Below are positions 1-55,984 of a stretch of DNA of 55,984 nucleotides, piece after piece. The stretch's first letter is position 1; each line of letters begins with the position of its first letter. The notes beneath the pieces were generated by a model that had not been told where the DNA came from, ran no database searches, and was given only the letters and a program-made list of their open reading frames with translations. The DNA is from a virus. Location: positions 1-55,984 of IMG/VR virus record IMGVR_UViG_3300033142_000702; one strand, given 5' to 3'. The translations under genes were made by a program, and so were the position numbers.

Positions 1-638
1 CCTTCCAGATTCTGTTTAACAAAGTCCATATCTTCGTTATTTTTTATCCAAGATTCAATAGTAAATATAATACCTTCGTCTCGATTAACGGCCAGATTAA
101 GTACTCTAGCTTTGTCTTTGAATATTTCATGCAGCTCTAGGTATCTATCTAATTGTAATAGACTGATAAGGAACTTCTTGCGGTTCGTATCAGTAGCAGT
201 TAGGAAATCTAGGCTGTCTGTAGAGTGTTGATATATAAGCTGACAGAATATCTTAAAGTCAGAAACTCCAATAATCTCAGCTAATGTTTTATAAGTATTC
301 AAAGATGTGTGGCTAGATATATCCACGCCGTTTCGATATAACCTAAATTTCAAACTAGATTTACGATCTAACTCTACCAGGTACTCATCACCATCTTTAT
401 TAAAAGTTAAGCTAATGAAGTATCCCTTTTCACCTGTTTTATTATTGCCTATATCTTGCTTTTTAATGTTTTTAATATTTTTGCCATAAAGTACTTCTTG
501 CAGCATAAGTGATATAGAAGTCTTACCCGCACCATTTGTACCAACTAATTGGGTTAAGCATTCTTTATCAAAGTGTATTATATTATCTTTTCCATAAGAA
601 AAACAATTGTCCCAACACATAGTTTTAAATGTTAGCAT
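1..638 (-). CDS. SbcC/Rad50-like recombination ATPase (T4 gp46, T5 D13 type), N-terminal part
   Basis: ATPase subunit of the SbcCD/Mre11-Rad50-type nuclease that processes DNA ends during phage recombination. The start ATG at 638 lies inside the sbcD-like gene (14-nt overlap). The first 40 residues contain a clear Walker A (GTNGAGKTS, about residues 33-41), and a Q-loop-like QHST follows near residue 115. The gene runs off the left edge, so only about 212 residues are visible; coiled coil and Walker B lie outside. Its partner directly upstream is the metallophosphoesterase subunit, which supports the call. Confidence 0.9.
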   Translation of the reverse strand, partial: MLTFKTMCWDNCFSYGKDNIIHFDKECLTQLVGTNGAGKTSISLMLQEVLYGKNIKNIKKQDIGNNKTGEKGYFISLTFNKDGDEYLVELDRKSSLKFRLYRNGVDISSHTSLNTYKTLAEIIGVSDFKIFCQLIYQHSTDSLDFLTATDTNRKKFLISLLQLDRYLELHEIFKDKARVLNLAVNRDEGIIFTIESWIKNNEDMDFVKQNLE

Positions 639-1563
639 AATAAGCCTCCAGCACCTCTTCTATCTCAGGTTTAGATAATTTAGTTATCTCTCCTAGATAC
701 TTTTCTAATTCTTCTTCTATTGTCATATCTGCCAGATCTAATGAAGCCTTCTGTTCATTATGAATAATTTTCTTATCTAGCAGATCAGAGTCTTTATCTA
801 TTTTAGCTAAATCTAAAACATTACCAGTTAGTTCATATATAGTATGGTGAAAATCTGTCTTCACCATATCTTTAGGATCATCAATAGTTTTTCTAATTAG
901 TTGTGGTACATCTATCTGTAGCCACTCCCATTCTTCGGGTTTATCTGTATCAAATACAATAACGCCCAACTTTACTTCATTTCTATGAAATGTAACGGTA
1001 CGGGGTGAACCTGGATAAACTATATTTCTTTGGGAATTTCCGTGTGCGTGGAGATCTCCGGCAAATACTATATCCCACTTATCGAATAAATCAAGGTCTA
1101 CCTCTGGTTTAACATGTGGGGGAATTTCTCCCCGTACATGCGTTAACAATATTTTGTGATCCCCCCTTGCAGATTTTAATTTATGTAAATCTGTGTAGGG
1201 TAATATATCAAAATAGTCACGATAGTTTCCTAAACCATTACATAGATTAGTCTCGTCTGGCAACATAGGAGCTAGATACTTAAGAAAAGTATCTCCCTTC
1301 TTTGTAGCTTCGTGGTTTCCATCATAGAGTACTCTACGTCTGTTTGGATATCGCCATAAGTAACCTATATAGATAGATAGTTCTTCCATTGTAGGTACTT
1401 TATCAAATATATCTCCGCCGTGTACTTCTATATCACATTTATTATCATAAAACACACGATCTAATTCCTCAAACATTATATTATATTGTTTCAAGGCCCA
1501 CTCTCTGGGAATGTTCTTTTGACCTATTCTTATGTGTAAGTCTGCTGTGAATAGTACTTTCAT
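625..1563 (-). CDS. SbcD/Mre11-like nuclease subunit (T4 gp47, T5 D12 type)
   Basis: Metallophosphoesterase nuclease of the SbcCD complex, 312 aa. The metal-binding motifs are present in order: TADLHI (D8, H10), GGDIFD (D51), DGNHE (N83, H84), LLTH and GDLHAHG. It overlaps the downstream SbcC-like ATPase by 14 nt, indicating coupled translation of the two subunits. Length is in the range of phage Mre11 homologues. Position after the helicase and polymerase matches D12-D13 of T5. Confidence 0.9.
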   Translation of the reverse strand: MKVLFTADLHIRIGQKNIPREWALKQYNIMFEELDRVFYDNKCDIEVHGGDIFDKVPTMEELSIYIGYLWRYPNRRRVLYDGNHEATKKGDTFLKYLAPMLPDETNLCNGLGNYRDYFDILPYTDLHKLKSARGDHKILLTHVRGEIPPHVKPEVDLDLFDKWDIVFAGDLHAHGNSQRNIVYPGSPRTVTFHRNEVKLGVIVFDTDKPEEWEWLQIDVPQLIRKTIDDPKDMVKTDFHHTIYELTGNVLDLAKIDKDSDLLDKKIIHNEQKASLDLADMTIEEELEKYLGEITKLSKPEIEEVLEAYYANI

Positions 1564-1683
1564 TTAAATTCCATAAAAATAATCATATACTAACATTGCA
1601 AATATAAATACACCCAGATAAATGAATGGCCATAAATATACTGTTTTACCCATAATTGTCCAGTGTTTATACATTAGTTTCAT
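1564..1683 (-). CDS. 39-aa single-span membrane peptide
   Basis: ATG at 1683 is preceded by a GGAGA ribosome-binding site. The 39-residue product has a basic N-terminus (KLMYKHW) followed by one hydrophobic segment (about residues 17-33) and a short aromatic tail. The stop codon directly abuts the sbcD start. Function unknown; it may simply help couple translation of sbcD downstream of the hairpin at 1704-1723. Confidence 0.6.
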   Translation of the reverse strand: MKLMYKHWTIMGKTVYLWPFIYLGVFIFAMLVYDYFYGI

Positions 1684-1703
1684 ATAACTTCTCCAATTAA
1701 AAT

Positions 1704-1723
1704 GGGGCCCAATTAAGGGCCCC
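1704..1723 (-). terminator. GC-rich hairpin after the ssDNA-binding protein gene
   Basis: A perfect 7-bp GGGGCCC/GGGCCCC stem with a 6-nt AT loop sits just after the stop of the 221-aa gene. On the minus strand it is followed by ATTTTAATT. This could be an intrinsic terminator or an attenuator that lowers expression of the nuclease genes relative to the binding protein. Confidence 0.55.
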
Positions 1724-1731
1724 AACTACTA

Positions 1732-2397
1732 TTATTGAGGTATGTCGTCGTCCATTTCCTCAAGTTCAGTTACAGCTTCTTCGTCTGCTTCAGGCTCTTC
1801 AGGTAGAACATAAGTTCGTAGGAACTTCTCTTGTTCATCCGCTGTAGGCAGTTTAGTAATATCTTCAATACTACCAAACGACTCCAGAGCTTCTTCAATA
1901 GCTTTCTTGTCTTCATCAGTCAGAGCTGAGTTTTTCAATTCAAATATTTCTAAGCTATACTCTACATTGAATGTCTTAGGTCCAGTTTTCTTCTTTGTGA
2001 ATACCACGTCCCAACCATCAACTTCATGTGTGGGATCCCCAAGTTTTTTCTTAGCTGCATCAAGAATTGATTCAAACAATCTTTTCTTGTGGTCACAAAG
2101 TTTCACTACACCATCTTCTCTGTCAATAATTAGAGATTGGTATGCCCAAGAACATTTCATATCTGGGAAAAATTCTCTAACTGGATCTCGTTGTTTATTC
2201 TCAAACTTTTCTGTTTCACGATTAAAAGATAGACAGTCCGCAGGTACGGGTGAATTATCTCTTGTTCTTAACCAGTACTTATAACCTGGTACTACATTTC
2301 CGATAATGCGGATTCTATTCTCACCAAATACTGGTTTAAATCTAGTGGGTCCTGATTTGGAAGCTTTGCCCTGTAAATCTGTAAATTTAACAGTCAT
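1732..2397 (-). CDS. probable single-stranded DNA-binding protein
   Basis: 221 aa. The N-terminal part has the pattern seen in phage ssDNA-binding proteins (RIRIIGNVVPGYKYW, an aromatic-rich region, then SWAYQSLIIDRED), and the last ~25 residues are strongly acidic (EADEEAV...EEMDDD), typical of gp32/SSB tails that recruit replication proteins. It sits among the polymerase, helicase and SbcCD genes. The 4-nt ATGA overlap with the upstream gene suggests coupled translation. The fold is inferred from composition and context; no zinc site like that of gp32 is evident. Confidence 0.7.
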   Translation of the reverse strand: MTVKFTDLQGKASKSGPTRFKPVFGENRIRIIGNVVPGYKYWLRTRDNSPVPADCLSFNRETEKFENKQRDPVREFFPDMKCSWAYQSLIIDREDGVVKLCDHKKRLFESILDAAKKKLGDPTHEVDGWDVVFTKKKTGPKTFNVEYSLEIFELKNSALTDEDKKAIEEALESFGSIEDITKLPTADEQEKFLRTYVLPEEPEADEEAVTELEEMDDDIPQ

Positions 2398-2804
2398 TCT
2401 GTTTTCTCCTGTTCATATTTAAAATAAATATTATTCTTTTCTATATTTAATAAAGGGTTTAATGCAACCCATTCTACCATATATTCTTCAACCATTGCTA
2501 GGGGTAAGTGTGTTATTCCCCTGATGTGGTAATCGAATATATTTCTTTTACTTGCTAATTCTAAGTACATATATAATTCATTGGGCGCTGTAGCACCGTT
2601 TAAAACATCATCTATATTTAAAATAAAGCAAGGTCCTTTAACGTAAGGTTGGCTTGCTACCAACTTAACATTCTTAGGGATTTTTCTGTGTAAGTAAGGT
2701 GGAATATCTATCCCTTGTCTAAGAAAAAAATATTCTAATACACTAGGTGCGTTCCACTTTAACTTATCGTTAATTTTTTTCCACGAAAATTTTATCATCA
2801 TCAT
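2394..2804 (-). CDS. 136-aa protein of unknown function, possibly leaderless
   Basis: I do not recognise this 136-aa protein. It is mixed charge with no membrane segment. It starts MMM: three in-frame ATGs begin 5, 8 and 11 nt after a perfect TATAAT box, so the transcript may begin at or within the start codons with no Shine-Dalgarno site. The gene is coupled by ATGA to the ssDNA-binding protein gene, so a replication or repair role is plausible. Confidence 0.65.
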   Translation of the reverse strand: MMMIKFSWKKINDKLKWNAPSVLEYFFLRQGIDIPPYLHRKIPKNVKLVASQPYVKGPCFILNIDDVLNGATAPNELYMYLELASKRNIFDYHIRGITHLPLAMVEEYMVEWVALNPLLNIEKNNIYFKYEQEKTE

Positions 2805-2809
2805 TTCAT

Positions 2810-2838
2810 ATTATAACAACAATTTAGCAGCATGTCAA
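2810..2838 (-). promoter_or_regulatory. sigma70-type promoter for the SSB-SbcCD unit
   Basis: TTGACA (2838-2833), 17-bp spacer, TATAAT (2815-2810), all consensus. The first ATG of the next gene is only 5 nt beyond the -10 box, so initiation would be essentially leaderless. Confidence 0.8.
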
Positions 2839-2847
2839 GAACTAATT

Positions 2848-4140
2848 TTACGTCAGGTCGATGTGTGTAACTTTATAACCGTTCCTAATATAAAATGCAG
2901 CTCTGTTACGCGATTGCTTTTTGGCTGTTGCTCCTTTTAATACTATATCTACTATTATAGGTGTAAGTTTACCGGGATGTTCTCTTAAAACTCTACCTAT
3001 CAACTGTTCTAATAATGGATCATTATTAATAGGAGTAGCTAATACTAAACAACTTAAATAATTCAAAGATATTCCCTCTTTATATATTGAAATAGAACCA
3101 TATAATATGTCCCTTTCTCTTCTTTCTAATTCTGCATGTAATTCATCACGTTCCGGGGTAGGACCAATAATTACTATAGCTCTATCCCCAGATCTATTAT
3201 TGCACCTATCTAAAAATTCGGTTCTATCAGATACTACTAATACCATATGTTCCAAATCCGCATATCGTTCAGCTATACTAGATATTAAATCTATATACTC
3301 TGGACGATCACATAGTTCATTAATTCTTAGCGCCCAGGGTATCATATTGTTGGAACTGAACATAATACCAGATTGTATCATCACAACCTCAGGAGTCATT
3401 TGATTCTCCTTGGGTGGCGTATATATTGTTTTACTAAAGTAGTCCGGTATCACTACGTGCATGAAATCCTTTCTCTTAAGCGTAGCTGATAATCCTATTT
3501 TATATCTAGCTTTCATACCTGTCACGCACGCAGCAAATATGCTGGCAGGGGCGTGATGTACTTCATCTAGTATAACCGTACCAAACTCATTTTTTAATGT
3601 ATTGATGTGCTTTCTTAAAGTTTGGACGTTAGCTACTACTATAGGTGTATTCTTGTAATCTAGTAGTCCGCTGCCTATAATTCCCGCTTTTATACCCAGG
3701 GTCTTTTTTATTTCTTTAATCCATTGATCCCGTAGATTAACAGTATGTGTTATAATTAAAGTCTTTTGACCTAATTTATGTGCTATAGCTATTCCAGTAA
3801 AAGTCTTACCCCAAGATGTATTAGCGTTAATTAAACAATTATCAACTACGGCATCGTGTATAATTTGCTGGCTTTTTCTAAGTTTAAATTTAAACTCAGG
3901 AAAATTTGCTGAATTTTTTACTCTGACGTCTACTACTTCGTAATCTTTTGGAATTAAGTCCTGTCTACCTATAGGTAGGATTATAAATTTATGTTCTAAT
4001 AAACTATATGTACGAATAGTAGTAGGTGGATCCCCCGGTATTTTACTGGGTATTTTATAAGTTAGTTCTTCTTTAATTTTTAAGTATAATTCTTCATTGA
4101 AGTTTAAGTATATTCGATCACTTAATACGGCTTTCTTCAT
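2848..4140 (-). CDS. SF2 helicase, UvsW / T5 D10-like branch-migration helicase
   Basis: 430-aa superfamily 2 helicase. Walker A variant NTSWGKT (about residues 107-113), motif II DEVHH, motif III SAT (GLSATLKRKD) and C-terminal motif VI QLIGRVLR are all present. UvsW and D10 unwind branched DNA during recombination-dependent replication. It overlaps the 169-aa gene upstream by 4 nt and lies downstream of the polymerase, as D10 does in T5. Confidence 0.9.
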   Translation of the reverse strand: MKKAVLSDRIYLNFNEELYLKIKEELTYKIPSKIPGDPPTTIRTYSLLEHKFIILPIGRQDLIPKDYEVVDVRVKNSANFPEFKFKLRKSQQIIHDAVVDNCLINANTSWGKTFTGIAIAHKLGQKTLIITHTVNLRDQWIKEIKKTLGIKAGIIGSGLLDYKNTPIVVANVQTLRKHINTLKNEFGTVILDEVHHAPASIFAACVTGMKARYKIGLSATLKRKDFMHVVIPDYFSKTIYTPPKENQMTPEVVMIQSGIMFSSNNMIPWALRINELCDRPEYIDLISSIAERYADLEHMVLVVSDRTEFLDRCNNRSGDRAIVIIGPTPERDELHAELERRERDILYGSISIYKEGISLNYLSCLVLATPINNDPLLEQLIGRVLREHPGKLTPIIVDIVLKGATAKKQSRNRAAFYIRNGYKVTHIDLT

Positions 4141-4646
4141 ATTTTTCTGCGATAAGGTTCATGATATTTATTTGTTAAGTCGTATAAGAATGGACCCCAC
4201 CTTGTTCCCATAACTGAAGCATACGTAGTAGTGGGCAACATTGTTTGCCCAACCAAGTATGGTTGTTCGAAACCTTCTAAGTATATAACCGTCCAGTTTC
4301 CATGTTCCACCTTTCTATTTATCTTTATGGACTTAATTTGAAATAACTTAGTGCTTTTACTATATTTTAATATATTGCCATTAAAGTCAACGAAAGTAGT
4401 ACCTGATTTATACTTCACTAATTGTCTCAAGTACATTACTCTTTCTTTTAATTTATATATTTTCTTTCCCGGATAATGCAAAGCTAAGTTACTTCTGCGT
4501 TCTTCAAAATCTCCCTTTAAATTAATATCATCGAATATATATTCACCTTTAATAGTGGTAATTTTAACTAATCCCAAAAGGTTGGTGTCTATGTTTAAAT
4601 AAGATCTTAACTTATAAAGTGGAAATTTTATTTTGCCAAGATCCAC
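4137..4646 (-). CDS. 169-aa conserved-position protein between polymerase and helicase
   Basis: Unrecognised basic protein. Translation starts with GTG, which overlaps the polymerase stop codon by one base (TAGTG), so it is coupled to the polymerase; it overlaps the helicase start by 4 nt. No motif was recognised. Context suggests an accessory role in replication or recombination. Confidence 0.7.
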   Translation of the reverse strand: MDLGKIKFPLYKLRSYLNIDTNLLGLVKITTIKGEYIFDDINLKGDFEERRSNLALHYPGKKIYKLKERVMYLRQLVKYKSGTTFVDFNGNILKYSKSTKLFQIKSIKINRKVEHGNWTVIYLEGFEQPYLVGQTMLPTTTYASVMGTRWGPFLYDLTNKYHEPYRRKI

Positions 4647-6856
4647 TATCCTGCCTCAGCATAACTTGGTCCAAATCCAAAGTCTACACCAATTGGTGCT
4701 CCTGGAATACTAACTCCACGATCTTTCTGTGTAATACGCTTTAATATTTTTCTTACGTTTTCTACATCGTCTTTGTGACATTGCCCAATAATGGAGTCAT
4801 GTACTAGACCAAATATTTCGGCCCTTACAAAACCTTTCTTAAACTCATCGTGAGCATCCATAGCGGCCATTAAATTAATATCACTAGCTACAGATTGCAC
4901 TGTAAAGTTCATTGCCGATCTTAAAGCGTGTCCCTGTTCGTAATCGTCAACACTGAATACATTGGGTACTCTACGTTTACGTCCGAAGTGTGAATAAATA
5001 TATCCGTTAGAATTAATCTCATCCCTTGTTCTTTCTAACCATTTGTCTAACTGTGCGAACTGTCCAAAATATCTACGAATAATAGTCTTGGCTTCACTGA
5101 AACTAATCTTAGCTTCGGAAGCTACCTTAGCGGCACCAGCACCGTATAGAATACCAAATGATATAGCTTTTGATGCTTGTCTCAAGTCTGGGAATTTTTC
5201 TTTAATATCCTTCACAGCGCACGCTATATTGAATGTCATCTTTGCTATAGAACTATGGAAGTCTCCAGTCTTGCTTTTAAATACTTTACCCAGATTCTGA
5301 TCCTTAGAAAGTGCTCCAGCATAATACATTTCTGCTGTTTGTAAATCTTGACTGAATATTACCCAGTCTTTCTTAGCTCGAATACATCTCTTAACCGTTT
5401 TATCGTCTCGCGGCAACTGTTGCATATTTAACTTTCCCGAACTAGAAAGTCTGCCACTAGTTACTGTATGTAAGTGGAATCCCGCACGTAAACGTCCGTC
5501 CAAATCTATTCCGTTAAGTACTTTGATTATATATGTAGAACGTAGTTTAACCTTACTGCGTATATCCGATATTATGCTTGGTATCCCATGAAGCTCCGCC
5601 AAACGTTTTAATTCATCAACATCTGTGCTGTATGCTCCACCGGCTGTCTTACGTCCAGTTGGCAGGTTTAATCTATCATAGAATAGAACCGCTAGTTGGG
5701 CAGGAGATCCAGGATTAAACTTTTCGCCCCGTTCTTCCTCGAACTCATGAATCTCCCTAAATTTATACAATTCTTGTTTAAGCTCAAAAATTTCCTTTTC
5801 AAAAACTTTATTGGCCTTCTCAAGATAATCTTTGTCGAAGGGCACACCTGTCTCTTCCATTTCCATTAAGAACTGGGTACCTCTAAGCATTACATTTTCA
5901 TATAACCACTTAAAATGTTGTTCTATAATAGGGGCGAATTTATTGTACAATCTCATAGTGGCATCCGCATCCCCACAAGCATAGGGCCACATAGTATCAA
6001 AAGGTATTAAGTCATATGTAAAATCACCCAATTTAATACCGTTAGTTTTGCAATATTCCCTCTTGAATACATCTAGCTCGTGATCATAATCACCCATCTT
6101 AGTGTACTTCATAGCTAGGAATTTAAGATCATGAGCTTCGTTTTCATTCAGTAGATAGTGCATAAGCATAGTATCGTGCCAGTTTGGAAATTCAAAATTG
6201 AAATGGTACATTAACCATTTCATATCGAATTTAGCGTTATGGAATACGACAGTTTTGTTGATAAACAATTTCTGCATCATATATTCCACTTCTTCATCTA
6301 TACAGTCTGATTCAATATATACCCCAGACATAGCTTCTATAGACATAGCAATGCCTAACGCATAACCTTCTCTTGGGAAGAAGGAAGAACACTCTGTATC
6401 CACAACTAAAGCTTTTTTCGTATGGGCACGTAATGCTTGGGTAAGCCACTCTTTGGCACGACTGGCGCTGGTAATTCCCTCGTAATTACCAAGGACTTCT
6501 TTATAGGAACCGTCAATATGCTTATGAAGTTTAGCTAGAGCACCATTTAGGGTATCTTTAATGCCAGGATTGAATTTAACCGCTACTGGGTTAATCATGG
6601 GAATATATTTATCTTTAACTATATGCCCGGCAAACTTAGTAACGTTTCCACACTGAGCAATAAATTTGCAAGGTTCCTTGCCTATAAGTACTACTAGATC
6701 ATAGTCCTCAAAGTCTTCTTCAAGGGTTATGTCCCTTTTTAAAATTTTTGTTTTATTGGAATTTACTAGCTGAAATCTATCATACTCAAAATTGAAGTAT
6801 TCCTTGTATGGATCAGCATAACCCATTTTAGCTTTTTCAACTACTGCTATTTTCAT
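4646..6856 (-). CDS. family-A DNA polymerase with 3'-5' exonuclease domain
   Basis: Replicative polymerase of 736 aa. DEDD-type proofreading motifs: ExoI DTE (D153, E155), ExoII HNAKFD (N207, D211), ExoIII Y292..D296. Polymerase motifs: TxxGR-like (residues 465-472), motif A D504 with E509, motif B R559/K563/F567/Y571 (F at the position of E. coli F762), motif C H686-D687-S688. The usual HDE is HDS here. No 5' nuclease domain. It overlaps a 58-aa zinc protein upstream by 4 nt. Confidence 0.95.
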   Translation of the reverse strand: MKIAVVEKAKMGYADPYKEYFNFEYDRFQLVNSNKTKILKRDITLEEDFEDYDLVVLIGKEPCKFIAQCGNVTKFAGHIVKDKYIPMINPVAVKFNPGIKDTLNGALAKLHKHIDGSYKEVLGNYEGITSASRAKEWLTQALRAHTKKALVVDTECSSFFPREGYALGIAMSIEAMSGVYIESDCIDEEVEYMMQKLFINKTVVFHNAKFDMKWLMYHFNFEFPNWHDTMLMHYLLNENEAHDLKFLAMKYTKMGDYDHELDVFKREYCKTNGIKLGDFTYDLIPFDTMWPYACGDADATMRLYNKFAPIIEQHFKWLYENVMLRGTQFLMEMEETGVPFDKDYLEKANKVFEKEIFELKQELYKFREIHEFEEERGEKFNPGSPAQLAVLFYDRLNLPTGRKTAGGAYSTDVDELKRLAELHGIPSIISDIRSKVKLRSTYIIKVLNGIDLDGRLRAGFHLHTVTSGRLSSSGKLNMQQLPRDDKTVKRCIRAKKDWVIFSQDLQTAEMYYAGALSKDQNLGKVFKSKTGDFHSSIAKMTFNIACAVKDIKEKFPDLRQASKAISFGILYGAGAAKVASEAKISFSEAKTIIRRYFGQFAQLDKWLERTRDEINSNGYIYSHFGRKRRVPNVFSVDDYEQGHALRSAMNFTVQSVASDINLMAAMDAHDEFKKGFVRAEIFGLVHDSIIGQCHKDDVENVRKILKRITQKDRGVSIPGAPIGVDFGFGPSYAEAG

Positions 6857-7029
6857 TCGTATTTCACCTTGTCACAAATAGAACATACATATTTAAATCT
6901 AAGGGAATGGACATTATCAATGAAATCATGTTCACATATCTTTTGTGCTGTATATATTAGATGCCTTAATTCATCTATCTCATTTAAATTATCCTGTAAT
7001 TTTTCTTTAAGTTGTTTCACTGTTTTCAT
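6853..7029 (-). CDS. 58-aa possible zinc-binding protein
   Basis: Start ATG at 7029; it overlaps the 3' end of the primase gene by 23 nt and the polymerase start by 4 nt. The first ~30 residues look helical (KQLKEKLQDNLNEIDELR). C32, H34 and C49/C52 (CSIC) could form one zinc site. Function unknown; it is embedded in the replication operon between primase and polymerase. Confidence 0.65.
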   Translation of the reverse strand: MKTVKQLKEKLQDNLNEIDELRHLIYTAQKICEHDFIDNVHSLRFKYVCSICDKVKYE

Positions 7030-7873
7030 TACCGTATAATCCTATCATTAATGTTGCTATATCGTGCTCTGTTAAATCGCCCGGGTCCATGCCGTCAGGC
7101 AACTCAATTCTTTCCGCATTAAATCCATTTGAATTTAATACGTTTTCTAATTTCTCAGCGGCTTCTCGGCCCGCTTTATCCCCATCAAACATTATATAAA
7201 ATTTATTTACCCCTAAAATTTTATAATGTGACAATCTCTTTTTATATGTTTTCAATAGTGTATGCGTACCAAAAGCACTTAATACATTATGACAACCTTT
7301 ATCCATCATATTTAAAGCATCAAATATACCTTCCACTAGAATTAACGAACTCTTCCAAATTTCTGGGTGTGCCGGAAATAGTGGCGGAGTCACGCCTTTT
7401 GGAAAGAATAAGTATTTATCTTCTATATCTGAGTGTAATGACCTTCCAATAAATACTTTAATATTACCTCTAATATCTCGTAAGGGAAATATTACTCTGT
7501 CTTTAAATTCATCTTCTTGATTAGAGGTAAAAGCGTCCGCCTCTAAGTATGTGTGCTTAGATAATTCTCTATAATCTCTATTAAATGGTACCGCATCTGC
7601 TGGCATCGTTAAATTTTTATCACTAAGCATGTCTCTTACTTTACTCTGTAGTTTAGATATTTCTATATCTAAATAATTTGGTTCTGCCCCAAACTTTTCA
7701 AATATGTTACCTTTATGTCCACAACTAAAACAATGAAATACTCCAGTTATCTTATCTATACGCATACTAGGATTACTGTCTTCATGTTCGGGGTTTATAC
7801 AAACTATTTGATAGTCCTTTCCCGCCTCACGATATTTAATACCTCTTTCTACTAATATGTCTATTACATTCAT
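7007..7873 (-). CDS. DNA primase (DnaG/T7 gp4 primase type)
   Basis: 288 aa. The N-terminal zinc-binding domain has C25, H30, C48 and C51 (HCFSCG). The TOPRIM catalytic core shows LVEGIFDALNM and FDGDKAGREAA. It is shorter than bacterial DnaG and has no helicase-interaction domain; the replicative helicase is a separate gene directly upstream with a 4-nt overlap. It lays RNA primers for the polymerase two genes downstream. Confidence 0.92.
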   Translation of the reverse strand: MNVIDILVERGIKYREAGKDYQIVCINPEHEDSNPSMRIDKITGVFHCFSCGHKGNIFEKFGAEPNYLDIEISKLQSKVRDMLSDKNLTMPADAVPFNRDYRELSKHTYLEADAFTSNQEDEFKDRVIFPLRDIRGNIKVFIGRSLHSDIEDKYLFFPKGVTPPLFPAHPEIWKSSLILVEGIFDALNMMDKGCHNVLSAFGTHTLLKTYKKRLSHYKILGVNKFYIMFDGDKAGREAAEKLENVLNSNGFNAERIELPDGMDPGDLTEHDIATLMIGLYGNENSETT

Positions 7874-9219
7874 AATTTCAAATCATCCTTCGATTCATCT
7901 TCTTCTGTATTTTTAGCTTTCTTAGTCTGATTCTTTACTAATTCTATATTTTTATCTGCGTATATTTTCAATGTGGGCCAATGTATTTCTGAAGCAAAAT
8001 CTATCGCCTGATCTCCACGAGACTTTTTACACTCAAATTCAATTGCACCATAGTCGCCATCATGTACTGCGGATAAGTTGAACGCCCAGTTTGGAGAATC
8101 CAATATACCTTTAGCGAATCGGACTTTACCCTCTTCGCTTGTTTGGAACGGCGTCACCATTACTACATCGTGCTTTCTTGCTAGCGCCTTCAATTTTTTA
8201 GATAAGTCGATCTGTACTTGCCAATTATATGGGTCCTTAGAAGTAATTTGGTTAATATAATCAACTACTACTACTTTTAAGTTATCTTCTAACATCGTTT
8301 TATATGTGTGGATCGTTGCATCTATATTAGCTATAGTCAACGTAGAGTTATCTATTGTAATTATCCTGTTATCACTGGTTAATGGTCTATCAATTAACTT
8401 TCTTTCAAAAGTATTAAAATCACCATCGTTTTCAAACTGTTCTATTAAATCCATAGAACCGTCCGCAGTCATTTTAGCTCTTGTTTTAGCAATAGCTAAT
8501 TTTTCCATATCTGTAAGATTACCACTTCTGATATTCTTTTCAGGAACCTCAGTTAATATAGATATATATCTATTATATAATTCTCTACCACTCATTTCTA
8601 TACTGAAATATAAGGCCGAACTGCCTTGCTGATATTGATTACATACTATATTAGCACATATAACCGATTTACCAGAACCTCTGTGCCCACCAATCATGAT
8701 GAACTCCCCTGGAGCCATTCCTAGGCTCATCCTATCAAAGTCATTATTCAGGCCTAGAGGTACTCTAGATAGAATAGTATCTCTGTCAATAGTAAGGAAA
8801 TCATTCATTTCTACTATCTGTTCTGATACTTCAGTTTTTTCTTCAATATCTATTGAGATAGTAGATAAATCCTCTACTATCTCTCCTACATCCTTAAATA
8901 CCAGGTTATCTAAATATCCACCTAATTGCTTTAATACTTCTCTTTGGGCATATTCATTTATAAGAGCTTGGAGAATAATTTCAATATCCAAGTCTTCTGG
9001 TACGTTTAATTCACTTAATGCTGTTATATAATTAGCACTCTTTTCATCGCGTGTAACTACTTCTAATTCATCAAATGAGGGTAATTTGTCAAACTTCTGA
9101 TAAAACTTGTTTATCAGCATATATATTTCAGTGTACGGTGCTTCGAAGAACTCTTTTCGTAATCTTGACCAAGCTTCTAGGTCCTGATTAGCTAGTACTT
9201 TGTGTAAAATTAAGTTCAT
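7870..9219 (-). CDS. DnaB-type replicative DNA helicase
   Basis: 449-aa RecA-fold hexameric helicase. Walker A GGHRGSGKS, Walker B VVVVDYINQ, and a sensor-like VTPFQTSEEGK. The N-terminal ~130 residues resemble the DnaB collar domain. The C-terminal tail is Lys/Glu rich. First gene of the helicase-primase-polymerase run; a strong terminator separates it from the D5-like gene upstream. No consensus promoter is visible in the 100-nt gap, so a weak or middle promoter is possible. Confidence 0.92.
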   Translation of the reverse strand: MNLILHKVLANQDLEAWSRLRKEFFEAPYTEIYMLINKFYQKFDKLPSFDELEVVTRDEKSANYITALSELNVPEDLDIEIILQALINEYAQREVLKQLGGYLDNLVFKDVGEIVEDLSTISIDIEEKTEVSEQIVEMNDFLTIDRDTILSRVPLGLNNDFDRMSLGMAPGEFIMIGGHRGSGKSVICANIVCNQYQQGSSALYFSIEMSGRELYNRYISILTEVPEKNIRSGNLTDMEKLAIAKTRAKMTADGSMDLIEQFENDGDFNTFERKLIDRPLTSDNRIITIDNSTLTIANIDATIHTYKTMLEDNLKVVVVDYINQITSKDPYNWQVQIDLSKKLKALARKHDVVMVTPFQTSEEGKVRFAKGILDSPNWAFNLSAVHDGDYGAIEFECKKSRGDQAIDFASEIHWPTLKIYADKNIELVKNQTKKAKNTEEDESKDDLKL

Positions 9220-9275
9220 TAAGTTCTCAATTGTGCCCTTTAATTCCCCAATTAAACGGCTGAATCATGAATGCG

Positions 9276-9304
9276 AAAAAAAGAGGGATCATAGATCCCT
9301 CTTT
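9276..9304 (-). terminator. intrinsic terminator after the D5-like gene
   Basis: Perfect 8-bp GAGGGATC/GATCCCTC stem (11 bp with flanking AAA/TTT), 3-nt loop, then a run of seven T on the minus strand. It ends the ligase/D5-like transcript and separates it from the helicase operon. Confidence 0.9.
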
Positions 9305-9328
9305 GATTCAGTTAATCCCCTTAAGAGA

Positions 9329-10042
9329 TTAAGCCGCTTTCTTTACTTTAGCTTTATAATCGGAAGCCTCGTAACCGCGACGTGTGATAATTGTTTTAAC
9401 ACCACGTACTGTCTTACCGGATTTTTCTGCAATTTCTGCAACAGACAAACCAATCAAAGCACCTGCATTAAACAGTTCTTCGATAATGTCAATTTTAGTT
9501 GCTGCATGGGATTCACGCTGTGCGGGAATATCTAGTTGCTGTGTGCGGTTAAGACTTAGAGCCTTACCACGTACAGACGCTAAACTCTTACCTAGAGCAT
9601 CAGCAATATCTTCTAGATATTTACCAGAGTTTGCCATTGCTACGAATGTAGCTTCTTCTTCATCAGAATAAGTCTTTACAGACTCTTTCTTAGGTGTAGC
9701 TTTAACAGAACCTGTCAGTTCTAAGCTAAGTACCTTGCCCTGAATTTGCTTAGCAGAGAATTCTCCACCACCAAACGCTTCAGCGATTTGAGCATAAGTA
9801 AACTCACCAGGATTATCTGCTAGAAATGTTACTAGTGCTTCTTCTTGAACTTCAGAGAATTTGCGTGCACGAGGGCCAGCCTTCTCTACTTCTTCACCCA
9901 TCTTACGTAGCTTTGCGCTAACTGAACGGGTAGATACTTCTAATACTTCTGCCGCTGCCGCTGCCGCTTCTTGACTTACTGGGCGATCTCCGCCTACAGC
10001 TTCAAGCAATTGTGCTACTCTGTCTTCTGTCCATAAACTCAT
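9329..10042 (-). CDS. tandem helix-turn-helix DNA-binding protein in the T5 D5 position
   Basis: 237 aa with four repeated HTH-like units, including AAAAAAEVLEVSTRSVSAKL, YAQIAEAFGG..., YLEDIADALGKSLASVRGKAL and SVAEIAEKSGKTVRGVKTII; the C-terminal tail is basic (KAKVKKAA). It lies between ligB and the DnaB-type helicase, the place of the abundant DNA-binding regulator D5 in T5. Likely an early double-stranded DNA-binding or transcription-control protein. The D5 identity rests on position and repeat architecture. Confidence 0.65.
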   Translation of the reverse strand: MSLWTEDRVAQLLEAVGGDRPVSQEAAAAAAEVLEVSTRSVSAKLRKMGEEVEKAGPRARKFSEVQEEALVTFLADNPGEFTYAQIAEAFGGGEFSAKQIQGKVLSLELTGSVKATPKKESVKTYSDEEEATFVAMANSGKYLEDIADALGKSLASVRGKALSLNRTQQLDIPAQRESHAATKIDIIEELFNAGALIGLSVAEIAEKSGKTVRGVKTIITRRGYEASDYKAKVKKAA

Positions 10043-10043
10043 G

Positions 10044-10799
10044 TTATGTTTCCTTAATTAAACTTGCTATTGTTACTATTGGAATCTCTAAGGATTCCGC
10101 CTTTTTACTTTTACTTGAGTTACTACCGTCTTCGCAAACTAGATAATCCGTCTTTCCAGATACTCCAGTAGTAATTGTATAACCATAATCTTCTAGAAAT
10201 TCTTTGGCTTTTGCCCTATTTGAAAAATCATTGAGTTTACCTGTTATACATACATTACCTTGGTGTTCCATGTTTTTAACTTCAACAGTTAAAAACGTAA
10301 AATACTCTTCTAATTGTTCTACGTCATCTATATTATCACTTAAATAATCAAATAGATTATCCAAGGCCTTAGGTCCTACACTTATATAACCTAAGAATTT
10401 TTCTTTACATAGATCCTCAATACTATTAATTTTAGCACCGATTTTCTTACTTGCAGTATCCCCAATTAAAGGAATACTTAACGCACTTAAGAACGTAGCA
10501 AAGGTAGTAGTTTTACTATTTTCAATTTCATTGAAAATCTTTTGTCCAATTTTCTCACCTAGAGCTTCCACATAAGCCTGTAAATGAGTTTCATATATCT
10601 CCAAGGGATGGACAAAACCAAGTTTGGAAATACTTGCAGGGCCTAAGCCCTTAATACGCATTTTCTTTACGAAGGCTTCCACCTTCTTTGTAGATTGAGC
10701 AGGACAATCTTTACTCCTGCAAAATAATTGAGAGTTAACTGTTTCCAAGTCTGATGAGCAGCTTGGGCATTGTGTTGGAATCTCTATTTCTATTGTCAT
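10044..10799 (-). CDS. ligB: NAD-dependent DNA ligase, C-terminal subunit (zinc finger, HhH, BRCT)
   Basis: 251 aa from the ATG at 10799. Domains in order: C4 zinc finger (CPSC...CRSKDCP, about residues 7-28), helix-hairpin-helix repeats (KGLGPASISKLG and others), and a C-terminal BRCT domain (NVCITGKL...TDYLVCE). It lacks the nucleotidyltransferase core, which is a separate gene upstream. The start is 7 nt after the -10 box of its own promoter, implying a leaderless transcript; an upstream in-frame ATG would overlap the promoter. Confidence 0.88.
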   Translation of the reverse strand: MTIEIEIPTQCPSCSSDLETVNSQLFCRSKDCPAQSTKKVEAFVKKMRIKGLGPASISKLGFVHPLEIYETHLQAYVEALGEKIGQKIFNEIENSKTTTFATFLSALSIPLIGDTASKKIGAKINSIEDLCKEKFLGYISVGPKALDNLFDYLSDNIDDVEQLEEYFTFLTVEVKNMEHQGNVCITGKLNDFSNRAKAKEFLEDYGYTITTGVSGKTDYLVCEDGSNSSKSKKAESLEIPIVTIASLIKET

Positions 10800-10806
10800 T
10801 ATATAT

Positions 10807-10835
10807 ATTATATCAAAGGTTGAGCAACCTGTCAA
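10807..10835 (-). promoter_or_regulatory. sigma70-type promoter upstream of ligB
   Basis: TTGACA (10835-10830), 17 bp, TATAAT (10812-10807), with extended -10 TGA directly before TATAAT. It lies between the two ligase genes, so ligB and the D5-like gene can be made independently of ligA. Confidence 0.8.
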
Positions 10836-10868
10836 GAACTATTTTTTGGTTGCATGAGTGTTTATTAT

Positions 10869-11813
10869 CTATTCCGCTTTCTTAATTATCCGTGGGATAA
10901 TCCCGCCAGCTCTCTCTACCATTACGGCGTCACCTATATGTAAATCCAAGGCTTTAATAAAGCCAGGATTATTTAAGGTGGCCCTAGAAACTTTAGCCCC
11001 ATCAATATCTACAGTATCTAAGATAGCTACCGGGGTTACCTTACCAGATTTACCCGTTTCCCAGTCTACTCTTAGAAGAATAGTCTTTACACCTTCTGAA
11101 CGCTCTTTCATAGCATAAGCACCTCGCGGGTGTTTACTAGTATAACCTGCTGCGTAGAAATCTTTTAATGAGTAGTATCTAAAAACTACCCCATCTTGTG
11201 GATAATCATCTGTACTATGTGTCATTACTGTTTTAAAGCCTATATCTCTTAAATATCCTATAGTAGCTTGATAGGTTTCAAACATTGATTCCTGCATATC
11301 ATATGCAAAAAAGGTAACTGCCTTTTCTTCAAAGGCTTCCGGACCTTTAAGATTAAGCGCTCCAGCAGCATAATTTCTAGAATTGAGAATATCTTTATGT
11401 GCAACTATTTCTCCTGTAACTTGAAAAATATCTTTACGTTTTACTGTAGTGGGTATACCCATTTTATATGCTTTACTCATAGTGAATAAGTGATCTACTC
11501 TTTCACCATATATACCATCGCCCCTAGTTACTATACTGTGTAATGTACCATTTAAATAGGTTATAGCTACGGCCGCACCGTCTAACTTAGGAGTTTCTTC
11601 GTACAACCAAGGTTCAGACTCTGTATATTCACCCACATATTCTTTACGTAAAGAATACATACGATATAAATGTTTACTACGTCCCTTATTTGTTCCCACA
11701 CTTAAATCTTCAGAACAAACGTCTTCCAACGCATCATACTGAGAATCAGATATGATAGGCTCTCCGGCATAATAAGCAGCCTTACAAGTTTCTAAATATT
11801 CTTTTAAACTCAT
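10869..11813 (-). CDS. ligA: NAD-dependent DNA ligase, N-terminal catalytic subunit
   Basis: 314 aa. Contains the Ia domain (residues 1-40), the adenylylated lysine motif KLDG (near residue 77), RGDG, TGEIV, DGVVFR and the AMKER lysine motif, followed by an OB-fold (GKSGKVTPVA, ATLNNP). Zinc finger, HhH and BRCT are missing and are encoded by ligB downstream. The two-gene ligase is a T5 hallmark as far as I recall. Confidence 0.9.
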   Translation of the reverse strand: MSLKEYLETCKAAYYAGEPIISDSQYDALEDVCSEDLSVGTNKGRSKHLYRMYSLRKEYVGEYTESEPWLYEETPKLDGAAVAITYLNGTLHSIVTRGDGIYGERVDHLFTMSKAYKMGIPTTVKRKDIFQVTGEIVAHKDILNSRNYAAGALNLKGPEAFEEKAVTFFAYDMQESMFETYQATIGYLRDIGFKTVMTHSTDDYPQDGVVFRYYSLKDFYAAGYTSKHPRGAYAMKERSEGVKTILLRVDWETGKSGKVTPVAILDTVDIDGAKVSRATLNNPGFIKALDLHIGDAVMVERAGGIIPRIIKKAE

Positions 11814-12178
11814 TTACGTCTCGGTTTATGTGTAATCTTAGGCTTGAATTTTCTACGGGGTTTGGGCACAGGAATACCTAGCAGCTCGCTAAGTTGTTCG
11901 CCCGGAGTTTTGATGTGTGTAGGGTAATGCAAGTATCCTGGTACAGGATTATAAAATTTAGGCTTGGGTATGGTTGGGTTAGATCCCGGCACTAATGGCT
12001 TAGATCTAGCAACGTACCCCTTTTCTTTTATTTCTTCTAACCTTTTTGCACATAATAGATCATTGGGGAATTTCTTGCAGTGTCGAGTTAATTTCTTAAT
12101 CTTATTTTTCTCAGCACGATTGTCTGTCTTATATACAGCATACAAGCCCTTCCCTTTCTTACTCTTCTGTCTAGCCAT
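11810..12178 (-). CDS. 122-aa very basic protein
   Basis: Lys/Arg-rich at both ends (MARQKSKKGKG; PKPRRKFKPKITHKPRRK) with a Pro/Tyr-rich middle. Such composition suggests nucleic-acid binding, but no family was recognised. It overlaps ligA by 4 nt downstream and the 69-aa gene by 8 nt upstream. Confidence 0.65.
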   Translation of the reverse strand: MARQKSKKGKGLYAVYKTDNRAEKNKIKKLTRHCKKFPNDLLCAKRLEEIKEKGYVARSKPLVPGSNPTIPKPKFYNPVPGYLHYPTHIKTPGEQLSELLGIPVPKPRRKFKPKITHKPRRK

Positions 12179-12380
12179 TATCTTGAGCCTCGTTCCAAGG
12201 ATTAATCCCCGGTTCTGTTACAGCACCATTGTTCGCAATTATAGCAAAACACCACTCTTCCGCACCTCTTATATGAATTTCAAATTGAATTTCATTTTCA
12301 GGTAGTTCGGGATGGCCAGTTTCTCTAATTACATTCTGTATTTTTTCTGATATTTCTCGTTTCTGTCTTACTGAAAACAT
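12171..12380 (-). CDS. 69-aa protein of unknown function
   Basis: Short acidic protein; IQFEIHIRGAEEWCF suggests a beta-strand pair. ATG overlaps the stop of the HTH gene upstream by one base (TAATG). Unrecognised. Confidence 0.6.
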   Translation of the reverse strand: MFSVRQKREISEKIQNVIRETGHPELPENEIQFEIHIRGAEEWCFAIIANNGAVTEPGINPWNEAQDNG

Positions 12381-13018
12381 TATTCTATCCTGTAATCTAA
12401 TGTCTGTTGTGTTGTGACGAATTCATCGTCCCGTAATTTAAACTGTTTTAGTACTTTTAACTTACCTAATTCCCACCAAGGTTGATAAGCAAATTGATTA
12501 TGTTTACCGTATACCCATATACAATACACACTATCTTTTCCATCTTGAATTTCAGCAACCGAATTATATCTACTAGACCATACAAGTTCTTTAGGTTCGA
12601 AATTCTCTGATACCATTTCGTCTGGCATTAAATCTGGATTAAAATATGTACTATTCTTACTACGTTCTGGTAAGTGTAACTCTGTAATTTTATTCTTTAT
12701 AACATTGATACTTCTAAAAGAACTCTTAGCTATACTAGAGATACTATCCCCAGATAAGTAATTGATTACAATTTCTTTAAGTTCTAAGTCCCCAAATGCT
12801 CTTCCCCTGTTCTCTTTCATACGCCTTTTTGTATAGGCTATTTTATCTTCGTATTCCTGTATAATACTACTTAAACGTTTTGTATTATAAGAAATGTTTA
12901 GGATTTCACAAGCAACTTTCTTAGTTACTGGCTTGTCCTGCTTCAAAAGCTGGACGACGCGAGCTATTGTCGCGTCGTCCAAACGTTCGTAGTCTTTTTT
13001 TCTAATTCCACGCGCCAC
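12380..13018 (-). CDS. 212-aa HTH DNA-binding protein
   Basis: Starts with GTG two bases after the preceding stop. The first 60 residues contain an HTH-like stretch (KKVACEILNISYNTKRLSSII) and residues ~85-110 a second (ISSIAKSSFRSINVIKNKI). The C-terminal half is Trp/Tyr-rich. Probably a transcription or replication regulator. It sits between a D5-related small protein and the ligase genes. Confidence 0.6.
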   Translation of the reverse strand: MARGIRKKDYERLDDATIARVVQLLKQDKPVTKKVACEILNISYNTKRLSSIIQEYEDKIAYTKRRMKENRGRAFGDLELKEIVINYLSGDSISSIAKSSFRSINVIKNKITELHLPERSKNSTYFNPDLMPDEMVSENFEPKELVWSSRYNSVAEIQDGKDSVYCIWVYGKHNQFAYQPWWELGKLKVLKQFKLRDDEFVTTQQTLDYRIE

Positions 13019-13020
13019 TA

Positions 13021-13377
13021 TTAGGCCAGTAATTCTGTAATATATACTGCTGCCTTACCTGTAAGACGGTCACAAATATCACTATCTACTTCTTTTCCAC
13101 CAGCTTCAATAGCTTTCTTTAACGCATCAATAGCTTCAGCTTTATTAACGCGAGTACTTTTCTTTCCGTCTCCCGTAGCAGTGCTTGCCTTAGCCACTTC
13201 TTGCTTAACGTATACGCCACCACGACTTAGGATCATGCGAACACCATTAGGTGTTTTTTCAATATCCTTAGCTATAGTTTTAACTATTTCCATGCTAGTT
13301 TCTGGTGTGGGATTTTGAGCCTCATAAGTCTCAATAACCTCTGCTTTAAGCTCATCTGTCCACTCTTTTTCTGCCAT
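13021..13377 (-). CDS. 118-aa DNA-binding protein related to the D5-like protein
   Basis: Residues 2-55 form an HTH unit ending GVRMILSRGGVYVKQ, which resembles the last HTH unit of the 237-aa D5-like protein (GVKTIITRRGYEASDYK). A linker and an Ala/Lys-rich helical tail follow. It is the first gene behind its own promoter with a good GGAAGAAG ribosome site. Likely paralogous early regulator. Confidence 0.6.
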   Translation of the reverse strand: MAEKEWTDELKAEVIETYEAQNPTPETSMEIVKTIAKDIEKTPNGVRMILSRGGVYVKQEVAKASTATGDGKKSTRVNKAEAIDALKKAIEAGGKEVDSDICDRLTGKAAVYITELLA

Positions 13378-13407
13378 TTTTCTTCTTCCTTTTTCAAGTA
13401 TTTATAT

Positions 13408-13436
13408 ATTATATCAAGCTTAACCTAAAAGATCAA
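13408..13436 (-). promoter_or_regulatory. sigma70-type promoter for the HTH-ligA unit
   Basis: TTGATC (13436-13431), 17 bp, TATAAT (13413-13408) with extended -10 TGA. A leader of roughly 25 nt carries the ribosome site. Confidence 0.75.
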
Positions 13437-13437
13437 G

Positions 13438-13713
13438 TTAAGATTTTTTGACTATATTTAAATTATAGTATCTAATTTTTGGTTCGGTTTTTAATTGACC
13501 TATTTCTACCATAGCTTTTATAAACTTTGGAAAATCATAACCAGGAGTACCGAGTTCTGGTATAGCTAAGTCAGTTATATTACCATTCCATATTTCTAGT
13601 AAAGCTTCCCTCATATTCCATATTATCTTGTAAGACCTAAAAACTTTGGGGAACTGTGTATTTCTGGAGTTATGAATCTTAAAACAATAGGTATCAGCTA
13701 TGATTGCTTTCAA
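13438..13713 (-). CDS. 91-aa protein of unknown function
   Basis: Unrecognised. Contains the run GTPGYDFPKFIKAMVEIGQL. It overlaps the peptide deformylase stop by 4 nt. It ends 2 nt from the next promoter. Confidence 0.6.
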   Translation of the reverse strand: MKAIIADTYCFKIHNSRNTQFPKVFRSYKIIWNMREALLEIWNGNITDLAIPELGTPGYDFPKFIKAMVEIGQLKTEPKIRYYNLNIVKKS

Positions 13714-14225
13714 CTCATTCTCCCATTTCTTTTGTACTTGTGCATACTCTTTAAGAATTTACTTTTCGCGTACTCTGTCATCCTGTTAATCATTAAAATA
13801 CCATTTAAATGATCTATCTCATGTTGCAAGCAGCAACTAAGTAACGCAGTAGCTTCTTCAATTTTTGTTTCTCCTGTTACATCTTCATACTCTACCGTAA
13901 CACTTTTATGTCTGTTAATGACTGCTGTGGCGCCGGGCAGGGATAGACACCCTTCTTGACTCTTCACCATCTTATCAGACATTTTTATAACTCGTGGGTT
14001 TATAAGAATTAAAGGATTATTACCATCTAATTCTACAACACACATCCTGAAGGGCAATCCTACTTGATTAGCACTAAGACCTACGCCACCCCTATCGCGA
14101 AGTATCTCTAGCATACTGGAACCTATTTGTGTGAAAGTATCACTCTTTATATCTTTCTTAGGTATATCTAACAATTTAGTAAACAACTCTTGGTTAGGGT
14201 GTCTCGTTATTGTTTTTACTGTCAT
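13710..14225 (-). CDS. def: peptide deformylase
   Basis: Removes the N-formyl group from nascent proteins; Fe/Zn enzyme of 171 aa. All three signature motifs are present: GVGLSANQVG (motif I), EGCLSLPG (motif II, metal cysteine) and QHEIDHLNG (motif III HExxH). Full length for phage deformylases. It fits with the phage's own translation RNAs, including an initiator-like tRNA. It is coupled by 4 nt to the genes on both sides. Confidence 0.93.
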   Translation of the reverse strand: MTVKTITRHPNQELFTKLLDIPKKDIKSDTFTQIGSSMLEILRDRGGVGLSANQVGLPFRMCVVELDGNNPLILINPRVIKMSDKMVKSQEGCLSLPGATAVINRHKSVTVEYEDVTGETKIEEATALLSCCLQHEIDHLNGILMINRMTEYAKSKFLKSMHKYKRNGRMS

Positions 14226-14422
14226 TTTATTTTCACACCTTTAAAAATTAAAAGCTCTACTTTAGCCTCTAAAATTTCTAACCTTTCCTCTAGGGATAGT
14301 TCTTTTACTATTATTTTTTTGGCTTCTGGGGCTTTTTCTATTATTTCTTGAAAAGCTTCTAACAGTGAGGCTGCCTGTACTTCGGCAATCAAGTTATCAT
14401 CTTTATCATACGCGTATGCCAT
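14222..14422 (-). CDS. 66-aa helical protein of unknown function
   Basis: ATG at 14422 is chosen because AGGAAGT lies 5 nt upstream; a longer in-frame start would overlap the FmdB-like gene. Mostly helical with alternating Glu/Leu (coiled-coil-like) and a basic end. Unrecognised. Confidence 0.6.
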   Translation of the reverse strand: MAYAYDKDDNLIAEVQAASLLEAFQEIIEKAPEAKKIIVKELSLEERLEILEAKVELLIFKGVKIK

Positions 14423-14423
14423 T

Positions 14424-14588
14424 TTACTTCCTATCATTGAATTTAAACGTTGTGGCCGGACCAGGCATTAACCTTTTTGTAAGTCCGAAACACTCGTAGC
14501 ACTTTTGTTGATCTTTTTCTTTCTTTAGTACAAAGCGCTCAAATACTATTGTGCAGTTATCACATTTATAATCATATGTCGCAAACAT
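14424..14588 (-). CDS. FmdB-like zinc ribbon, 54 aa
   Basis: MFATYDYKCDNC matches the start of FmdB-type proteins (short beta strand with YDYKC). The second knuckle is CYEC, giving a four-cysteine zinc ribbon, then a short basic tail. Small phage FmdB proteins are common and of unknown role. It overlaps the 126-aa gene upstream by 17 nt. Confidence 0.7.
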   Translation of the reverse strand: MFATYDYKCDNCTIVFERFVLKKEKDQQKCYECFGLTKRLMPGPATTFKFNDRK

Positions 14589-14952
14589 CACTATTCCTTA
14601 GCATTATTTCCTTTTGTATAAATACTTTAGTTTCTCCTAAACTTTTAGGAAATTTATGATTAGGAAATGTTATATGTTCTGTAAGCAAATGAATTCTTTT
14701 ATCATACTTTAATCCAAGTAAGGATTTGAACCACTGCCAATTATCACTGGGGTAGCTTGCTATGACTTCTTCTTGTTGTAAAACTTGGGCAAAGGGTCTG
14801 TGTACTACTTGCATTTGAAACTTAGTCTCCGCTAGTATATAGTCTAGAAATACGTCGTCAAACATGGCTTCAAGTTCTATAAGTTTTCCCACGGTATAAG
14901 TTTGTCTTTCTAACTTTATTTCCTCTATACCCTTTAATTCGTGTTGATCCAT
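14572..14952 (-). CDS. 126-aa protein of unknown function
   Basis: Unrecognised mixed alpha/beta protein. It overlaps the methyltransferase gene by 19 nt upstream and the FmdB-like gene downstream, so it is part of the same coupled set. Confidence 0.6.
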   Translation of the reverse strand: MDQHELKGIEEIKLERQTYTVGKLIELEAMFDDVFLDYILAETKFQMQVVHRPFAQVLQQEEVIASYPSDNWQWFKSLLGLKYDKRIHLLTEHITFPNHKFPKSLGETKVFIQKEIMLRNSDVCDI

Positions 14953-15572
14953 TCTATCACCTGTTCTGTTAAATACTTACTATATACTGGAGGGATTGCT
15001 TGGGCTAGTTCGGATTTGGACATCCAATTAATGCCCATGGCATCAGACCATTCAGCAGTAGTTCCTACCCAGTGTCCTGCAACAGTATAAAAGTCGCCAG
15101 AATCCGCTCTACGTTTTTTTGCTTCATGTCCTTCATGCTTACACCCCATCTCTACTACTAGTGGTACATTTGATTCAAAAAGTCGATGCCTAAAGACCTT
15201 TAAGTCTCCGGGGAACATAGTCCCGCACAACTTAACTGGGTTAAGTAATGGAGCACCGACTACATTTTCCATGATGTAAGGCTTGCCAGACTTCTTGAGA
15301 TAATGTCTTGTAATTTCAACCAAGTCTTGATAGTCAGTTCCCTCATTGCGTCTACAGGCCGATGACCAGCTATAGGCTTGACAAGGTGGTGAAGCCCATA
15401 TAAAATCAAAATCATCGAGACCCATATCCATAAAATCAACAGCATCTTCACAAAAATAATCGTAAGGGTAGTTAAGCCCATCAGCACTATCAACCCCAAT
15501 AACCTCAAAACCAGCATCTGCAATTCCTTTGCTAGCACCTCCTGCCCCGCAGAACAGATCTAATGCTATCAT
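14934..15572 (-). CDS. C5-cytosine DNA methyltransferase-like protein
   Basis: 212 aa. Motif I DLFCGAGGASKG, motif IV SPPCQAYSW with the catalytic cysteine, and motif VI ENV are clear. The enzyme is short: the target-recognition region is reduced to ~50 residues. Compact forms like this occur in marine phages. It could methylate phage DNA against restriction or act as an orphan enzyme. No cognate nuclease is next to it. Confidence 0.85.
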   Translation of the reverse strand: MIALDLFCGAGGASKGIADAGFEVIGVDSADGLNYPYDYFCEDAVDFMDMGLDDFDFIWASPPCQAYSWSSACRRNEGTDYQDLVEITRHYLKKSGKPYIMENVVGAPLLNPVKLCGTMFPGDLKVFRHRLFESNVPLVVEMGCKHEGHEAKKRRADSGDFYTVAGHWVGTTAEWSDAMGINWMSKSELAQAIPPVYSKYLTEQVIEWINTN

Positions 15573-15862
15573 ATTGTTTCCTTTAGTATTCTATCTAATA
15601 TCACAGAGTAGAAGTTAGATTTTAATATATCTTCATTCCCATTCTTCTCATGTGCTCTAATATGGTATTTAAGTATGTTGCCCCTTAAATACCCTATATA
15701 CTCTTCTCTAGTTAATACTGTTTCTATTAACTCAGTTACTTCTATTTTCTTACCTTTTACATTAATTTGGTAATGTTTAGGGTGGTTGACCATATCTTTT
15801 GGCTGACCATTTGATATTATCTGCTCTATCCCATCTATCCAATGTCTGACTTCATCACTCAT
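15569..15862 (-). CDS. DUF3310 / SaV-like protein
   Basis: 97 aa from the ATG at 15862. Carries the family signature VNHPKHY followed by the helical part YLRGNILKYHIRAHEKNG. DUF3310 proteins are common phage proteins sometimes described as nucleotide-kinase related. Overlaps its neighbours on both sides. Confidence 0.75.
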   Translation of the reverse strand: MSDEVRHWIDGIEQIISNGQPKDMVNHPKHYQINVKGKKIEVTELIETVLTREEYIGYLRGNILKYHIRAHEKNGNEDILKSNFYSVILDRILKETI

Positions 15863-16205
15863 ATTCAACCACTTTTACTATTAAACCCCTATCTGTTGCA
15901 TAATCAATCATGTGCATAGTACCCTTACTCTTACCATTCCAAAAAGCTAACAGATGGTCCGCGTTTTTTGCCATTAATTTATTTCTGCGTATCCCCGCAG
16001 ATCTACCATACTTATTCCATTCAGCATGAAAACCTTCGAGAGGTAATTCATGCTGTGCGGCGAAGTCGCACGCTAGACTATCCGCACCTCTGGCCAATCC
16101 AGAGATTATAGTTACGGGGGTAGCTCCCCCTATAAACTCCAAGGCTTCCGCTTCTAACAGTTCATAATCGAAGAAATTGCGCCCACCTGCTATTATTAAT
16201 CTCAT
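15855..16205 (-). CDS. DUF2493 / SLOG-fold (YspA-like) protein
   Basis: 116 aa, with the family pattern complete: IIAGGRNFFDY, SGLARGADSLA, EWNKYGRSAGIRRN and LLAFWNGKSKGTMHMI. The SLOG fold binds nucleotides or nucleotide-derived ligands; its role in phages is not established. Coupled to a tiny 18-codon ORF upstream. Confidence 0.85.
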   Translation of the reverse strand: MRLIIAGGRNFFDYELLEAEALEFIGGATPVTIISGLARGADSLACDFAAQHELPLEGFHAEWNKYGRSAGIRRNKLMAKNADHLLAFWNGKSKGTMHMIDYATDRGLIVKVVEYE

Positions 16206-16258
16206 AAGTAAATAATCTCAAAATCACCGTTGGGTAAATGTTTAACTTCCCAATTCAT
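16202..16258 (-). CDS. 18-aa mini-gene, translationally coupled on both sides
   Basis: An 18-codon frame fills exactly the gap between two genes. Its ATG overlaps the stop of the 63-aa gene (ATGA) and its TGA overlaps the next ATG. Product starts MNWEVKHLPNG. It may be a real peptide or only a coupling device. Confidence 0.45.
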   Translation of the reverse strand: MNWEVKHLPNGDFEIIYL

Positions 16259-16446
16259 CCTAAATCTCCTAGATCAGTTTCATCGGTTATGTATTGATAA
16301 CCGCCTTTATCATAGGCAATAGCAACTCTTCCCCGCTTACGTTGGGATTCCAATTTAGCTTCTGCCTCTCCACAAGTTAGACACACAGTATAACCTAATG
16401 CTAGTCTTCTTGGGTCCACTTCCTCCATTCTACATTTACACAACAT
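16255..16446 (-). CDS. 63-aa four-cysteine zinc-finger protein
   Basis: CKC near the N-terminus and CLTCGEAEAK form a four-cysteine site resembling DksA/TraR-type fingers, followed by an RKRGR patch. TAATG overlap with the upstream gene. Possible regulator; function not known. Confidence 0.65.
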   Translation of the reverse strand: MLCKCRMEEVDPRRLALGYTVCLTCGEAEAKLESQRKRGRVAIAYDKGGYQYITDETDLGDLG

Positions 16447-16667
16447 TAGTGTAGCACCCTATCAGTATTAATTTCACCAGTTTTTATTTTCCTAATATAC
16501 ATAGCAACTACTAAACACATTGCTTCATGTACCATAGGACCGTCTAAAACTGTAAATTGTTTAGTTTGAACTATACGCATAGCATCCCCTATAAATCTAT
16601 CCCCAAATGTTTCTAACATATGGTTCTCTAATTCAGGTGAGACTATTTCTAGGTCTTCTAATTCCAA
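16446..16667 (-). CDS. 73-aa protein, TTG start
   Basis: TTG at 16667, with GGGAG 7 nt upstream, is the only start fitting the ribosome site; no in-frame ATG is nearby. Helical, mildly acidic, unrecognised. First gene behind the promoter at 16691-16719. Confidence 0.6.
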   Translation of the reverse strand: MELEDLEIVSPELENHMLETFGDRFIGDAMRIVQTKQFTVLDGPMVHEAMCLVVAMYIRKIKTGEINTDRVLH

Positions 16668-16690
16668 TGTTATTCTCCCATATATTATAT

Positions 16691-16719
16691 ATTATATCAA
16701 AATATTAAACCTTTTTCAA
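16691..16719 (-). promoter_or_regulatory. sigma70-type promoter
   Basis: TTGAAA (16719-16714), 17 bp, TATAAT (16696-16691) with extended -10 TGA. Its -35 box overlaps the stop of the last glycan gene, so it restarts transcription after that cluster. Confidence 0.75.
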
Positions 16720-17363
16720 GATAATATTTTGAAGTCCTCGCTATAATTGTGTTTAGCTTTACACCCTGCAGCTTTTTGTATTGTTGTAAAACTATCGTCG
16801 GCCCTAACTACTCCAGGTGATAATTCTTCCAATTCAGGAAAATCTTTATTATTAAGAAATATATCTACAGGTAATATTCCTTTTTCTTTCGCTACTTTAA
16901 TTAATTTAGTTGCACCCTTAGGTTTGATGATATAAGCGTGAGCTCCGGGTAAATAACCCCCTGCTTTAGAAAAGGTCTTATGTACTCCAGGTTTCTTCTT
17001 AATATTAGAACCATAACTGGGTATCCCAATAGTTATTATACTATCAAATTCAAATTCAGGGATAGTTTTGGTAAATACTGCATCATGTTCTAATATTAAC
17101 ATATTTTCTTCTAGTAATGCGCATAAACACCATAATTTATACTGAGATATAAAGTTACCAACTACTGGTTCTATTTCAGACCATTGAGTGTCCCACTGTC
17201 TAAATTTTAAATTTCGTTCTTTCGCCGCAGCTAAAGAAGTATCTTTAGTTGTAGCCATTACCTTGAGCACTGTTATACCATATTTCCGTGCACTAGCTAT
17301 ACACCTATCAGCTACTTCTACTGATTCTGGCATATCCATTAAAGTTACTACAAAAGCTTTCAT
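16716..17363 (-). CDS. GT25-like glycosyltransferase
   Basis: 215 aa. MKAFVVTLMDMPESVEVADRC... resembles the start of LPS-type GT25 enzymes, and ILEHDAVF provides the acidic sugar-nucleotide/metal motif. It is paralogous to the 229-aa gene at 25307 (LILEHDAIF). Last gene of the coupled glycan run. Donor and acceptor cannot be read from sequence. Confidence 0.7.
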   Translation of the reverse strand: MKAFVVTLMDMPESVEVADRCIASARKYGITVLKVMATTKDTSLAAAKERNLKFRQWDTQWSEIEPVVGNFISQYKLWCLCALLEENMLILEHDAVFTKTIPEFEFDSIITIGIPSYGSNIKKKPGVHKTFSKAGGYLPGAHAYIIKPKGATKLIKVAKEKGILPVDIFLNNKDFPELEELSPGVVRADDSFTTIQKAAGCKAKHNYSEDFKILS

Positions 17364-18634
17364 TTTGTTCCCTCTACATATACAGATTCATACTGTCTTA
17401 TACCGTCGTTTATATCTATAGCGTTTAAAGCGGAGTGTTCGCTAATGCCATACTTACAGGCTTTAACATCTCTAAATCCTGCCTTTTCAAATTGAGCTAT
17501 CAGCTGTGCGGTAGTTGGTACCCATACATGTCCTTGCTCATTCAAAGTTCTGTAGGCTATTTTCTCTAGGTCGCCAGGTTGTGGTGCTCTTTTCCATACA
17601 AACTTACAGTAGTTTTTTATATATGCAGGATAGTTCTTGCCCCTTAATTCTTCGGAGAAAAGCCTATCTGGACAACTTACGCGCATAACTCCACCGGGTT
17701 TTAGTGTTCGTAACGCTTCCTTCAGCATTATTAAACCCTTTTCTTCTGGTACGTGTTCTATCATATGTTCACTTAAGGCATACTCAAAAGTATTATCTTC
17801 GTAAGGCCACTTAACTGTAGCATCCATAAATGTCATGGGATAGTTAACTCTTTGCCATTTTTCGGTGTTATCAACGTTTAACCAACCCTGCTTACATTCC
17901 CAGCCACAACCTATATTAATTTTAGTTTCCATTTTCTCTCCGTATGCGTCTTCCAGCAGAACCTTCTTACCACCCGTATAGTGTATAAAGTTTCCTCCGG
18001 GAAAATTCTCTTTTTTATCGAACCGCACTCTAGGAGTAGCGTTCCATTTATAATTTAACTCGGTATAATCTAAGTGCTGTGTTATCTGACTAGTAATGTA
18101 TGCTTGATCTAGCTTCATGTGTGCGTCCCTTACTTTATTGTTCCACACTTGCCAGTTTAATAATTTTTTCTTGGCTTTAGCTCTACCCTCTTTACTCCAC
18201 AGTATTACCCCACTGTTAAACATCAAGTATGGAGCTTCCACTGTTTTAGGTTTAGCTAGGGGTATATTAAATAAAGCTATAGCATTTTTATAGTCTTGTT
18301 GCCTAAAGGGTTTCATATATCCTGGTGGTTTAACCATACCAGGTAGTTCATGTTCCGGACAGGCTCCTACATCTACTATATCCTCTAGAAATATGTTATC
18401 TTCAAAGTTTTCAATTACTATATCTATATCAACGTATAGTATCTTATCGTATTCCTCAAACCGAGGATCATACACTAAATGTAAGTGTCCGAAGAAAGGG
18501 CTGGCATATCTCTGCTCAGTTTCAAATAGATAATCACTATTGTGCATCTTAGCATATTTCTTGAATCTCTTGATACTTACATTTACCCAACTAGGTATTG
18601 GACCGTTGTAATACTGATAAATTAGCGTTTTCAT
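17360..18634 (-). CDS. fusion: GT8-like glycosyltransferase plus SAM methyltransferase
   Basis: 424 aa, two domains. Residues ~1-225 resemble the 254-aa gene at 20804 (ILYVDIDIVIENF with DxD; NSGVILWSKEGRAKA; LDQAYITSQ). Residues ~235-424 are a class I methyltransferase (INIGCGWECKQGW, EYALSEHMIEHV, LKPGGVMRVSCPD). Probably adds and methylates a sugar in one polypeptide. Overlaps neighbours by 4 nt. Confidence 0.8.
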   Translation of the reverse strand: MKTLIYQYYNGPIPSWVNVSIKRFKKYAKMHNSDYLFETEQRYASPFFGHLHLVYDPRFEEYDKILYVDIDIVIENFEDNIFLEDIVDVGACPEHELPGMVKPPGYMKPFRQQDYKNAIALFNIPLAKPKTVEAPYLMFNSGVILWSKEGRAKAKKKLLNWQVWNNKVRDAHMKLDQAYITSQITQHLDYTELNYKWNATPRVRFDKKENFPGGNFIHYTGGKKVLLEDAYGEKMETKINIGCGWECKQGWLNVDNTEKWQRVNYPMTFMDATVKWPYEDNTFEYALSEHMIEHVPEEKGLIMLKEALRTLKPGGVMRVSCPDRLFSEELRGKNYPAYIKNYCKFVWKRAPQPGDLEKIAYRTLNEQGHVWVPTTAQLIAQFEKAGFRDVKACKYGISEHSALNAIDINDGIRQYESVYVEGTK

Positions 18635-19317
18635 ATTTTTTGATATGAAGCCTTACCATCATAAGGCTCAGTATGTTTTTCTAATAATTTCCAACCCCTA
18701 ACTAAGATTTCCGCTTCTAATACTTCATGATCGTAACTAGCTATGTCATCAAATACTATGGTAGCACCTGAACTCATTCTATCGTCAAACCAGTGAAACT
18801 CATTTCTTACAGGAAAGTATTGATGTGGACCATCTATGTGTGCAAATATATATTCGTTCAATATGTGCTTATTTTCGCTGTATACAGGTACGCCGTCACT
18901 GTATCTATCAAAAAACTCAGTATCTTCTAGATTCAGGAAGATGAAGTTGATTTCCCTTTCCATGGCGTATAGGTATATTGGACCTATATACTTATCCCTC
19001 ATTTGATTAGTATAATTTAATTTTCTATCCAGACCCTCTCTTTCGGCATATACAATGTTACCAAAAGGATCTACTGCCACGTGAACCTTATAAGGAAAAA
19101 TGCCTTTAGCTAAAGCATCCATAATGTAACCACTGGTGCCCCCTTTCCTCAATCCTATTTCACAAGTCATACCTATCTTACCTGCTGGTATGGCTTCTAT
19201 AGCTCTTGTTATAATATCATAGTCTGGATCACTGTCGTGGTCTCCAGGTAGACTTCCGTCTAAGTTTACTTTCATTGGAATTACTACATCTTTCCAAGCG
19301 GACTCTTTTGGTTCCAT
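18631..19317 (-). CDS. class I SAM methyltransferase (Methyltransf_24 / cephalosporin-hydroxylase-like)
   Basis: 228 aa. CEIGLRKGGTSGYIMDAL is the SAM-binding glycine-rich loop; VAVDPFG, FAHIDGPHQYFP and TIVFDDIASYDHEV complete the fold. Such enzymes often O-methylate sugars. Abuts the next gene by one base. Confidence 0.75.
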   Translation of the reverse strand: MEPKESAWKDVVIPMKVNLDGSLPGDHDSDPDYDIITRAIEAIPAGKIGMTCEIGLRKGGTSGYIMDALAKGIFPYKVHVAVDPFGNIVYAEREGLDRKLNYTNQMRDKYIGPIYLYAMEREINFIFLNLEDTEFFDRYSDGVPVYSENKHILNEYIFAHIDGPHQYFPVRNEFHWFDDRMSSGATIVFDDIASYDHEVLEAEILVRGWKLLEKHTEPYDGKASYQKI

Positions 19318-20090
19318 TATTCTTCCTTTAAAAATTGAGGTAGTATGCAGCGGTTAGCATTAGCCCAACCTGATACACACATATGGTTATTATTATATGG
19401 TTGACTCAATACTTGATACCAGCCAAATTCTGCTGGGCATAACTTTTTATCTTTATGCAGTTTAAATACTCTAGCAGTATCAATAGACTTTGCATTATGA
19501 ATTATAATCGTATCAAATAAGTATTCTCTAGGGATAACTGTATCCGTTTTATCTATTTCATGTGCTATATTAAAGGTTTCCCAGTGGGGTTTCATAACCC
19601 CAAAACCTATAGCAGTTTTATCTTTATAAGCTTTTTCTGTATATATGCTAAAATCCCCTTTAGCATATGTAAATACATCGAATCTGGCACGTACTATTAC
19701 ATCGTACTCTTTTGGTAACTTATCTACCATAAGGGCATGACATAAAATTTGGTGCGCCTGATACTTAGTACGTTCGTGCAAGTTAGGTCTTTTTTGATAT
19801 ATTCCTGAAAACTCCCGCATTTTATCACATATCATATCTGCTTTATTCATAGTCAGATAAGGGTGATAGTGAGCGGTTGGTTCGTCAAATAACCAATAAT
19901 CTACAACAGGATACTCATTAATTAATATTTTTTCATACTGTTTCCAAGTACCAAAATAGAAATCTGCTGTAGGAAAACTATGCTTTAAATGTCTTAAATC
20001 TCTATGGAAGTCCTGATTATAGTCCTGTCTTTTATTACCATTCATCATCCCAGATCTTGGAACTCCCGACACACATACAGCTATTTTCAT
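19317..20090 (-). CDS. WavE-like putative glycosyltransferase A
   Basis: 257 aa. KIAVCVSGVPR, then ADFYFGTWKQ and YDVIVRARFDVF match the WavE-type LPS protein pattern. The next gene (20100) is a diverged tandem copy (IRMRYDTW; LFGAEMGWYQVLVKPYGN against CPAEFGWYQVLSQPYNN). Acceptor unknown. Confidence 0.6.
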   Translation of the reverse strand: MKIAVCVSGVPRSGMMNGNKRQDYNQDFHRDLRHLKHSFPTADFYFGTWKQYEKILINEYPVVDYWLFDEPTAHYHPYLTMNKADMICDKMREFSGIYQKRPNLHERTKYQAHQILCHALMVDKLPKEYDVIVRARFDVFTYAKGDFSIYTEKAYKDKTAIGFGVMKPHWETFNIAHEIDKTDTVIPREYLFDTIIIHNAKSIDTARVFKLHKDKKLCPAEFGWYQVLSQPYNNNHMCVSGWANANRCILPQFLKEE

Positions 20091-20099
20091 TTCATATCC

Positions 20100-20804
20100 T
20101 TATTTTACAACGACTGGACTAATTTTGTGTTCATAGTGTTTCTCGTGTATATCAGTCCACCGACTTAGTTGAATCCCCCCACAATACGTCCTTACAGAAG
20201 CATTACCGTAGGGTTTAACTAAAACCTGATACCACCCCATCTCTGCTCCAAAAAGCTTTTCTTCTTTATGTAACTTGTGTGCATTTCGCATCCTATGTGG
20301 TGTATGCATAATCATAAAATCTGTCGTTACTTCATACATAGTAACAAGCATAGGCTTAGATACGTATAATTGTAGGCTGTCCTCTTTCCATGATTTTAAC
20401 CCAAAAGTATATGTATATTGAGTTTCATATGCTTCGCGAATAAAGTCTTGCCAATTATGATCACCTAACCATGTATCATATCGCATACGAATAATTAAAT
20501 CATAGTCATCTATGTGATCTACGATATATTGATGAGCCAGTATTTGCTTCGTACTATGTGGCCGTTGTTCGTACTTAGCTACCTCCGGATACTCTGGATA
20601 GAGTTGTAAGTAATATTCGCACCCCCATGGATCATATTCAACAACAGGCTCCGGAAAAGTAATAACATTATCAACAGGTGGTTGTGGTAGTCCTTCCCAT
20701 GTTGAATAATAAACGGAATCAGCATGATCTGTAATCAGTTTATGGTTTTCCTTCCAGCCAGAAAACTCTCTATAAATACCTGAATAGCATACGGCTATTC
20801 TCAT
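20100..20804 (-). CDS. WavE-like putative glycosyltransferase B (tandem paralogue)
   Basis: 234 aa. RIAVCYSGIYREFSGW, VYYSTWEG, LIIRMRYDTWLG and GAEMGWYQVL align with the neighbouring copy, showing an old tandem duplication. Overlaps the gene upstream by one base. Confidence 0.6.
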   Translation of the reverse strand: MRIAVCYSGIYREFSGWKENHKLITDHADSVYYSTWEGLPQPPVDNVITFPEPVVEYDPWGCEYYLQLYPEYPEVAKYEQRPHSTKQILAHQYIVDHIDDYDLIIRMRYDTWLGDHNWQDFIREAYETQYTYTFGLKSWKEDSLQLYVSKPMLVTMYEVTTDFMIMHTPHRMRNAHKLHKEEKLFGAEMGWYQVLVKPYGNASVRTYCGGIQLSRWTDIHEKHYEHKISPVVVK

Positions 20805-21568
20805 TATATATCCTTAAATATAGTGGGTATATCAAACCTGTAATCGCCCACGTAGTGGGCGAAGTTGCACTCCCTATCTTCAAGTTTCGTAGGTAGTCTA
20901 TTCCACTCTATGGGTAACTCTAGTACATCAAATTCATATTTGTTTAACATAGCATTGAGATATACTTGATCTAAACAGTGTGAGCTGTGTCCTACTCCCT
21001 TTAATCCTGGAGTTAATGCTGCATTCTTGTGGTGAAACCATTTTTCGTGGTCATCAAATTTCTCTCTAGCTTTTAGTCTGGCCTCTTTTGACCAGAGTAG
21101 TACGCCAGTATTAATCATACGCACGTCGGAACGTGCAGTAGTAGGAGCTATCATAGGTGCCCCAAAATCTTTATACCTCTGCAACATCGGTCCTGTAGCA
21201 GAATAATTTATGTTCACTTTTAAATCTGGGTGTCTCCACTCTGGCCACCCTGCTATATCTATCACATCTATATCGAATATATTATTATCCATTCTTTTGG
21301 GCATTACATCCACATCTACATATAACACGTTATCGTATTGATCAAAGAAGGGGTCTAGCCAAGTTCTAGCTTTCTCAAAGTAATTAGAACTAGAGTTTAC
21401 AAACCTATCCCTAAAGAAATGATAGTCTACTCCATGTTTTATGGCATAATATTTAAAGTATCTATAACTATACACTACCCAGTCTGGTATACCACTTTCA
21501 GGATAGTGAGGGTTAGGTTTCCCTACGCCATTAGCATTAAAGAACACTTGGTATATAGCGTTTTTCAT
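20804..21568 (-). CDS. GT8-like glycosyltransferase
   Basis: 254 aa. NVLYVDVDVM supplies a DxD metal-binding motif, MINTGVLLWSKEAR and CLDQVYLNAML follow, and the same three blocks occur in the N-terminal half of the GT-MT fusion at 17360. ATG overlaps the methyltransferase stop by 4 nt. Confidence 0.75.
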   Translation of the reverse strand: MKNAIYQVFFNANGVGKPNPHYPESGIPDWVVYSYRYFKYYAIKHGVDYHFFRDRFVNSSSNYFEKARTWLDPFFDQYDNVLYVDVDVMPKRMDNNIFDIDVIDIAGWPEWRHPDLKVNINYSATGPMLQRYKDFGAPMIAPTTARSDVRMINTGVLLWSKEARLKAREKFDDHEKWFHHKNAALTPGLKGVGHSSHCLDQVYLNAMLNKYEFDVLELPIEWNRLPTKLEDRECNFAHYVGDYRFDIPTIFKDI

Positions 21569-22275
21569 TTCTGTATATACGCAGTAGGTGCATTGAAGTT
21601 CAATAGTTTTACTTGTAAGTTATTTTCTTCTACGAACTTATCAACACCCAAAGACTCAGACCATTGATGGTAGGCATATTCGTCAAATACCACAATGCCT
21701 CCCTTAGCTACTCTAGGCCATAGCGCACTTAGTGCTTCATATGTCGGTTTTTCTAAATCTAAATCTAGATACAGCAATGAGATTTTAAAGCCTGGACGTT
21801 TGTTAACCATGTCTTGAGCAGTTTTAGATATATCTCCGCATATCAATTCATAATCTGACTCTAAGAAACCTGCATCCTTTATCATCATATTTAATATATC
21901 ATAATAATCGTAGTCTAATTTAAACTTACGGTTTCTAAATAATTCCCCCATTGTTTCTTTATCTATACCCGACAGACTATCAACTAATTCCTCAGAATCA
22001 AAAATATCAAAACCTATAATCTTTTTAAAAGAGTTAGGTGCTAAGGCTCTCTTTAACTTTAACCAGGTAAACATTCCCGAACCCTTAAACACTCCGCACT
22101 CTACTATGTCTCCGGGTATATCTATAACCTTATTAAATAGTACTGTTCTAGCTATTAGTTTATTAAATACCCTTGAGTCTTCACTAAAGATAAAACCGTT
22201 GAAGTCATCAAATATCTTTTGTCTTGTATTAGATATTTCTCTTTCTGCGTTACAAAATTCTGGCTCTTTATTCAT
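21565..22275 (-). CDS. TylF/MycF-like sugar O-methyltransferase
   Basis: 236 aa from ATG 22275; the longer frame would overlap the sulfotransferase by 77 nt. GDIVECGVFKGSGMF is the SAM loop; IGFDIFDS, ISLLYLDLDLEKPTYEAL and GGIVVFDEYAYHQW match the TylF/MycF family, which methylates deoxysugar hydroxyls. Confidence 0.8.
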   Translation of the reverse strand: MNKEPEFCNAEREISNTRQKIFDDFNGFIFSEDSRVFNKLIARTVLFNKVIDIPGDIVECGVFKGSGMFTWLKLKRALAPNSFKKIIGFDIFDSEELVDSLSGIDKETMGELFRNRKFKLDYDYYDILNMMIKDAGFLESDYELICGDISKTAQDMVNKRPGFKISLLYLDLDLEKPTYEALSALWPRVAKGGIVVFDEYAYHQWSESLGVDKFVEENNLQVKLLNFNAPTAYIQK

Positions 22276-22945
22276 GGTTCCATATATTCCTAGTTGCGGT
22301 ACTAAAAATGTCGTTAAACCCGAAAAACGTGACGTCTTTCTCATACCAATCTCCTATTATATTTTTTGTTATGCTATTGTAATATTCCGGATATGGCTTA
22401 ACAATAGTAGCCGTTACGTTTCTACGTTTTAAGGGTTCACTTAAGTTAAAGTACTTAGTTATATCTTCGTCTAAGTGTTCTGTTCTCATTATAAAACATT
22501 TGAGATCCCCTTGTTCATCTGTAACATGGTCTACCTGAGGATACCAACACCTTATAGCTCTGTGCCAGAAAAACTCCTTATCCCCCCAAATGTGTCTCTC
22601 TTCTAAAAATGCTTCAAAAGATGATACATCTGCATAGGTAGGAGGAATCTTTTTCTCAATCTCTATCAATTTCTTAGCAAAACAGTATCTAGATACTACT
22701 CTAGCCCAGGGATTACGTACCACTGCAAAGAACTGTCTTGTATTTCTTAAATTTATATTTATATCTCTCCACCTAGCGTGCTCGTAACCATGGTGGTCTT
22801 TATGTTTATTCATGGTAGCCAGTAACCTGCTTGAATATTCAGGACTTATATGGGTATTTTTTCCCGCTTCCATAATTTGTCCACGTAGGCCATGACGTAC
22901 AGTCATGCCCCCAGTCTTGGGGATATGTATAAAAAACTTAGTCAA
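22268..22945 (-). CDS. sulfotransferase
   Basis: 225 aa. HIPKTGGMTVRHGL is the PAPS 5'-phosphosulfate-binding loop and AVVRNPWARVVSRY the 3'-phosphate-binding motif, both in the expected places. Likely sulfates a sugar made by the surrounding enzymes. Phage sulfotransferases are unusual. No PAPS-synthesis gene is in the window, so host PAPS would be needed. Confidence 0.85.
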   Translation of the reverse strand: MTKFFIHIPKTGGMTVRHGLRGQIMEAGKNTHISPEYSSRLLATMNKHKDHHGYEHARWRDININLRNTRQFFAVVRNPWARVVSRYCFAKKLIEIEKKIPPTYADVSSFEAFLEERHIWGDKEFFWHRAIRCWYPQVDHVTDEQGDLKCFIMRTEHLDEDITKYFNLSEPLKRRNVTATIVKPYPEYYNSITKNIIGDWYEKDVTFFGFNDIFSTATRNIWNHE

Positions 22946-24290
22946 TCTTATTCTCCACGAAGTACTGTAGATCTTCTGGTGTGCCCAACCCCCACATCTT
23001 ATCTACTGTGAAGGTACGAATTTCTTTACCGTCTTCTATAGCTTCATTGTATACAGGACAAACATAGAACTCATTATTAACACGTATATCTCTACCAATC
23101 ATTTGATTAGCATATCGTACAAAATCTGATCCCTTCTTCCAATAGTAATATCCTACTGTAGCTTGATCAGAAATAGGTTTCTTTTCTGCCACTTCTACCA
23201 CATACCCATTTCTATCTGATCTTGCATAAGACCACTTAGGGTGGGTAGCTTTAAATGTAACTATACCACCATCTGCCTGTGACTCCTGCATACGGTACAT
23301 AAATTCTGCTGTAGTCCACTCTACAAATTGGTCTGAGTTTGCAAAGAATAAAGGATTATCGTTATCTATATACTCACTTGCTAATAGTGCAGTACAAGCA
23401 GCCCCTTCCGTAATCCCATCAACCTCTACAATTCTGCAGTCGGGCGCGATTAAGGATAGCGTCATGTCTAAGTTATATTTCTCTCTGTGTTCTTTTTGCA
23501 CTACAAATATATAGTTTGCCTCAAAACCAAGGTTCTCAACTACTACTTGTATCATTGGTTTACCGTGTACCTCAATTAGAGGTTTAGGAAATGTGTATCC
23601 CGCCTGTTCAAATCTTGAACCCGCCCCTGCCATAGGTATCAGTACGTTTAACTTACTATCTTGCCATTTAACTTTCACAGGTTTGCCCTTTAGTTTAGTT
23701 TTTATTTTATCTAGTGTAACGTCATCTGGATCTTCAACTCGAAGTATTTGTGCACCAGAACGTTCCGCCGCTAATAGTCCGTGAGGATTGTCCTCAACTA
23801 CTAGTGTTTCGTCTGGTAAACAGTGCATGGCAGACATAGCCTTCCAATACATTTCTGGATGGGGTTTATTATTTCTCACATCATCCGTAGAAATCAAAAT
23901 ATCAAAGTACTCTATTAAACCTATTTTAGATAACGCGGTTAATACTGTTCTACGTATTGAATTAGAACAGCAACCTAATTTATACCCTTGAGCCCTTAGC
24001 TCACTAAATAATCTTAATAATTTAATATCTGGAGATAAATTTTCCTTAAGCAGTACTACGGTATTTTCTTGCTTTTGTTTCCAGATAATTTCGTGATCTT
24101 CTTGTTTTAACCCTTTCTCATCTGACAGCATTTCCAATTTAGTCTTGGTAGGTAATCCGTCGTATCTACCTAGGTGCTCTTCCATACTAATAGCATAGGT
24201 TTCACCTAATGCCATATTAAGGGCTTCATAGTGTATATCTTTAGTTTTTATAAGAACACCATCTAAATCAAATAAAATTAGTTTTATCAT
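22938..24290 (-). CDS. fusion: HAD phosphatase plus sugar nucleotidyltransferase
   Basis: 450 aa from ATG 24290. N-terminal HAD domain: FDLDGVL (nucleophile Asp), CSNS, and NKPHPEMYWKAM with VVEDNPHG. C-terminal nucleotidyltransferase: LIPMAGAGSRFEQAG, FPKPLIEVHGKPM, and FFANSDQFVEW. Suggests dephosphorylation and nucleotide activation of sugar phosphates by one protein. The start is the ATG just before the HAD strand. Confidence 0.85.
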   Translation of the reverse strand: MIKLILFDLDGVLIKTKDIHYEALNMALGETYAISMEEHLGRYDGLPTKTKLEMLSDEKGLKQEDHEIIWKQKQENTVVLLKENLSPDIKLLRLFSELRAQGYKLGCCSNSIRRTVLTALSKIGLIEYFDILISTDDVRNNKPHPEMYWKAMSAMHCLPDETLVVEDNPHGLLAAERSGAQILRVEDPDDVTLDKIKTKLKGKPVKVKWQDSKLNVLIPMAGAGSRFEQAGYTFPKPLIEVHGKPMIQVVVENLGFEANYIFVVQKEHREKYNLDMTLSLIAPDCRIVEVDGITEGAACTALLASEYIDNDNPLFFANSDQFVEWTTAEFMYRMQESQADGGIVTFKATHPKWSYARSDRNGYVVEVAEKKPISDQATVGYYYWKKGSDFVRYANQMIGRDIRVNNEFYVCPVYNEAIEDGKEIRTFTVDKMWGLGTPEDLQYFVENKID

Positions 24291-24720
24291 AATAATCATC
24301 CGCAAAATCTGTACATATTGCAAAGTGTGACTCATCCACCTCATCAACCCCCCACTCTGGTAAAACGCATACGGTATTCATAGATGCCCCAATCATTCTA
24401 GGATAGCACCAGATAAAGTTATGGCTAGTCAAAGTATAGTTATCCCCATCATGGTAGAAGTAATTAAGATCTGAATCTATTAAATAATTTAATGCTCCAA
24501 AATTCTTACAATGAATCCATAATTCTGTTTTACTTAGGAACTTAAAGTCTACCTTATACTTCGCGGAATCGTGCCCTAAATAAAAACCTCCGTCTATATA
24601 CCTTAAATCAACTTCTACATCGTACCCGTTGACTATAGCTTCTTCAATATATTCAGGACTATTTTCTCTTTCTTTGTTGGGGCCATAAATATTACCCCTG
24701 TGTGCTATTATCTTCATCAT
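24268..24720 (-). CDS. short glycerophosphodiester phosphodiesterase-like protein
   Basis: 150 aa. IIAHRGN, ENSPEYIEEAI, DVEVDLRYIDGGFYLGHD resemble the first half of GDPD enzymes (HRG, E-D, GHD). The second half of a normal GDPD barrel is replaced by a short Trp/Tyr-rich region, so activity is uncertain. Overlaps both neighbours. Confidence 0.6.
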   Translation of the reverse strand: MMKIIAHRGNIYGPNKERENSPEYIEEAIVNGYDVEVDLRYIDGGFYLGHDSAKYKVDFKFLSKTELWIHCKNFGALNYLIDSDLNYFYHDGDNYTLTSHNFIWCYPRMIGASMNTVCVLPEWGVDEVDESHFAICTDFADDYYDKTNFI

Positions 24721-25313
24721 TTTCTTATCTCTATAATATAAGTATCAGGATCATGATTCTTTCTAAGGTCGTGGTGAAATACCTTATAGGGTTCTATAGC
24801 TTTTAATAATTCTTTATATGCTGCATCGTTCCAATCGTTAGGGTGTTTCTTTAACCAAGGATGATTCTTTTCTTCATTACTCATTAAATCAAACGGCCAG
24901 ACATCTTCTATGAAATATGAACCATCATCTGTCAAGTTAGGAAAGAAATTAATAAACGTTTTACGTTGAGCATCGTGTGTATGTAAACCATCATCTATTA
25001 TAATATCAAATTTATAGTTGGGATGTATAACGTCTGTAGTACTATCACCCTTCAAGTACTCTACATTAGGATGTTTCAATATTCCTATATCTTCAGGTTT
25101 TACTCTTTGAAAAGTATCTATTCCCATTATTTTACATTTAGGGGCGTGAGCTACTATAGCTTCTATACTAGCTCCTTTGAATATACCTATCTCTAATAAC
25201 TCGAACTCATCAAAGTAATTCCACATAGCGGGTTCGTATACTCTTGCATAGTCGTGTTTTAAACTTCCCTTGTCACACTTATATATATCGAACTGATCTT
25301 TTAATGTTAACAT
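24717..25313 (-). CDS. SAM methyltransferase (MycE / demethylmacrocin OMT-like)
   Basis: 198 aa. DKGSLKHDYARVYEP, LLEIGIFKGASIEA (SAM loop), IMGIDTFQ, IIIDDGLHTHDAQRKTF and YFIEDVWP match macrolide-sugar O-methyltransferase-type enzymes. Part of the coupled glycan run. Confidence 0.75.
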   Translation of the reverse strand: MLTLKDQFDIYKCDKGSLKHDYARVYEPAMWNYFDEFELLEIGIFKGASIEAIVAHAPKCKIMGIDTFQRVKPEDIGILKHPNVEYLKGDSTTDVIHPNYKFDIIIDDGLHTHDAQRKTFINFFPNLTDDGSYFIEDVWPFDLMSNEEKNHPWLKKHPNDWNDAAYKELLKAIEPYKVFHHDLRKNHDPDTYIIEIRK

Positions 25314-25996
25314 ACCGTAGTTGATCTCTCTTGTCTAGTTTCTACTATAAACGGATAATATTCTTCTAAATCGGGGAACAGTTGTCTACATAGTGTAGCA
25401 TCGTTGGGCCACACTCCTACACATTCAAATAAATCTATAGCTTTAGTGGCGGCCCAGGGTTGCATCATATATGCTGAATTTCCTGCTAAACCGTCGGGTC
25501 TATCATCTTTATAGTGTATTATTGTTTTTTGACGAACCCCTTCCCCCGCAAGTTGCATCTGGGCTCTCCAAGTACCACCTTGCGGTGTGCACCCGACAGG
25601 ATTATTAATTTGGCAAATGCTTTTAAAATCTACATTTGGTAATTCGCGTACAAATATCGCATCATGTTCTAATATTAACATGGGTTCATCACTATGTTCA
25701 CATTGTTTCCATAAAAAATAGTGCGACATTGAACACGCTTTCTTGGTTCTTAAATCCGCACAAGTATATGGAAATTGTACTAAATTTGTATTAGGACATA
25801 TGCGCTTTCTATCATTACTAACTCCTGCCCATACCCAGTGTACATCCATATTAAGCATAAGTTCTTCTACTGTATATTTAGTTACAGCTTTAAACTTTTC
25901 AACTATTACCCCATATTTCTTACCCGAGTCAATGCATCGTTGACCTACTGTTTCTGAGTAATCATCGCCCTCAATTACTATTACTCTAGCTCTCAT
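25307..25996 (-). CDS. GT25-like glycosyltransferase, second copy
   Basis: 229 aa, paralogue of the 16716 gene: RARVIVIEGDDYSE..QRCIDSGKKYG, KKACSMSHYFLWKQC, MLILEHDAIFV. Overlaps the SDR gene by 11 nt. Confidence 0.7.
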   Translation of the reverse strand: MRARVIVIEGDDYSETVGQRCIDSGKKYGVIVEKFKAVTKYTVEELMLNMDVHWVWAGVSNDRKRICPNTNLVQFPYTCADLRTKKACSMSHYFLWKQCEHSDEPMLILEHDAIFVRELPNVDFKSICQINNPVGCTPQGGTWRAQMQLAGEGVRQKTIIHYKDDRPDGLAGNSAYMMQPWAATKAIDLFECVGVWPNDATLCRQLFPDLEEYYPFIVETRQERSTTVC

Positions 25997-26885
25997 TGTA
26001 TGTTTCTCTTATAGCTTGCTCAAAATCTGTAAATTCAAAAGAAAACTCTTCAATAAATCTGGAACCATCTATAGATTGAAATGGTATCTCAGGATAATTG
26101 CCGGGTTTCTTAACTATAATAGGTTCCACATCGTGATCCAAAGCTTTAGTTATACGTTCAGCTAAGGTCCATATAGACATGGATTGATTAGTGCTAAAAT
26201 TGTACACACTATGCTTTGTATCCCTTGTAGCTAGTATATACATCATTTCAGCTACATCCCTAACATATATAAAATCTCTGGCTATATTTACTGCGTGTTC
26301 TTGTACAGGTACTCCCTTTCCGTTTTTTATATTTCGTATAGCTGCGGGCACTATTCGTGTGAATGAATAATCTCCCGCGCCAAATACATTTACAGGACGA
26401 ACACTTATTATATCCATTTCTCTGTAATGTTTGCGATAAAAATCACAAACACTGGCGGCAACTACTTTAGAAAACTCATAAGGTGACCCCGGATTAAATA
26501 TTGCCGTTTCGGGGGTAGGTACTACTTCCTGGTAACCATATACTTTATCTGTTTCTATTATTATACTCTTCTTTACTTTGGCATATCTTGCAGCTTCTAA
26601 TACTGCTGCTGTACCTAAACCATTGGCTTTGATAGCATCAAAAGGTGCTAGGTCACAATCGGCTACTAAAGGTTTTCCTGCAAAGTGTATTACTACATCT
26701 ATGCACTTTTCATTCATTAAATTAGATAGAGAATCACAGTCTGTAATATCCATACAGTACTGACGATAACCTTGATCCGGAGCTAAGGATCTTGATACTC
26801 CATATACCCTGCGCCCTCGTTCCTTGAAGTGTTTGGCGGTAGCCCCGCCTATAAAGCCTGAATGTCCTGTTATTAGTATATTCAT
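25986..26885 (-). CDS. extended SDR: NDP-sugar epimerase/dehydratase
   Basis: 299 aa from ATG 26885. NAD-binding GHSGFIGG at residues 7-14, DVVIHFAGKP, and the catalytic Y-x-x-x-K (SPYEFSKVVA). VRPVNVFGAGD and ARDFIYVRDVAEMM match UDP-glucose 4-epimerase / GDP-mannose dehydratase relatives. Supplies a modified nucleotide sugar. The exact reaction is not decidable. Confidence 0.85.
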   Translation of the reverse strand: MNILITGHSGFIGGATAKHFKERGRRVYGVSRSLAPDQGYRQYCMDITDCDSLSNLMNEKCIDVVIHFAGKPLVADCDLAPFDAIKANGLGTAAVLEAARYAKVKKSIIIETDKVYGYQEVVPTPETAIFNPGSPYEFSKVVAASVCDFYRKHYREMDIISVRPVNVFGAGDYSFTRIVPAAIRNIKNGKGVPVQEHAVNIARDFIYVRDVAEMMYILATRDTKHSVYNFSTNQSMSIWTLAERITKALDHDVEPIIVKKPGNYPEIPFQSIDGSRFIEEFSFEFTDFEQAIRETYNES

Positions 26886-27532
26886 TTTCTTATTACCCAA
26901 AAGCGGCGACCTGACATCATACATCTATTTCGATTTTTTCTAGTAGAAATCCAGTCATATATATGTGGTGGTGAGTTTAAATTTTTATCATCATATCTTA
27001 CAAAAGTTGCATTTAATGATTTTAAATGTTTTTCAATGTATAATGATGATGTTTTTATAGCTATTCCGTATAGAGCCTGATCATCCCCTCTATCATATTC
27101 ATCTATACGAATTTCATGTGTATCAGATAAACTATCTATAACTTGAGATTCTAGTATAACTAAATTACTGTGCTCAAGTGTTCTAGTTAAGTCCTCCTTC
27201 CAATTTTCCAAATGATATAGTACTCCCATATGCAATATTATATCAAATTTTTCATTAAGATTCCAGGGTGCATCTTGGTCTAAAAGGATAGTCTTTGCTT
27301 TAGGGTAACGTTTTTTAACTCTATCTAAGTGTTTTTGTCTGCCTTCGGCATAAGTTACAATGGCCCCCATTTTTTCAAATTCTCTACCAATACTACCGTG
27401 TCCGCACGCTAATTCTAATAATGTTTTACCTTTGAAATATTCCTCACCGAATATTTCAATAATCTTATTAATACGAGTTTTTCTCCAACTTATATAGTGA
27501 GTTCTAAATCCGTTACTTCTCTTTTTACTCAT
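26882..27532 (-). CDS. class I SAM methyltransferase
   Basis: 216 aa. LLELACGHGSIGREFEKMG (SAM loop), TYAEGRQKHLDRV, FDIILHMGVLYHLENW. Probable sugar or lipid-type methyltransferase. Coupled by 4 nt on both sides. Confidence 0.75.
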   Translation of the reverse strand: MSKKRSNGFRTHYISWRKTRINKIIEIFGEEYFKGKTLLELACGHGSIGREFEKMGAIVTYAEGRQKHLDRVKKRYPKAKTILLDQDAPWNLNEKFDIILHMGVLYHLENWKEDLTRTLEHSNLVILESQVIDSLSDTHEIRIDEYDRGDDQALYGIAIKTSSLYIEKHLKSLNATFVRYDDKNLNSPPHIYDWISTRKNRNRCMMSGRRFWVIRK

Positions 27533-28350
27533 TTGTGTCCATATTTTATTTTACTAGCACTACTTAAGTTTTGGATTATTTCGGGTATTTCTAAACCCTT
27601 CTGAGGTAAATTATTGGATAAGAAGAAGTGTATAAAGTAAGCCTCATGTAACTTATCATCTTGTACAGCTTTGAATAAAGCGTTCCATTTCCAGGATAAG
27701 TCTTGAGTTACTATGTTTTCTTTTTTAATCCAATAGTTTAATAGTGTTTGATCTGTAGACCAACGCCATTGGCCTTCCCCATTTACAAAGCGTTCAAACT
27801 CTGGTCTTCTTATAAATTGTTCTGGCGTATCACCCTTAAGGTGTTTCTTTAACTTATTTGACATGAGCATTAAACCCATGTTGTAAAATTCTATCCCGTA
27901 CTTACTATCAATAGTTTGGTTAATATCTCTAAACCCACTATACTGTCCCAAGGAATAGTTTTTAATTTTCTGTAAATATTGGTTTGTTATGGGAAGATCC
28001 TTCTCCTTAACTCCTGCAAATTCTACATCATCACCAATATGCTCAAAAATATTAGGTGCGTGTTCTGTGATATATATATCAGCATCTAATATACATATAT
28101 TGTCATAATCGTCAAAGAGTTCAAAAGCGTTCTCTTTCTCGTATATAGGTAAGTATCCTAGCCTTTCTACTGCACGCTCACTTCTTTGAGAATTAAGCGG
28201 ACGAATTTTTAATTTGGGTTTACGTTGTATTACATGATGAATATCATAGTCACTACAGTAGTTTTGTACTGAATGTATACACGCATCATAGAAAGTAGGT
28301 ACAATGTCTCCCATAACTACTTGATATATCAAATTATTTTTTCTTATCAT
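27529..28350 (-). CDS. GT8-like glycosyltransferase
   Basis: 273 aa from ATG 28350, which overlaps the preceding TGA. DNICILDADIYI carries a DxD; FYNMGLMLMS and STDQTLLNYWI follow. Distantly similar to the other GT8-like genes here. Confidence 0.65.
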   Translation of the reverse strand: MIRKNNLIYQVVMGDIVPTFYDACIHSVQNYCSDYDIHHVIQRKPKLKIRPLNSQRSERAVERLGYLPIYEKENAFELFDDYDNICILDADIYITEHAPNIFEHIGDDVEFAGVKEKDLPITNQYLQKIKNYSLGQYSGFRDINQTIDSKYGIEFYNMGLMLMSNKLKKHLKGDTPEQFIRRPEFERFVNGEGQWRWSTDQTLLNYWIKKENIVTQDLSWKWNALFKAVQDDKLHEAYFIHFFLSNNLPQKGLEIPEIIQNLSSASKIKYGHK

Positions 28351-29000
28351 ATCCAGTGCTGCTTCATAAATGGGTCCAATGCTTGGTGTGGTAATGGTCT
28401 TCCGTGGAAGCATATTATACTACTGGTTTTTAAACTCCCCTTATCTTGGGTATAGGCAGCATTTCTTTGCACCCCACCATTTACTATGTGTACTTTGTAA
28501 CTTATAACTTTGCCGGGAAACTCGTCCTGCCAAATATCTGCCCCTGGATACTGTTGTTCACACCATCCTTGGTCCCCATGCGGGGCCTTATACCCGTGCG
28601 TATAGTTTTCCCACATATGATTTACGCACTCCGGGCGCCAACTCATAAGCCCACTACCATATCCCTGGGGGCGGTAAAAATCGCGCAGTATAATGAAATC
28701 TCCTTTGTACGAAAATATTTCGTCCAAATTCCCCGTTATAACCGTATCTAAATCGAAATAAAAGATTTGGTCTTTGGGGTTGTAAAGTTCCTGTTTATAC
28801 AGTCCAATTTTACTGTGCCAATCTCCAGAGGAGTATGGTAGTGGTTCACAAGGAATAGGTGTTAAGGTATTATCTCTTTTGTCCGTAAAACACGTAAACA
28901 AAAACTCCTTAGAAGTATTCCTAGAAATACCCCTAAAGAGCTTATTTACATATTCTGATTCGTACTTAGTTCCGAATTTAATACAAATTATATGGATCAT
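28347..29000 (-). CDS. putative glycosyltransferase (DxD type)
   Basis: 217 aa. MIHIICIKFGTKYESEYVNKL opening, YSSGDWHSKIGLYK, then IFYFDLDTVITGNLDEIF with a DxD. C-terminal ICFHGRPLPHQA is typical of such transferases. First glycosyltransferase transcribed in the run. Confidence 0.7.
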   Translation of the reverse strand: MIHIICIKFGTKYESEYVNKLFRGISRNTSKEFLFTCFTDKRDNTLTPIPCEPLPYSSGDWHSKIGLYKQELYNPKDQIFYFDLDTVITGNLDEIFSYKGDFIILRDFYRPQGYGSGLMSWRPECVNHMWENYTHGYKAPHGDQGWCEQQYPGADIWQDEFPGKVISYKVHIVNGGVQRNAAYTQDKGSLKTSSIICFHGRPLPHQALDPFMKQHWI

Positions 29001-29467
29001 TCGTTACCTAACCTACGACCTCTATCCGCTGCGTAAGATGCAGCGTAAGCAGAAGGTTTCAGGAATGGCACAATGTTAGTCATGCCCAGCACATACCCAG
29101 ATGCAGCCTTTACCGCGCAAGCGGAGCCATGCATATCGTCTGGGTTAATATCCAGGTGAACCTCTACGTGCAGGTCGCCAATTATATCTGCCATTTCTAG
29201 ATATAGTGCACTTACTCTGTACGCTTCGTTCATCATACGTTGCATCGGACGGTTGGGTCTGCGATCATAGTCGCGCTCTCTATCCGTTTGGTGGAAGATT
29301 TTACAACCGTGGTTACCATCTTTGTGCACTACGACAACGGTCGTGAATTCACCGAACCACTCACCCTTGTGTTTAAAACGCGTAGAGTCACACCCGAAGT
29401 ATACTCTAGTATCTTCGCTATGTTTTGCTAGTAAATCAATTACGTCTTGCTTATTAATCTTCTTCAC
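28997..29467 (-). CDS. DUF458/YkuK-like predicted RNase H-fold protein
   Basis: 156 aa. VYFGCDSTRF, TTVVVVHKDG, EVHLDINPD and VLGMTNIVPFLKPSAYAAS follow the YkuK/DUF458 pattern of an RNase H-like core with acidic residues. Function in phages unknown. Coupled by 4 nt to both neighbours. Confidence 0.6.
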   Translation of the reverse strand: MKKINKQDVIDLLAKHSEDTRVYFGCDSTRFKHKGEWFGEFTTVVVVHKDGNHGCKIFHQTDRERDYDRRPNRPMQRMMNEAYRVSALYLEMADIIGDLHVEVHLDINPDDMHGSACAVKAASGYVLGMTNIVPFLKPSAYAASYAADRGRRLGNE

Positions 29468-29649
29468 GCTGGTCTCCAGTGTGTAACCTCTGTGTCCTGT
29501 AAAATTTCATCTTTGCAATTATCCCAAAAATACCCACCATCCGAATAAGTTACAAACTTATAAGGCATAATGCGTTCACTTAAATATGCTATAACTTTTA
29601 CTCTACACCAAGTATTAGGTGCTGGGCGAGTCAGTGTAATTGGATACAT
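29464..29649 (-). CDS. 61-aa protein of unknown function
   Basis: Short, Trp/Tyr-rich (YSDGGYFWDN; EVTHWRPA), similar in feel to phage DUF551/DUF-type WR...P proteins. Coupled by ATGA to the RNase H-fold gene. It is the first protein gene after the tRNA-like element at 29661. Confidence 0.6.
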   Translation of the reverse strand: MYPITLTRPAPNTWCRVKVIAYLSERIMPYKFVTYSDGGYFWDNCKDEILQDTEVTHWRPA

Positions 29650-29660
29650 TTTTATTCCTA

Positions 29661-29723
29661 TGGGGAGAGCACCGGGACTCGAACCCGGGGGGTCGCGTTA
29701 CCCCAGCAGCCATGATTACTCTC
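29661..29723 (-). pseudogene. degenerate tRNA-like element (acceptor and T arm intact)
   Basis: Acceptor GAGAGTA/TGCTCTC, a perfect CCGGG-TTCGAGT-CCCGG T arm and encoded CCA are present. Only ~25 nt lie between positions 9 and 48 instead of ~39, and no proper D arm or 7-nt anticodon loop can be drawn. Probably a tRNA remnant or a processing signal. Confidence 0.55.
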
Positions 29724-29730
29724 CATTGCT

Positions 29731-29809
29731 TGGCATCCTGAGAGGGACTCGAACCCCCGACCGTCGCATTAGAAGTGCGATGCTCTAAATCCAACTGAGC
29801 TACCAGGAC
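29731..29809 (-). tRNA. tRNA-Arg (TCT)
   Basis: Cloverleaf folds by hand; anticodon loop CTTCTAA, D stem GCTC/GAGC, T loop TTCGAGT, CCA encoded. G1-U72 is a wobble. Confidence 0.9.
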
Positions 29810-29888
29810 TTAATAAGTGAGGTGTCAGGAAGCGGGCTTGCAATGTTTTTTACAGTATATACTGCCCATCAGCGTGCCTGCGCACCTC
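29810..29888 (-). other. 79-nt gap with closing hairpin, no gene seen
   Basis: GAGGTG and CACCTC near the two ends can pair and enclose a CAGTATATACTG palindrome. It looks like a folded RNA spacer, but has no T-loop motif and no ORF. Confidence 0.3.
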
Positions 29889-30221
29889 TTAGTAAATGTC
29901 CCACCACACGCCTTTATAGCGGCGGCGGTAACGTGAATCGTCGAAGTCAAAATCTTCGCCAAGTACTATATGTGGACGAAGTTGGTCGCGTGCGACCCTA
30001 CGTCCTATACGGTTAACTCGATTGAAGTATTCGTGAGTAGGGAAGCTAAAGTTTCTAGCGTCAGTACCGTGAAGAAGATAATCTCTTTCTAGACGGCGTT
30101 CCCAATCAATGCTGCTCCACTTATGTGGATTAGCTACTTCTTCTTTCCAACGAAGTTTTGCTTCAGTTTTGGTGTCCCCCCAATAATGTTTGAAGGGGAC
30201 ACCACGTCTTGTTCTTGCCAT
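29889..30221 (-). CDS. 110-aa basic/acidic protein of unknown function
   Basis: Arg-rich ends (MARTRRGVPF; RYRRRYKGVWW) with an acidic stretch (GEDFDFDD). GGAGAATAAC precedes the ATG. Unrecognised; lies between a tRNA and the NAMPT gene. Confidence 0.6.
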   Translation of the reverse strand: MARTRRGVPFKHYWGDTKTEAKLRWKEEVANPHKWSSIDWERRLERDYLLHGTDARNFSFPTHEYFNRVNRIGRRVARDQLRPHIVLGEDFDFDDSRYRRRYKGVWWDIY

Positions 30222-30267
30222 GTTATTCTCCAGTAAATTTATTTACCATCGCATAACAATTTCTCCT

Positions 30268-31770
30268 TTACCCGTGGAGTACTTTACGTATCTCCTCAAA
30301 TGTTTGTTCGTTGTAGAGCTTACTATCTTTAAAGACTGTCTTCAACATACCGTGTGTTTCTTCTTCTTTGGTAACTTGATCCATAAGGAAAAAATCATCA
30401 GAGTTATTTTTGTGTACCATCAAAAGACCTTTAGCTGATTTCTTAACACCATTACCAGTTTTAGGATCTTTGAATATTTCCTTACCTTCGCCATTAATTT
30501 GGCCCCAGGTAGCTTTCATAGCAAAACCGAAAGTGTCTCTAGTAAGGAACTGATATGTAAAACTACCAATGCCGAATACTATATTATCAGAAGCAAAACC
30601 TTTCTTTTCCAGACCATCTAGAATACGTCTAGCGCGTTTTATTGTGATAGCGTCGCCATAGATAAGACCAACATGTTGATCTAGTGTACGGTAACCTTTA
30701 TCGTTTGTAACTCCACCAAAGACATCCCATAAACATTCTACTGCTCCCTTATACTCTGGTGATCCGGGTTCTGCATTTGGATCTCCTACAAGGATATCTA
30801 CAGGATTACCACTATCGGGTCGAAATACTACTTTATTAAGTCCGAGAGCATTTGGCTTTCTGGCCACAATTTCGTCTTTCAACTCGACAGTGTATTCTGT
30901 AATTACTTTCCAAAAATCCCAAGTATCACTAACAATACTAATAATACCGGTAGGGTATAACCTAGTAATAAGTCGTCTGAAGGTTTCCACTTCATCTTCT
31001 TCTCCGCCCATGCACATAACACTGTGCTCCGTGGCAGGTACTGATACACCAATAGGCCCTTTATTAGTATCTGCATGATAATATTCTTCAGCATAATCAA
31101 TTGCTGCTACTGAGTCAGTACCAATGAATGAAAGTAAATGCCCAATACCACTGGCACTGGCATCATGTATTCCACTCATACCCCTGGAACTAAAATCGTG
31201 GCCTTGTAAAGCTACAAAGTCTTTATTTGCTCCAGTACGATCTGCAAATAGATCTAATAGACGTCGATATTCAAATGCTACCGTTGCTGTTGTGCAAGTT
31301 TTCCATAAGTCACTACTGAGTACTGACTCGAAGTAGTTAACTAACCAGAAAAACTCCCATTTAGTATTAGTAATAGTTAATGTTGGAACTCGTATATTTA
31401 CACGACTTCCCTCTGGTACTGCCTTAATATGTATTGGCAGGTATCCTAAATCGTGTAAATCTTCAATGTGTTTCATAGTTATGGCACCTTCACCTAGTGA
31501 TGTGTCCATTCTATGTTTATAATGTGCTATTACTTTTTCTTTTGGTTCGTTGAAGAAACCCTCATTCCAGGTATCAACCATAAACCACTTTAAAAATCCT
31601 TGTAATCCTGCAAATACTACTTTATCATCAAAGTCATTAAGTACTTGACTATTAGCAAGGTGTGAACTCCTCGGAGTGAAGTTCGAATATACTCGTTCAG
31701 TACCTTCTGGGTACTGGCTTCTATGATCCGCTTTATAGAAGTCTATTGCGTTTAATGGATAAATTTTCAT
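30268..31770 (-). CDS. nadV: nicotinamide phosphoribosyltransferase (NAMPT)
   Basis: 500 aa from ATG 31770, chosen because AAAGGAGAT sits just upstream. Makes NMN from nicotinamide and PRPP. Signature blocks: DFYKADHRSQYPEGTE, GHDFSSRGMSG, VPATEHSV, SDTWDFW, RPDSGNPVDIL and YGDAITI. Length matches the family (~490). The PRPP-synthesising enzyme is directly upstream in the same transcript, giving a two-gene NAD-salvage unit. No NMN adenylyltransferase is seen in the window. Confidence 0.93.
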   Translation of the reverse strand: MKIYPLNAIDFYKADHRSQYPEGTERVYSNFTPRSSHLANSQVLNDFDDKVVFAGLQGFLKWFMVDTWNEGFFNEPKEKVIAHYKHRMDTSLGEGAITMKHIEDLHDLGYLPIHIKAVPEGSRVNIRVPTLTITNTKWEFFWLVNYFESVLSSDLWKTCTTATVAFEYRRLLDLFADRTGANKDFVALQGHDFSSRGMSGIHDASASGIGHLLSFIGTDSVAAIDYAEEYYHADTNKGPIGVSVPATEHSVMCMGGEEDEVETFRRLITRLYPTGIISIVSDTWDFWKVITEYTVELKDEIVARKPNALGLNKVVFRPDSGNPVDILVGDPNAEPGSPEYKGAVECLWDVFGGVTNDKGYRTLDQHVGLIYGDAITIKRARRILDGLEKKGFASDNIVFGIGSFTYQFLTRDTFGFAMKATWGQINGEGKEIFKDPKTGNGVKKSAKGLLMVHKNNSDDFFLMDQVTKEEETHGMLKTVFKDSKLYNEQTFEEIRKVLHG

Positions 31771-31774
31771 TTTA

Positions 31775-31832
31775 TCTCCTTTAGTGAGTGGGTCTTCACT
31801 CATTTATACACTCGTGGATCTTCACGTGTGCT
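31775..31832 (-). promoter_or_regulatory. two similar small hairpins before the NAMPT gene
   Basis: CGTG-AAGATC-CACG and TGAGTG-AAGACC-CACTCA follow each other in the 60-nt gap between prs and the NAMPT ribosome site. The shared core GTGAAGAYCCAC suggests a duplicated protein- or ligand-binding hairpin, or an attenuator. Confidence 0.35.
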
Positions 31833-32666
31833 TCAAAGGCTTACTACTTTCAGACCTTGTACCTCGTATGTTTGAGGAAAACTGTCTGTGGTAAAGATTC
31901 TCTTAATACCCGCTTTAAATAATGGAGCGTATCCCTTAGAGAATATACCATGTGTTACGTATAAATTAATACTTCTTGGGCTAAGACGTTGTAGTCTTTC
32001 AGCCAACTTAATGAAGGTCATACCTCCATCACAAATATCGTCTACTATAAGTACGTCCTTACCTTTTAGACTATAGCCATAGTTCACATCAGTAGCTACA
32101 ATCTTGCCAGTCTTAGTATCTCGTATCTTATTGGCACGAATAATATCTAAACCATCATAGCGTTGAGCTACTTTTAATACTTTCTTTTCTGCTCCAGCAT
32201 CAGGACTTACTAAGGTAAGTTCTTTTGAAGAAAGTTTGTCAAATAAGTTCCAACCTTCTTTATACTCTGAAAATCTATCTAGTATTACTGTTGTATCCCA
32301 TATTAAACAGTTATTGATTAGTGCTGGAGCTACATCACTATGAGGATCAACTATGATTACTTGATCAAAATTCATACTGTTAATAAGATCAGCCATAACT
32401 TTAATCCCCAGAGCTTCGCCAGGGTTACATATTCGATCCTGTCTAGCGTAAGGTACATAAGGTATTAACAAGGTTATAGGTTTTTGCCTGTAAAATGCTA
32501 ATTGATCTATAGCATTTTTAACTAACAGCAATTCCATGATATCATCTGAAGTGCGTAGATTAGTTTTTAATACTATTCTGTCCGCATAAATACGCTCAAT
32601 CTTCGGATGGACTTCCCCTCCCGAAAACTTGAACGTTTCAACTTTGTCGCCGTTAATTTTAATCAT
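31833..32666 (-). CDS. prs: ribose-phosphate pyrophosphokinase (PRPP synthetase)
   Basis: 277 aa. PYVPYARQDR and VDPHSD of the ATP/ribose-5-phosphate site and DVLIVDDICDGGMTF of the PRPP loop are intact. Makes PRPP, the co-substrate of NAMPT downstream. Own promoter (32690-32718) and strong GGAGGAATAAG ribosome site. Confidence 0.92.
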   Translation of the reverse strand: MIKINGDKVETFKFSGGEVHPKIERIYADRIVLKTNLRTSDDIMELLLVKNAIDQLAFYRQKPITLLIPYVPYARQDRICNPGEALGIKVMADLINSMNFDQVIIVDPHSDVAPALINNCLIWDTTVILDRFSEYKEGWNLFDKLSSKELTLVSPDAGAEKKVLKVAQRYDGLDIIRANKIRDTKTGKIVATDVNYGYSLKGKDVLIVDDICDGGMTFIKLAERLQRLSPRSINLYVTHGIFSKGYAPLFKAGIKRIFTTDSFPQTYEVQGLKVVSL

Positions 32667-32689
32667 CTTATTCCTCCGATTTATAATAT

Positions 32690-32718
32690 ATTATAACTGA
32701 TTTAATCGGAAAAATCAA
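32690..32718 (-). promoter_or_regulatory. sigma70-type promoter for prs-NAMPT
   Basis: TTGATT (32718-32713), 17 bp, TATAAT (32695-32690); leader of about 20 nt before prs. Confidence 0.75.
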
Positions 32719-32728
32719 GTCAAAAATT

Positions 32729-32806
32729 TGGCACCCACGGACGGACTCGAACCGCCGACCGTCCCGTTCGTAGCGGGGAACTCTAATCCAACTGAGTTAC
32801 GTGGGC
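32729..32806 (-). tRNA. tRNA-Arg (ACG)
   Basis: Loop CTACGAA, acceptor GCCCACG/CGTGGGT, T loop TTCGAGT, CCA encoded. A34 would need deamination to inosine by host TadA. Confidence 0.88.
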
Positions 32807-32813
32807 ATAAATT

Positions 32814-32889
32814 TGGTGCTCCAAGACGGGGTTGAACCGCCGACGCCAGGATCTTCAATCCTGCGCTCTACCAACTGAGCTACTGGAGC
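32814..32889 (-). tRNA. tRNA-Phe (GAA)
   Basis: Loop TTGAAGA, full cloverleaf, CCA encoded. Its T8-A9-G10 (TAG) is the stop codon of the 67-aa gene upstream. Confidence 0.92.
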
Positions 32890-33083
32890 TTTTCATTAAC
32901 CCACCAATACCATAATTTATAATGGTGGTCATGAATATATGATTCTATATTATGTCTAGTTATATTTCTATAATAACCTGTTTGACATAATCCACAATCA
33001 TCATCTATATAATAATGTTTGGAACATATAGAATACCAATCTTGTCTGAAAGGCCCCCAATACTTAGTATATGTTCTTTTCAT
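32880..33083 (-). CDS. 67-aa zinc-ribbon-like protein ending inside tRNA-Phe
   Basis: AAGGAAGAATAA precedes the ATG. CSKHYYIDDDCGLC gives a possible zinc site; the rest is His/Trp/Tyr-rich. The reading frame continues 10 nt into tRNA-Phe and stops on its TAG at positions 8-10. Confidence 0.6.
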   Translation of the reverse strand: MKRTYTKYWGPFRQDWYSICSKHYYIDDDCGLCQTGYYRNITRHNIESYIHDHHYKLWYWWVNEKLQ

Positions 33084-33099
33084 TTATTCTTCCTTAATT

Positions 33100-33177
33100 T
33101 GGTGGCCAGTCCGGGATGCGAGCCCGGAATACCTCAGTTTTTGAAACTGAGAGGTTTACCAATTACCTCAACTGGCC
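33100..33177 (-). tRNA. tRNA with anticodon CAA (Leu by anticodon), short variable loop
   Basis: Acceptor GGCCAGT/ACTGGCC, loop TTCAAAA, T arm CCGGG/CCCGG with loop CTCGCAT, CCA encoded. The variable region is only ~6 nt, whereas bacterial leucine tRNAs have a long arm, so charging identity is uncertain. Confidence 0.75.
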
Positions 33178-33257
33178 CATAATATGAAAGGTACAGCTAA
33201 TACTACTAATATGTATATTATAGTATATAGTGCTGTACCTACGATCTTGTCTTTCAC
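33168..33257 (-). CDS. 29-aa membrane peptide, GTG start, ends inside a tRNA
   Basis: AAGGAAAGAAA precedes GTG at 33257. One hydrophobic segment spans most of the peptide (TALYTIIYILVVLAVPFIL). The TGA stop is formed by bases 8-10 of the adjacent tRNA (CAA). Confidence 0.5.
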   Translation of the reverse strand: MKDKIVGTALYTIIYILVVLAVPFILWAS

Positions 33258-33277
33258 TTTCTTTCCTTATTAAATTT

Positions 33278-33371
33278 GATGAGGAGCCGTGCCGATAGCG
33301 ACTCAACCCGTGTTAACACACTCCTCGTTGGTAGTGTATCCGCTAATTTAATCGCCATACACACTATTGTT
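33278..33371 (-). ncRNA. unassigned structured RNA segment
   Basis: GTGTAT/ATACAC closes a hairpin at 33334-33362, and GAGGAG/CTCCTC brackets a second segment containing a GTGTTAACAC palindrome. No ORF and no recognisable tRNA fold. Confidence 0.35.
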
Positions 33372-33448
33372 TGGTACTACCGGTTGGATTCAAACCAACA
33401 TACACCCGCTTATAAGACGAGCCGCTTAATCAGTCGACGCACGGTAGC
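33372..33448 (-). tRNA. tRNA-Ile (TAT)
   Basis: Loop CTTATAA on a CTCGT/GCGGG stem with two wobbles; acceptor GCTACCG/CGGTAGT, T arm GTTGG/CCAAC, CCA encoded. The D stem is only three pairs. Confidence 0.75.
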
Positions 33449-33449
33449 T

Positions 33450-33526
33450 TGGTGGGCCCACCTGGACTTGAACCAGGGACCTACGGCTTATGAGGCCGCT
33501 GCTCTAACCAACTGAGCTACAGGCCC
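33450..33526 (-). tRNA. tRNA (CAT): elongator Met or lysidine Ile
   Basis: Loop CTCATAA, acceptor GGGCCTG/TGGGCCC, regular D and T arms, CCA encoded. Met versus Ile2 cannot be settled by sequence alone. Confidence 0.88.
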
Positions 33527-33753
33527 TAATGTAGTTTAGGTTCGCTATCAAGATCTTCCATAGCTTCCATTAATTCTTTATACAATTCTGGCTCTTCTAG
33601 TTCCATGAGTTCCATATCTACAGGTTTCCCTTCTTCTAGAAATGATCCATCTTCTACCATTTTCTTTAATTCATCTAAAAATTCTTGGATCTCATCATCG
33701 TCCATCTTTTCCTCTAGACTATCTAGAGCGTGTTTTGCTAATGTAATTTTCAT
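33526..33753 (-). CDS. 75-aa acidic protein
   Basis: Rich in Glu/Asp/Leu/Met (EEPELYKELMEAMEDLDSE), helical, unrecognised. Its stop codon shares one base with the next tRNA. Confidence 0.6.
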   Translation of the reverse strand: MKITLAKHALDSLEEKMDDDEIQEFLDELKKMVEDGSFLEEGKPVDMELMELEEPELYKELMEAMEDLDSEPKLH

Positions 33754-33767
33754 TTATAAGCCCTAAT

Positions 33768-34478
33768 TTAAAACATAAAATCTAAGAGTGTCTGTTCTTC
33801 AGCAGTTAGTACTTTTGGCTCTCTGCTTGGAATAACTTTATAGTCTCCATTAAATACTTCATGTACATTTAATAGAGTTAAGCTATGACCAAAGACTGAG
33901 CCAGTATCAATATATAAAATATTGCCCAGACGTACTGGTTCTTCTACTACACTGTGTCCAACTACTACTTGGTCTATATTTTCAATAGGATTAGTGTTTA
34001 AAGTTCTAAGACGAAAACGTGCCCAAGTATTATTATTTTCTGTAAGTTCAGAGTTATGTAGCCAGTCATCAGCTGATTCTGCGTGAACTACTCCTATTGT
34101 ACCTATCATAGTTTCAACAGTCATAGTACGATGCATTCTCTCACGTACTAAATCACGCAACTCATTTAACTCATGGGTATCCATAGCGAACCCCCATTGA
34201 CCCCCATTCATATGCCATACATGATCTGTATGAGATCCTAATAGGAAGTCCTCATGGTTGCCCCTTACAGCATGGAACCAATCATTATGTAGTAATCTTA
34301 GGCAATCGGCGGAATCCGGCCCTCGGTCGGCTAAGTCGCCTACCGAGAAAACCCTATCCACCTCATAGTCGAAGCCTACACGCCTTAACTCTGTATGAAA
34401 AGCATCGTACATTCCGTGTAGGTCACCCACAAAGAAGTCCCTACCTTCCTCATTAAGTTCAAATTCTGCGTTCCTCAT
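33768..34478 (-). CDS. lambda-type protein phosphatase (metallophosphoesterase)
   Basis: 236 aa. FFVGDLHG, FSVGDLADRGPDS, VRGNHED and VVGHSV are the phosphoprotein phosphatase motifs in order. Similar to lambda phosphatase and bis(tetraphosphate) phosphatase PrpE/ApaH; substrate unknown. Confidence 0.88.
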   Translation of the reverse strand: MRNAEFELNEEGRDFFVGDLHGMYDAFHTELRRVGFDYEVDRVFSVGDLADRGPDSADCLRLLHNDWFHAVRGNHEDFLLGSHTDHVWHMNGGQWGFAMDTHELNELRDLVRERMHRTMTVETMIGTIGVVHAESADDWLHNSELTENNNTWARFRLRTLNTNPIENIDQVVVGHSVVEEPVRLGNILYIDTGSVFGHSLTLLNVHEVFNGDYKVIPSREPKVLTAEEQTLLDFMF

Positions 34479-34492
34479 TTTCTTTCTCTGTT

Positions 34493-34579
34493 TGGTGGGG
34501 AAGGCGGGGATCGAACCCGCATGACCTATCGATCGTCAGATTTTAAGTCTGGTGTGTCTACCAATTCCACCACAACCCC
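34493..34579 (-). tRNA. tRNA-Leu (TAA)
   Basis: Class II tRNA with long variable arm; loop CTTAAAA, acceptor GGGGTTG/CTTCCCC, CCA encoded. Confidence 0.9.
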
Positions 34580-34580
34580 A

Positions 34581-34958
34581 TTAATTATTTATATAAAAGA
34601 CATGCTCGCCTATTTGGGCGACCATCGTCATGTGCTTTGCCCAGTAGGGCTTAACGTATAACGCATGATAGTGCATAACCCCCTTAAGGTCATTATGGCC
34701 GGATCCCGCTAATACTCCTTCGGCCACCATCTGCGCTCTGTTCCATGCGTCATGTTCTTTGGGTACATCACTTTTTCCATCCCAGTACCAGCTAAATTGT
34801 TTGCTCTGATGTACTACACTACATACATCATTAGGATATTCTGGGCTAGCAACTCTTTGCATAGTTACTTGAGCTACTGCCACTTGGCCAGCGAGAGATT
34901 GATCTCTAGCTTCCCAATACACATTCATCGCTAAACACATTATTGCTAGATCAATCAT
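34581..34958 (-). CDS. SleB-type cell wall hydrolase (Hydrolase_2)
   Basis: 125 aa from ATG 34958 with AAGGATGATTG upstream. CLAMNVYWEARDQSLAGQVAVAQVT is the signature of SleB/CwlJ lytic transglycosylase-like hydrolases with catalytic Glu. No signal peptide is obvious beyond a hydrophobic N-terminus. Could be the endolysin, though its place in the tRNA region is unlinked to a visible holin. Confidence 0.8.
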   Translation of the reverse strand: MIDLAIMCLAMNVYWEARDQSLAGQVAVAQVTMQRVASPEYPNDVCSVVHQSKQFSWYWDGKSDVPKEHDAWNRAQMVAEGVLAGSGHNDLKGVMHYHALYVKPYWAKHMTMVAQIGEHVFYINN

Positions 34959-34972
34959 CAATCATCCTTAAT

Positions 34973-35052
34973 TGGAAGGTAGGGAGGGATTCGAACCCCC
35001 GGTTTTACAGGGTTGCAATCTGTTGCATTGGACCAGGCTCTGCCACCTACCC
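34973..35052 (-). tRNA. tRNA-Cys (GCA)
   Basis: Loop TTGCAAC, short 3-bp D stem, acceptor GGGTAGG/CCTACCT, CCA encoded. Confidence 0.85.
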
Positions 35053-35057
35053 ATAAT

Positions 35058-35131
35058 TGGTAGTCCCTAACGGATTTGAACCGATTCTGCCAGAGTCAAA
35101 GTCTAGTGTGCTACCGTTACACCAAGGGACA
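35058..35131 (-). tRNA. tRNA-Gln (TTG)
   Basis: Loop CTTTGAC, D stem GTGT/GCAC. The first acceptor pair is U1-U72; a weak 1-72 pair is a feature of Gln tRNAs. CCA encoded. Confidence 0.85.
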
Positions 35132-35132
35132 A

Positions 35133-35621
35133 TCATTTCTTTGTACTGTAATACCCCATTTCTTCTAGGATATATGCTTTTTCTCTCAAGAACAACACGG
35201 CAAAACCTGGATCATCTTTAACGATCGACTTGGTATTATCTGCCATGTCACAAATCTTAATCAACTGCACATCTTTAGAGCATTTTCCAAGACGTACTGC
35301 TTCTAAATTCTTTCTAGTCTTACGGTTCAGCTTAGGGTATTGTTCTTTAGTGAACTGATCTGTAAGATCGTATACCAACTCAGCAACTCTTAAACCAAAG
35401 TGTTTGAAAATTTCTTCCCCCGTTACCGGAGTATCTTCAACCACATCGTGCAAGTAAGCTGCTGCTACCATTTCCGAATCACTAGTCATACTAGCTACCA
35501 GTTTTGCTACAGCAATCGGATGCACAATGTAAGGTTCGTTATCATACTTTCTGACTTGATCACTGTGCGCTGCGGTAGCAAAATCTTTAGCTTTCTGTAC
35601 GATTGAGCTCGTATTGCTCAT
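35133..35621 (-). CDS. SpoT/MESH1-like HD-domain (p)ppGpp hydrolase
   Basis: 162 aa from ATG 35621 with GGAGA 8 nt upstream. A-x-x-A-H...VRKYDNEPYIVHP, AAAYLHDVVEDTPV (HD-x-x-ED) and IKICDMADNT match the RelA/SpoT hydrolase domain; there is no synthetase domain. Would degrade the alarmone (p)ppGpp, keeping host transcription and translation active during infection. Confidence 0.85.
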   Translation of the reverse strand: MSNTSSIVQKAKDFATAAHSDQVRKYDNEPYIVHPIAVAKLVASMTSDSEMVAAAYLHDVVEDTPVTGEEIFKHFGLRVAELVYDLTDQFTKEQYPKLNRKTRKNLEAVRLGKCSKDVQLIKICDMADNTKSIVKDDPGFAVLFLREKAYILEEMGYYSTKK

Positions 35622-35988
35622 TTTTGTATCTCCAATATTCATTAACTGCTGCTGTATTTAGTTCATGCTCATTAGTATATCCGCCCTCTAATACTTGTTC
35701 AATATCAGCGCACAGGCCTATCCCATATGTACTTATATGTGGAAACAAAGTTTCCAGTGCATCGGCCGTATCCCCGTCGATCAAATGTACTTCAGTATTG
35801 CGTACAAAATCACTAATCTTTGTACAGTGGTACTCATTAGTACCAAAACCCCATTCTACTTCTACACCCTTAACACTCTCTAGTGCATCTACTAACCTGC
35901 CGTGTTCCAATTCAGTATAAATCTTCATACCAAAGGTACTAAATTCATCCGCCCAATCCATATTTAACTTACGTAAAAAATACTGCAT
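35587..35988 (-). CDS. 133-aa protein of unknown function
   Basis: Acidic alpha/beta protein, unrecognised. The end overlaps the HD-domain gene by 35 nt. First gene after the promoter at 36019 on that transcript; AAGGAAAG upstream of ATG. Confidence 0.6.
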   Translation of the reverse strand: MQYFLRKLNMDWADEFSTFGMKIYTELEHGRLVDALESVKGVEVEWGFGTNEYHCTKISDFVRNTEVHLIDGDTADALETLFPHISTYGIGLCADIEQVLEGGYTNEHELNTAAVNEYWRYKNEQYELNRTES

Positions 35989-36018
35989 TTTCTTTCCTTA
36001 ATTTCCGATTTATAAACT

Positions 36019-36047
36019 ATTATAACCCATTTAAGGGCAGAAATCAA
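36019..36047 (-). promoter_or_regulatory. sigma70-type promoter
   Basis: TTGATT (36047-36042), 17 bp, TATAAT (36024-36019). Serves the 133-aa gene and the HD-domain hydrolase and continues into tRNAs. Confidence 0.75.
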
Positions 36048-36057
36048 GTCAATATTT

Positions 36058-36145
36058 TGGCAGAAGGTAGAGGAGTCGAACCCCCAACGTTTCCGATGCC
36101 ATAGGTATTCAACACCTATTGCCAGCCAACCCAGCGGTACCTTCC
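36058..36145 (-). tRNA. tRNA-Ser (TGA)
   Basis: Class II variable arm, stem TAGGT/ACCTA with loop GTTGAAT, acceptor GGAAGGT/ACCTTCT, discriminator G, CCA encoded. Confidence 0.85.
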
Positions 36146-36147
36146 AT

Positions 36148-36234
36148 TGGCGGAGAACGAGAGACTCGAACTCTCACACCGTTGCCGATGTACGGTTTAG
36201 CAAACCGCTGCGTTAACCATTGCGCCAGTCCTCC
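36148..36234 (-). tRNA. tRNA-Ser (GCT)
   Basis: Class II; loop TTGCTAA, long variable arm, discriminator G typical of Ser, CCA encoded. Confidence 0.9.
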
Positions 36235-36240
36235 ATTTAT

Positions 36241-36670
36241 TAAGCTGTAAACTAGTCCGGCCCTTCTGACAAAGGGGTTTCGCACGTGTCAGCGTACCGA
36301 GCTATTGCCCGCCAGATTACAGTTTAATAAATAGTCCGTTCTGTTGACAGGTGGACTAAGCCCCGCATAAGCTAAGCTGTTTAGGCCGCCATTGCAAGTT
36401 CGGCTTCTATCCCAAAGTCGTTACCAACTATAGGGAATGCGATTATGTTATCATTTGCGATTACATTAATTAATACTTACGGTATCAATCGAGTTGTCCA
36501 TTCCGCTTTCTTCACCCTGTCGAATCCAGTCACCCCCATCAAAATAACACTAACGAGAACTACTCTTAAGAAAGGCATCGTGACCCTTATCAATTAATGT
36601 TATTATGGTGGAGGTGGGCGGTATCGAACCGCCGTCCAAAGCGCCTACTTACTTTATTTCATACAACTAT
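36241..36670 (-). ncRNA. ssrA: circularly permuted (two-piece) tmRNA
   Basis: In transcription order: an acceptor piece ending at 36606 (T arm GGCGG-TTCGATA-CCGCC, acceptor CACCTCC, A73, CCA), a ~68-nt linker, then the coding piece starting at 36537 with GGGGGTG ACTGGATTCGAC, the conserved tmRNA 5' end. GGGGGTG pairs with CACCTCC with G3:U70, the alanine identity pair. The coding piece holds TAATC before a GCA resume codon and a 25-codon tag (ANDNII...ELAMAA-stop). After the tag, an H-type pseudoknot is clear (CTGACA/TGTCAG with CCCTT/AAGGG). AAAGCG/CGCTTT can start helix P2. Gene order is reversed relative to one-piece tmRNA, as in alphaproteobacteria. Outer ends are estimated. Confidence 0.92.
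36381..36458 (-). other. tmRNA tag reading frame
   Basis: GCA AAT GAT AAC start (ANDN) preceded by TAATC, comparable to UAGUC before GCA in E. coli. 25 codons, ending ELAMAA then TAA. Tags ending in a small hydrophobic residue plus AA are ClpXP degradation signals. This tag is longer than most. Confidence 0.88.
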
Positions 36671-36671
36671 A

Positions 36672-36803
36672 TTATTTATCTTGAAGAAACTCAAAATATT
36701 TTTTCGCAGCTTCAACTACTTCTTCAGGACTTTCATTTCTAGTCTTGTGTCTTACTGCGTTATTTAAAGCTTCGTGTCTATCTTCTTTTTCTTGTTCAGT
36801 CAT
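36672..36803 (-). CDS. 43-aa charged helical protein
   Basis: GGAGAATAAA precedes ATG at 36803. Helical and charged (MTEQEKEDRHEAL; EEVVEAAKKYFEFL). It ends directly before the tmRNA acceptor piece. Unrecognised. Confidence 0.6.
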   Translation of the reverse strand: MTEQEKEDRHEALNNAVRHKTRNESPEEVVEAAKKYFEFLQDK

Positions 36804-36822
36804 TTTATTCTCCTTAATGGGA

Positions 36823-37035
36823 TCAGCCCACTTCTATATGACTTGCGCAATGTTTGCTTATAGCAACTCTAGCGCCCTGTACTACTAATTCTATATTACC
36901 TTTTGTACTAGTAATATGTTTTACTCTTGCACCTTCGATAAGACCAAGTGTCATAATTCGTAGAACACAATTGCAGTTAGTTTCTACTCTTTTAATTACT
37001 GCTGTCTTCCCTACTTCTAATTCATTTAATCTCAT
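36823..37035 (-). CDS. feoA: FeoA-domain protein
   Basis: 70 aa. The whole protein is one FeoA SH3-like domain: NELEVGKTAVIKRV, a metal-site-like NCNCVL, RIMTLGLIEGARVKHI, and VQGARVAISKHCASHIEV. In bacteria FeoA supports the FeoB iron transporter; no FeoB is here. It could alter host iron uptake or act as a small regulator (DtxR-type repressors carry the same domain). Confidence 0.8.
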   Translation of the reverse strand: MRLNELEVGKTAVIKRVETNCNCVLRIMTLGLIEGARVKHITSTKGNIELVVQGARVAISKHCASHIEVG

Positions 37036-37053
37036 TATAAATTTTATCTAATA

Positions 37054-37671
37054 TTACTCTTGTAACTGTGTTGGTGGATTTGGTCTTGTTCTAGGGGTCC
37101 CGGTATTGTTTACTTCAGTAGGATGCTCTTCAATAGGTGGAAATGTTATGAACGGCCCGAAACTCGTTGTAACACCACCAATTGTACTATTCAAAAAATA
37201 ACGATCAGAATTTGTCGTTCTAAAATTAAAACTTAGATAGGTGTTGCCGTTGGAGATCGCTTCAAAAAATATCTCACTGATATCTACAGAAATAACGGTC
37301 AACTCGTCATCTATTCCTGAGAAAGAATAATATAGATTTCCCGTATTCCATTCATCTATACTCACGATTCCATCACCTATAAATACATAAATATCTATAG
37401 TTCCGATAGAAAAACCAGGATCAAGATTTAAAAGGCCCAATTGTAATTCTATAACTTGAGTATTGAGCACATCCACCAATAAATTAATATCGAAATGGGC
37501 GATTGTTCGATCTTCGGTACCAGCCTTTATTGCACTAAAGTCTAGCAATATCACAGGTTCTTCATTCCACTGTCGTAGTCCCCTCATATCATTCGCTTTG
37601 ATTGTCGCCGCATTTGTAAATCCGACTCCAAATATCAGGAGAAATACAATTAATTTCGTTTTAAATAACAC
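37054..37671 (-). CDS. 205-aa exported beta-rich protein
   Basis: GTG start with AAGGTAAC upstream. Signal peptide residues 1-21 (LIVFLLIFGVGFTNA then ATI). The mature part is beta-strand-rich and acidic, resembling carbohydrate-binding-like sandwich domains, with a Pro/Thr-rich tail. Role unknown; probably secreted to the periplasm. Confidence 0.65.
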   Translation of the reverse strand: MLFKTKLIVFLLIFGVGFTNAATIKANDMRGLRQWNEEPVILLDFSAIKAGTEDRTIAHFDINLLVDVLNTQVIELQLGLLNLDPGFSIGTIDIYVFIGDGIVSIDEWNTGNLYYSFSGIDDELTVISVDISEIFFEAISNGNTYLSFNFRTTNSDRYFLNSTIGGVTTSFGPFITFPPIEEHPTEVNNTGTPRTRPNPPTQLQE

Positions 37672-37685
37672 TCTGTTACCTTAAC

Positions 37686-37760
37686 TGGTGGATGCGGTCG
37701 GCATCGAACCGACGTCTTTATGCTTAAGAGGCACGACTCTACCAACTGAGTTACGCATCC
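37686..37760 (-). tRNA. tRNA-Lys (CTT)
   Basis: Loop CTCTTAA, acceptor GGATGCG/CGCATCC, T arm GTCGG/CCGAC, CCA encoded. Confidence 0.9.
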
Positions 37761-37762
37761 AT

Positions 37763-37986
37763 AATATTACTTTATAGCCAGGATTCTGTATTAATACACA
37801 TTCATCTATTGGCCGCTACCCGGAATCATTAGGGCTTCGGTTCCCTTCATCCTGTTTGCGTTGCAGGCTGTGTACGTGGTGATCGAGAACCGTGGGGCAA
37901 TCCCACGGTAGCCGAAGCACTTACCTCTCCCACGCCTAAGCGCCTGTCCTGAGCTTCCTCTCCGTAGAGCGTGTAATTGTAATAAA
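37763..37986 (-). ncRNA. rnpB: RNase P RNA (rnpB), compact
   Basis: The 3' end carries GGCCAATAGATGAATG then ACAGAATCCTGGCTAT, matching the conserved 3' core of bacterial RNase P RNA. The 5' core has GAGAGGAAGCTCAGGA, aligning with GAGGAAAGTCCGGG. CAGGA pairs with TCCTG as CCGGG pairs with CCCGG in E. coli. TATTAC/GTAATA closes P1; GCTTCGG/CCGAAGC and ACCGTGGG/CCCACGGT are internal helices; GATGAAGGG resembles the GGTGAAAGGG block. About 220 nt, far shorter than the ~375 nt of E. coli. Adjacent to tRNA-Lys. Confidence 0.85.
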
Positions 37987-38097
37987 ATAGGTAGAGGCCC
38001 TTACGTCTTTGCGCTCTATGCTTCAAAATCACACGCACCGGAGTGGGGATTATATTCACAATCGGCATTGCTTTTTCCGCGGTAGTCCTCTACCTAT
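37987..38097 (-). ncRNA. unassigned ~110-nt RNA closed by an 11-bp stem
   Basis: ATAGGTAGAGG (38097-38087) pairs perfectly with CCTCTACCTAT (37997-37987), followed by TTTTATT. No ORF inside. It could be an independent small RNA with terminator-like tail or an extra 5' domain of the RNase P RNA. Confidence 0.5.
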
Positions 38098-38100
38098 GTA

Positions 38101-38177
38101 TGGCACCCCAGCAGGGATTCGAACCCCGGACCGGCGGGTTTGGAATCCGCTGCTCTGCCAGACTGAGCTACTGAGAT
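38101..38177 (-). tRNA. tRNA-Trp (CCA)
   Basis: Loop TTCCAAA on GCGGA/CCCGC, acceptor ATCTCAG/CTGGGGT, discriminator G, CCA encoded. Confidence 0.9.
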
Positions 38178-38180
38178 ATT

Positions 38181-38260
38181 TGGTAGTACCCGTCGGATTC
38201 GAACCGACATGCGACCAATTAACCTTTCGACGCCTTATCAGGGCGAGGGTATAGGGTACT
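38181..38260 (-). tRNA. tRNA-Ile (GAT) with no normal D arm
   Basis: Acceptor AGTACCC/GGGTACT, anticodon arm CGCC-CTGATAA-GGCG, T arm GTCGG/CCGAC, CCA encoded. Only ~7 nt separate the acceptor from the anticodon arm; instead a ~20-nt arm (CGA...TCG) with D-loop-like TTAATTGGT lies between anticodon and T arms. Confidence 0.65.
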
Positions 38261-38319
38261 GTAATTTGTTGCCTATCCAAGACAGCCTATGTGTAATGAC
38301 TATCCGGGTAGGACTTATT

Positions 38320-38397
38320 TGGAGAATCAGGGGGGAATCGAACCCCCACCTGCCAGGTTTGAAATCCTACCGCTCTACGCTGTTGAGCTACTGATCC
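38320..38397 (-). tRNA. tRNA with anticodon TCA (UGA-reading), Trp-like
   Basis: Acceptor GGATCAG/CTGATTC, D stem GCTC/GAGC, T arm GGGGG/CCCCC, CCA encoded. The anticodon region GGATTTCAAACC differs by one base from tRNA-Trp (GGATTCCAAACC) 150 nt away, giving TCA. The stem has a bulge, so a Glu TTC reading in another register cannot be fully excluded, but a separate tRNA-Glu exists. Confidence 0.6.
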
Positions 38398-38695
38398 ATT
38401 CTTTATATTCATTTGTACTCTTATCCGAATACGACTTTACCATTTTCGCGACCCGCGCCCAAACACTGATCGGTATGCGTTCCGGATACTTCTCAACTTT
38501 CTTGAGGTCGACACCTTTCGCAAATGCGTATGCAATATGGGTAGCCCTACACTCAGGGCGTACACCATTAATACGATGTAAATATAACCAGTCTCTAGTG
38601 TCTCCATAATGTCTTTGCTCTTCTTTTCTAATTATCCTAGCTTCTTCAGCTAGATGCTTGACCTTTACCTTAAGGCCTAGTTTTTTATTTATCAT
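38375..38695 (-). CDS. 106-aa conserved-looking phage protein, leaderless, ends inside a tRNA
   Basis: Begins MINKKLGLKVK and contains LHRINGVRPECRATHIAYAFAKG, a pattern I associate with a common phage protein of unknown function. The ATG is 5 nt after a TATAAT box. The frame stops on a TAG in the D loop of the next tRNA, overlapping it by 23 nt. Confidence 0.65.
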   Translation of the reverse strand: MINKKLGLKVKVKHLAEEARIIRKEEQRHYGDTRDWLYLHRINGVRPECRATHIAYAFAKGVDLKKVEKYPERIPISVWARVAKMVKSYSDKSTNEYKEWISSSTA

Positions 38696-38700
38696 AATGT

Positions 38701-38729
38701 ATTATACCTTTTTTAATATTTAATTTCAA
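38701..38729 (-). promoter_or_regulatory. sigma70-type promoter, leaderless configuration
   Basis: TTGAAA (38729-38724), 17 bp, TATAAT (38706-38701); start codon 5 nt downstream. Confidence 0.75.
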
Positions 38730-38797
38730 GTTAATTTTTATTTGGTATAATACTGGTGGTGCTCTTATACATTCAGTTCACTACTTTATTCCTAAGT

Positions 38798-38872
38798 TGG
38801 AGCGTATGAAGAGATTCGAACTCTCGACACTCTCGTTGGCAACGAGAAACTCTACCGCTGAGCTACACACGC
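38798..38872 (-). tRNA. tRNA-Gly (GCC)
   Basis: Loop TTGCCAA on TCTCG/CGAGA, acceptor GCGTGTG/CATACGC, CCA encoded. Confidence 0.92.
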
Positions 38873-38877
38873 ATAAT

Positions 38878-38952
38878 TGGTTGTAACGGTGGGAATCAAA
38901 CCCACGACATACGGAATATGAACCCGCTGCTTAATCATTCAGCTTCGCTACA
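38878..38952 (-). tRNA. tRNA-Met-like (CAT)
   Basis: Loop TTCATAT on GCGGG/TCCGT, acceptor TGTAGCG/CGTTACA, T arm GTGGG/CCCAC, CCA encoded. Starts immediately after a protein stop codon. Met or Ile2 not decidable. Confidence 0.8.
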
Positions 38953-39285
38953 TTAACAAGTCTTACTTAATATATTACTGTAAGCACTTATATTGTTTAC
39001 TTTATCTATGGCCGCCATATAAAAATAATGCGTACCACTACTGATATTTCTCGCTTCCCAGGTAATTAGAAATACATCTGTTATATCTATTTCTAATTCT
39101 CTAAATTGTCCTTCTACATTCGGTTGACTACTCATATAGATTGTGAACTTACTTAATTCAGTAAGATCCTGCTCTACAGGCATACTCCAAGTTATTGTAG
39201 CTGTACATGCTGGTAATTCTGAATTATCATTACCACTACAACTAACTATAAAGCCTAACCATATACCGAGAATAAATCTCTTCAT
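38953..39285 (-). CDS. 110-aa lipoprotein
   Basis: Signal peptide with lipobox FIVSC (Cys at residue 16), then an Asn/Ser linker and a fibronectin-III-like beta domain (ATITWSMPVEQDLTELSKFTIYMSS). Overlaps the next exported protein gene by 4 nt. Outer-membrane or periplasmic lipoprotein; T5 makes an early lipoprotein (Llp) that blocks its receptor, a possible analogy. Confidence 0.7.
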   Translation of the reverse strand: MKRFILGIWLGFIVSCSGNDNSELPACTATITWSMPVEQDLTELSKFTIYMSSQPNVEGQFRELEIDITDVFLITWEARNISSGTHYFYMAAIDKVNNISAYSNILSKTC

Positions 39286-39674
39286 TGCACCGTTAGTAAA
39301 GTAGGTGCAAAGGGTATCTTACCTAGATCTATAACTGTATAAGTCTTTAATATTTCTAGACTAAAGGTAGAAGTCGTCCCAAACGTACTAGACGTCGCGG
39401 TAGCGACGAAATAGTAAGTACCTGGTATACCTTGGACACAACTAGATACATCCACTACTGTACCACTTATTAAATTTGGTACATCATAGAAGTGTAGGTA
39501 TGCTCCCCCTGCTGTATTGCCACACCATAAAGTGTAACCTAGTATATCTGTTGTGGGTATAGATGTTCCGTCTACATAAAGTGTAGGTGCTGTAGCACTA
39601 AAAGTACTACTAGGGGCAGCTACTGCTACTCCAGATATAAATAATAATGATATAAATAATAAAACCTTTTTCAT
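39282..39674 (-). CDS. 130-aa exported protein
   Basis: GGAGCGATT before ATG. Signal peptide MKKVLLFISLLFISGVAVA then APSS. Mature part is Thr/Ser-rich, beta, with two Cys that may form a disulfide. Coupled to the lipoprotein gene. Confidence 0.7.
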   Translation of the reverse strand: MKKVLLFISLLFISGVAVAAPSSTFSATAPTLYVDGTSIPTTDILGYTLWCGNTAGGAYLHFYDVPNLISGTVVDVSSCVQGIPGTYYFVATATSSTFGTTSTFSLEILKTYTVIDLGKIPFAPTLLTVQ

Positions 39675-39688
39675 AATCGCTCCTAAAT

Positions 39689-39765
39689 TGGTCTCCGATG
39701 AGGGATTCGAACTCTCAACATCTACGTCCCAAACGTAGTGCTCTACCAGATTGAGCTAATCGGAG
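39689..39765 (-). tRNA. tRNA-Pro (TGG)
   Basis: Loop TTTGGGA on CTACG/CGTAG, acceptor CTCCGAT/ATCGGAG, CCA encoded. Confidence 0.9.
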
Positions 39766-39767
39766 AT

Positions 39768-39844
39768 TGGAGGGAACTGTTGGACTCGAACCAACATCTT
39801 TGCGGATCACAACCGCAGGCTTTATCCATTTAAGCTAAGGACCC
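39768..39844 (-). tRNA. tRNA-His (GTG) with imperfect acceptor stem
   Basis: Loop TTGTGAT on TGCGG/CCGCA, T arm GTTGG/CCAAC, CCA encoded. Acceptor GGGTCCT/AGTTCCC has mismatches at pairs 4 and 5. The 5' part overlaps the end of a protein gene. Confidence 0.75.
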
Positions 39845-40046
39845 TTTTTAAATCATCGTCTAGCATTTTTATAGTGTACGCTCCGCCACAATATGCTAGT
39901 TCTGGGAAGCTTTTGGTTAAGCGTCCCCTTATGTACTTGATTTTATTATTAGTATAATTTATATTTGCTCTATTTTCTAGACACCCGTCGCATAGAACCG
40001 GCGTCCCGTACTTACTGCTACAAGTTTCACATTCTTTGAATGTCAT
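39822..40046 (-). CDS. 74-aa zinc-finger protein ending inside tRNA-His
   Basis: Four cysteines in two pairs (CETC, CDGC) at the N-terminus, then a basic region. The frame enters tRNA-His by 23 nt and stops on TAA in its D loop. ATG overlaps the lipoprotein stop upstream by 4 nt. Confidence 0.6.
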   Translation of the reverse strand: MTFKECETCSSKYGTPVLCDGCLENRANINYTNNKIKYIRGRLTKSFPELAYCGGAYTIKMLDDDLKRVLSLNG

Positions 40047-40408
40047 TTACATAACCCCAAATTACAATTATTAATTACAGCATAACCATGTGTTGCTATT
40101 TGCCCCCCATACCAGTAAGGTCTCCACTTTTCTGGTAACGCTGCGCCTATAAAATAATTACTTATAGCAAGAGTTCCGAAGTACATCCATGTGTCAGATG
40201 TTGATGGTTGACTACCTAATACATGTTTGGCTATTGGGCCGGCTTCATGTATGTTTTCATGGTACTGTATTCTAGATGTAGTATAAGCATCAGCTGCTAA
40301 TAATACAAGTGTACTACGGTACATTATTCTATCTCGTTTTGACCATGGATCATTATGTGCACATCCCCCTAATAATATTAGGATTATACTTAATGTTATT
40401 ATTTTCAT
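40043..40408 (-). CDS. 121-aa lipoprotein
   Basis: ATG 40408 with AAGGGGT upstream; a longer frame would run into tRNA-Glu. Signal peptide IITLSIILILLGGC with lipobox Cys16. The rest has two hydrophobic patches (STLVLLAADAY; WMYFGTLAISNYFIGAAL). Membrane-anchored, unknown role. Confidence 0.7.
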   Translation of the reverse strand: MKIITLSIILILLGGCAHNDPWSKRDRIMYRSTLVLLAADAYTTSRIQYHENIHEAGPIAKHVLGSQPSTSDTWMYFGTLAISNYFIGAALPEKWRPYWYGGQIATHGYAVINNCNLGLCK

Positions 40409-40424
40409 ATTGTACCCCTTAAAT

Positions 40425-40498
40425 TGGTACACCGACGGGGTTACGATCCCCGGTTAGCGGACTGAAAACCCGCTGTCCTGCCATTAGACGACCGGTGC
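40425..40498 (-). tRNA. tRNA-Glu (TTC)
   Basis: Loop TTTTCAG on GCGGG/TCCGC, GTCTAATGGCAGGAC D arm typical of Glu, CCA encoded. Confidence 0.88.
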
Positions 40499-40499
40499 T

Positions 40500-40576
40500 T
40501 GGTACTGGATGACGGATTCGAACCGCCGACCCTCGCCTTGTAAAAGCGACGCTCTACGCAACTGAGCTAATCCAGC
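40500..40576 (-). tRNA. tRNA-Val (TAC)
   Basis: Loop TTTACAA, acceptor GCTGGAT/ATCCAGT, CCA encoded. Confidence 0.92.
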
Positions 40577-40585
40577 ATAAAAATG

Positions 40586-40631
40586 CCACTCTAGGATTTA
40601 CCTTGCACTAATGCGCCACCACCTAGAATGG
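40586..40631 (-). terminator. 10-bp hairpin followed by T-run between tRNAs
   Basis: CCATTCTAGG/CCTAGAGTGG with an inner GCGC-ATTA-GTGC hairpin, then CATTTTTAT on the minus strand. It may be a weak terminator or a processing spacer. Confidence 0.45.
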
Positions 40632-40639
40632 ACTTTGTT

Positions 40640-40715
40640 TGGCGACCACGAAGAGATTCGAACTCTCAACCTTCGGATAGACAATCCACTGCACTACCAA
40701 TTGTGCTACGCGGCC
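40640..40715 (-). tRNA. tRNA-Asp (GTC)
   Basis: Loop TTGTCTA on GTGGA/TCCGA, discriminator G, CCA encoded. Confidence 0.92.
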
Positions 40716-40817
40716 ATAAATATAGGGCTTCCACCTATTCCCACCTCGCTTTAAAGTCTGCGTGTCCAAGACTGCGTACAAGATTAAAGTCCAGCGCCAG
40801 GACTATACCAACGAAAT
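40716..40817 (-). ncRNA. ~100-nt spacer with two similar hairpins
   Basis: AGTCC-TGGCGCT-GGACT (40788-40804) and AGTCT-...-AGACT (40755-40773), each followed by TTTAA. They look like a duplicated RNA element. No ORF. Confidence 0.35.
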
Positions 40818-40902
40818 TGGCTCCAACGGTAGGGATCGAACCTACGGTGTCTTACGACGACGGATTAACAGTCCGCTGCATTACCTCTCTGCGCACGTTG
40901 GA
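40818..40902 (-). tRNA. tRNA-Asn (GTT) with extended variable region
   Basis: Loop CTGTTAA on GCGGA/TCCGT, acceptor TCCAACG/CGTTGGA, discriminator G, CCA encoded. The variable region is ~14 nt (GTCG-TAA-GAC hairpin), unusual for Asn. Confidence 0.8.
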
Positions 40903-40911
40903 TTAATTCTA

Positions 40912-41019
40912 CTAGAAATAATTTGCTAGTTTATCCCAATATTTCTTAAAGAATTCAGGTTGAGGGAAAAAACTTCCTACAACGAATCCTGCTACAAATA
41001 CTAAAAACAACGTAAACAT
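40912..41019 (-). CDS. 35-aa membrane peptide
   Basis: AAGGAGAAGTT before ATG 41019. Hydrophobic residues 3-18 (TLFLVFVAGFVVGSFF), then a Lys/Trp tail. Single-span inner-membrane peptide, unknown role. Confidence 0.55.
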   Translation of the reverse strand: MFTLFLVFVAGFVVGSFFPQPEFFKKYWDKLANYF

Positions 41020-41034
41020 AACTTCTCCTTAAAT

Positions 41035-41127
41035 TGGTGGATGTAGTTGGAATCGAACCAACACCCTGTCTAGCAGATTACGGGTTTACAATCCGTAGCG
41101 ACTTAAGCCAATATTCGCCTCACATCC
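41035..41127 (-). tRNA. tRNA-Tyr (GTA)
   Basis: Class II variable arm as expected for bacterial Tyr; loop TTGTAAA, acceptor GGATGTG/TACATCC, CCA encoded. Confidence 0.88.
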
Positions 41128-41139
41128 AATTTATAATAT

Positions 41140-41168
41140 ATTATCTCACAATTTAACTTGATTGTCAA
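41140..41168 (-). promoter_or_regulatory. sigma70-type promoter for tRNA-Tyr and downstream tRNAs
   Basis: TTGACA (41168-41163), 17 bp, GATAAT (41145-41140), extended -10 TGA. Confidence 0.75.
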
Positions 41169-41185
41169 GTTAAATTTTCTTAATT

Positions 41186-41270
41186 TGGTGGCCCAAGAGA
41201 GACTCGAACTCTCACGCCTTGCGGCACTGGTACCTAAAACCAGCGTGTCTACCAATTCCACCATCGGGCC
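41186..41270 (-). tRNA. tRNA-Leu (TAG)
   Basis: Class II; loop TTTAGGT on CTGGT/ACCAG, CCA encoded. Confidence 0.9.
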
Positions 41271-41275
41271 ATTGT

Positions 41276-41473
41276 TTATAATTTCTCTAGGGCAAGTATG
41301 AAACCTTCTTCTAGAATAAATGTATTTTCTTCCCCCGGTCTCAGTACCATCCTACTTGCTACGCTCTTATCTTTTGTACCAAATAGACCGACGAATCCTT
41401 CATCGGCTACCTTAGGTACTGCTTGTAACAATACTGTTTCTATCTTATCCTCATTCCGTACAAATAACTTCAT
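41276..41473 (-). CDS. 65-aa protein of unknown function
   Basis: ATG 41473 with AAGGAA 8-9 nt upstream, inside the end of the 196-aa gene. Small beta-type protein (ENTFILEEGFILALEKL). Ends 5 nt before tRNA-Leu. Confidence 0.55.
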   Translation of the reverse strand: MKLFVRNEDKIETVLLQAVPKVADEGFVGLFGTKDKSVASRMVLRPGEENTFILEEGFILALEKL

Positions 41474-42041
41474 CCTCAAATTCCTTATAAGTTATATATT
41501 TATATTTACCTGTTTGATGTGCTTCTGCTGGCCAAGCATCTTTAGCATTTACGTTTATAAATACTGTATCTCCTGGCCCCTGTAATGCTTTTAAATAGTA
41601 TGAGCTAACACCCGAGAAATTCACTAAGGTATTTATTGCATAATTTTCTGTCCCATCATATAGGTTACCGGGATAACTATCCATACCTAGCATATAACAT
41701 TTCTTTGGTTGCATTAACTGTGAGATCATTTTCATTCCAAAACATCCTGAAGTGTTGAATCTCTCTGTCTTCCAATTTAAGGCTTTAGGTACATCTACTG
41801 TTCTACCTCTTGGAATAATAACTGTGTTTTCTTCCCCGTACTTAGCTTCGTTCAATTCTCTCAATAACTTAGCATCTATAGCTATAAGTAAATCGGGTGT
41901 AAATTCCCTATACAGTGCATTACACCCGATTATTGTACCTATACCACGTAATCTTTCTAAATCAAAATCTTTTCTACTAGTACCATTACCAATTAAAAAC
42001 ACTGGGTCTGTAATTAGATCTGATCTTTCTCTAAATGGCAT
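41451..42041 (-). CDS. 196-aa Rossmann-like protein (DUF115-type)
   Basis: ATG 42041 with AAGGATACG upstream. VFLIGNGTSRKDFDLERL, IIGCNALYREFTPDLLIAID and CYMLGMDSYP resemble DUF115/flagellin-modification and polysialyl-type proteins that bind nucleotide sugars or pterins. Possibly connected with the glycan genes. Confidence 0.55.
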   Translation of the reverse strand: MPFRERSDLITDPVFLIGNGTSRKDFDLERLRGIGTIIGCNALYREFTPDLLIAIDAKLLRELNEAKYGEENTVIIPRGRTVDVPKALNWKTERFNTSGCFGMKMISQLMQPKKCYMLGMDSYPGNLYDGTENYAINTLVNFSGVSSYYLKALQGPGDTVFINVNAKDAWPAEAHQTGKYKYITYKEFEDEVICTE

Positions 42042-42066
42042 TGCTCGTATCCTTGAGGGACGATTC

Positions 42067-42858
42067 TTATGTAGCAAATGTCAACCCTTCATTAAAATCT
42101 TGGTTTAATTTTATGCCATGATAACCCATAGGATTACAAAGAATCCTAGTACCATGAACTGTTACATCTATCTTTTCGTGTGTATGACCATGTACCCAGT
42201 AATCAATAGGAAAGTTCCTAAAGATGTGATCTAGGTCAGTCATAAAGAAAGCATTTAGCATATCTCCCTCAAAATGTGGGGCTATACATAATGGATGGGG
42301 CAAATGGTGAGTCATTACTACCGTTTTGCCTGTCCAGTCTTTTTGCAACTCGTTACGAATAAAGTTGATGGTTTCAAAGTGCATTTGGTTTGTATCCTGC
42401 ACATTCATTCTACGTACTTTACCATGTTCACGTACTGTAGTAATTTGGTAATCTGTCATACGTTTTGGACCCTGCCAAACCATAAAAGGATCAGTTACCT
42501 GAGTCCAAAGAGTTCCACCAATAATTTTGGTATCATCAATGCGAACAACATCATCATCTAAGAAGTAAAAGTTATCTGCTATCTCTACTTCGTTCCAATA
42601 CTTTCTTGTAGCATGTACCTCATTGTTATAAAATTCGTGATTACCTAGAATATATACTACTGCGTAATAGCGTTCGCACATTTCCTCGATCCACTCTTTG
42701 GCTTTATGTCCAACGTGAATATCTCCTGCTAATAGTAAGACGGTATCAAAATCTGTCTGATCTAGTTCTGGTTTCCATAGTGGTACTGCATCCTTCCTAT
42801 AGAAGGGTCGAGCACCAAAGAACTCCAAGTGGAGATCGCTTAGTAATTTAAATTTCAT
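42067..42858 (-). CDS. metallophosphoesterase
   Basis: 263 aa from ATG 42858. KLLSDLHLEF, LLAGDIHVG, ILGNHEFYN, VVMTHHLPHP and VHGHTH give the complete calcineurin-like metal site. Substrate unknown. Overlaps the gene upstream by 11 nt. Confidence 0.85.
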   Translation of the reverse strand: MKFKLLSDLHLEFFGARPFYRKDAVPLWKPELDQTDFDTVLLLAGDIHVGHKAKEWIEEMCERYYAVVYILGNHEFYNNEVHATRKYWNEVEIADNFYFLDDDVVRIDDTKIIGGTLWTQVTDPFMVWQGPKRMTDYQITTVREHGKVRRMNVQDTNQMHFETINFIRNELQKDWTGKTVVMTHHLPHPLCIAPHFEGDMLNAFFMTDLDHIFRNFPIDYWVHGHTHEKIDVTVHGTRILCNPMGYHGIKLNQDFNEGLTFAT

Positions 42859-43129
42859 TTTCCTGTTCCCATTCAATGCCCCCAGGCTTGAATGAGCGCC
42901 AGAGGCTATTATATGATACGCCTGTCATTATCTCAAATTCTTGGATGAACTCATCACGAAACTCATCCAACTTACTGAGATTTTCTGTTAGTAACTGTTG
43001 ATCTACTAAACGTAATTTTGTTACATCAAGTACTAGGTAGTTCTCCCTAGGTTCTGATATTACAATAACTTGTCGTCTACTGTAATCACCATTGTCTTTA
43101 ATATAAGTCATTGACTTTATTTTACTCAT
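42848..43129 (-). CDS. 93-aa phage protein of unknown function
   Basis: Starts MSKIKSMTYIKDNGDYSRRQV and ends SLWRSFKPGGIEWEQE; the latter block occurs in small phage proteins I cannot name. The start could be 9 nt further upstream. Confidence 0.6.
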   Translation of the reverse strand: MSKIKSMTYIKDNGDYSRRQVIVISEPRENYLVLDVTKLRLVDQQLLTENLSKLDEFRDEFIQEFEIMTGVSYNSLWRSFKPGGIEWEQENEI

Positions 43130-43319
43130 AATCATCATACCCTAACCCGAAGGTTCCTATGATTGTATCTGTTAATTCGTTCAAAGTTTTGATAGTCAAC
43201 CTATCTAAACCTTCAACTTTATTGCCGTTAAGTACTCTTTCCAAGCGTGCAATTACATCTTTCTTAAGTACACGTCTAGGTTTATGTGCTTTCTGTTGAG
43301 CGTAAAATCGGTCGCCCAT
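43122..43319 (-). CDS. 65-aa basic protein
   Basis: Basic N-terminus (AQQKAHKPRRVLKKD) and helical remainder. First gene behind the 43350 promoter. Unrecognised. Confidence 0.6.
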   Translation of the reverse strand: MGDRFYAQQKAHKPRRVLKKDVIARLERVLNGNKVEGLDRLTIKTLNELTDTIIGTFGLGYDDYE

Positions 43320-43349
43320 ATTTTTTCCTTAATTATTTACTGTTTATAT

Positions 43350-43378
43350 ATTATATCAAATCTGTAGAAAGAAATCAA
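43350..43378 (-). promoter_or_regulatory. sigma70-type promoter
   Basis: TTGATT (43378-43373), 17 bp, TATAAT (43355-43350), extended -10 TGA. Confidence 0.75.
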
Positions 43379-43379
43379 G

Positions 43380-43670
43380 TTAAAATTTGCTTAAGTCTAT
43401 CTCCATTGATTCATTGTTTGACACATAGTTGACTTGATTAGTAGTACTGCCCGTATATGTAATAGTAGGGTTGACTGCGGTTGTATTACTATTATACCAT
43501 ACATACGGATATCTGTTGTATGGATAAGTTTGGTAAGGTACATACTCCTTCACTACTTCTACTTCAAACAACAACCCCAATTCCTTATATAGTTGTTTGG
43601 CTTCTTTCAATGTTAAATCTATTTCTTTCTTCTTCCCTACTTGTAGGGATAAACCTTTAATTTTAATCAT
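43380..43670 (-). CDS. 96-aa protein with Tyr/Pro-rich middle
   Basis: N-terminal beta/alpha part (LTLKEAKQLYKELGLLF) followed by a low-complexity YPYNRYPYVWYNSN stretch and a Thr/Asn-rich tail. Unrecognised. ATG overlaps the preceding TGA. Confidence 0.6.
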   Translation of the reverse strand: MIKIKGLSLQVGKKKEIDLTLKEAKQLYKELGLLFEVEVVKEYVPYQTYPYNRYPYVWYNSNTTAVNPTITYTGSTTNQVNYVSNNESMEIDLSKF

Positions 43671-43831
43671 GTAAATAATCTCTCTGCTATTAGTTCTACG
43701 GTTCTTCTTGGTGTAAAATTTCTATCATAGCATTGTTCTATATCCCACTTATATGACATTACTACATCATATTCTATCTCATACTTTACTTGTGCTATCT
43801 TGGCTACCTTACTAAGGTATTCCTCGTTCAA
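43667..43831 (-). CDS. 54-aa protein, TTG start
   Basis: TTG overlaps the exonuclease stop (TTGA) with AAAGGAAC upstream; its TGA overlaps the next ATG. Product begins with NEEYLSKVAKIAQVKYEIE, helical. The tight coupling on both sides supports reality. Confidence 0.55.
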   Translation of the reverse strand: MNEEYLSKVAKIAQVKYEIEYDVVMSYKWDIEQCYDRNFTPRRTVELIAERLFT

Positions 43832-44415
43832 TATAGTTCCTTTACACCTAATTCTTTTAGTATCTTAGCGCAGTATCTGACTTGGTGTTTAGCATCATCT
43901 AAAGCGTTATGGTGTGACCCCTTTCTTATTACTGTACGTCTCCACTTCTCTTGCATTTGACTAGGGTAAAATCCTACTATTGTTCTCATATCCCTATCGT
44001 TCCAAAATTTTACCCCTGGAGCACTATCAGGGTCGAGCCTCTTACCACACTGTCTATACGCGTATCTAATGATTGCATTATCAAAAGATGCCCCATTTCC
44101 CCAAAGTCTTAATCTTTCCCCCGAAGGATCTATACTGCCCAGCCACCTACTAAACTTATCACACATACTAGTAAGAGATATTTTACCTTCAACACAAAGT
44201 GCAAGCCTAGCGCCCTCAGACTGCTCAAGCCACCAATATATTGTTCCAGCATTAATTGACATTCCTAACTTATCCTGCCCCGCTAGGTCAACTACTCGGT
44301 AAAAACTGCTGCCGGTTTCGCCGGTTGTGAGATCACATTGTACTGCACCTATTGCGACAATTGCTGCACTAGGTACATTATCCATGGTTTCTAAATCCAC
44401 CATAATATCTTTCAT
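43828..44415 (-). CDS. DEDDh 3'-5' exonuclease (RNase T/DexA-like)
   Basis: 195 aa. IMVDLETM (D-x-E), LWGNGASFDNAII (second D) and HHNALDDAKHQV (H...D) form the DEDDh site. Related to phage exonucleases acting on RNA or DNA ends; a tRNA 3'-trimming role would suit this region but is only inference. Confidence 0.82.
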   Translation of the reverse strand: MKDIMVDLETMDNVPSAAIVAIGAVQCDLTTGETGSSFYRVVDLAGQDKLGMSINAGTIYWWLEQSEGARLALCVEGKISLTSMCDKFSRWLGSIDPSGERLRLWGNGASFDNAIIRYAYRQCGKRLDPDSAPGVKFWNDRDMRTIVGFYPSQMQEKWRRTVIRKGSHHNALDDAKHQVRYCAKILKELGVKELY

Positions 44416-44600
44416 TCTATAACTTCTACTGGTGATACTAATGCTAATATAAGATATATAAAAACTGTAAATCCAGTAAGAAATGTTAAGAGTATGAAGC
44501 CTACACGTACCAGTGTTACATCTATATCAAAGTACTTAGCTAAACCAGCGCATACTCCAAATATCTTCTCATTCTTACTACAAAGTGTAAATTGTTTCAT
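44412..44600 (-). CDS. PspC-domain membrane protein
   Basis: 62 aa: KIFGVCAGLAKYFDIDVTLVRVGFILLTF is the PspC signature with one or two membrane helices. PspC-type proteins sense or protect the inner membrane. Coupled by 4 nt on both sides. Confidence 0.8.
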   Translation of the reverse strand: MKQFTLCSKNEKIFGVCAGLAKYFDIDVTLVRVGFILLTFLTGFTVFIYLILALVSPVEVIE

Positions 44601-44884
44601 TCTTCATCTTCCCTTTCTATTACCCTATCCGCTAATCTTAATGCGAAATCGTTTATAAACTTTTCATTATTACCACTAAGTAATACTAAAGCTGTGACGG
44701 GTGATGCTGCTACAGATATAAATAACCATAAAGATATTCCAAACCATCCCCTATATACTGGTAATTCTTCACCTAATATTTCTTCTACTAATTCTATTGC
44801 TGGTCTATATATGGTGATATAACTAGTAGTTCCTATAGCTACTGACACCAATCCGTATAATTGAAATATGGTCCAAGAGTCCAT
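44597..44884 (-). CDS. 95-aa two-span membrane protein
   Basis: Hydrophobic segments near residues 9-27 and 47-68, charged C-terminus (RLADRVIEREDEE). AAGGGAATTT before ATG. Probably partners the PspC protein in the membrane. Confidence 0.6.
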   Translation of the reverse strand: MDSWTIFQLYGLVSVAIGTTSYITIYRPAIELVEEILGEELPVYRGWFGISLWLFISVAASPVTALVLLSGNNEKFINDFALRLADRVIEREDEE

Positions 44885-45014
44885 AAATTCCCTTTTTGTC
44901 GTAATTTTTTATTGTTATCTCAGGCTCTTTATCTTTTCTATAGGTAACTTCCTGTTTATCATAGTAGTAAACTACTCGCCCGTCTACATAAGAAATCACT
45001 CTTTTCAATACCAT
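44823..45014 (-). CDS. 63-aa charged protein overlapping the next gene
   Basis: GAGGGGGT before ATG 45014. Basic/aromatic (VVYYYDKQEVTYRKDKEPEITIKNYDKK). The last 62 nt overlap the 95-aa gene in another frame, so the C-terminal end is less certain. Confidence 0.5.
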   Translation of the reverse strand: MVLKRVISYVDGRVVYYYDKQEVTYRKDKEPEITIKNYDKKGIYGLLDHISIIRIGVSSYRNY

Positions 45015-45035
45015 TTTTACCCCCTCAAATGAAAA

Positions 45036-45059
45036 TGCCCAGGTTTTTACACCCAGGCA
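45036..45059 (-). terminator. intrinsic terminator-like hairpin
   Basis: TGCCTGGGT/ACCTGGGCA stem with two wobbles, 6-nt loop, then TTTTCATTT on the minus strand. It lies after tRNA-Lys. The 90 nt between it and tRNA-Lys (45060-45149) show no gene. Confidence 0.6.
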
Positions 45060-45149
45060 CTAATTCGGTCGGTAATACTATCTATTTATAAGGTACCTGG
45101 ACTTATATGGCCAGCTAACGCTGCATTATTAGTATCTTGACCTAATGTC

Positions 45150-45225
45150 TGGTGGGAATAGAGAGACTCAAACTCTCAACCGCCCGGTTAAAAGCCGGAT
45201 GCTCTATCAATTGAGCTATATTCCC
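45150..45225 (-). tRNA. tRNA-Lys (TTT)
   Basis: Loop CTTTTAA, acceptor GGGAATA/TATTCCC, T loop TTTGAGT, CCA encoded. T8-A9-G10 is the stop codon of the 59-aa gene. Confidence 0.92.
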
Positions 45226-45395
45226 ATGTCTTCTTTCATTTTCATTATTCTCGGTTGATGGTCTTTTGCTTCCCACCTTGAAGCAGCTTCTACAGCTATC
45301 TCACATTGCTCTAATGATTTAAATGGCCCAATTAATTCGTCCTGGTCATCCCAATAATAAAAACCATCGCCGTCTTCTACTATGTAATCACTCAT
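45216..45395 (-). CDS. 59-aa protein ending inside tRNA-Lys
   Basis: ATG overlaps the upstream stop region. Begins MSDYIVEDGDGFYYWDD, with GPFKSLEQCEIAVEAASRWE, a plausible small folded protein. Its final codons GGA ATA TAG are bases of tRNA-Lys. Confidence 0.6.
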   Translation of the reverse strand: MSDYIVEDGDGFYYWDDQDELIGPFKSLEQCEIAVEAASRWEAKDHQPRIMKMKEDMGI

Positions 45396-45768
45396 CGTTT
45401 GTTTCTAGGGCTACCTCTATTTCCTCTATTGCTAAACTCTTCTCTTTAATACTATCGTCAAGTTCGTTTATATTGCGCGCTTGTCGAGGCGTAGGCTCGT
45501 CGTCGCCTACATCTTCTAGTATATTATCCAACTCTCGTTTATCCTCTTTTATCTGATCGCGTTTGCGATCTATTCTAGAGTTCTGGTACATATCATTGTG
45601 AATAAGTTGTTGAGTCGCTGTCACTACTGCCCTCTCTTCTAAAGCCTTCATTTCAGCAGCTTTTTCTTGATCTGCTGCCCAAGTAAAATATCCATAAGTA
45701 GTAACTACTATGAATACAACTGTTGTGGCTATTGATTTCCAATAAGTTAGTGCGTCTTTAAAATCCAT
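45388..45768 (-). CDS. 126-aa membrane-anchored coiled-coil protein
   Basis: One N-terminal membrane helix (SIATTVVFIVVTTYGYFTW) followed by a long charged coiled coil (RKRDQIKEDKRELDNILEDV). Topology resembles an inner-membrane spanin, but no o-spanin is nearby. Confidence 0.6.
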   Translation of the reverse strand: MDFKDALTYWKSIATTVVFIVVTTYGYFTWAADQEKAAEMKALEERAVVTATQQLIHNDMYQNSRIDRKRDQIKEDKRELDNILEDVGDDEPTPRQARNINELDDSIKEKSLAIEEIEVALETNDE

Positions 45769-45782
45769 TATTACCTTTTGTT

Positions 45783-45857
45783 TGGAGCGGACGACGAGAT
45801 TCGAACTCGTAATGCAAGGGTGGAAACCTTAAGTGTTACCGTTAGCACTACGCCCGC
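45783..45857 (-). tRNA. tRNA-Gly (TCC)
   Basis: Loop TTTCCAC on AAGG/CCTT plus a wobble; acceptor GCGGGCG/CGTCCGC, CCA encoded. Confidence 0.88.
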
Positions 45858-45863
45858 GTTGTT

Positions 45864-45940
45864 TGGTGCCAACTGAGGGCATCGAACCCCCGACATGAGA
45901 CTTACAAGGTCCCTGCTCTACCAAGCTGAGCTAAGTTGGC
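45864..45940 (-). tRNA. tRNA-Thr (TGT)
   Basis: Loop CTTGTAA on GGGAC/GTCTC, acceptor GCCAACT/AGTTGGC, CCA encoded. Confidence 0.92.
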
Positions 45941-45941
45941 T

Positions 45942-46322
45942 TTATCTTTCTCTACAAGAATCCCTATTTCTTGCCTTATAATTTTCTGTCAGTGCATGAC
46001 AATTTGGGCATAAGACTTCCAAATTATCTGGTGTAGTATTACTAGCATCCCCATCTATATGGTTTATTTCTAATATAGATTTTTCGTCTACAGGGTGTGT
46101 CTTATTAAAGCCGCACTTTTCACACTTATACTCTGCGAACTCTATTAAATACCTTCTAAGCCAGGCACATACGTTATACGTTCTACCCGTATGACCTTTA
46201 ATTGTTCCTTCTAACCATTTAATTACTTTTTGTTTAGATTGGTATAGTCCTTGACAGGAATTGGAACAATATTTAGCTTGTCGTCTATTTAATTCTTTTT
46301 TACAGTTCAAACATTCTTTCAT
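45942..46322 (-). CDS. HNH endonuclease (homing-type)
   Basis: 126 aa from ATG 46322 with GGAGA upstream. N-terminal CLNCKKELNRRQAKYCSNSC zinc finger, CEKCG, ILEINHIDGDASNTTPDNLEVLCPNCH HNH core. T5-like phages carry free-standing HNH genes among tRNAs. Stop lies one base before tRNA-Thr. Confidence 0.88.
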   Translation of the reverse strand: MKECLNCKKELNRRQAKYCSNSCQGLYQSKQKVIKWLEGTIKGHTGRTYNVCAWLRRYLIEFAEYKCEKCGFNKTHPVDEKSILEINHIDGDASNTTPDNLEVLCPNCHALTENYKARNRDSCRER

Positions 46323-46329
46323 AATAAAT

Positions 46330-46359
46330 CTCCGATAAAGGGCTAGTAAACTATCGGAG
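46330..46359 (-). promoter_or_regulatory. hairpin hiding the HNH ribosome-binding site
   Basis: CTCCGATA pairs perfectly with TATCGGAG, and the second strand contains the GGAG of the HNH gene. Translation would be repressed unless the helix opens, as seen for some T4 homing endonucleases. Confidence 0.6.
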
Positions 46360-46403
46360 TAGTATACGGAGGTGATCAAACCCTTTCGCCCGAAAATAAA
46401 ACA

Positions 46404-46425
46404 ATTAGCCCCTTACGGAGCTAAT
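46404..46425 (-). terminator. intrinsic terminator upstream of the HNH gene
   Basis: ATTAGCTCC-GTAA-GGGGCTAAT (one wobble), followed by TGTTTTATTTT on the minus strand. Confidence 0.8.
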
Positions 46426-46542
46426 CGGATGCATCACACCTCACGGTGGAGCGTCTGGCTACCCCGGAATAAGGGGGATAAGGGTAGCTTAATTGGAGAG
46501 GGCTGTACATGCAGTATATTAATCTACCACGCCCTCATTGTT
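46426..46542 (-). ncRNA. structured small-RNA candidate ending at the terminator
   Basis: Between tRNA-Ala and the terminator: GAGGGC/GCCCTC, GCTACCC/GGGTAGC and CACC-GTGA-GGTG hairpins in a row. No ORF. It may be a discrete small RNA released by RNase P cleavage or 3' processing of tRNA-Ala. Confidence 0.45.
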
Positions 46543-46618
46543 TGGTGGAGTAGAAGGGACTCGAACCCTCAACCTTCGCCTTGCAAAAGCGCTGCGCTCC
46601 CAATTGCGCCACAACCCC
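46543..46618 (-). tRNA. tRNA-Ala (TGC)
   Basis: Loop TTTGCAA, acceptor GGGGTTG/CTACTCC with the G3:U70 alanine pair and one mismatch at pair 6, CCA encoded. Confidence 0.9.
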
Positions 46619-46759
46619 AATATTCGCGGCTCTGTGTTTAGCTGGTACAGAGCAAGACCACTTAAATTCGTGCGATCCTGCTTTTTATCGTCAGCCACCG
46701 CGCCTTGACGTGAACTGTCAGTCCTCCCGGTTTGCCCGGTGACGTGAAACAGTGTTTGA
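46619..46759 (-). ncRNA. unassigned structured segment
   Basis: Contains GCTCTGT/ACAGAGC (46629-46653) and a CCGG-GCAAA-CCGG hairpin. No ORF seen; lies between a broken tRNA and tRNA-Ala. Confidence 0.35.
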
Positions 46760-46832
46760 AGCCAAGAAGTGCTGACGAGACACTGACCTCCGATCTATTG
46801 ATCGACGCTCTACGTAACTGAGCTACCTCGGC
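46760..46832 (-). pseudogene. broken tRNA without CCA
   Basis: Acceptor GCCGAGG/TCTTGGC, D arm GCTC/GAGC and T arm AGTGT/GCACT fold, but the anticodon arm (CGATC-AATA-GATCG) has a 4-nt loop and no CCA is encoded (TCA). Decoding is not possible as drawn. Confidence 0.55.
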
Positions 46833-46842
46833 ATAATTAGGT

Positions 46843-46982
46843 GGGGACTGTACGTCCATCCATATACAAGAGCCATTAGAACTAGGTGTTTTTAATCAAA
46901 AGACTTTGCCTATAATCTAACTGTGAGTTTCGGATACTATATAGTCTACTTCTCCGACTGCTTTGTTGTTCGATGGTTCCCC
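46843..46982 (-). ncRNA. unassigned 140-nt element closed by GGGGA/TCCCC
   Basis: GGGGA at 46982 and TCCCC at 46847 can close the element, with ACC following. It contains TCGGA/TCCGA hairpin. No ORF. Neither a tRNA nor a tmRNA as far as I can fold it. Confidence 0.35.
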
Positions 46983-46988
46983 ATTATT

Positions 46989-47064
46989 TGGTTGCGGACA
47001 GTCGGACTCGAACCGACGATCTTTGGGTTATGAGCCCAACGTGTTGCCACTACACTATACCGCA
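46989..47064 (-). tRNA. initiator-like tRNA-fMet (CAT)
   Basis: Anticodon stem TTGGG/CCCAA has the three G-C pairs that mark initiators, loop CTCATAA; the T arm and 3' end (GTCGGTTC...CCGCAACCA) closely follow E. coli initiator tRNA. U1-A72 replaces C1xA72 and the lower acceptor stem is imperfect. Confidence 0.8.
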
Positions 47065-47070
47065 TTAATT

Positions 47071-47162
47071 TGGCCACTGGAGTAGGATGTTAACCTACGA
47101 AATTCTTCATTTAATAGAAGCGTCTAAGTATACCTTACGGCCTACGGTCTGACTTTCCAGTG
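47071..47162 (-). pseudogene. tRNA-like element with enlarged D region
   Basis: Acceptor CACTGGA/TCCAGTG, T arm GTAGG-TTAACAT-CCTAC and CCA are perfect. The D arm is replaced by ~30 nt including a tandem CCGTAGG/CCGTAAGG, and the anticodon stem (CTTC/GAAG) has an 8-nt loop. Anticodon not assignable. Confidence 0.5.
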
Positions 47163-47166
47163 TTAA

Positions 47167-47338
47167 AACATTTTAGAAATTGCAACCTATACAGTTGTTA
47201 CCGGATATTCCTACCTGCGCAGCAAGTTTGTCTATAGCGTCCGGGGGCATTAAGAGTTGTTCAATCCACAAACGGATATACTGAACTATCTTACTGTCTC
47301 CTGCTCGTAGAGGTTTCAGTTGCAATTACTAAAATGTT
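47167..47338 (-). repeat. 20-bp near-perfect inverted repeat enclosing a 50-codon ORF
   Basis: Arms 47167-47186 and 47319-47338 match in 19 of 20 positions. The ORF's TTG start lies in one arm and its stop in the other. Confidence 0.7.
47173..47325 (-). CDS. 50-aa ORF ending in CIGCNF, TTG start
   Basis: Directly after TAG TAA, TTG opens a frame whose product (SKIVQYIRLWIEQLL...IDKLAAQVG...NNCIGCNF) looks protein-like: an amphipathic helix and a C-terminal CxxC. No good ribosome site. Could be a real small peptide or chance within structured RNA. Confidence 0.4.
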   Translation of the reverse strand: MQLKPLRAGDSKIVQYIRLWIEQLLMPPDAIDKLAAQVGISGNNCIGCNF

Positions 47339-48343
47339 CTAGAAGGGCTGAGATTTACCCTCGATATAACAGCTTTCATTCCCGTATCACTGTGGTTGCG
47401 TATCCCACTGTGTTAAGACCTTATCCAGACACTCGTGTGCCTACTGTTACATAGCTGCCTATTTTAAAGTGCTCGGCGGTGGCACTGTCACTAGACGGCT
47501 ACTCGATGTTCCATTTACCATCAGCCTTGCGAGCTATAAAGAGGGGCTAACCTCACTGTGCAACTTTCCATCAAATCCTTCGACCTTGCGAGTTTCAGGA
47601 CCCTGGATTCCTTGCGGTCCAGGATTAAGCTATTTTCACTATCTAGTCGAGACTGTCTTTGCATTTTATTGAATTAAACTCTTATCATTAGAATTGACTT
47701 TACCGTTTGTCCAACCCCCCATCAAGGCGGGGGGTGAAGGATTCGAACCTCCAATATTCTAGGCTATGAACCTATATTTAACTTCCTCAAGTGGAGCAGT
47801 CTCTGTTGATTCGATACTTTTTAGGCATCAAAATACAACCCCACTACTGTCTTTCATCTGTCGATTACTTAACCATACTTAATGTATCACGGGATGCTAA
47901 ACCCTTTTACATTGGTATTGACACGTCGCCCTCATCTACCGATTCAAACTGTTTGTCGTGCCTACTAATTTACTATCCGATATCGTAGGGTAGTATCGGT
48001 TTCCTCAGCACTACCTGTTAGATCCTGACCCTGTTTACCCCGTTAAGGCAGTAAATCAGGTTACTCCGCTCCTACTTCGTCTTCGAGCCGTGATTAGGGA
48101 CTCCGGGGCTTTATACCCGTAGTGTATTAGCTTGCTTAGATGGACTCTTTCAAGTGGCTACAGTGGAAGACCATAACCTTTTTACGAGTTGCCCCGTATT
48201 ATCCATTGCCTAAGCGCGTATATTCCCGAAGGAATTCTCCTATTATATATTTAGTATATTCACTTCCTTCCCATTGGTCCGTTCGTTCCTATACTACCCA
48301 AAGCGATTCATATTTAAAGTGATCTTAGGGTTCGTCTCACTAT
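47339..48343 (-). ncRNA. ~1-kb large structured RNA candidate (GOLLD/ROOL-like)
   Basis: No convincing ORF in 1 kb, but many strong hairpins: CCTGGA-CC-GCAA-GG-AA-TCCAGG (47602-47623, GNRA loop), ATTCC-TTCG-GGAAT (48222-48235), a long CCTGA...TCAGG hairpin (48024-48060), GGTAGT/ACTACC and CCGATA/TATCGG. CCTAAG and TATGG, halves of the tetraloop receptor, also occur. A permuted tRNA-like element is embedded. Ornate phage RNAs such as GOLLD and ROOL lie next to tRNAs; family assignment is a guess. Confidence 0.6.
47696..47775 (-). other. circularly permuted tRNA-like element (CAT)
   Basis: In order: anticodon-like arm TAGG-TTCATAG-CCTA, T arm GGAGG-TTCGAAT-CCTTC, acceptor ACCCCCC-G-CC, 5-nt linker, GGGGGGT TG, D arm GAC-AAACGGTAAA-GTC. 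All seven acceptor pairs form only if 3' precedes 5'. GAGACTG upstream and CAGTCTC downstream add a 7-bp helix joining the outer ends. Confidence 0.55.
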
Positions 48344-48562
48344 TTACCAGAATACACCGAAGTGAGTTCCAGCTAAGTAGCTGCTTACAAGTACTACAAA
48401 AAGTGTTTTCCATAGATGATCTTGCAAGTGCCATGTAAATTTCTGAAAAGCATTTAAACCTTCATACCCCTGACCTATCCACTCTTCAAAACTTTGGACT
48501 ACTTCTTTGTCAGATTTCTCCGTCTCAAAAGCATAGTCTAGAGGTTGTCCTTTCTTATCCAT
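48344..48562 (-). CDS. 72-aa C-tail-anchored membrane protein
   Basis: ATG 48562 is preferred over upstream in-frame codons, which translate structured RNA. Begins MDKKGQPLDYAFETEKSDKE; residues ~53-68 are hydrophobic (LFVVLVSSYLAGTHFG). Unrecognised; an island of coding within the non-coding 2 kb. Confidence 0.6.
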   Translation of the reverse strand: MDKKGQPLDYAFETEKSDKEVVQSFEEWIGQGYEGLNAFQKFTWHLQDHLWKTLFVVLVSSYLAGTHFGVFW

Positions 48563-49195
48563 AATTAAAAATACTCTCTGAATATGTTTGATTATAAAAA
48601 GGTCCGTACGTGGACCAGTCGGTGTTTGAAAGGTCACCAGGCGATTGCAGGGCCGGCGACACGGTCTACTATATCTATATAGACTACTACAAGTATCTAT
48701 ATATTGACTAAGAAGCGCCGCAATACTTGAACTACTCCTTAGGTTTGCCTTTATAGTCTGGCAATGACTGCGTGGGTACCTCTTCCGACGCTTCCCCACC
48801 AACCGCTGTAGGGTCCGAAAGTTGTCTTAATGGATGCTCAAGCCGCTAAACTATCACAAGTACTCATGGTTAAAACTTTCTGAAAACCAGCCCTACGTTT
48901 ATCGTCACCGGAGCCACCGACTACTCAGTTATTTCTAATGCTAGATGCGACCAATATGCGCGCTTTAAGTTTACGTGGGTCACACGGGGCAGACTTGAAT
49001 TATAGCCTAATCTCCGCAGGCTTGGAATCTTTCTGTTGCTAAGGTCCCTAATTCCGTATCAGGACCGTGACTCTCTTATCTATTGGTGGAGCTACCCTTC
49101 CCTAGCTACTATTGGTACGATTACAGTGCCGCAAGCCAGGGGTAGAAACTTGGCTGATCGAAAAATCGTAATCTTTCATCTAATTTTCCAAATTT
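48563..49195 (-). ncRNA. ~630-nt structured leader or large RNA candidate
   Basis: Starts ~10 nt after a consensus promoter and has no credible ORF. Hairpins include GGTCC/GGACC (49043-49066), TGGTT/AACCA and GTCTA/TAGAC. Either a very long 5' leader of the 72-aa gene or an independent RNA. Confidence 0.5.
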
Positions 49196-49203
49196 CAAAA
49201 TCT

Positions 49204-49232
49204 ATTTTATCAAATTTAAGCTGGAATGTCAA
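49204..49232 (-). promoter_or_regulatory. sigma70-type promoter of the large RNA region
   Basis: TTGACA (49232-49227), 17 bp, TAAAAT (49209-49204), extended -10 TGA. Confidence 0.75.
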
Positions 49233-49250
49233 GAACTATTTTTTCTGATC

Positions 49251-49352
49251 TCATTCATCGTCATCGTGGTAGTTTTCTGCGTAGACAGCTAACCACCCAG
49301 TTAGAAGAATAAAAATAACAACTGACCAACTAAGTACTGAGGGTTCAATCAT
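49251..49352 (-). CDS. 33-aa membrane peptide
   Basis: GAGGAG 11 nt before ATG 49352. Hydrophobic residues 7-25 then an acidic His/Asp tail (NYHDDDE). Unknown. Confidence 0.5.
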   Translation of the reverse strand: MIEPSVLSWSVVIFILLTGWLAVYAENYHDDDE

Positions 49353-49390
49353 TTAGACGTTATCTCCTCATTTAATCTTTCATTATATAT

Positions 49391-49419
49391 ATTATACATG
49401 AATTAGCAAATCATTTCAA
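49391..49419 (-). promoter_or_regulatory. sigma70-type promoter
   Basis: TTGAAA (49419-49414), 17 bp, TATAAT (49396-49391). One of two tandem promoters before the 33-aa gene. Confidence 0.7.
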
Positions 49420-49443
49420 GACAATATTTCTGAACTTAAATAT

Positions 49444-49472
49444 ATTATCGCATAACTTAAGCGTGCTGTCAA
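49444..49472 (-). promoter_or_regulatory. sigma70-type promoter, tandem partner
   Basis: TTGACA (49472-49467), 17 bp, GATAAT (49449-49444). Confidence 0.7.
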
Positions 49473-49494
49473 GAACTAATTTTATCTAGCTCAG

Positions 49495-49617
49495 CTATCC
49501 CTCACTTATAGCATATATAAATGTTACTACTAGCATTACTAGGGCTATAGTAGCGTTAACACGAAACATCCAACTAAGTATAGCTGTGTAGATAAACAAA
49601 CCTATAATGTATCGCAT
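49495..49617 (-). CDS. 40-aa two-segment membrane peptide
   Basis: AAGGGAAATAAG before ATG 49617. Almost entirely hydrophobic (IIGLFIYTAILSWMF; ATIALVMLVVTFIYAI). Unknown. Confidence 0.55.
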   Translation of the reverse strand: MRYIIGLFIYTAILSWMFRVNATIALVMLVVTFIYAISEG

Positions 49618-49650
49618 CTTATTTCCCTTTTTCCCAATTCATATATATAT

Positions 49651-49678
49651 ATTATACAGATTTCTCAGAAAAAGTCAA
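49651..49678 (-). promoter_or_regulatory. sigma70-type promoter
   Basis: TTGACT (49678-49673), 16 bp, TATAAT (49656-49651). Its -35 overlaps the end of the 46-aa gene; the TTGACTTGA run recurs in several other promoters here. Confidence 0.7.
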
Positions 49679-49679
49679 G

Positions 49680-49820
49680 TCAATCTTTCTTTACTTCTTT
49701 AGGCTTTGCATCGACCTGGGCCCTAAGAATGGCGTTCTCTTTCTCCAGGTCCCTAATACGTACAGCTCTACCAACTATTGCTAGTTGTAACTGTCTTAGG
49801 AGCTGTTTATCATTCATCAT
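49680..49820 (-). CDS. 46-aa coiled-coil peptide
   Basis: Heptad-like LLRQLQLAIVGRAVRIRDLEKENAIL with basic tail. Two adjacent ATGs; the first is used here. Overlaps the gene upstream by 11 nt. Confidence 0.5.
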   Translation of the reverse strand: MMNDKQLLRQLQLAIVGRAVRIRDLEKENAILRAQVDAKPKEVKKD

Positions 49821-50055
49821 GATCTGCCGCATAACAACCACCGCATATATCGTTGTGCATATCAGATTCTTCTACCCACCAACTACACGTGTCACAACGC
49901 CATACACCTTCTTCTTCACATATAATACCAACCTGAAGGTCTATGTCGTCAAAGCCTTCATCTTTTAATCCAAAGATGACACCTAGTTCTCTTAACTCGA
50001 TAGGCCCCATACAACTACCAAGCACTTCCATAGCTATTGCATTTTTGTCTAGCAT
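49810..50055 (-). CDS. 81-aa zinc-ribbon protein
   Basis: Acidic N-terminal half and a C-terminal CDTC...CGGC four-cysteine ribbon. Unrecognised. Shares one base with the gene upstream. Confidence 0.6.
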   Translation of the reverse strand: MLDKNAIAMEVLGSCMGPIELRELGVIFGLKDEGFDDIDLQVGIICEEEGVWRCDTCSWWVEESDMHNDICGGCYAADHDE

Positions 50056-50249
50056 TAAAATCCTTCCCTATTCACTTTATCAATAGCCATATTCACAGCT
50101 TCTTTAACGTCTACATCATCCATGAACCAATCATGCCAAAGCATATCAGGAATATCATCAATGCCTACCCCATGCTTTAATACCATATACTTATCTACTT
50201 CATTTTCCCATTGAGAATAAGTAAGGTCTTCAAAATTCTTATGTGCCAT
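50055..50249 (-). CDS. 64-aa acidic protein
   Basis: Trp/Asp-rich (MLWHDWFMDDVDVKEAVNMAID), helical, unrecognised. One-base overlaps at both ends. Confidence 0.55.
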   Translation of the reverse strand: MAHKNFEDLTYSQWENEVDKYMVLKHGVGIDDIPDMLWHDWFMDDVDVKEAVNMAIDKVNREGF

Positions 50250-50611
50250 TATTTCACCTTTACGTGTTCAGGAAGTGAGTAGGACTGAGTTGCAGCACGT
50301 TGAATGTTCTCTGCTACACACCAGCTCTTACCAAGCATCCAACGGCAACCTGGACGTGAAGAACCTTCCACCTCGTAAAGAACCCAGGTCTTTGTATTCT
50401 CTTTAGTGCAAATTGCACGTACTGATTTACCTTTAGCCTCAAACTCATATACACTAGCAACGCGCATAGAAACAAGCTCAGGAAGACACTCATCAACAAT
50501 GTCTCTCAGTTGCTCAACCCAAGACAAAGCGCAGGGATCAATAGCAGACGAGTCCTGTACATCCCGAACTGTTGCTTCCAAGTAACCAAGTAGTTGCTGT
50601 GCTGATGGCAT
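50249..50611 (-). CDS. 120-aa protein of unknown function
   Basis: Helical N-terminal half and a beta-type C-terminal half (TWVLYEVEGSSRPGCRWMLG). AAGGAAAATATA before ATG. First gene behind the 50653 promoter. Confidence 0.6.
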   Translation of the reverse strand: MPSAQQLLGYLEATVRDVQDSSAIDPCALSWVEQLRDIVDECLPELVSMRVASVYEFEAKGKSVRAICTKENTKTWVLYEVEGSSRPGCRWMLGKSWCVAENIQRAATQSYSLPEHVKVK

Positions 50612-50652
50612 TATATTTTCCTTAAATTATTTGTCAAATTTCTATTTTATTA

Positions 50653-50680
50653 ATTATACAGAAATTTCAGAAAAAATCAA
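50653..50680 (-). promoter_or_regulatory. sigma70-type promoter
   Basis: TTGATT (50680-50675), 16 bp, TATAAT (50658-50653); spacer closely resembles that of the 49651 promoter (TTTTCTGA...TCTG). Confidence 0.7.
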
Positions 50681-50844
50681 GTCAATCTTTTCTTCATATC
50701 AAACTTAAAACTAGACCATTTAAAATAGCGGGACCCACATTTTGGGCAGCGTCCATTATCATTATTATACTTAACTGCCGAAAATGCTCCAGGCTGGTCC
50801 CGCCACTTGTGCTTACATTTAGTACATTTATTACGTACTATCAA
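50677..50844 (-). CDS. 55-aa zinc-ribbon protein, TTG start
   Basis: TTG at 50844 overlaps the preceding gene. Two CxxC knuckles (CTKC, CPKC) about 23 residues apart form a classic ribbon; basic tail. The stop lies within the next promoter's -35 region. Confidence 0.6.
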   Translation of the reverse strand: MIVRNKCTKCKHKWRDQPGAFSAVKYNNDNGRCPKCGSRYFKWSSFKFDMKKRLT

Positions 50845-51139
50845 GATCTTTCTGCCTAACTGCCTGTATCATAGGGGTAGTAACTACTTCCCACCTTATA
50901 ACTCGTCTACTACTTTGTTCCTGTCTCATACATGGATCATGTCTAGGTGTATCAAATACTTCTATATCACGTACTGCATAGACAAGATGACCCTCAAGTA
51001 CTCGCACAGTCCCGGGTGTACCACTAAGAGAGAACCAAGGACTGTTTTCATCATACTTAAAGTATACTCCCATTGTTATCGTCTTAACCATATCTGCATC
51101 TGCTGGTACTTCTGTTTTTCTCATCATATCTTGACTCAT
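50831..51139 (-). CDS. 102-aa protein of unknown function
   Basis: Beta-rich middle (YFKYDENSPWFSLSGTPGTVRVLEGHLVYAV). Unrecognised. ATG overlaps the previous TGA. Confidence 0.55.
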   Translation of the reverse strand: MSQDMMRKTEVPADADMVKTITMGVYFKYDENSPWFSLSGTPGTVRVLEGHLVYAVRDIEVFDTPRHDPCMRQEQSSRRVIRWEVVTTPMIQAVRQKDLDST

Positions 51140-51297
51140 ATCATTACCTCATCTATCCATTTCTCACACCTACTGCATTGACGTTTATCCCTATTTCTAG
51201 GATTCTTCCAGAAACTAGATTTAGGATGGGGTCTATGCCATTTATGACCGTTAGCTCTGCACGCCCTAGCGGGATCTATCTTAAATTCTGAACTCAT
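51136..51297 (-). CDS. 53-aa zinc-binding protein
   Basis: C13, H18, H24 and CSRC at 41-44 could bind zinc; strongly basic. Coupled by 4 nt on both sides. Confidence 0.55.
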   Translation of the reverse strand: MSSEFKIDPARACRANGHKWHRPHPKSSFWKNPRNRDKRQCSRCEKWIDEVMI

Positions 51298-51437
51298 GCT
51301 ACTCTATTGTCCTTAGTTTCTCTATACTGTTTTAATATCCACTGACACTGTGTACGATCAAAGAAAGGGGGCTTCATAGCACCCCGCAGGCTAGCACTAG
51401 AGTGCCAGTACTTAAAGCTAAGCCTGGCCTCTGTCAT
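51294..51437 (-). CDS. 47-aa protein
   Basis: ATG 51437 shares one base with the preceding stop (TAATG), which is why it is preferred to the ATG at 51470. Basic/aromatic, unrecognised. Confidence 0.5.
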   Translation of the reverse strand: MTEARLSFKYWHSSASLRGAMKPPFFDRTQCQWILKQYRETKDNRVA

Positions 51438-51610
51438 TAACCAATGTCCAATTTCCCCGTAAGAATCCATACACTAATGCCCTCCGCTGTCCATTCTACC
51501 TTCTGAATTATTGCTTCACCACCCAGCGTTTGCGTTGCTTCTTTTATCTGTAATTTTAGAGCGGGTTCTAATTCTTTTAATATGTCCTCACTGGGTATAT
51601 CGATCTTCAT
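51437..51610 (-). CDS. 57-aa protein
   Basis: Helix-strand pattern (EDILKELEPALKLQIKEATQTLGG; VEWTAEGISVWIL). TAATG coupling on both ends. Unrecognised. Confidence 0.55.
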   Translation of the reverse strand: MKIDIPSEDILKELEPALKLQIKEATQTLGGEAIIQKVEWTAEGISVWILTGKLDIG

Positions 51611-51918
51611 TATACGTCCTTTAAGGTGTCTAGAATGTTTTGCTTTTCAATATCTTCTGGTAAGTCTTCCGCCAGATCATCTATTACACGTTGGGGAATA
51701 TATCCGCTGATACACTCATAGCCTCTGATATTAGTGCGATGATCTTTTAGATGATCCACTTCATAGTAAACGGCCATTTGAATATTAAGCCATTCACCCA
51801 TACCAAAGATTTGTTCTATATTAGCTAGTATGTGTTTAGTTCCCGATAGATTTACTACTTTAAGTTTTTCACCATCGGACCATACCTCGGTCATACCTTG
51901 GCTATACGTTACTTCCAT
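51610..51918 (-). CDS. 102-aa acidic protein
   Basis: Unrecognised; GYIPQRVIDDLAEDLPEDIE near the C-terminus. One-base coupling to the gene upstream. Confidence 0.55.
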   Translation of the reverse strand: MEVTYSQGMTEVWSDGEKLKVVNLSGTKHILANIEQIFGMGEWLNIQMAVYYEVDHLKDHRTNIRGYECISGYIPQRVIDDLAEDLPEDIEKQNILDTLKDV

Positions 51919-52226
51919 TATTCTTCCTCATACAATGTACATCTAGGTACATATTTATCGTCAATATTTATACCATTATACTTACACTCAAAACCGTAAA
52001 CTTCTCCAGCTTCGATTGAGTAATAAGCATGTTCATCTACTCTTATTAAATCACGTTTGTTATCTAAGTTAAACTCAACTATTACATAATACTTTCCCTG
52101 GTCATAGGCTTTACCTATTACCCAACCCGGACGTGCTACAACCTGTTCATTATAGTTATAAAGTAAGCCGACGCCAAACACTATTACTAGCAGTGCTAGC
52201 ATCACTTTTAGTTCTTTATTTATCAT
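51918..52226 (-). CDS. 102-aa membrane-anchored protein
   Basis: ATG 52226 overlaps the previous gene by 11 nt. Helix at residues ~7-22 (VMLALLVIVFGVGLLY), then a beta-rich soluble domain with GWVIGKAYDQGKYYVIVEF. Confidence 0.6.
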   Translation of the reverse strand: MINKELKVMLALLVIVFGVGLLYNYNEQVVARPGWVIGKAYDQGKYYVIVEFNLDNKRDLIRVDEHAYYSIEAGEVYGFECKYNGINIDDKYVPRCTLYEEE

Positions 52227-52629
52227 CGGTGAATTCCAAGAAAGGACATACTTGCTCATGCCTAGCTTTTAGCCACAGGCTGAATAAACTAGGTTTCTTA
52301 ACTACATAAGTTCCCCTATCTATAGAACGCCACTTTTCTAGTTGCCGCCTTTCCATTACACGTGTATATAGTGCAGCACTAAGACCACCAATTTCCATCA
52401 AACCCACTAGTATAGACATTACTTGTACATCAATATTATTGGGAAAGAACCACGCCCAAAATGGTACTGTTAATAAAACTATAGCAGCAAATGCCGCGAA
52501 GGCGGCAACCGGGAATACTAATCCAGACCATACTGTTTTCCAGAAATAAGCACATAAGTTACTCGGATGCCTGAAACCAATCTTTTTCATCCAACGATAG
52601 TGCCAACTCTGCTTACTTATATTTATCAT
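52216..52629 (-). CDS. 137-aa two-span membrane protein
   Basis: Basic N-terminus, hydrophobic segments at about 34-62 (VFPVAAFAAFAAIVLL...) and 71-87 (VMSILVGLMEIGGLSAALY), C-terminal ARHEQVCPFLEFTDD. Unrecognised. Confidence 0.6.
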   Translation of the reverse strand: MINISKQSWHYRWMKKIGFRHPSNLCAYFWKTVWSGLVFPVAAFAAFAAIVLLTVPFWAWFFPNNIDVQVMSILVGLMEIGGLSAALYTRVMERRQLEKWRSIDRGTYVVKKPSLFSLWLKARHEQVCPFLEFTDDK

Positions 52630-52837
52630 ACTGATCTCCATCAATGTTAAAATAACTATATGCTGCAATCAAATGCACCAAGGTATTCTTATCATAAATC
52701 AAATCACGTATCTTATACTGGGGCAAATCTTCTTGTCCTTCTAGTTCTATGATAGCGCTATATGTTAACTCAATAGCTTCAGCCAATGCTTTGCTAACAA
52801 TTTTATCTGCCAAGTCTATATCTATTGTAACCTTCAC
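52613..52837 (-). CDS. 74-aa acidic helical protein
   Basis: MKVTIDIDLADKIVSKALAEAI start, helical, unrecognised. 17-nt overlap with the membrane protein. Confidence 0.55.
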   Translation of the reverse strand: MKVTIDIDLADKIVSKALAEAIELTYSAIIELEGQEDLPQYKIRDLIYDKNTLVHLIAAYSYFNIDGDQYDKYK

Positions 52838-53106
52838 TTTACTTCCTCATATGTTTTATTAAAAATGGCATTATCACAGCCGTAAAATTCTCCCTCAACA
52901 CCACGTATTAGCATACATTCCATGTCTGCGTGATGTACTCCCTCTAGTGTTAGTACACTAATATACTTATCTAAAAATACCATTTTCCCCATATTATAGG
53001 ATTCTGCTACTTTAATAGGTAAATCTGGCCAATTATACTTAGCAGCATGTAACAATTCAGATACCGGCCAAGCATCTATTACTACTGGTAGTTTTCTATA
53101 CTTCAT
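52834..53106 (-). CDS. 90-aa phage protein (KYRKxPVVIDA family)
   Basis: MKYRKLPVVIDAWPV at the start and GVEGEFYGCDNAIFNKTYEEV at the end match a widespread small phage protein family of unknown function. ATG overlaps the preceding TGA. Confidence 0.7.
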   Translation of the reverse strand: MKYRKLPVVIDAWPVSELLHAAKYNWPDLPIKVAESYNMGKMVFLDKYISVLTLEGVHHADMECMLIRGVEGEFYGCDNAIFNKTYEEVK

Positions 53107-53339
53107 AAATGCTCCAAACAAATTTCGATTATGTTACGTTCTAATGGTTTCTTTAGCGAAAGGCGACGAATGTCACGCATGATAACTATCCACTTGTATG
53201 GTTCATCCATACTGTGGATATGATCTAACAATATACCAACATTAGTCCAGCTAGTAACTACTATCCTGGGGTTATGTCTATTAGGTATATTAAATAGACC
53301 TGTGTCTATCATCTTAGATACTAATTCTTCATCAGTCAT
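53103..53339 (-). CDS. 78-aa protein of unknown function
   Basis: Begins TDEELVSKMIDTGLF; soluble, slightly basic. Unrecognised. Confidence 0.5.
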   Translation of the reverse strand: MTDEELVSKMIDTGLFNIPNRHNPRIVVTSWTNVGILLDHIHSMDEPYKWIVIMRDIRRLSLKKPLERNIIEICLEHL

Positions 53340-53550
53340 TGTTACACGCCCTCACAGCACGCTCAGTCCATATGTATAAGTTCTGATAATCTCTCACAGT
53401 TCTGAAACACTTCTCATCCTTCTCACACATCTTAAATGCGGTCATCTTCTGTATTGCTTTATCACACTGTACTTGTGGATCTTCATCTAGTAAATACAAT
53501 GATGTAGATACAATTATTGCACTCCATAATAATACTGTTATAGGCTTCAT
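53332..53550 (-). CDS. 72-aa exported or membrane-anchored protein
   Basis: N-terminal hydrophobic segment (ITVLLWSAIIVSTSLYLL), then a soluble part with five Cys that may form disulfides, suggesting a periplasmic location. Confidence 0.55.
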   Translation of the reverse strand: MKPITVLLWSAIIVSTSLYLLDEDPQVQCDKAIQKMTAFKMCEKDEKCFRTVRDYQNLYIWTERAVRACNND

Positions 53551-53750
53551 AGCGTACCCCAGTATACTCTACGTTTTGTTAATTCAAGCGGACCATACTT
53601 ACCTAGTATCCAACCACCATAAGCTGCATTAAATATGCCTACATCTAAATGATCCGCGAAGAGGGGCAACTTGCTACCTGTTAATCTTAAGTCACGCTTA
53701 AAGTCTTCATCCTTCTTGATTATCTTACGGTATATTTTATCATGATTCAT
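53547..53750 (-). CDS. 67-aa basic protein
   Basis: ATG 53750 overlaps the previous TGA. Lys-rich start (HDKIYRKIIKKDEDFKRD), then a Gly-rich GGWILGKYGP. Unrecognised. Confidence 0.5.
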   Translation of the reverse strand: MNHDKIYRKIIKKDEDFKRDLRLTGSKLPLFADHLDVGIFNAAYGGWILGKYGPLELTKRRVYWGTL

Positions 53751-53938
53751 ATGCGTGTTGCCTCTAACTCGTAGCACTCTCCAGATAAGCCTTTATCAGC
53801 ATATTCAGGTACTATCATTAAGTATATTTGCTCGTACCAAGTGAAGGTACAGGCTTCATGAAGGAGGAACTCAACTGTCTGGCAGGAGTTCAGTGTAGCT
53901 ATCATCACTAAGATATATAACCAAAGTCTACGTTTCAC
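53747..53938 (-). CDS. 63-aa small lipoprotein-like peptide, GTG start
   Basis: GTG overlaps the previous TGA (GTGA). KRRLWLYILVMIATLNSC has a signal peptide ending in a lipobox-like LNSC. Possibly an envelope protein. Confidence 0.5.
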   Translation of the reverse strand: MKRRLWLYILVMIATLNSCQTVEFLLHEACTFTWYEQIYLMIVPEYADKGLSGECYELEATRI

Positions 53939-54129
53939 GTTATATCCTCTCTTTCCTCTAACTCTGTAACACGAAAGCACGCAGCATCATTTAGACGAGC
54001 ACTAACAGTATTTTGCTGATTACAATAATCAACAGCTCTGAAAGTATCATCGAATGAAACTACGTCTTCCAACTCTCTAGTAAGCACGCCATTAGCGTCT
54101 TCTAGAATCATGTATGTATATGCTTTCAC
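53935..54129 (-). CDS. 64-aa protein of unknown function
   Basis: Acidic, with YMILEDANGVLTRELED. Coupled by 4 nt on both sides. Confidence 0.5.
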   Translation of the reverse strand: MKAYTYMILEDANGVLTRELEDVVSFDDTFRAVDYCNQQNTVSARLNDAACFRVTELEEREDIT

Positions 54130-54329
54130 TTATGTCCTCCATGCCTAAACGGCGATTCGGTAAGGCACTCCCCTACATTCCAAGCTACAACGTCTGTTCT
54201 AGCCTTTAATAATTCTTGCTGTTCTATACGCATCCCTTCACACGTTGCTAAGTCACTAGCGTTGAATTTTTCAACTCGCATATCTTCTTCGCCTACGAGT
54301 ATATAGGCTATTAAAAATAACCACTTCAC
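54126..54329 (-). CDS. 67-aa exported protein
   Basis: Short signal-like WLFLIAYILVG start, then a soluble part with two Cys. Unrecognised. Confidence 0.5.
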   Translation of the reverse strand: MKWLFLIAYILVGEEDMRVEKFNASDLATCEGMRIEQQELLKARTDVVAWNVGECLTESPFRHGGHK

Positions 54330-54520
54330 TTCTTAATCCACCTTATTCCAAAGCCCATGTAGCCATAACGTTCCCATTGACCTATTTCCTGTTCAGTATG
54401 ACATACTAATCCACCTACATCCCCGCAACGAGGACAAACTCCGCCACTATTAACTACCTCATTACTAGTTATATTCTCCCCAGTATTAGGACACACTGTT
54501 TTGAATGTATAATTTTTCAT
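54326..54520 (-). CDS. 64-aa zinc-ribbon protein
   Basis: C9 and CPRC (28-31), C40, in VCPRCGDVGGLVCH. TTGGAGAAC before ATG. First gene of the right-hand minus-strand operon. Confidence 0.6.
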   Translation of the reverse strand: MKNYTFKTVCPNTGENITSNEVVNSGGVCPRCGDVGGLVCHTEQEIGQWERYGYMGFGIRWIKK

Positions 54521-54546
54521 AGGTTAAGTTCTCCAATTCAATATAT

Positions 54547-54575
54547 ATTATATCAAACTTGGCAACAGAAATCAA
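54547..54575 (-). promoter_or_regulatory. sigma70-type promoter of the right-hand minus operon
   Basis: TTGATT (54575-54570), 17 bp, TATAAT (54552-54547), extended -10 TGA. Divergent from the plus-strand promoter 100 bp away. Confidence 0.75.
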
Positions 54576-54648
54576 GTCGATCTTTATACACCTACTATTT
54601 AGAACTTAGCTTCGCACTAGAACGTAATACCTATCTCAAAAATAGTAC

Positions 54649-54677
54649 TTGACAGATGCTATTATCTATGTTATAAT
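54649..54677 (+). promoter_or_regulatory. consensus sigma70 promoter, plus strand
   Basis: TTGACA (54649-54654), exactly 17 bp, TATAAT (54672-54677). The only strong plus-strand promoter seen; it starts the structured leader. Confidence 0.85.
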
Positions 54678-54721
54678 ATTAGTTATAAGTTAGAAGTTTT
54701 ACTTTATAAGTTTAGACTAAA

Positions 54722-54838
54722 GTAAAATTTTATATGCGCTAGCAGATAAGAATGATTGGAATATTGGTGGGGCCCTTAGGGAGGATCCGATATTACATCC
54801 ATCTCTCTATCTGCTAGCAGCACATACAAAAATTTTAC
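54722..54838 (+). promoter_or_regulatory. large stem-loop in the 5' leader
   Basis: Outer GTAAAATTTT/AAAATTTTAC (10 bp), inner GCTAGCAGATA/TATCTGCTAGC (11 bp perfect), and an apical AATATTGG/CCGATATT helix around a G-rich loop. A T7 run follows 17 nt later. It could be a riboswitch-like or protein-controlled leader. Confidence 0.65.
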
Positions 54839-54875
54839 CAATCTGGGCAAATACTATTTTTTTAATTTATATAAG

Positions 54876-54936
54876 GAATACACTACACGGTGTATTCTCC
54901 AACCCATTTAACTGAACACTTGGCCGCGAAGCGGCC
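54876..54936 (+). promoter_or_regulatory. two hairpins before the ribosome site
   Basis: GAATACAC/GTGTATTC (54876-54897) and GGCCGC-GAA-GCGGCC (54922-54936). The second lies ~13 nt before AGGAG and may tune translation. Confidence 0.6.
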
Positions 54937-54958
54937 GAGTTAATAAACTAGGAGAACA

Positions 54959-55774
54959 ATGAATATTTTTGAACAAGGGTACTTATCAAATTTTGCGGGT
55001 CGAATCTTTAATTCGTCCAAAGTACTCGATAAAGAGAAATTAACTGCTAATAATTTAGCGCGTATAGCAACTATACTGGGGCACTTATCCAAAGAGCACG
55101 ATTTGTATAACTTACTCTTTGAACAAGAGCCCCAAATGCTGATGGTGGACGGTACTGAGGTCAACACGAGAGATTTAGCCACAATGGTGTTACTGGATCA
55201 TTCAAGGACCAGAGGTTACTTCCATAAAGTAAAGGACTCTGACACTTCATACTGTCAGGGCGTACCACTGGCCCTCGAAGGGGCCAAGCGGGTAAACAAC
55301 AAACAGTACTCTAGTTGGCTAGATGGGCTGGATATGGACGATAACAACTCACTTATACGTTGTGATATGTTCTTGCCAGCACACCTAAACTCATATAATA
55401 TTAACGAGGCAGGTGGTGTTGAACCTAGTAAAAAGCATGGACTTATAACATTCTTGAAAAACAACGTTGTATTTCCAGATGAAACTATAAAACAAATAAG
55501 AGCCCAGGTGCTTAACTGGAAGGGCAAGCATAACCCCGGAGTAATCGACCCTAGCCAAGTAGATGGTAAGTATGGTATTTACTATAATAACTGTGCTCAA
55601 AAGATGCGCTGCCTACTAATACAGAGTTGGGTATTTCAATTACAAAGACGCAATGATACTATGATTACCAGCATAACAGACTGGGATACTCCTAGCGCCA
55701 ATACAGAAGGTATGTTTGATAATATGCTTCCTGATACAGCTGTTACATTCACCTTTCCAAAGAGAGCACTATGA
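54959..55774 (+). CDS. 271-aa protein of unknown function (plus-strand operon)
   Basis: AGGAGAACA before ATG. Soluble, no membrane segment. Contains LARIATILGHLSKEHDLYNLLF and a Cys/Gln-rich NNCAQKMRCLLIQSWVFQLQRR. I do not recognise it. First gene of the only plus-strand unit; it may mark the border to another transcription block. Confidence 0.75.
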   Translation: MNIFEQGYLSNFAGRIFNSSKVLDKEKLTANNLARIATILGHLSKEHDLYNLLFEQEPQMLMVDGTEVNTRDLATMVLLDHSRTRGYFHKVKDSDTSYCQGVPLALEGAKRVNNKQYSSWLDGLDMDDNNSLIRCDMFLPAHLNSYNINEAGGVEPSKKHGLITFLKNNVVFPDETIKQIRAQVLNWKGKHNPGVIDPSQVDGKYGIYYNNCAQKMRCLLIQSWVFQLQRRNDTMITSITDWDTPSANTEGMFDNMLPDTAVTFTFPKRAL

Positions 55775-55984
55775 TAGATTTTTTAGATTTAGAACGCAGA
55801 GTAACTGCACTAGAGAACCAGGTAGGTCATACTAGGGGACCTACAGTACGAGGTATACCCTTTTTAGATATAGAACCTACGTTAAAAGCTCGGCCACTTG
55901 ACGCCGGAGGCGTCGACTTGCCGAAGGGTTGGGTACATGAGTGTGCAGTACAGAACTCTAATGTAGTTGTGTACGAGCCTGAGT
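55771..55984 (+). CDS. N-terminal part of a plus-strand protein, cut by the window
   Basis: ATG overlaps the previous TGA by 4 nt. Begins with a coiled-coil-like DFLDLERRVTALENQVG, then a globular part. A strong hairpin (GACGCC-GGA-GGCGTC with flanking CGGC/GCCG) lies inside the coding sequence near 55888-55922. Unrecognised. Confidence 0.65.
   Translation, partial: MIDFLDLERRVTALENQVGHTRGPTVRGIPFLDIEPTLKARPLDAGGVDLPKGWVHECAVQNSNVVVYEPE

Follow-up and report, generated by a model that had tools for sequence, protein, structure and literature searches.

We identified a complete circularly permuted tmRNA gene, clearly real, on the minus strand of a contig from a distant relative of phage T5. 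tmRNA is the RNA that frees stuck ribosomes. The DNA analyzed, hereafter the window, covers 55,984 bases and is recorded as a linear virus sequence, so that the phage genome may be incomplete. Related genes occur in many environmental T5-like contigs. It is this distribution across an uncultured T5-like branch that appears to be new: phage-borne permuted tmRNA, previously a matter of scattered cases, thereby proves to recur across a whole uncultured branch beside the T5 family.

Architecture of the permuted tmRNA gene

ARAGORN reports a permuted gene (tmRNA*) at 36290-36698 on the minus strand. The Rfam model RF04321 (tmRNA_permuted) scores 119.4 bits at 36381-36668 (cut-off 47, E 8.8e-23), and its match spans model positions 1-213 of 213, so that both halves score, in permuted order. 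The original prediction of a two-piece permuted tmRNA, which had proposed a check with ARAGORN and the Rfam permuted models and had taken a single scoring half as refutation, is thus upheld by both programs. The parts of the gene are as follows.

36606..36698, minus strand: acceptor piece, transcribed first (5' P2 strand, T arm, CACCTCC, A73 and encoded CCA)
36538..36605, minus strand: 68-nt spacer between the pieces, a hairpin prolonging the acceptor stem (z -3.0)
36332..36537, minus strand: coding piece (GGGGGTG acceptor strand, D-like region ACTGGATTCGAC, P2 strand ACAACT, tag frame, pseudoknot-like stem)
36381..36458, minus strand: tag reading frame, ANDNIIAFPIVGNDFGIEAELAMAA, stop TAA
36332..36358, minus strand: stem of a putative downstream pseudoknot, 6-bp TAGTCC/GGACTA around ACCTGTCAACAGAAC

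The acceptor piece carries the T arm GGCGG-TTCGATA-CCGCC followed by CACCTCC-A-CCA, whose last base is 36606, and the coding piece opens at 36537 with GGGGGTG ACTGGATTCGAC. The order of the two pieces and both of these positions had been predicted exactly; the strand had not been given. The two pieces form an acceptor stem with seven of seven pairs, G3:U70 included, in agreement with the predicted perfect pairing and alanine identity. The resume codon GCA (36458-36456) directly follows TAATC and opens a tag of 25 codons with the C-terminus ...ELAMAA and the stop codon TAA at 36383-36381; direct reading and the ARAGORN tag both reproduce this part of the prediction. The 3' end of the spacer forms a 5' leader, TGAT, present in most relatives.

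The outer limits of the gene are less sharp. The 5' end of the acceptor piece is approximate (36668 according to RF04321, 36698 according to ARAGORN), as is the 3' end of the coding piece, the gene end given by ARAGORN (36290) falling within a hairpin at 36235..36332. The alphaproteobacterial model aligns the ACCTGTCAACAGAAC motif to its own 3' region, and the downstream stem is recognized in most relatives with differing sequences, its second pseudoknot helix having been inspected by eye only. The alpha- and betaproteobacterial permuted models give close scores: RF01849 (alpha_tmRNA) reaches 79.6 bits, above its cut-off of 50, and thereby just exceeds RF01850 (beta_tmRNA), which reaches 79.0 and 75.7 bits, below its cut-off of 84.

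The tmRNA lies among tRNA genes and close to several protein-coding genes:

36235..36332, minus strand: long AT-rich stem with a branched interior, between the tmRNA and tRNA-Ser(GCT) (z -4.1)
36148..36234, minus strand: tRNA-Ser(GCT), the next downstream gene, among the tRNA genes that surround the tmRNA (ARAGORN)
34581-34961, minus strand: cell-wall hydrolase
35133-35642, minus strand: HD-domain phosphohydrolase
36823-37035, minus strand: FeoA

Homologues of the cell-wall hydrolase also lie near permuted tmRNAs in seven viral contigs (L004, L005, L007-L011).

A distant relative of phage T5

Two features place the contig among the T5-like phages:

625..11813, minus strand: T5-like replication block, in T5 order
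9329..10042, minus strand: D5-like transcription factor, a T5-like phage marker and the basis of the phage tree

From 11813 down to 625, the block comprises ligA, ligB, the D5 regulator, replicative helicase, primase, family-A polymerase, D10-like helicase, ssDNA-binding protein and an SbcD-like subunit, the same order as in the T5-like phages Ceto, Slocum and 70E35.6. The contig is therefore T5-like by its D5 gene, its split NAD ligase and its replication gene order; the series ligA-ligB-D5-helicase-primase-polymerase follows the Demerecviridae order, and the T5-like context given with the original prediction is confirmed. The relationship is distant: the DNA polymerase is 40-46% identical to those of Demerecviridae (43% in the best tblastn matches to isolates) and D5 is at most 47% identical. 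In the D5 tree, a branch with SH-aLRT 98 separates the 12 isolates from the window and every environmental contig, so that the window is not inside the T5-like isolate clade. When the window tmRNA or its surroundings served as DNA queries against the phage collection, neither near nor distant searches returned a close relative; the window polymerase, queried as a single protein against viral contigs, gave no confirmed match. Elsewhere in the window (30268-32666, minus strand), genes for a nicotinamide phosphoribosyltransferase and a ribose-phosphate pyrophosphokinase adjoin, likely an NAD salvage pair.

Distribution among T5-like phages

We gathered 80 T5-like IMG/VR contigs, 68 environmental and 12 from isolate genomes, with a four-sequence D5 alignment. 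RF04321, run over whole records, scored above cut-off in 22 of 50 and 3 of 30. Two extra carriers pass as re-searched loci: L119 with 72.3 bits, across a long spacer, and L120 with 55.6 bits, at a contig edge. Permuted tmRNA above the RF04321 cut-off is thus present in 27 of the 68 environmental contigs, and in 19 of the 28 that measure at least 30 kb. None of the 12 isolates has a permuted tmRNA above this cut-off, nor do they have a standard tmRNA above cut-off. Carriers are scattered across the environmental side of the D5 tree. No tmRNA was seen in 9 of the 28 contigs of at least 30 kb, which may be incomplete; the gene may thus not be essential to the group, absence being weak evidence because many contigs are fragments. 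We infer from this sequence survey that long residence of the tmRNA in the uncultured T5-like branch is the simplest reading of its distribution.

Selection on the folded RNA

We compared the acceptor stems of 26 tmRNAs from T5-like phages. All 182 of 182 acceptor cells are paired when counted by position (MAFFT misaligned the acceptor strand) with strand placement requiring G3 and U70. Columns shuffled 1000 times gave a mean of 146 and a maximum of 159, a guide rather than a probability since the sequences are related. Placement without the G3/U70 rule finds the same pair in all rows but two misplaced ones (L118, L120). Compensatory double changes occur at 4:69, 5:68 and 6:67, the seven-base variants including CAGGTCC/GGGCCTG, CTGGTCC/GGGCCAG, CAGCTCC/GGGGCTG and CTACTCC/GGGGTAG, while G3:U70 is invariant in all 26 copies. 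Pairing also holds in all 125 of the T arm cells and in 138 of the 148 outer P2 cells. Nearly all tags of the relatives end in AA, mostly ALAA. The maintained pairing, the compensatory changes and the invariant G3:U70 argue for selection on these sequences as folded, alanine-chargeable RNAs. One relative (L118:1501-1764) has an apparently altered T arm (CTAATC-AACCAA-GATTAG), with its acceptor stem and G3:U70 intact.

Spacers and flanking hairpins

Spacer stems in most relatives measure 9-13 bp; their sequences vary, complementarity stays, and they usually end 4-5 nt before G1. Several relatives depart from this plan. In one T5-like phage (L119:1636-2187, minus strand), a 577-nt spacer houses an HNH endonuclease ORF (phrog_2255, E 8e-28) whose stop codon TAG lies within the acceptor strand GGGGTAG, the partner strand CTACTCC being changed to match. 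Spacers of 124 and 153 nt (L105:671-998 and L113:1501-1857) show a Shine-Dalgarno-like sequence immediately 3' of CCA and contain short ORFs (MWQRLVNWLF... and MNLLCGYHAK..., respectively). At the other extreme, the pieces are separated by just 4-5 nt in L101, L117 and Stenotrophomonas phage BUCTxx99 (L210), the first two being also devoid of an encoded CCA.

The window and relatives such as L097, L109, L112 and L113 have long, near-perfect AT-rich stems with interiors of 30-75 nt before, inside and after the tmRNA. In the relatives, an identical interior is found within stems of differing sequence (modules 0, 2, 5 and 7). Rfam matches at the flanking hairpins are weak and under cut-offs; one of them, L109:1814-1897, resembles the dfrA-dnaX RNA at 32 bits, below the cut-off of 48.6. 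Over the window as a whole, long hairpins number 52 vs 32-48 in shuffles, close to the shuffle level, and we do not propose a dispersed hairpin element for it.

Origin and host range

Trees were built on a 186-column tmRNA alignment. The alphaproteobacterial sequences form a supported clade, both in a first tree (99/96), which also places one long row from a T5-like phage inside it, and in a second tree from which this row was removed (99/97). In both trees the window lies outside this clade, among phage and Burkholderiales copies, the latter being the nearest cellular sequences. In the first tree, 29 phage rows, the window among them, form a starred set (96/99). The tree row closest to the window copy comes from a viral contig and is 64-65% identical to it. 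With isolate phages added, the deep order is unsettled and a single phage clade is neither demonstrated nor rejected (p-AU 0.72), the alignment being short and the bootstrap not settled.

Permuted copies are also present in isolates: Stenotrophomonas phages Marzo and BUCTxx99, Pseudomonas phage SM1, Xanthomonas phages XacN1 and Rb1, and Alcaligenes phage QDWS595. Related phage tmRNA copies occur in different phage families. Five isolate records of Pseudomonas, Xanthomonas, Alcaligenes and Stenotrophomonas phages (KU245542.1, AP018399.1, PQ569993.1, OK149171.2, OR529408.1) contain a permuted tmRNA that is unannotated. In the gammaproteobacterial genera Pseudomonas, Xanthomonas and Stenotrophomonas, chromosomal tmRNA is one-piece. 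Permuted copies in isolates of several host genera indicate that the permuted form is no guide to the host. The suggestion that the permuted form hints at host range consequently fails, the window moreover grouping with phage and betaproteobacterial sequences and not with Alphaproteobacteria, and the form is unusable for guessing a phage's host.

These observations also bear on a recent capture of the gene from the phage's host, in which case the form would name that host, an alphaproteobacterium or a member of another group with permuted tmRNA. Permuted tmRNA is indeed common in Alphaproteobacteria, with RF04321 above cut-off in 86 of 96 sampled genomes vs 5 of 120 in Burkholderiales (one of these five, L150, is called a standard tmRNA by ARAGORN), and the alphaproteobacterial model just outscores the betaproteobacterial one for the window gene. 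We nevertheless regard recent capture as very improbable: the supported alphaproteobacterial clade excludes the window, the closest tree row is viral and only 64-65% identical, phages of Pseudomonas, Xanthomonas and Stenotrophomonas have permuted copies, and presence throughout the phage branch argues for long residence. Furthermore, a pattern fitting the T arm, acceptor stem and D-like region of the window has no match in the genome-contig collection; a looser pattern finds 13 loci there. Tentatively, and with more doubt than conviction, we may instead picture a permuted tmRNA lineage owned largely by phages, with a long history in the uncultured sister group of the T5 family, swapped among unrelated phages and adapted to infection through its own tags, swappable spacer hairpins and an endonuclease gene in a spacer, rather than a copy of the current host's gene.

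Permuted tmRNAs of Oxalobacteraceae (Herminiimonas, Duganella and Herbaspirillum: L126, L127, L134, L138) have tags without the AA end (ANDSQFLAYGT, ANESQFLAVGT, ANEPQFVAYGT and ANDANYLVQVYG), and a second RF04321 match, weaker than the first, is present in several of the genomes concerned.

Proposed function

The gene most likely represents a working permuted ssrA, providing an additional trans-translation RNA that would supplement the host's during infection. The elements of this reading that can be read from the sequence are the gene order, the pairing of the pieces, the alanine identity pair, the intact tag frame, the minus-strand site among tRNA genes, the presence across the branch and the maintained pairing. 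The steps of processing, charging and tagging are modeled on known two-piece tmRNA biology (PMC11915505; Keiler 2000 via PMC9004378). One precursor would be transcribed from the locus, and host tRNA-processing enzymes would excise the 68-nt spacer hairpin, with a 5' cut before G36537 and the 3' end at CCA (36606). The two pieces would be held together via the acceptor stem and P2. Charged by host AlaRS, the RNA would then rescue stalled ribosomes with host SmpB and EF-Tu, and its 25-residue tag ending in AMAA would direct the tagged product to host proteases. SmpB would have to come from the host, since no gene for it was found in either the window or 14 tmRNA-bearing relatives. The phage would likely benefit from the rescue of ribosomes in infected cells, where mRNA breakage and host shut-off may make non-stop messages frequent; the tmRNA would then be a supplement to translation, like the 28 other predicted tRNA genes of the phage. 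Counting against this function, the tag is long, at 25 codons vs a commonest length of 10 (PMC11915505).

The unusual tag length, and the variation of tags between phages, would also suit a decoy or modulator, that is, a phage RNA occupying SmpB or ribosomes and thereby blocking or retargeting host trans-translation. There is some precedent for such an effect, in that a tmRNA form of phage DS6A devoid of a CDS inhibits the endogenous tmRNA in E. coli, as cited in PMC11915505. However, the window RNA retains the resume codon, an open tag frame, an AA-terminal tag, G3:U70 and a pseudoknot-like stem, all as expected of an active RNA, and we consider a decoy unlikely. A non-functional remnant, for instance an integration-site fragment, is scarcely credible: tmRNA genes are often integration sites and prophages contain fragments of them (PMC9004378), but the gene is complete here and pairing is maintained over the whole set. 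If the gene is a working ssrA, a testable question is why phages relying on host SmpB and ribosomes keep a ribosome-rescue RNA of their own.

Comparison with known systems

Permuted tmRNAs of phages are a known kind, and the view that their occurrence in a phage is a novelty in itself has to be abandoned. PMC9004378 reports 402 phages with tmRNA; of their 133 distinct structures, 53 were called two-piece by ARAGORN, 50 of these 53 being from marine or aquatic phages, and the two-piece tmRNA of Melnitz was described there in detail. PMC11915505 lists 79 phage tmRNA sequences and is the source of RF04321. A search of literature titles and abstracts returned no description of tmRNA in T5-like phages; the supplementary list of PMC9004378, outside this search, may include T5-like members.

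The closest published cases are Methylophilales phage Melnitz and the Pelagibacter myophages (PMC9004378), which likewise bear a permuted ssrA. These are myophages with an alpha-type RNA, whereas the window comes from a T5-like phage and its RNA clusters with those of phages and betaproteobacteria; a glutamine riboswitch is reported in Melnitz, while the window gave no riboswitch match. Isolates Marzo, SM1, XacN1, Rb1 and QDWS595 carry a phage-borne permuted tmRNA scoring 103-123 bits with RF04321, mostly unannotated in their records, but belong to phage families other than that of the window. Demerecviridae (T5, Ceto, Slocum) share the replication order of the window, yet the 12 T5-like isolates searched have no tmRNA above cut-off.

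Among cellular RNAs, betaproteobacterial tmRNA (RF01850) has the same permuted architecture, and its model matches many relatives; its tag is usually ANDxxxALAA, however, whereas that of the window has 25 residues, and the window scores under the RF01850 cut-off. With alphaproteobacterial tmRNA (RF01849), the window has in common ACCUG-CAACAGAA, a conserved region that follows the tag, but differs in its T loop GGTTCGATACC, its acceptor strand GGGGGTG and its position outside the alphaproteobacterial clade.
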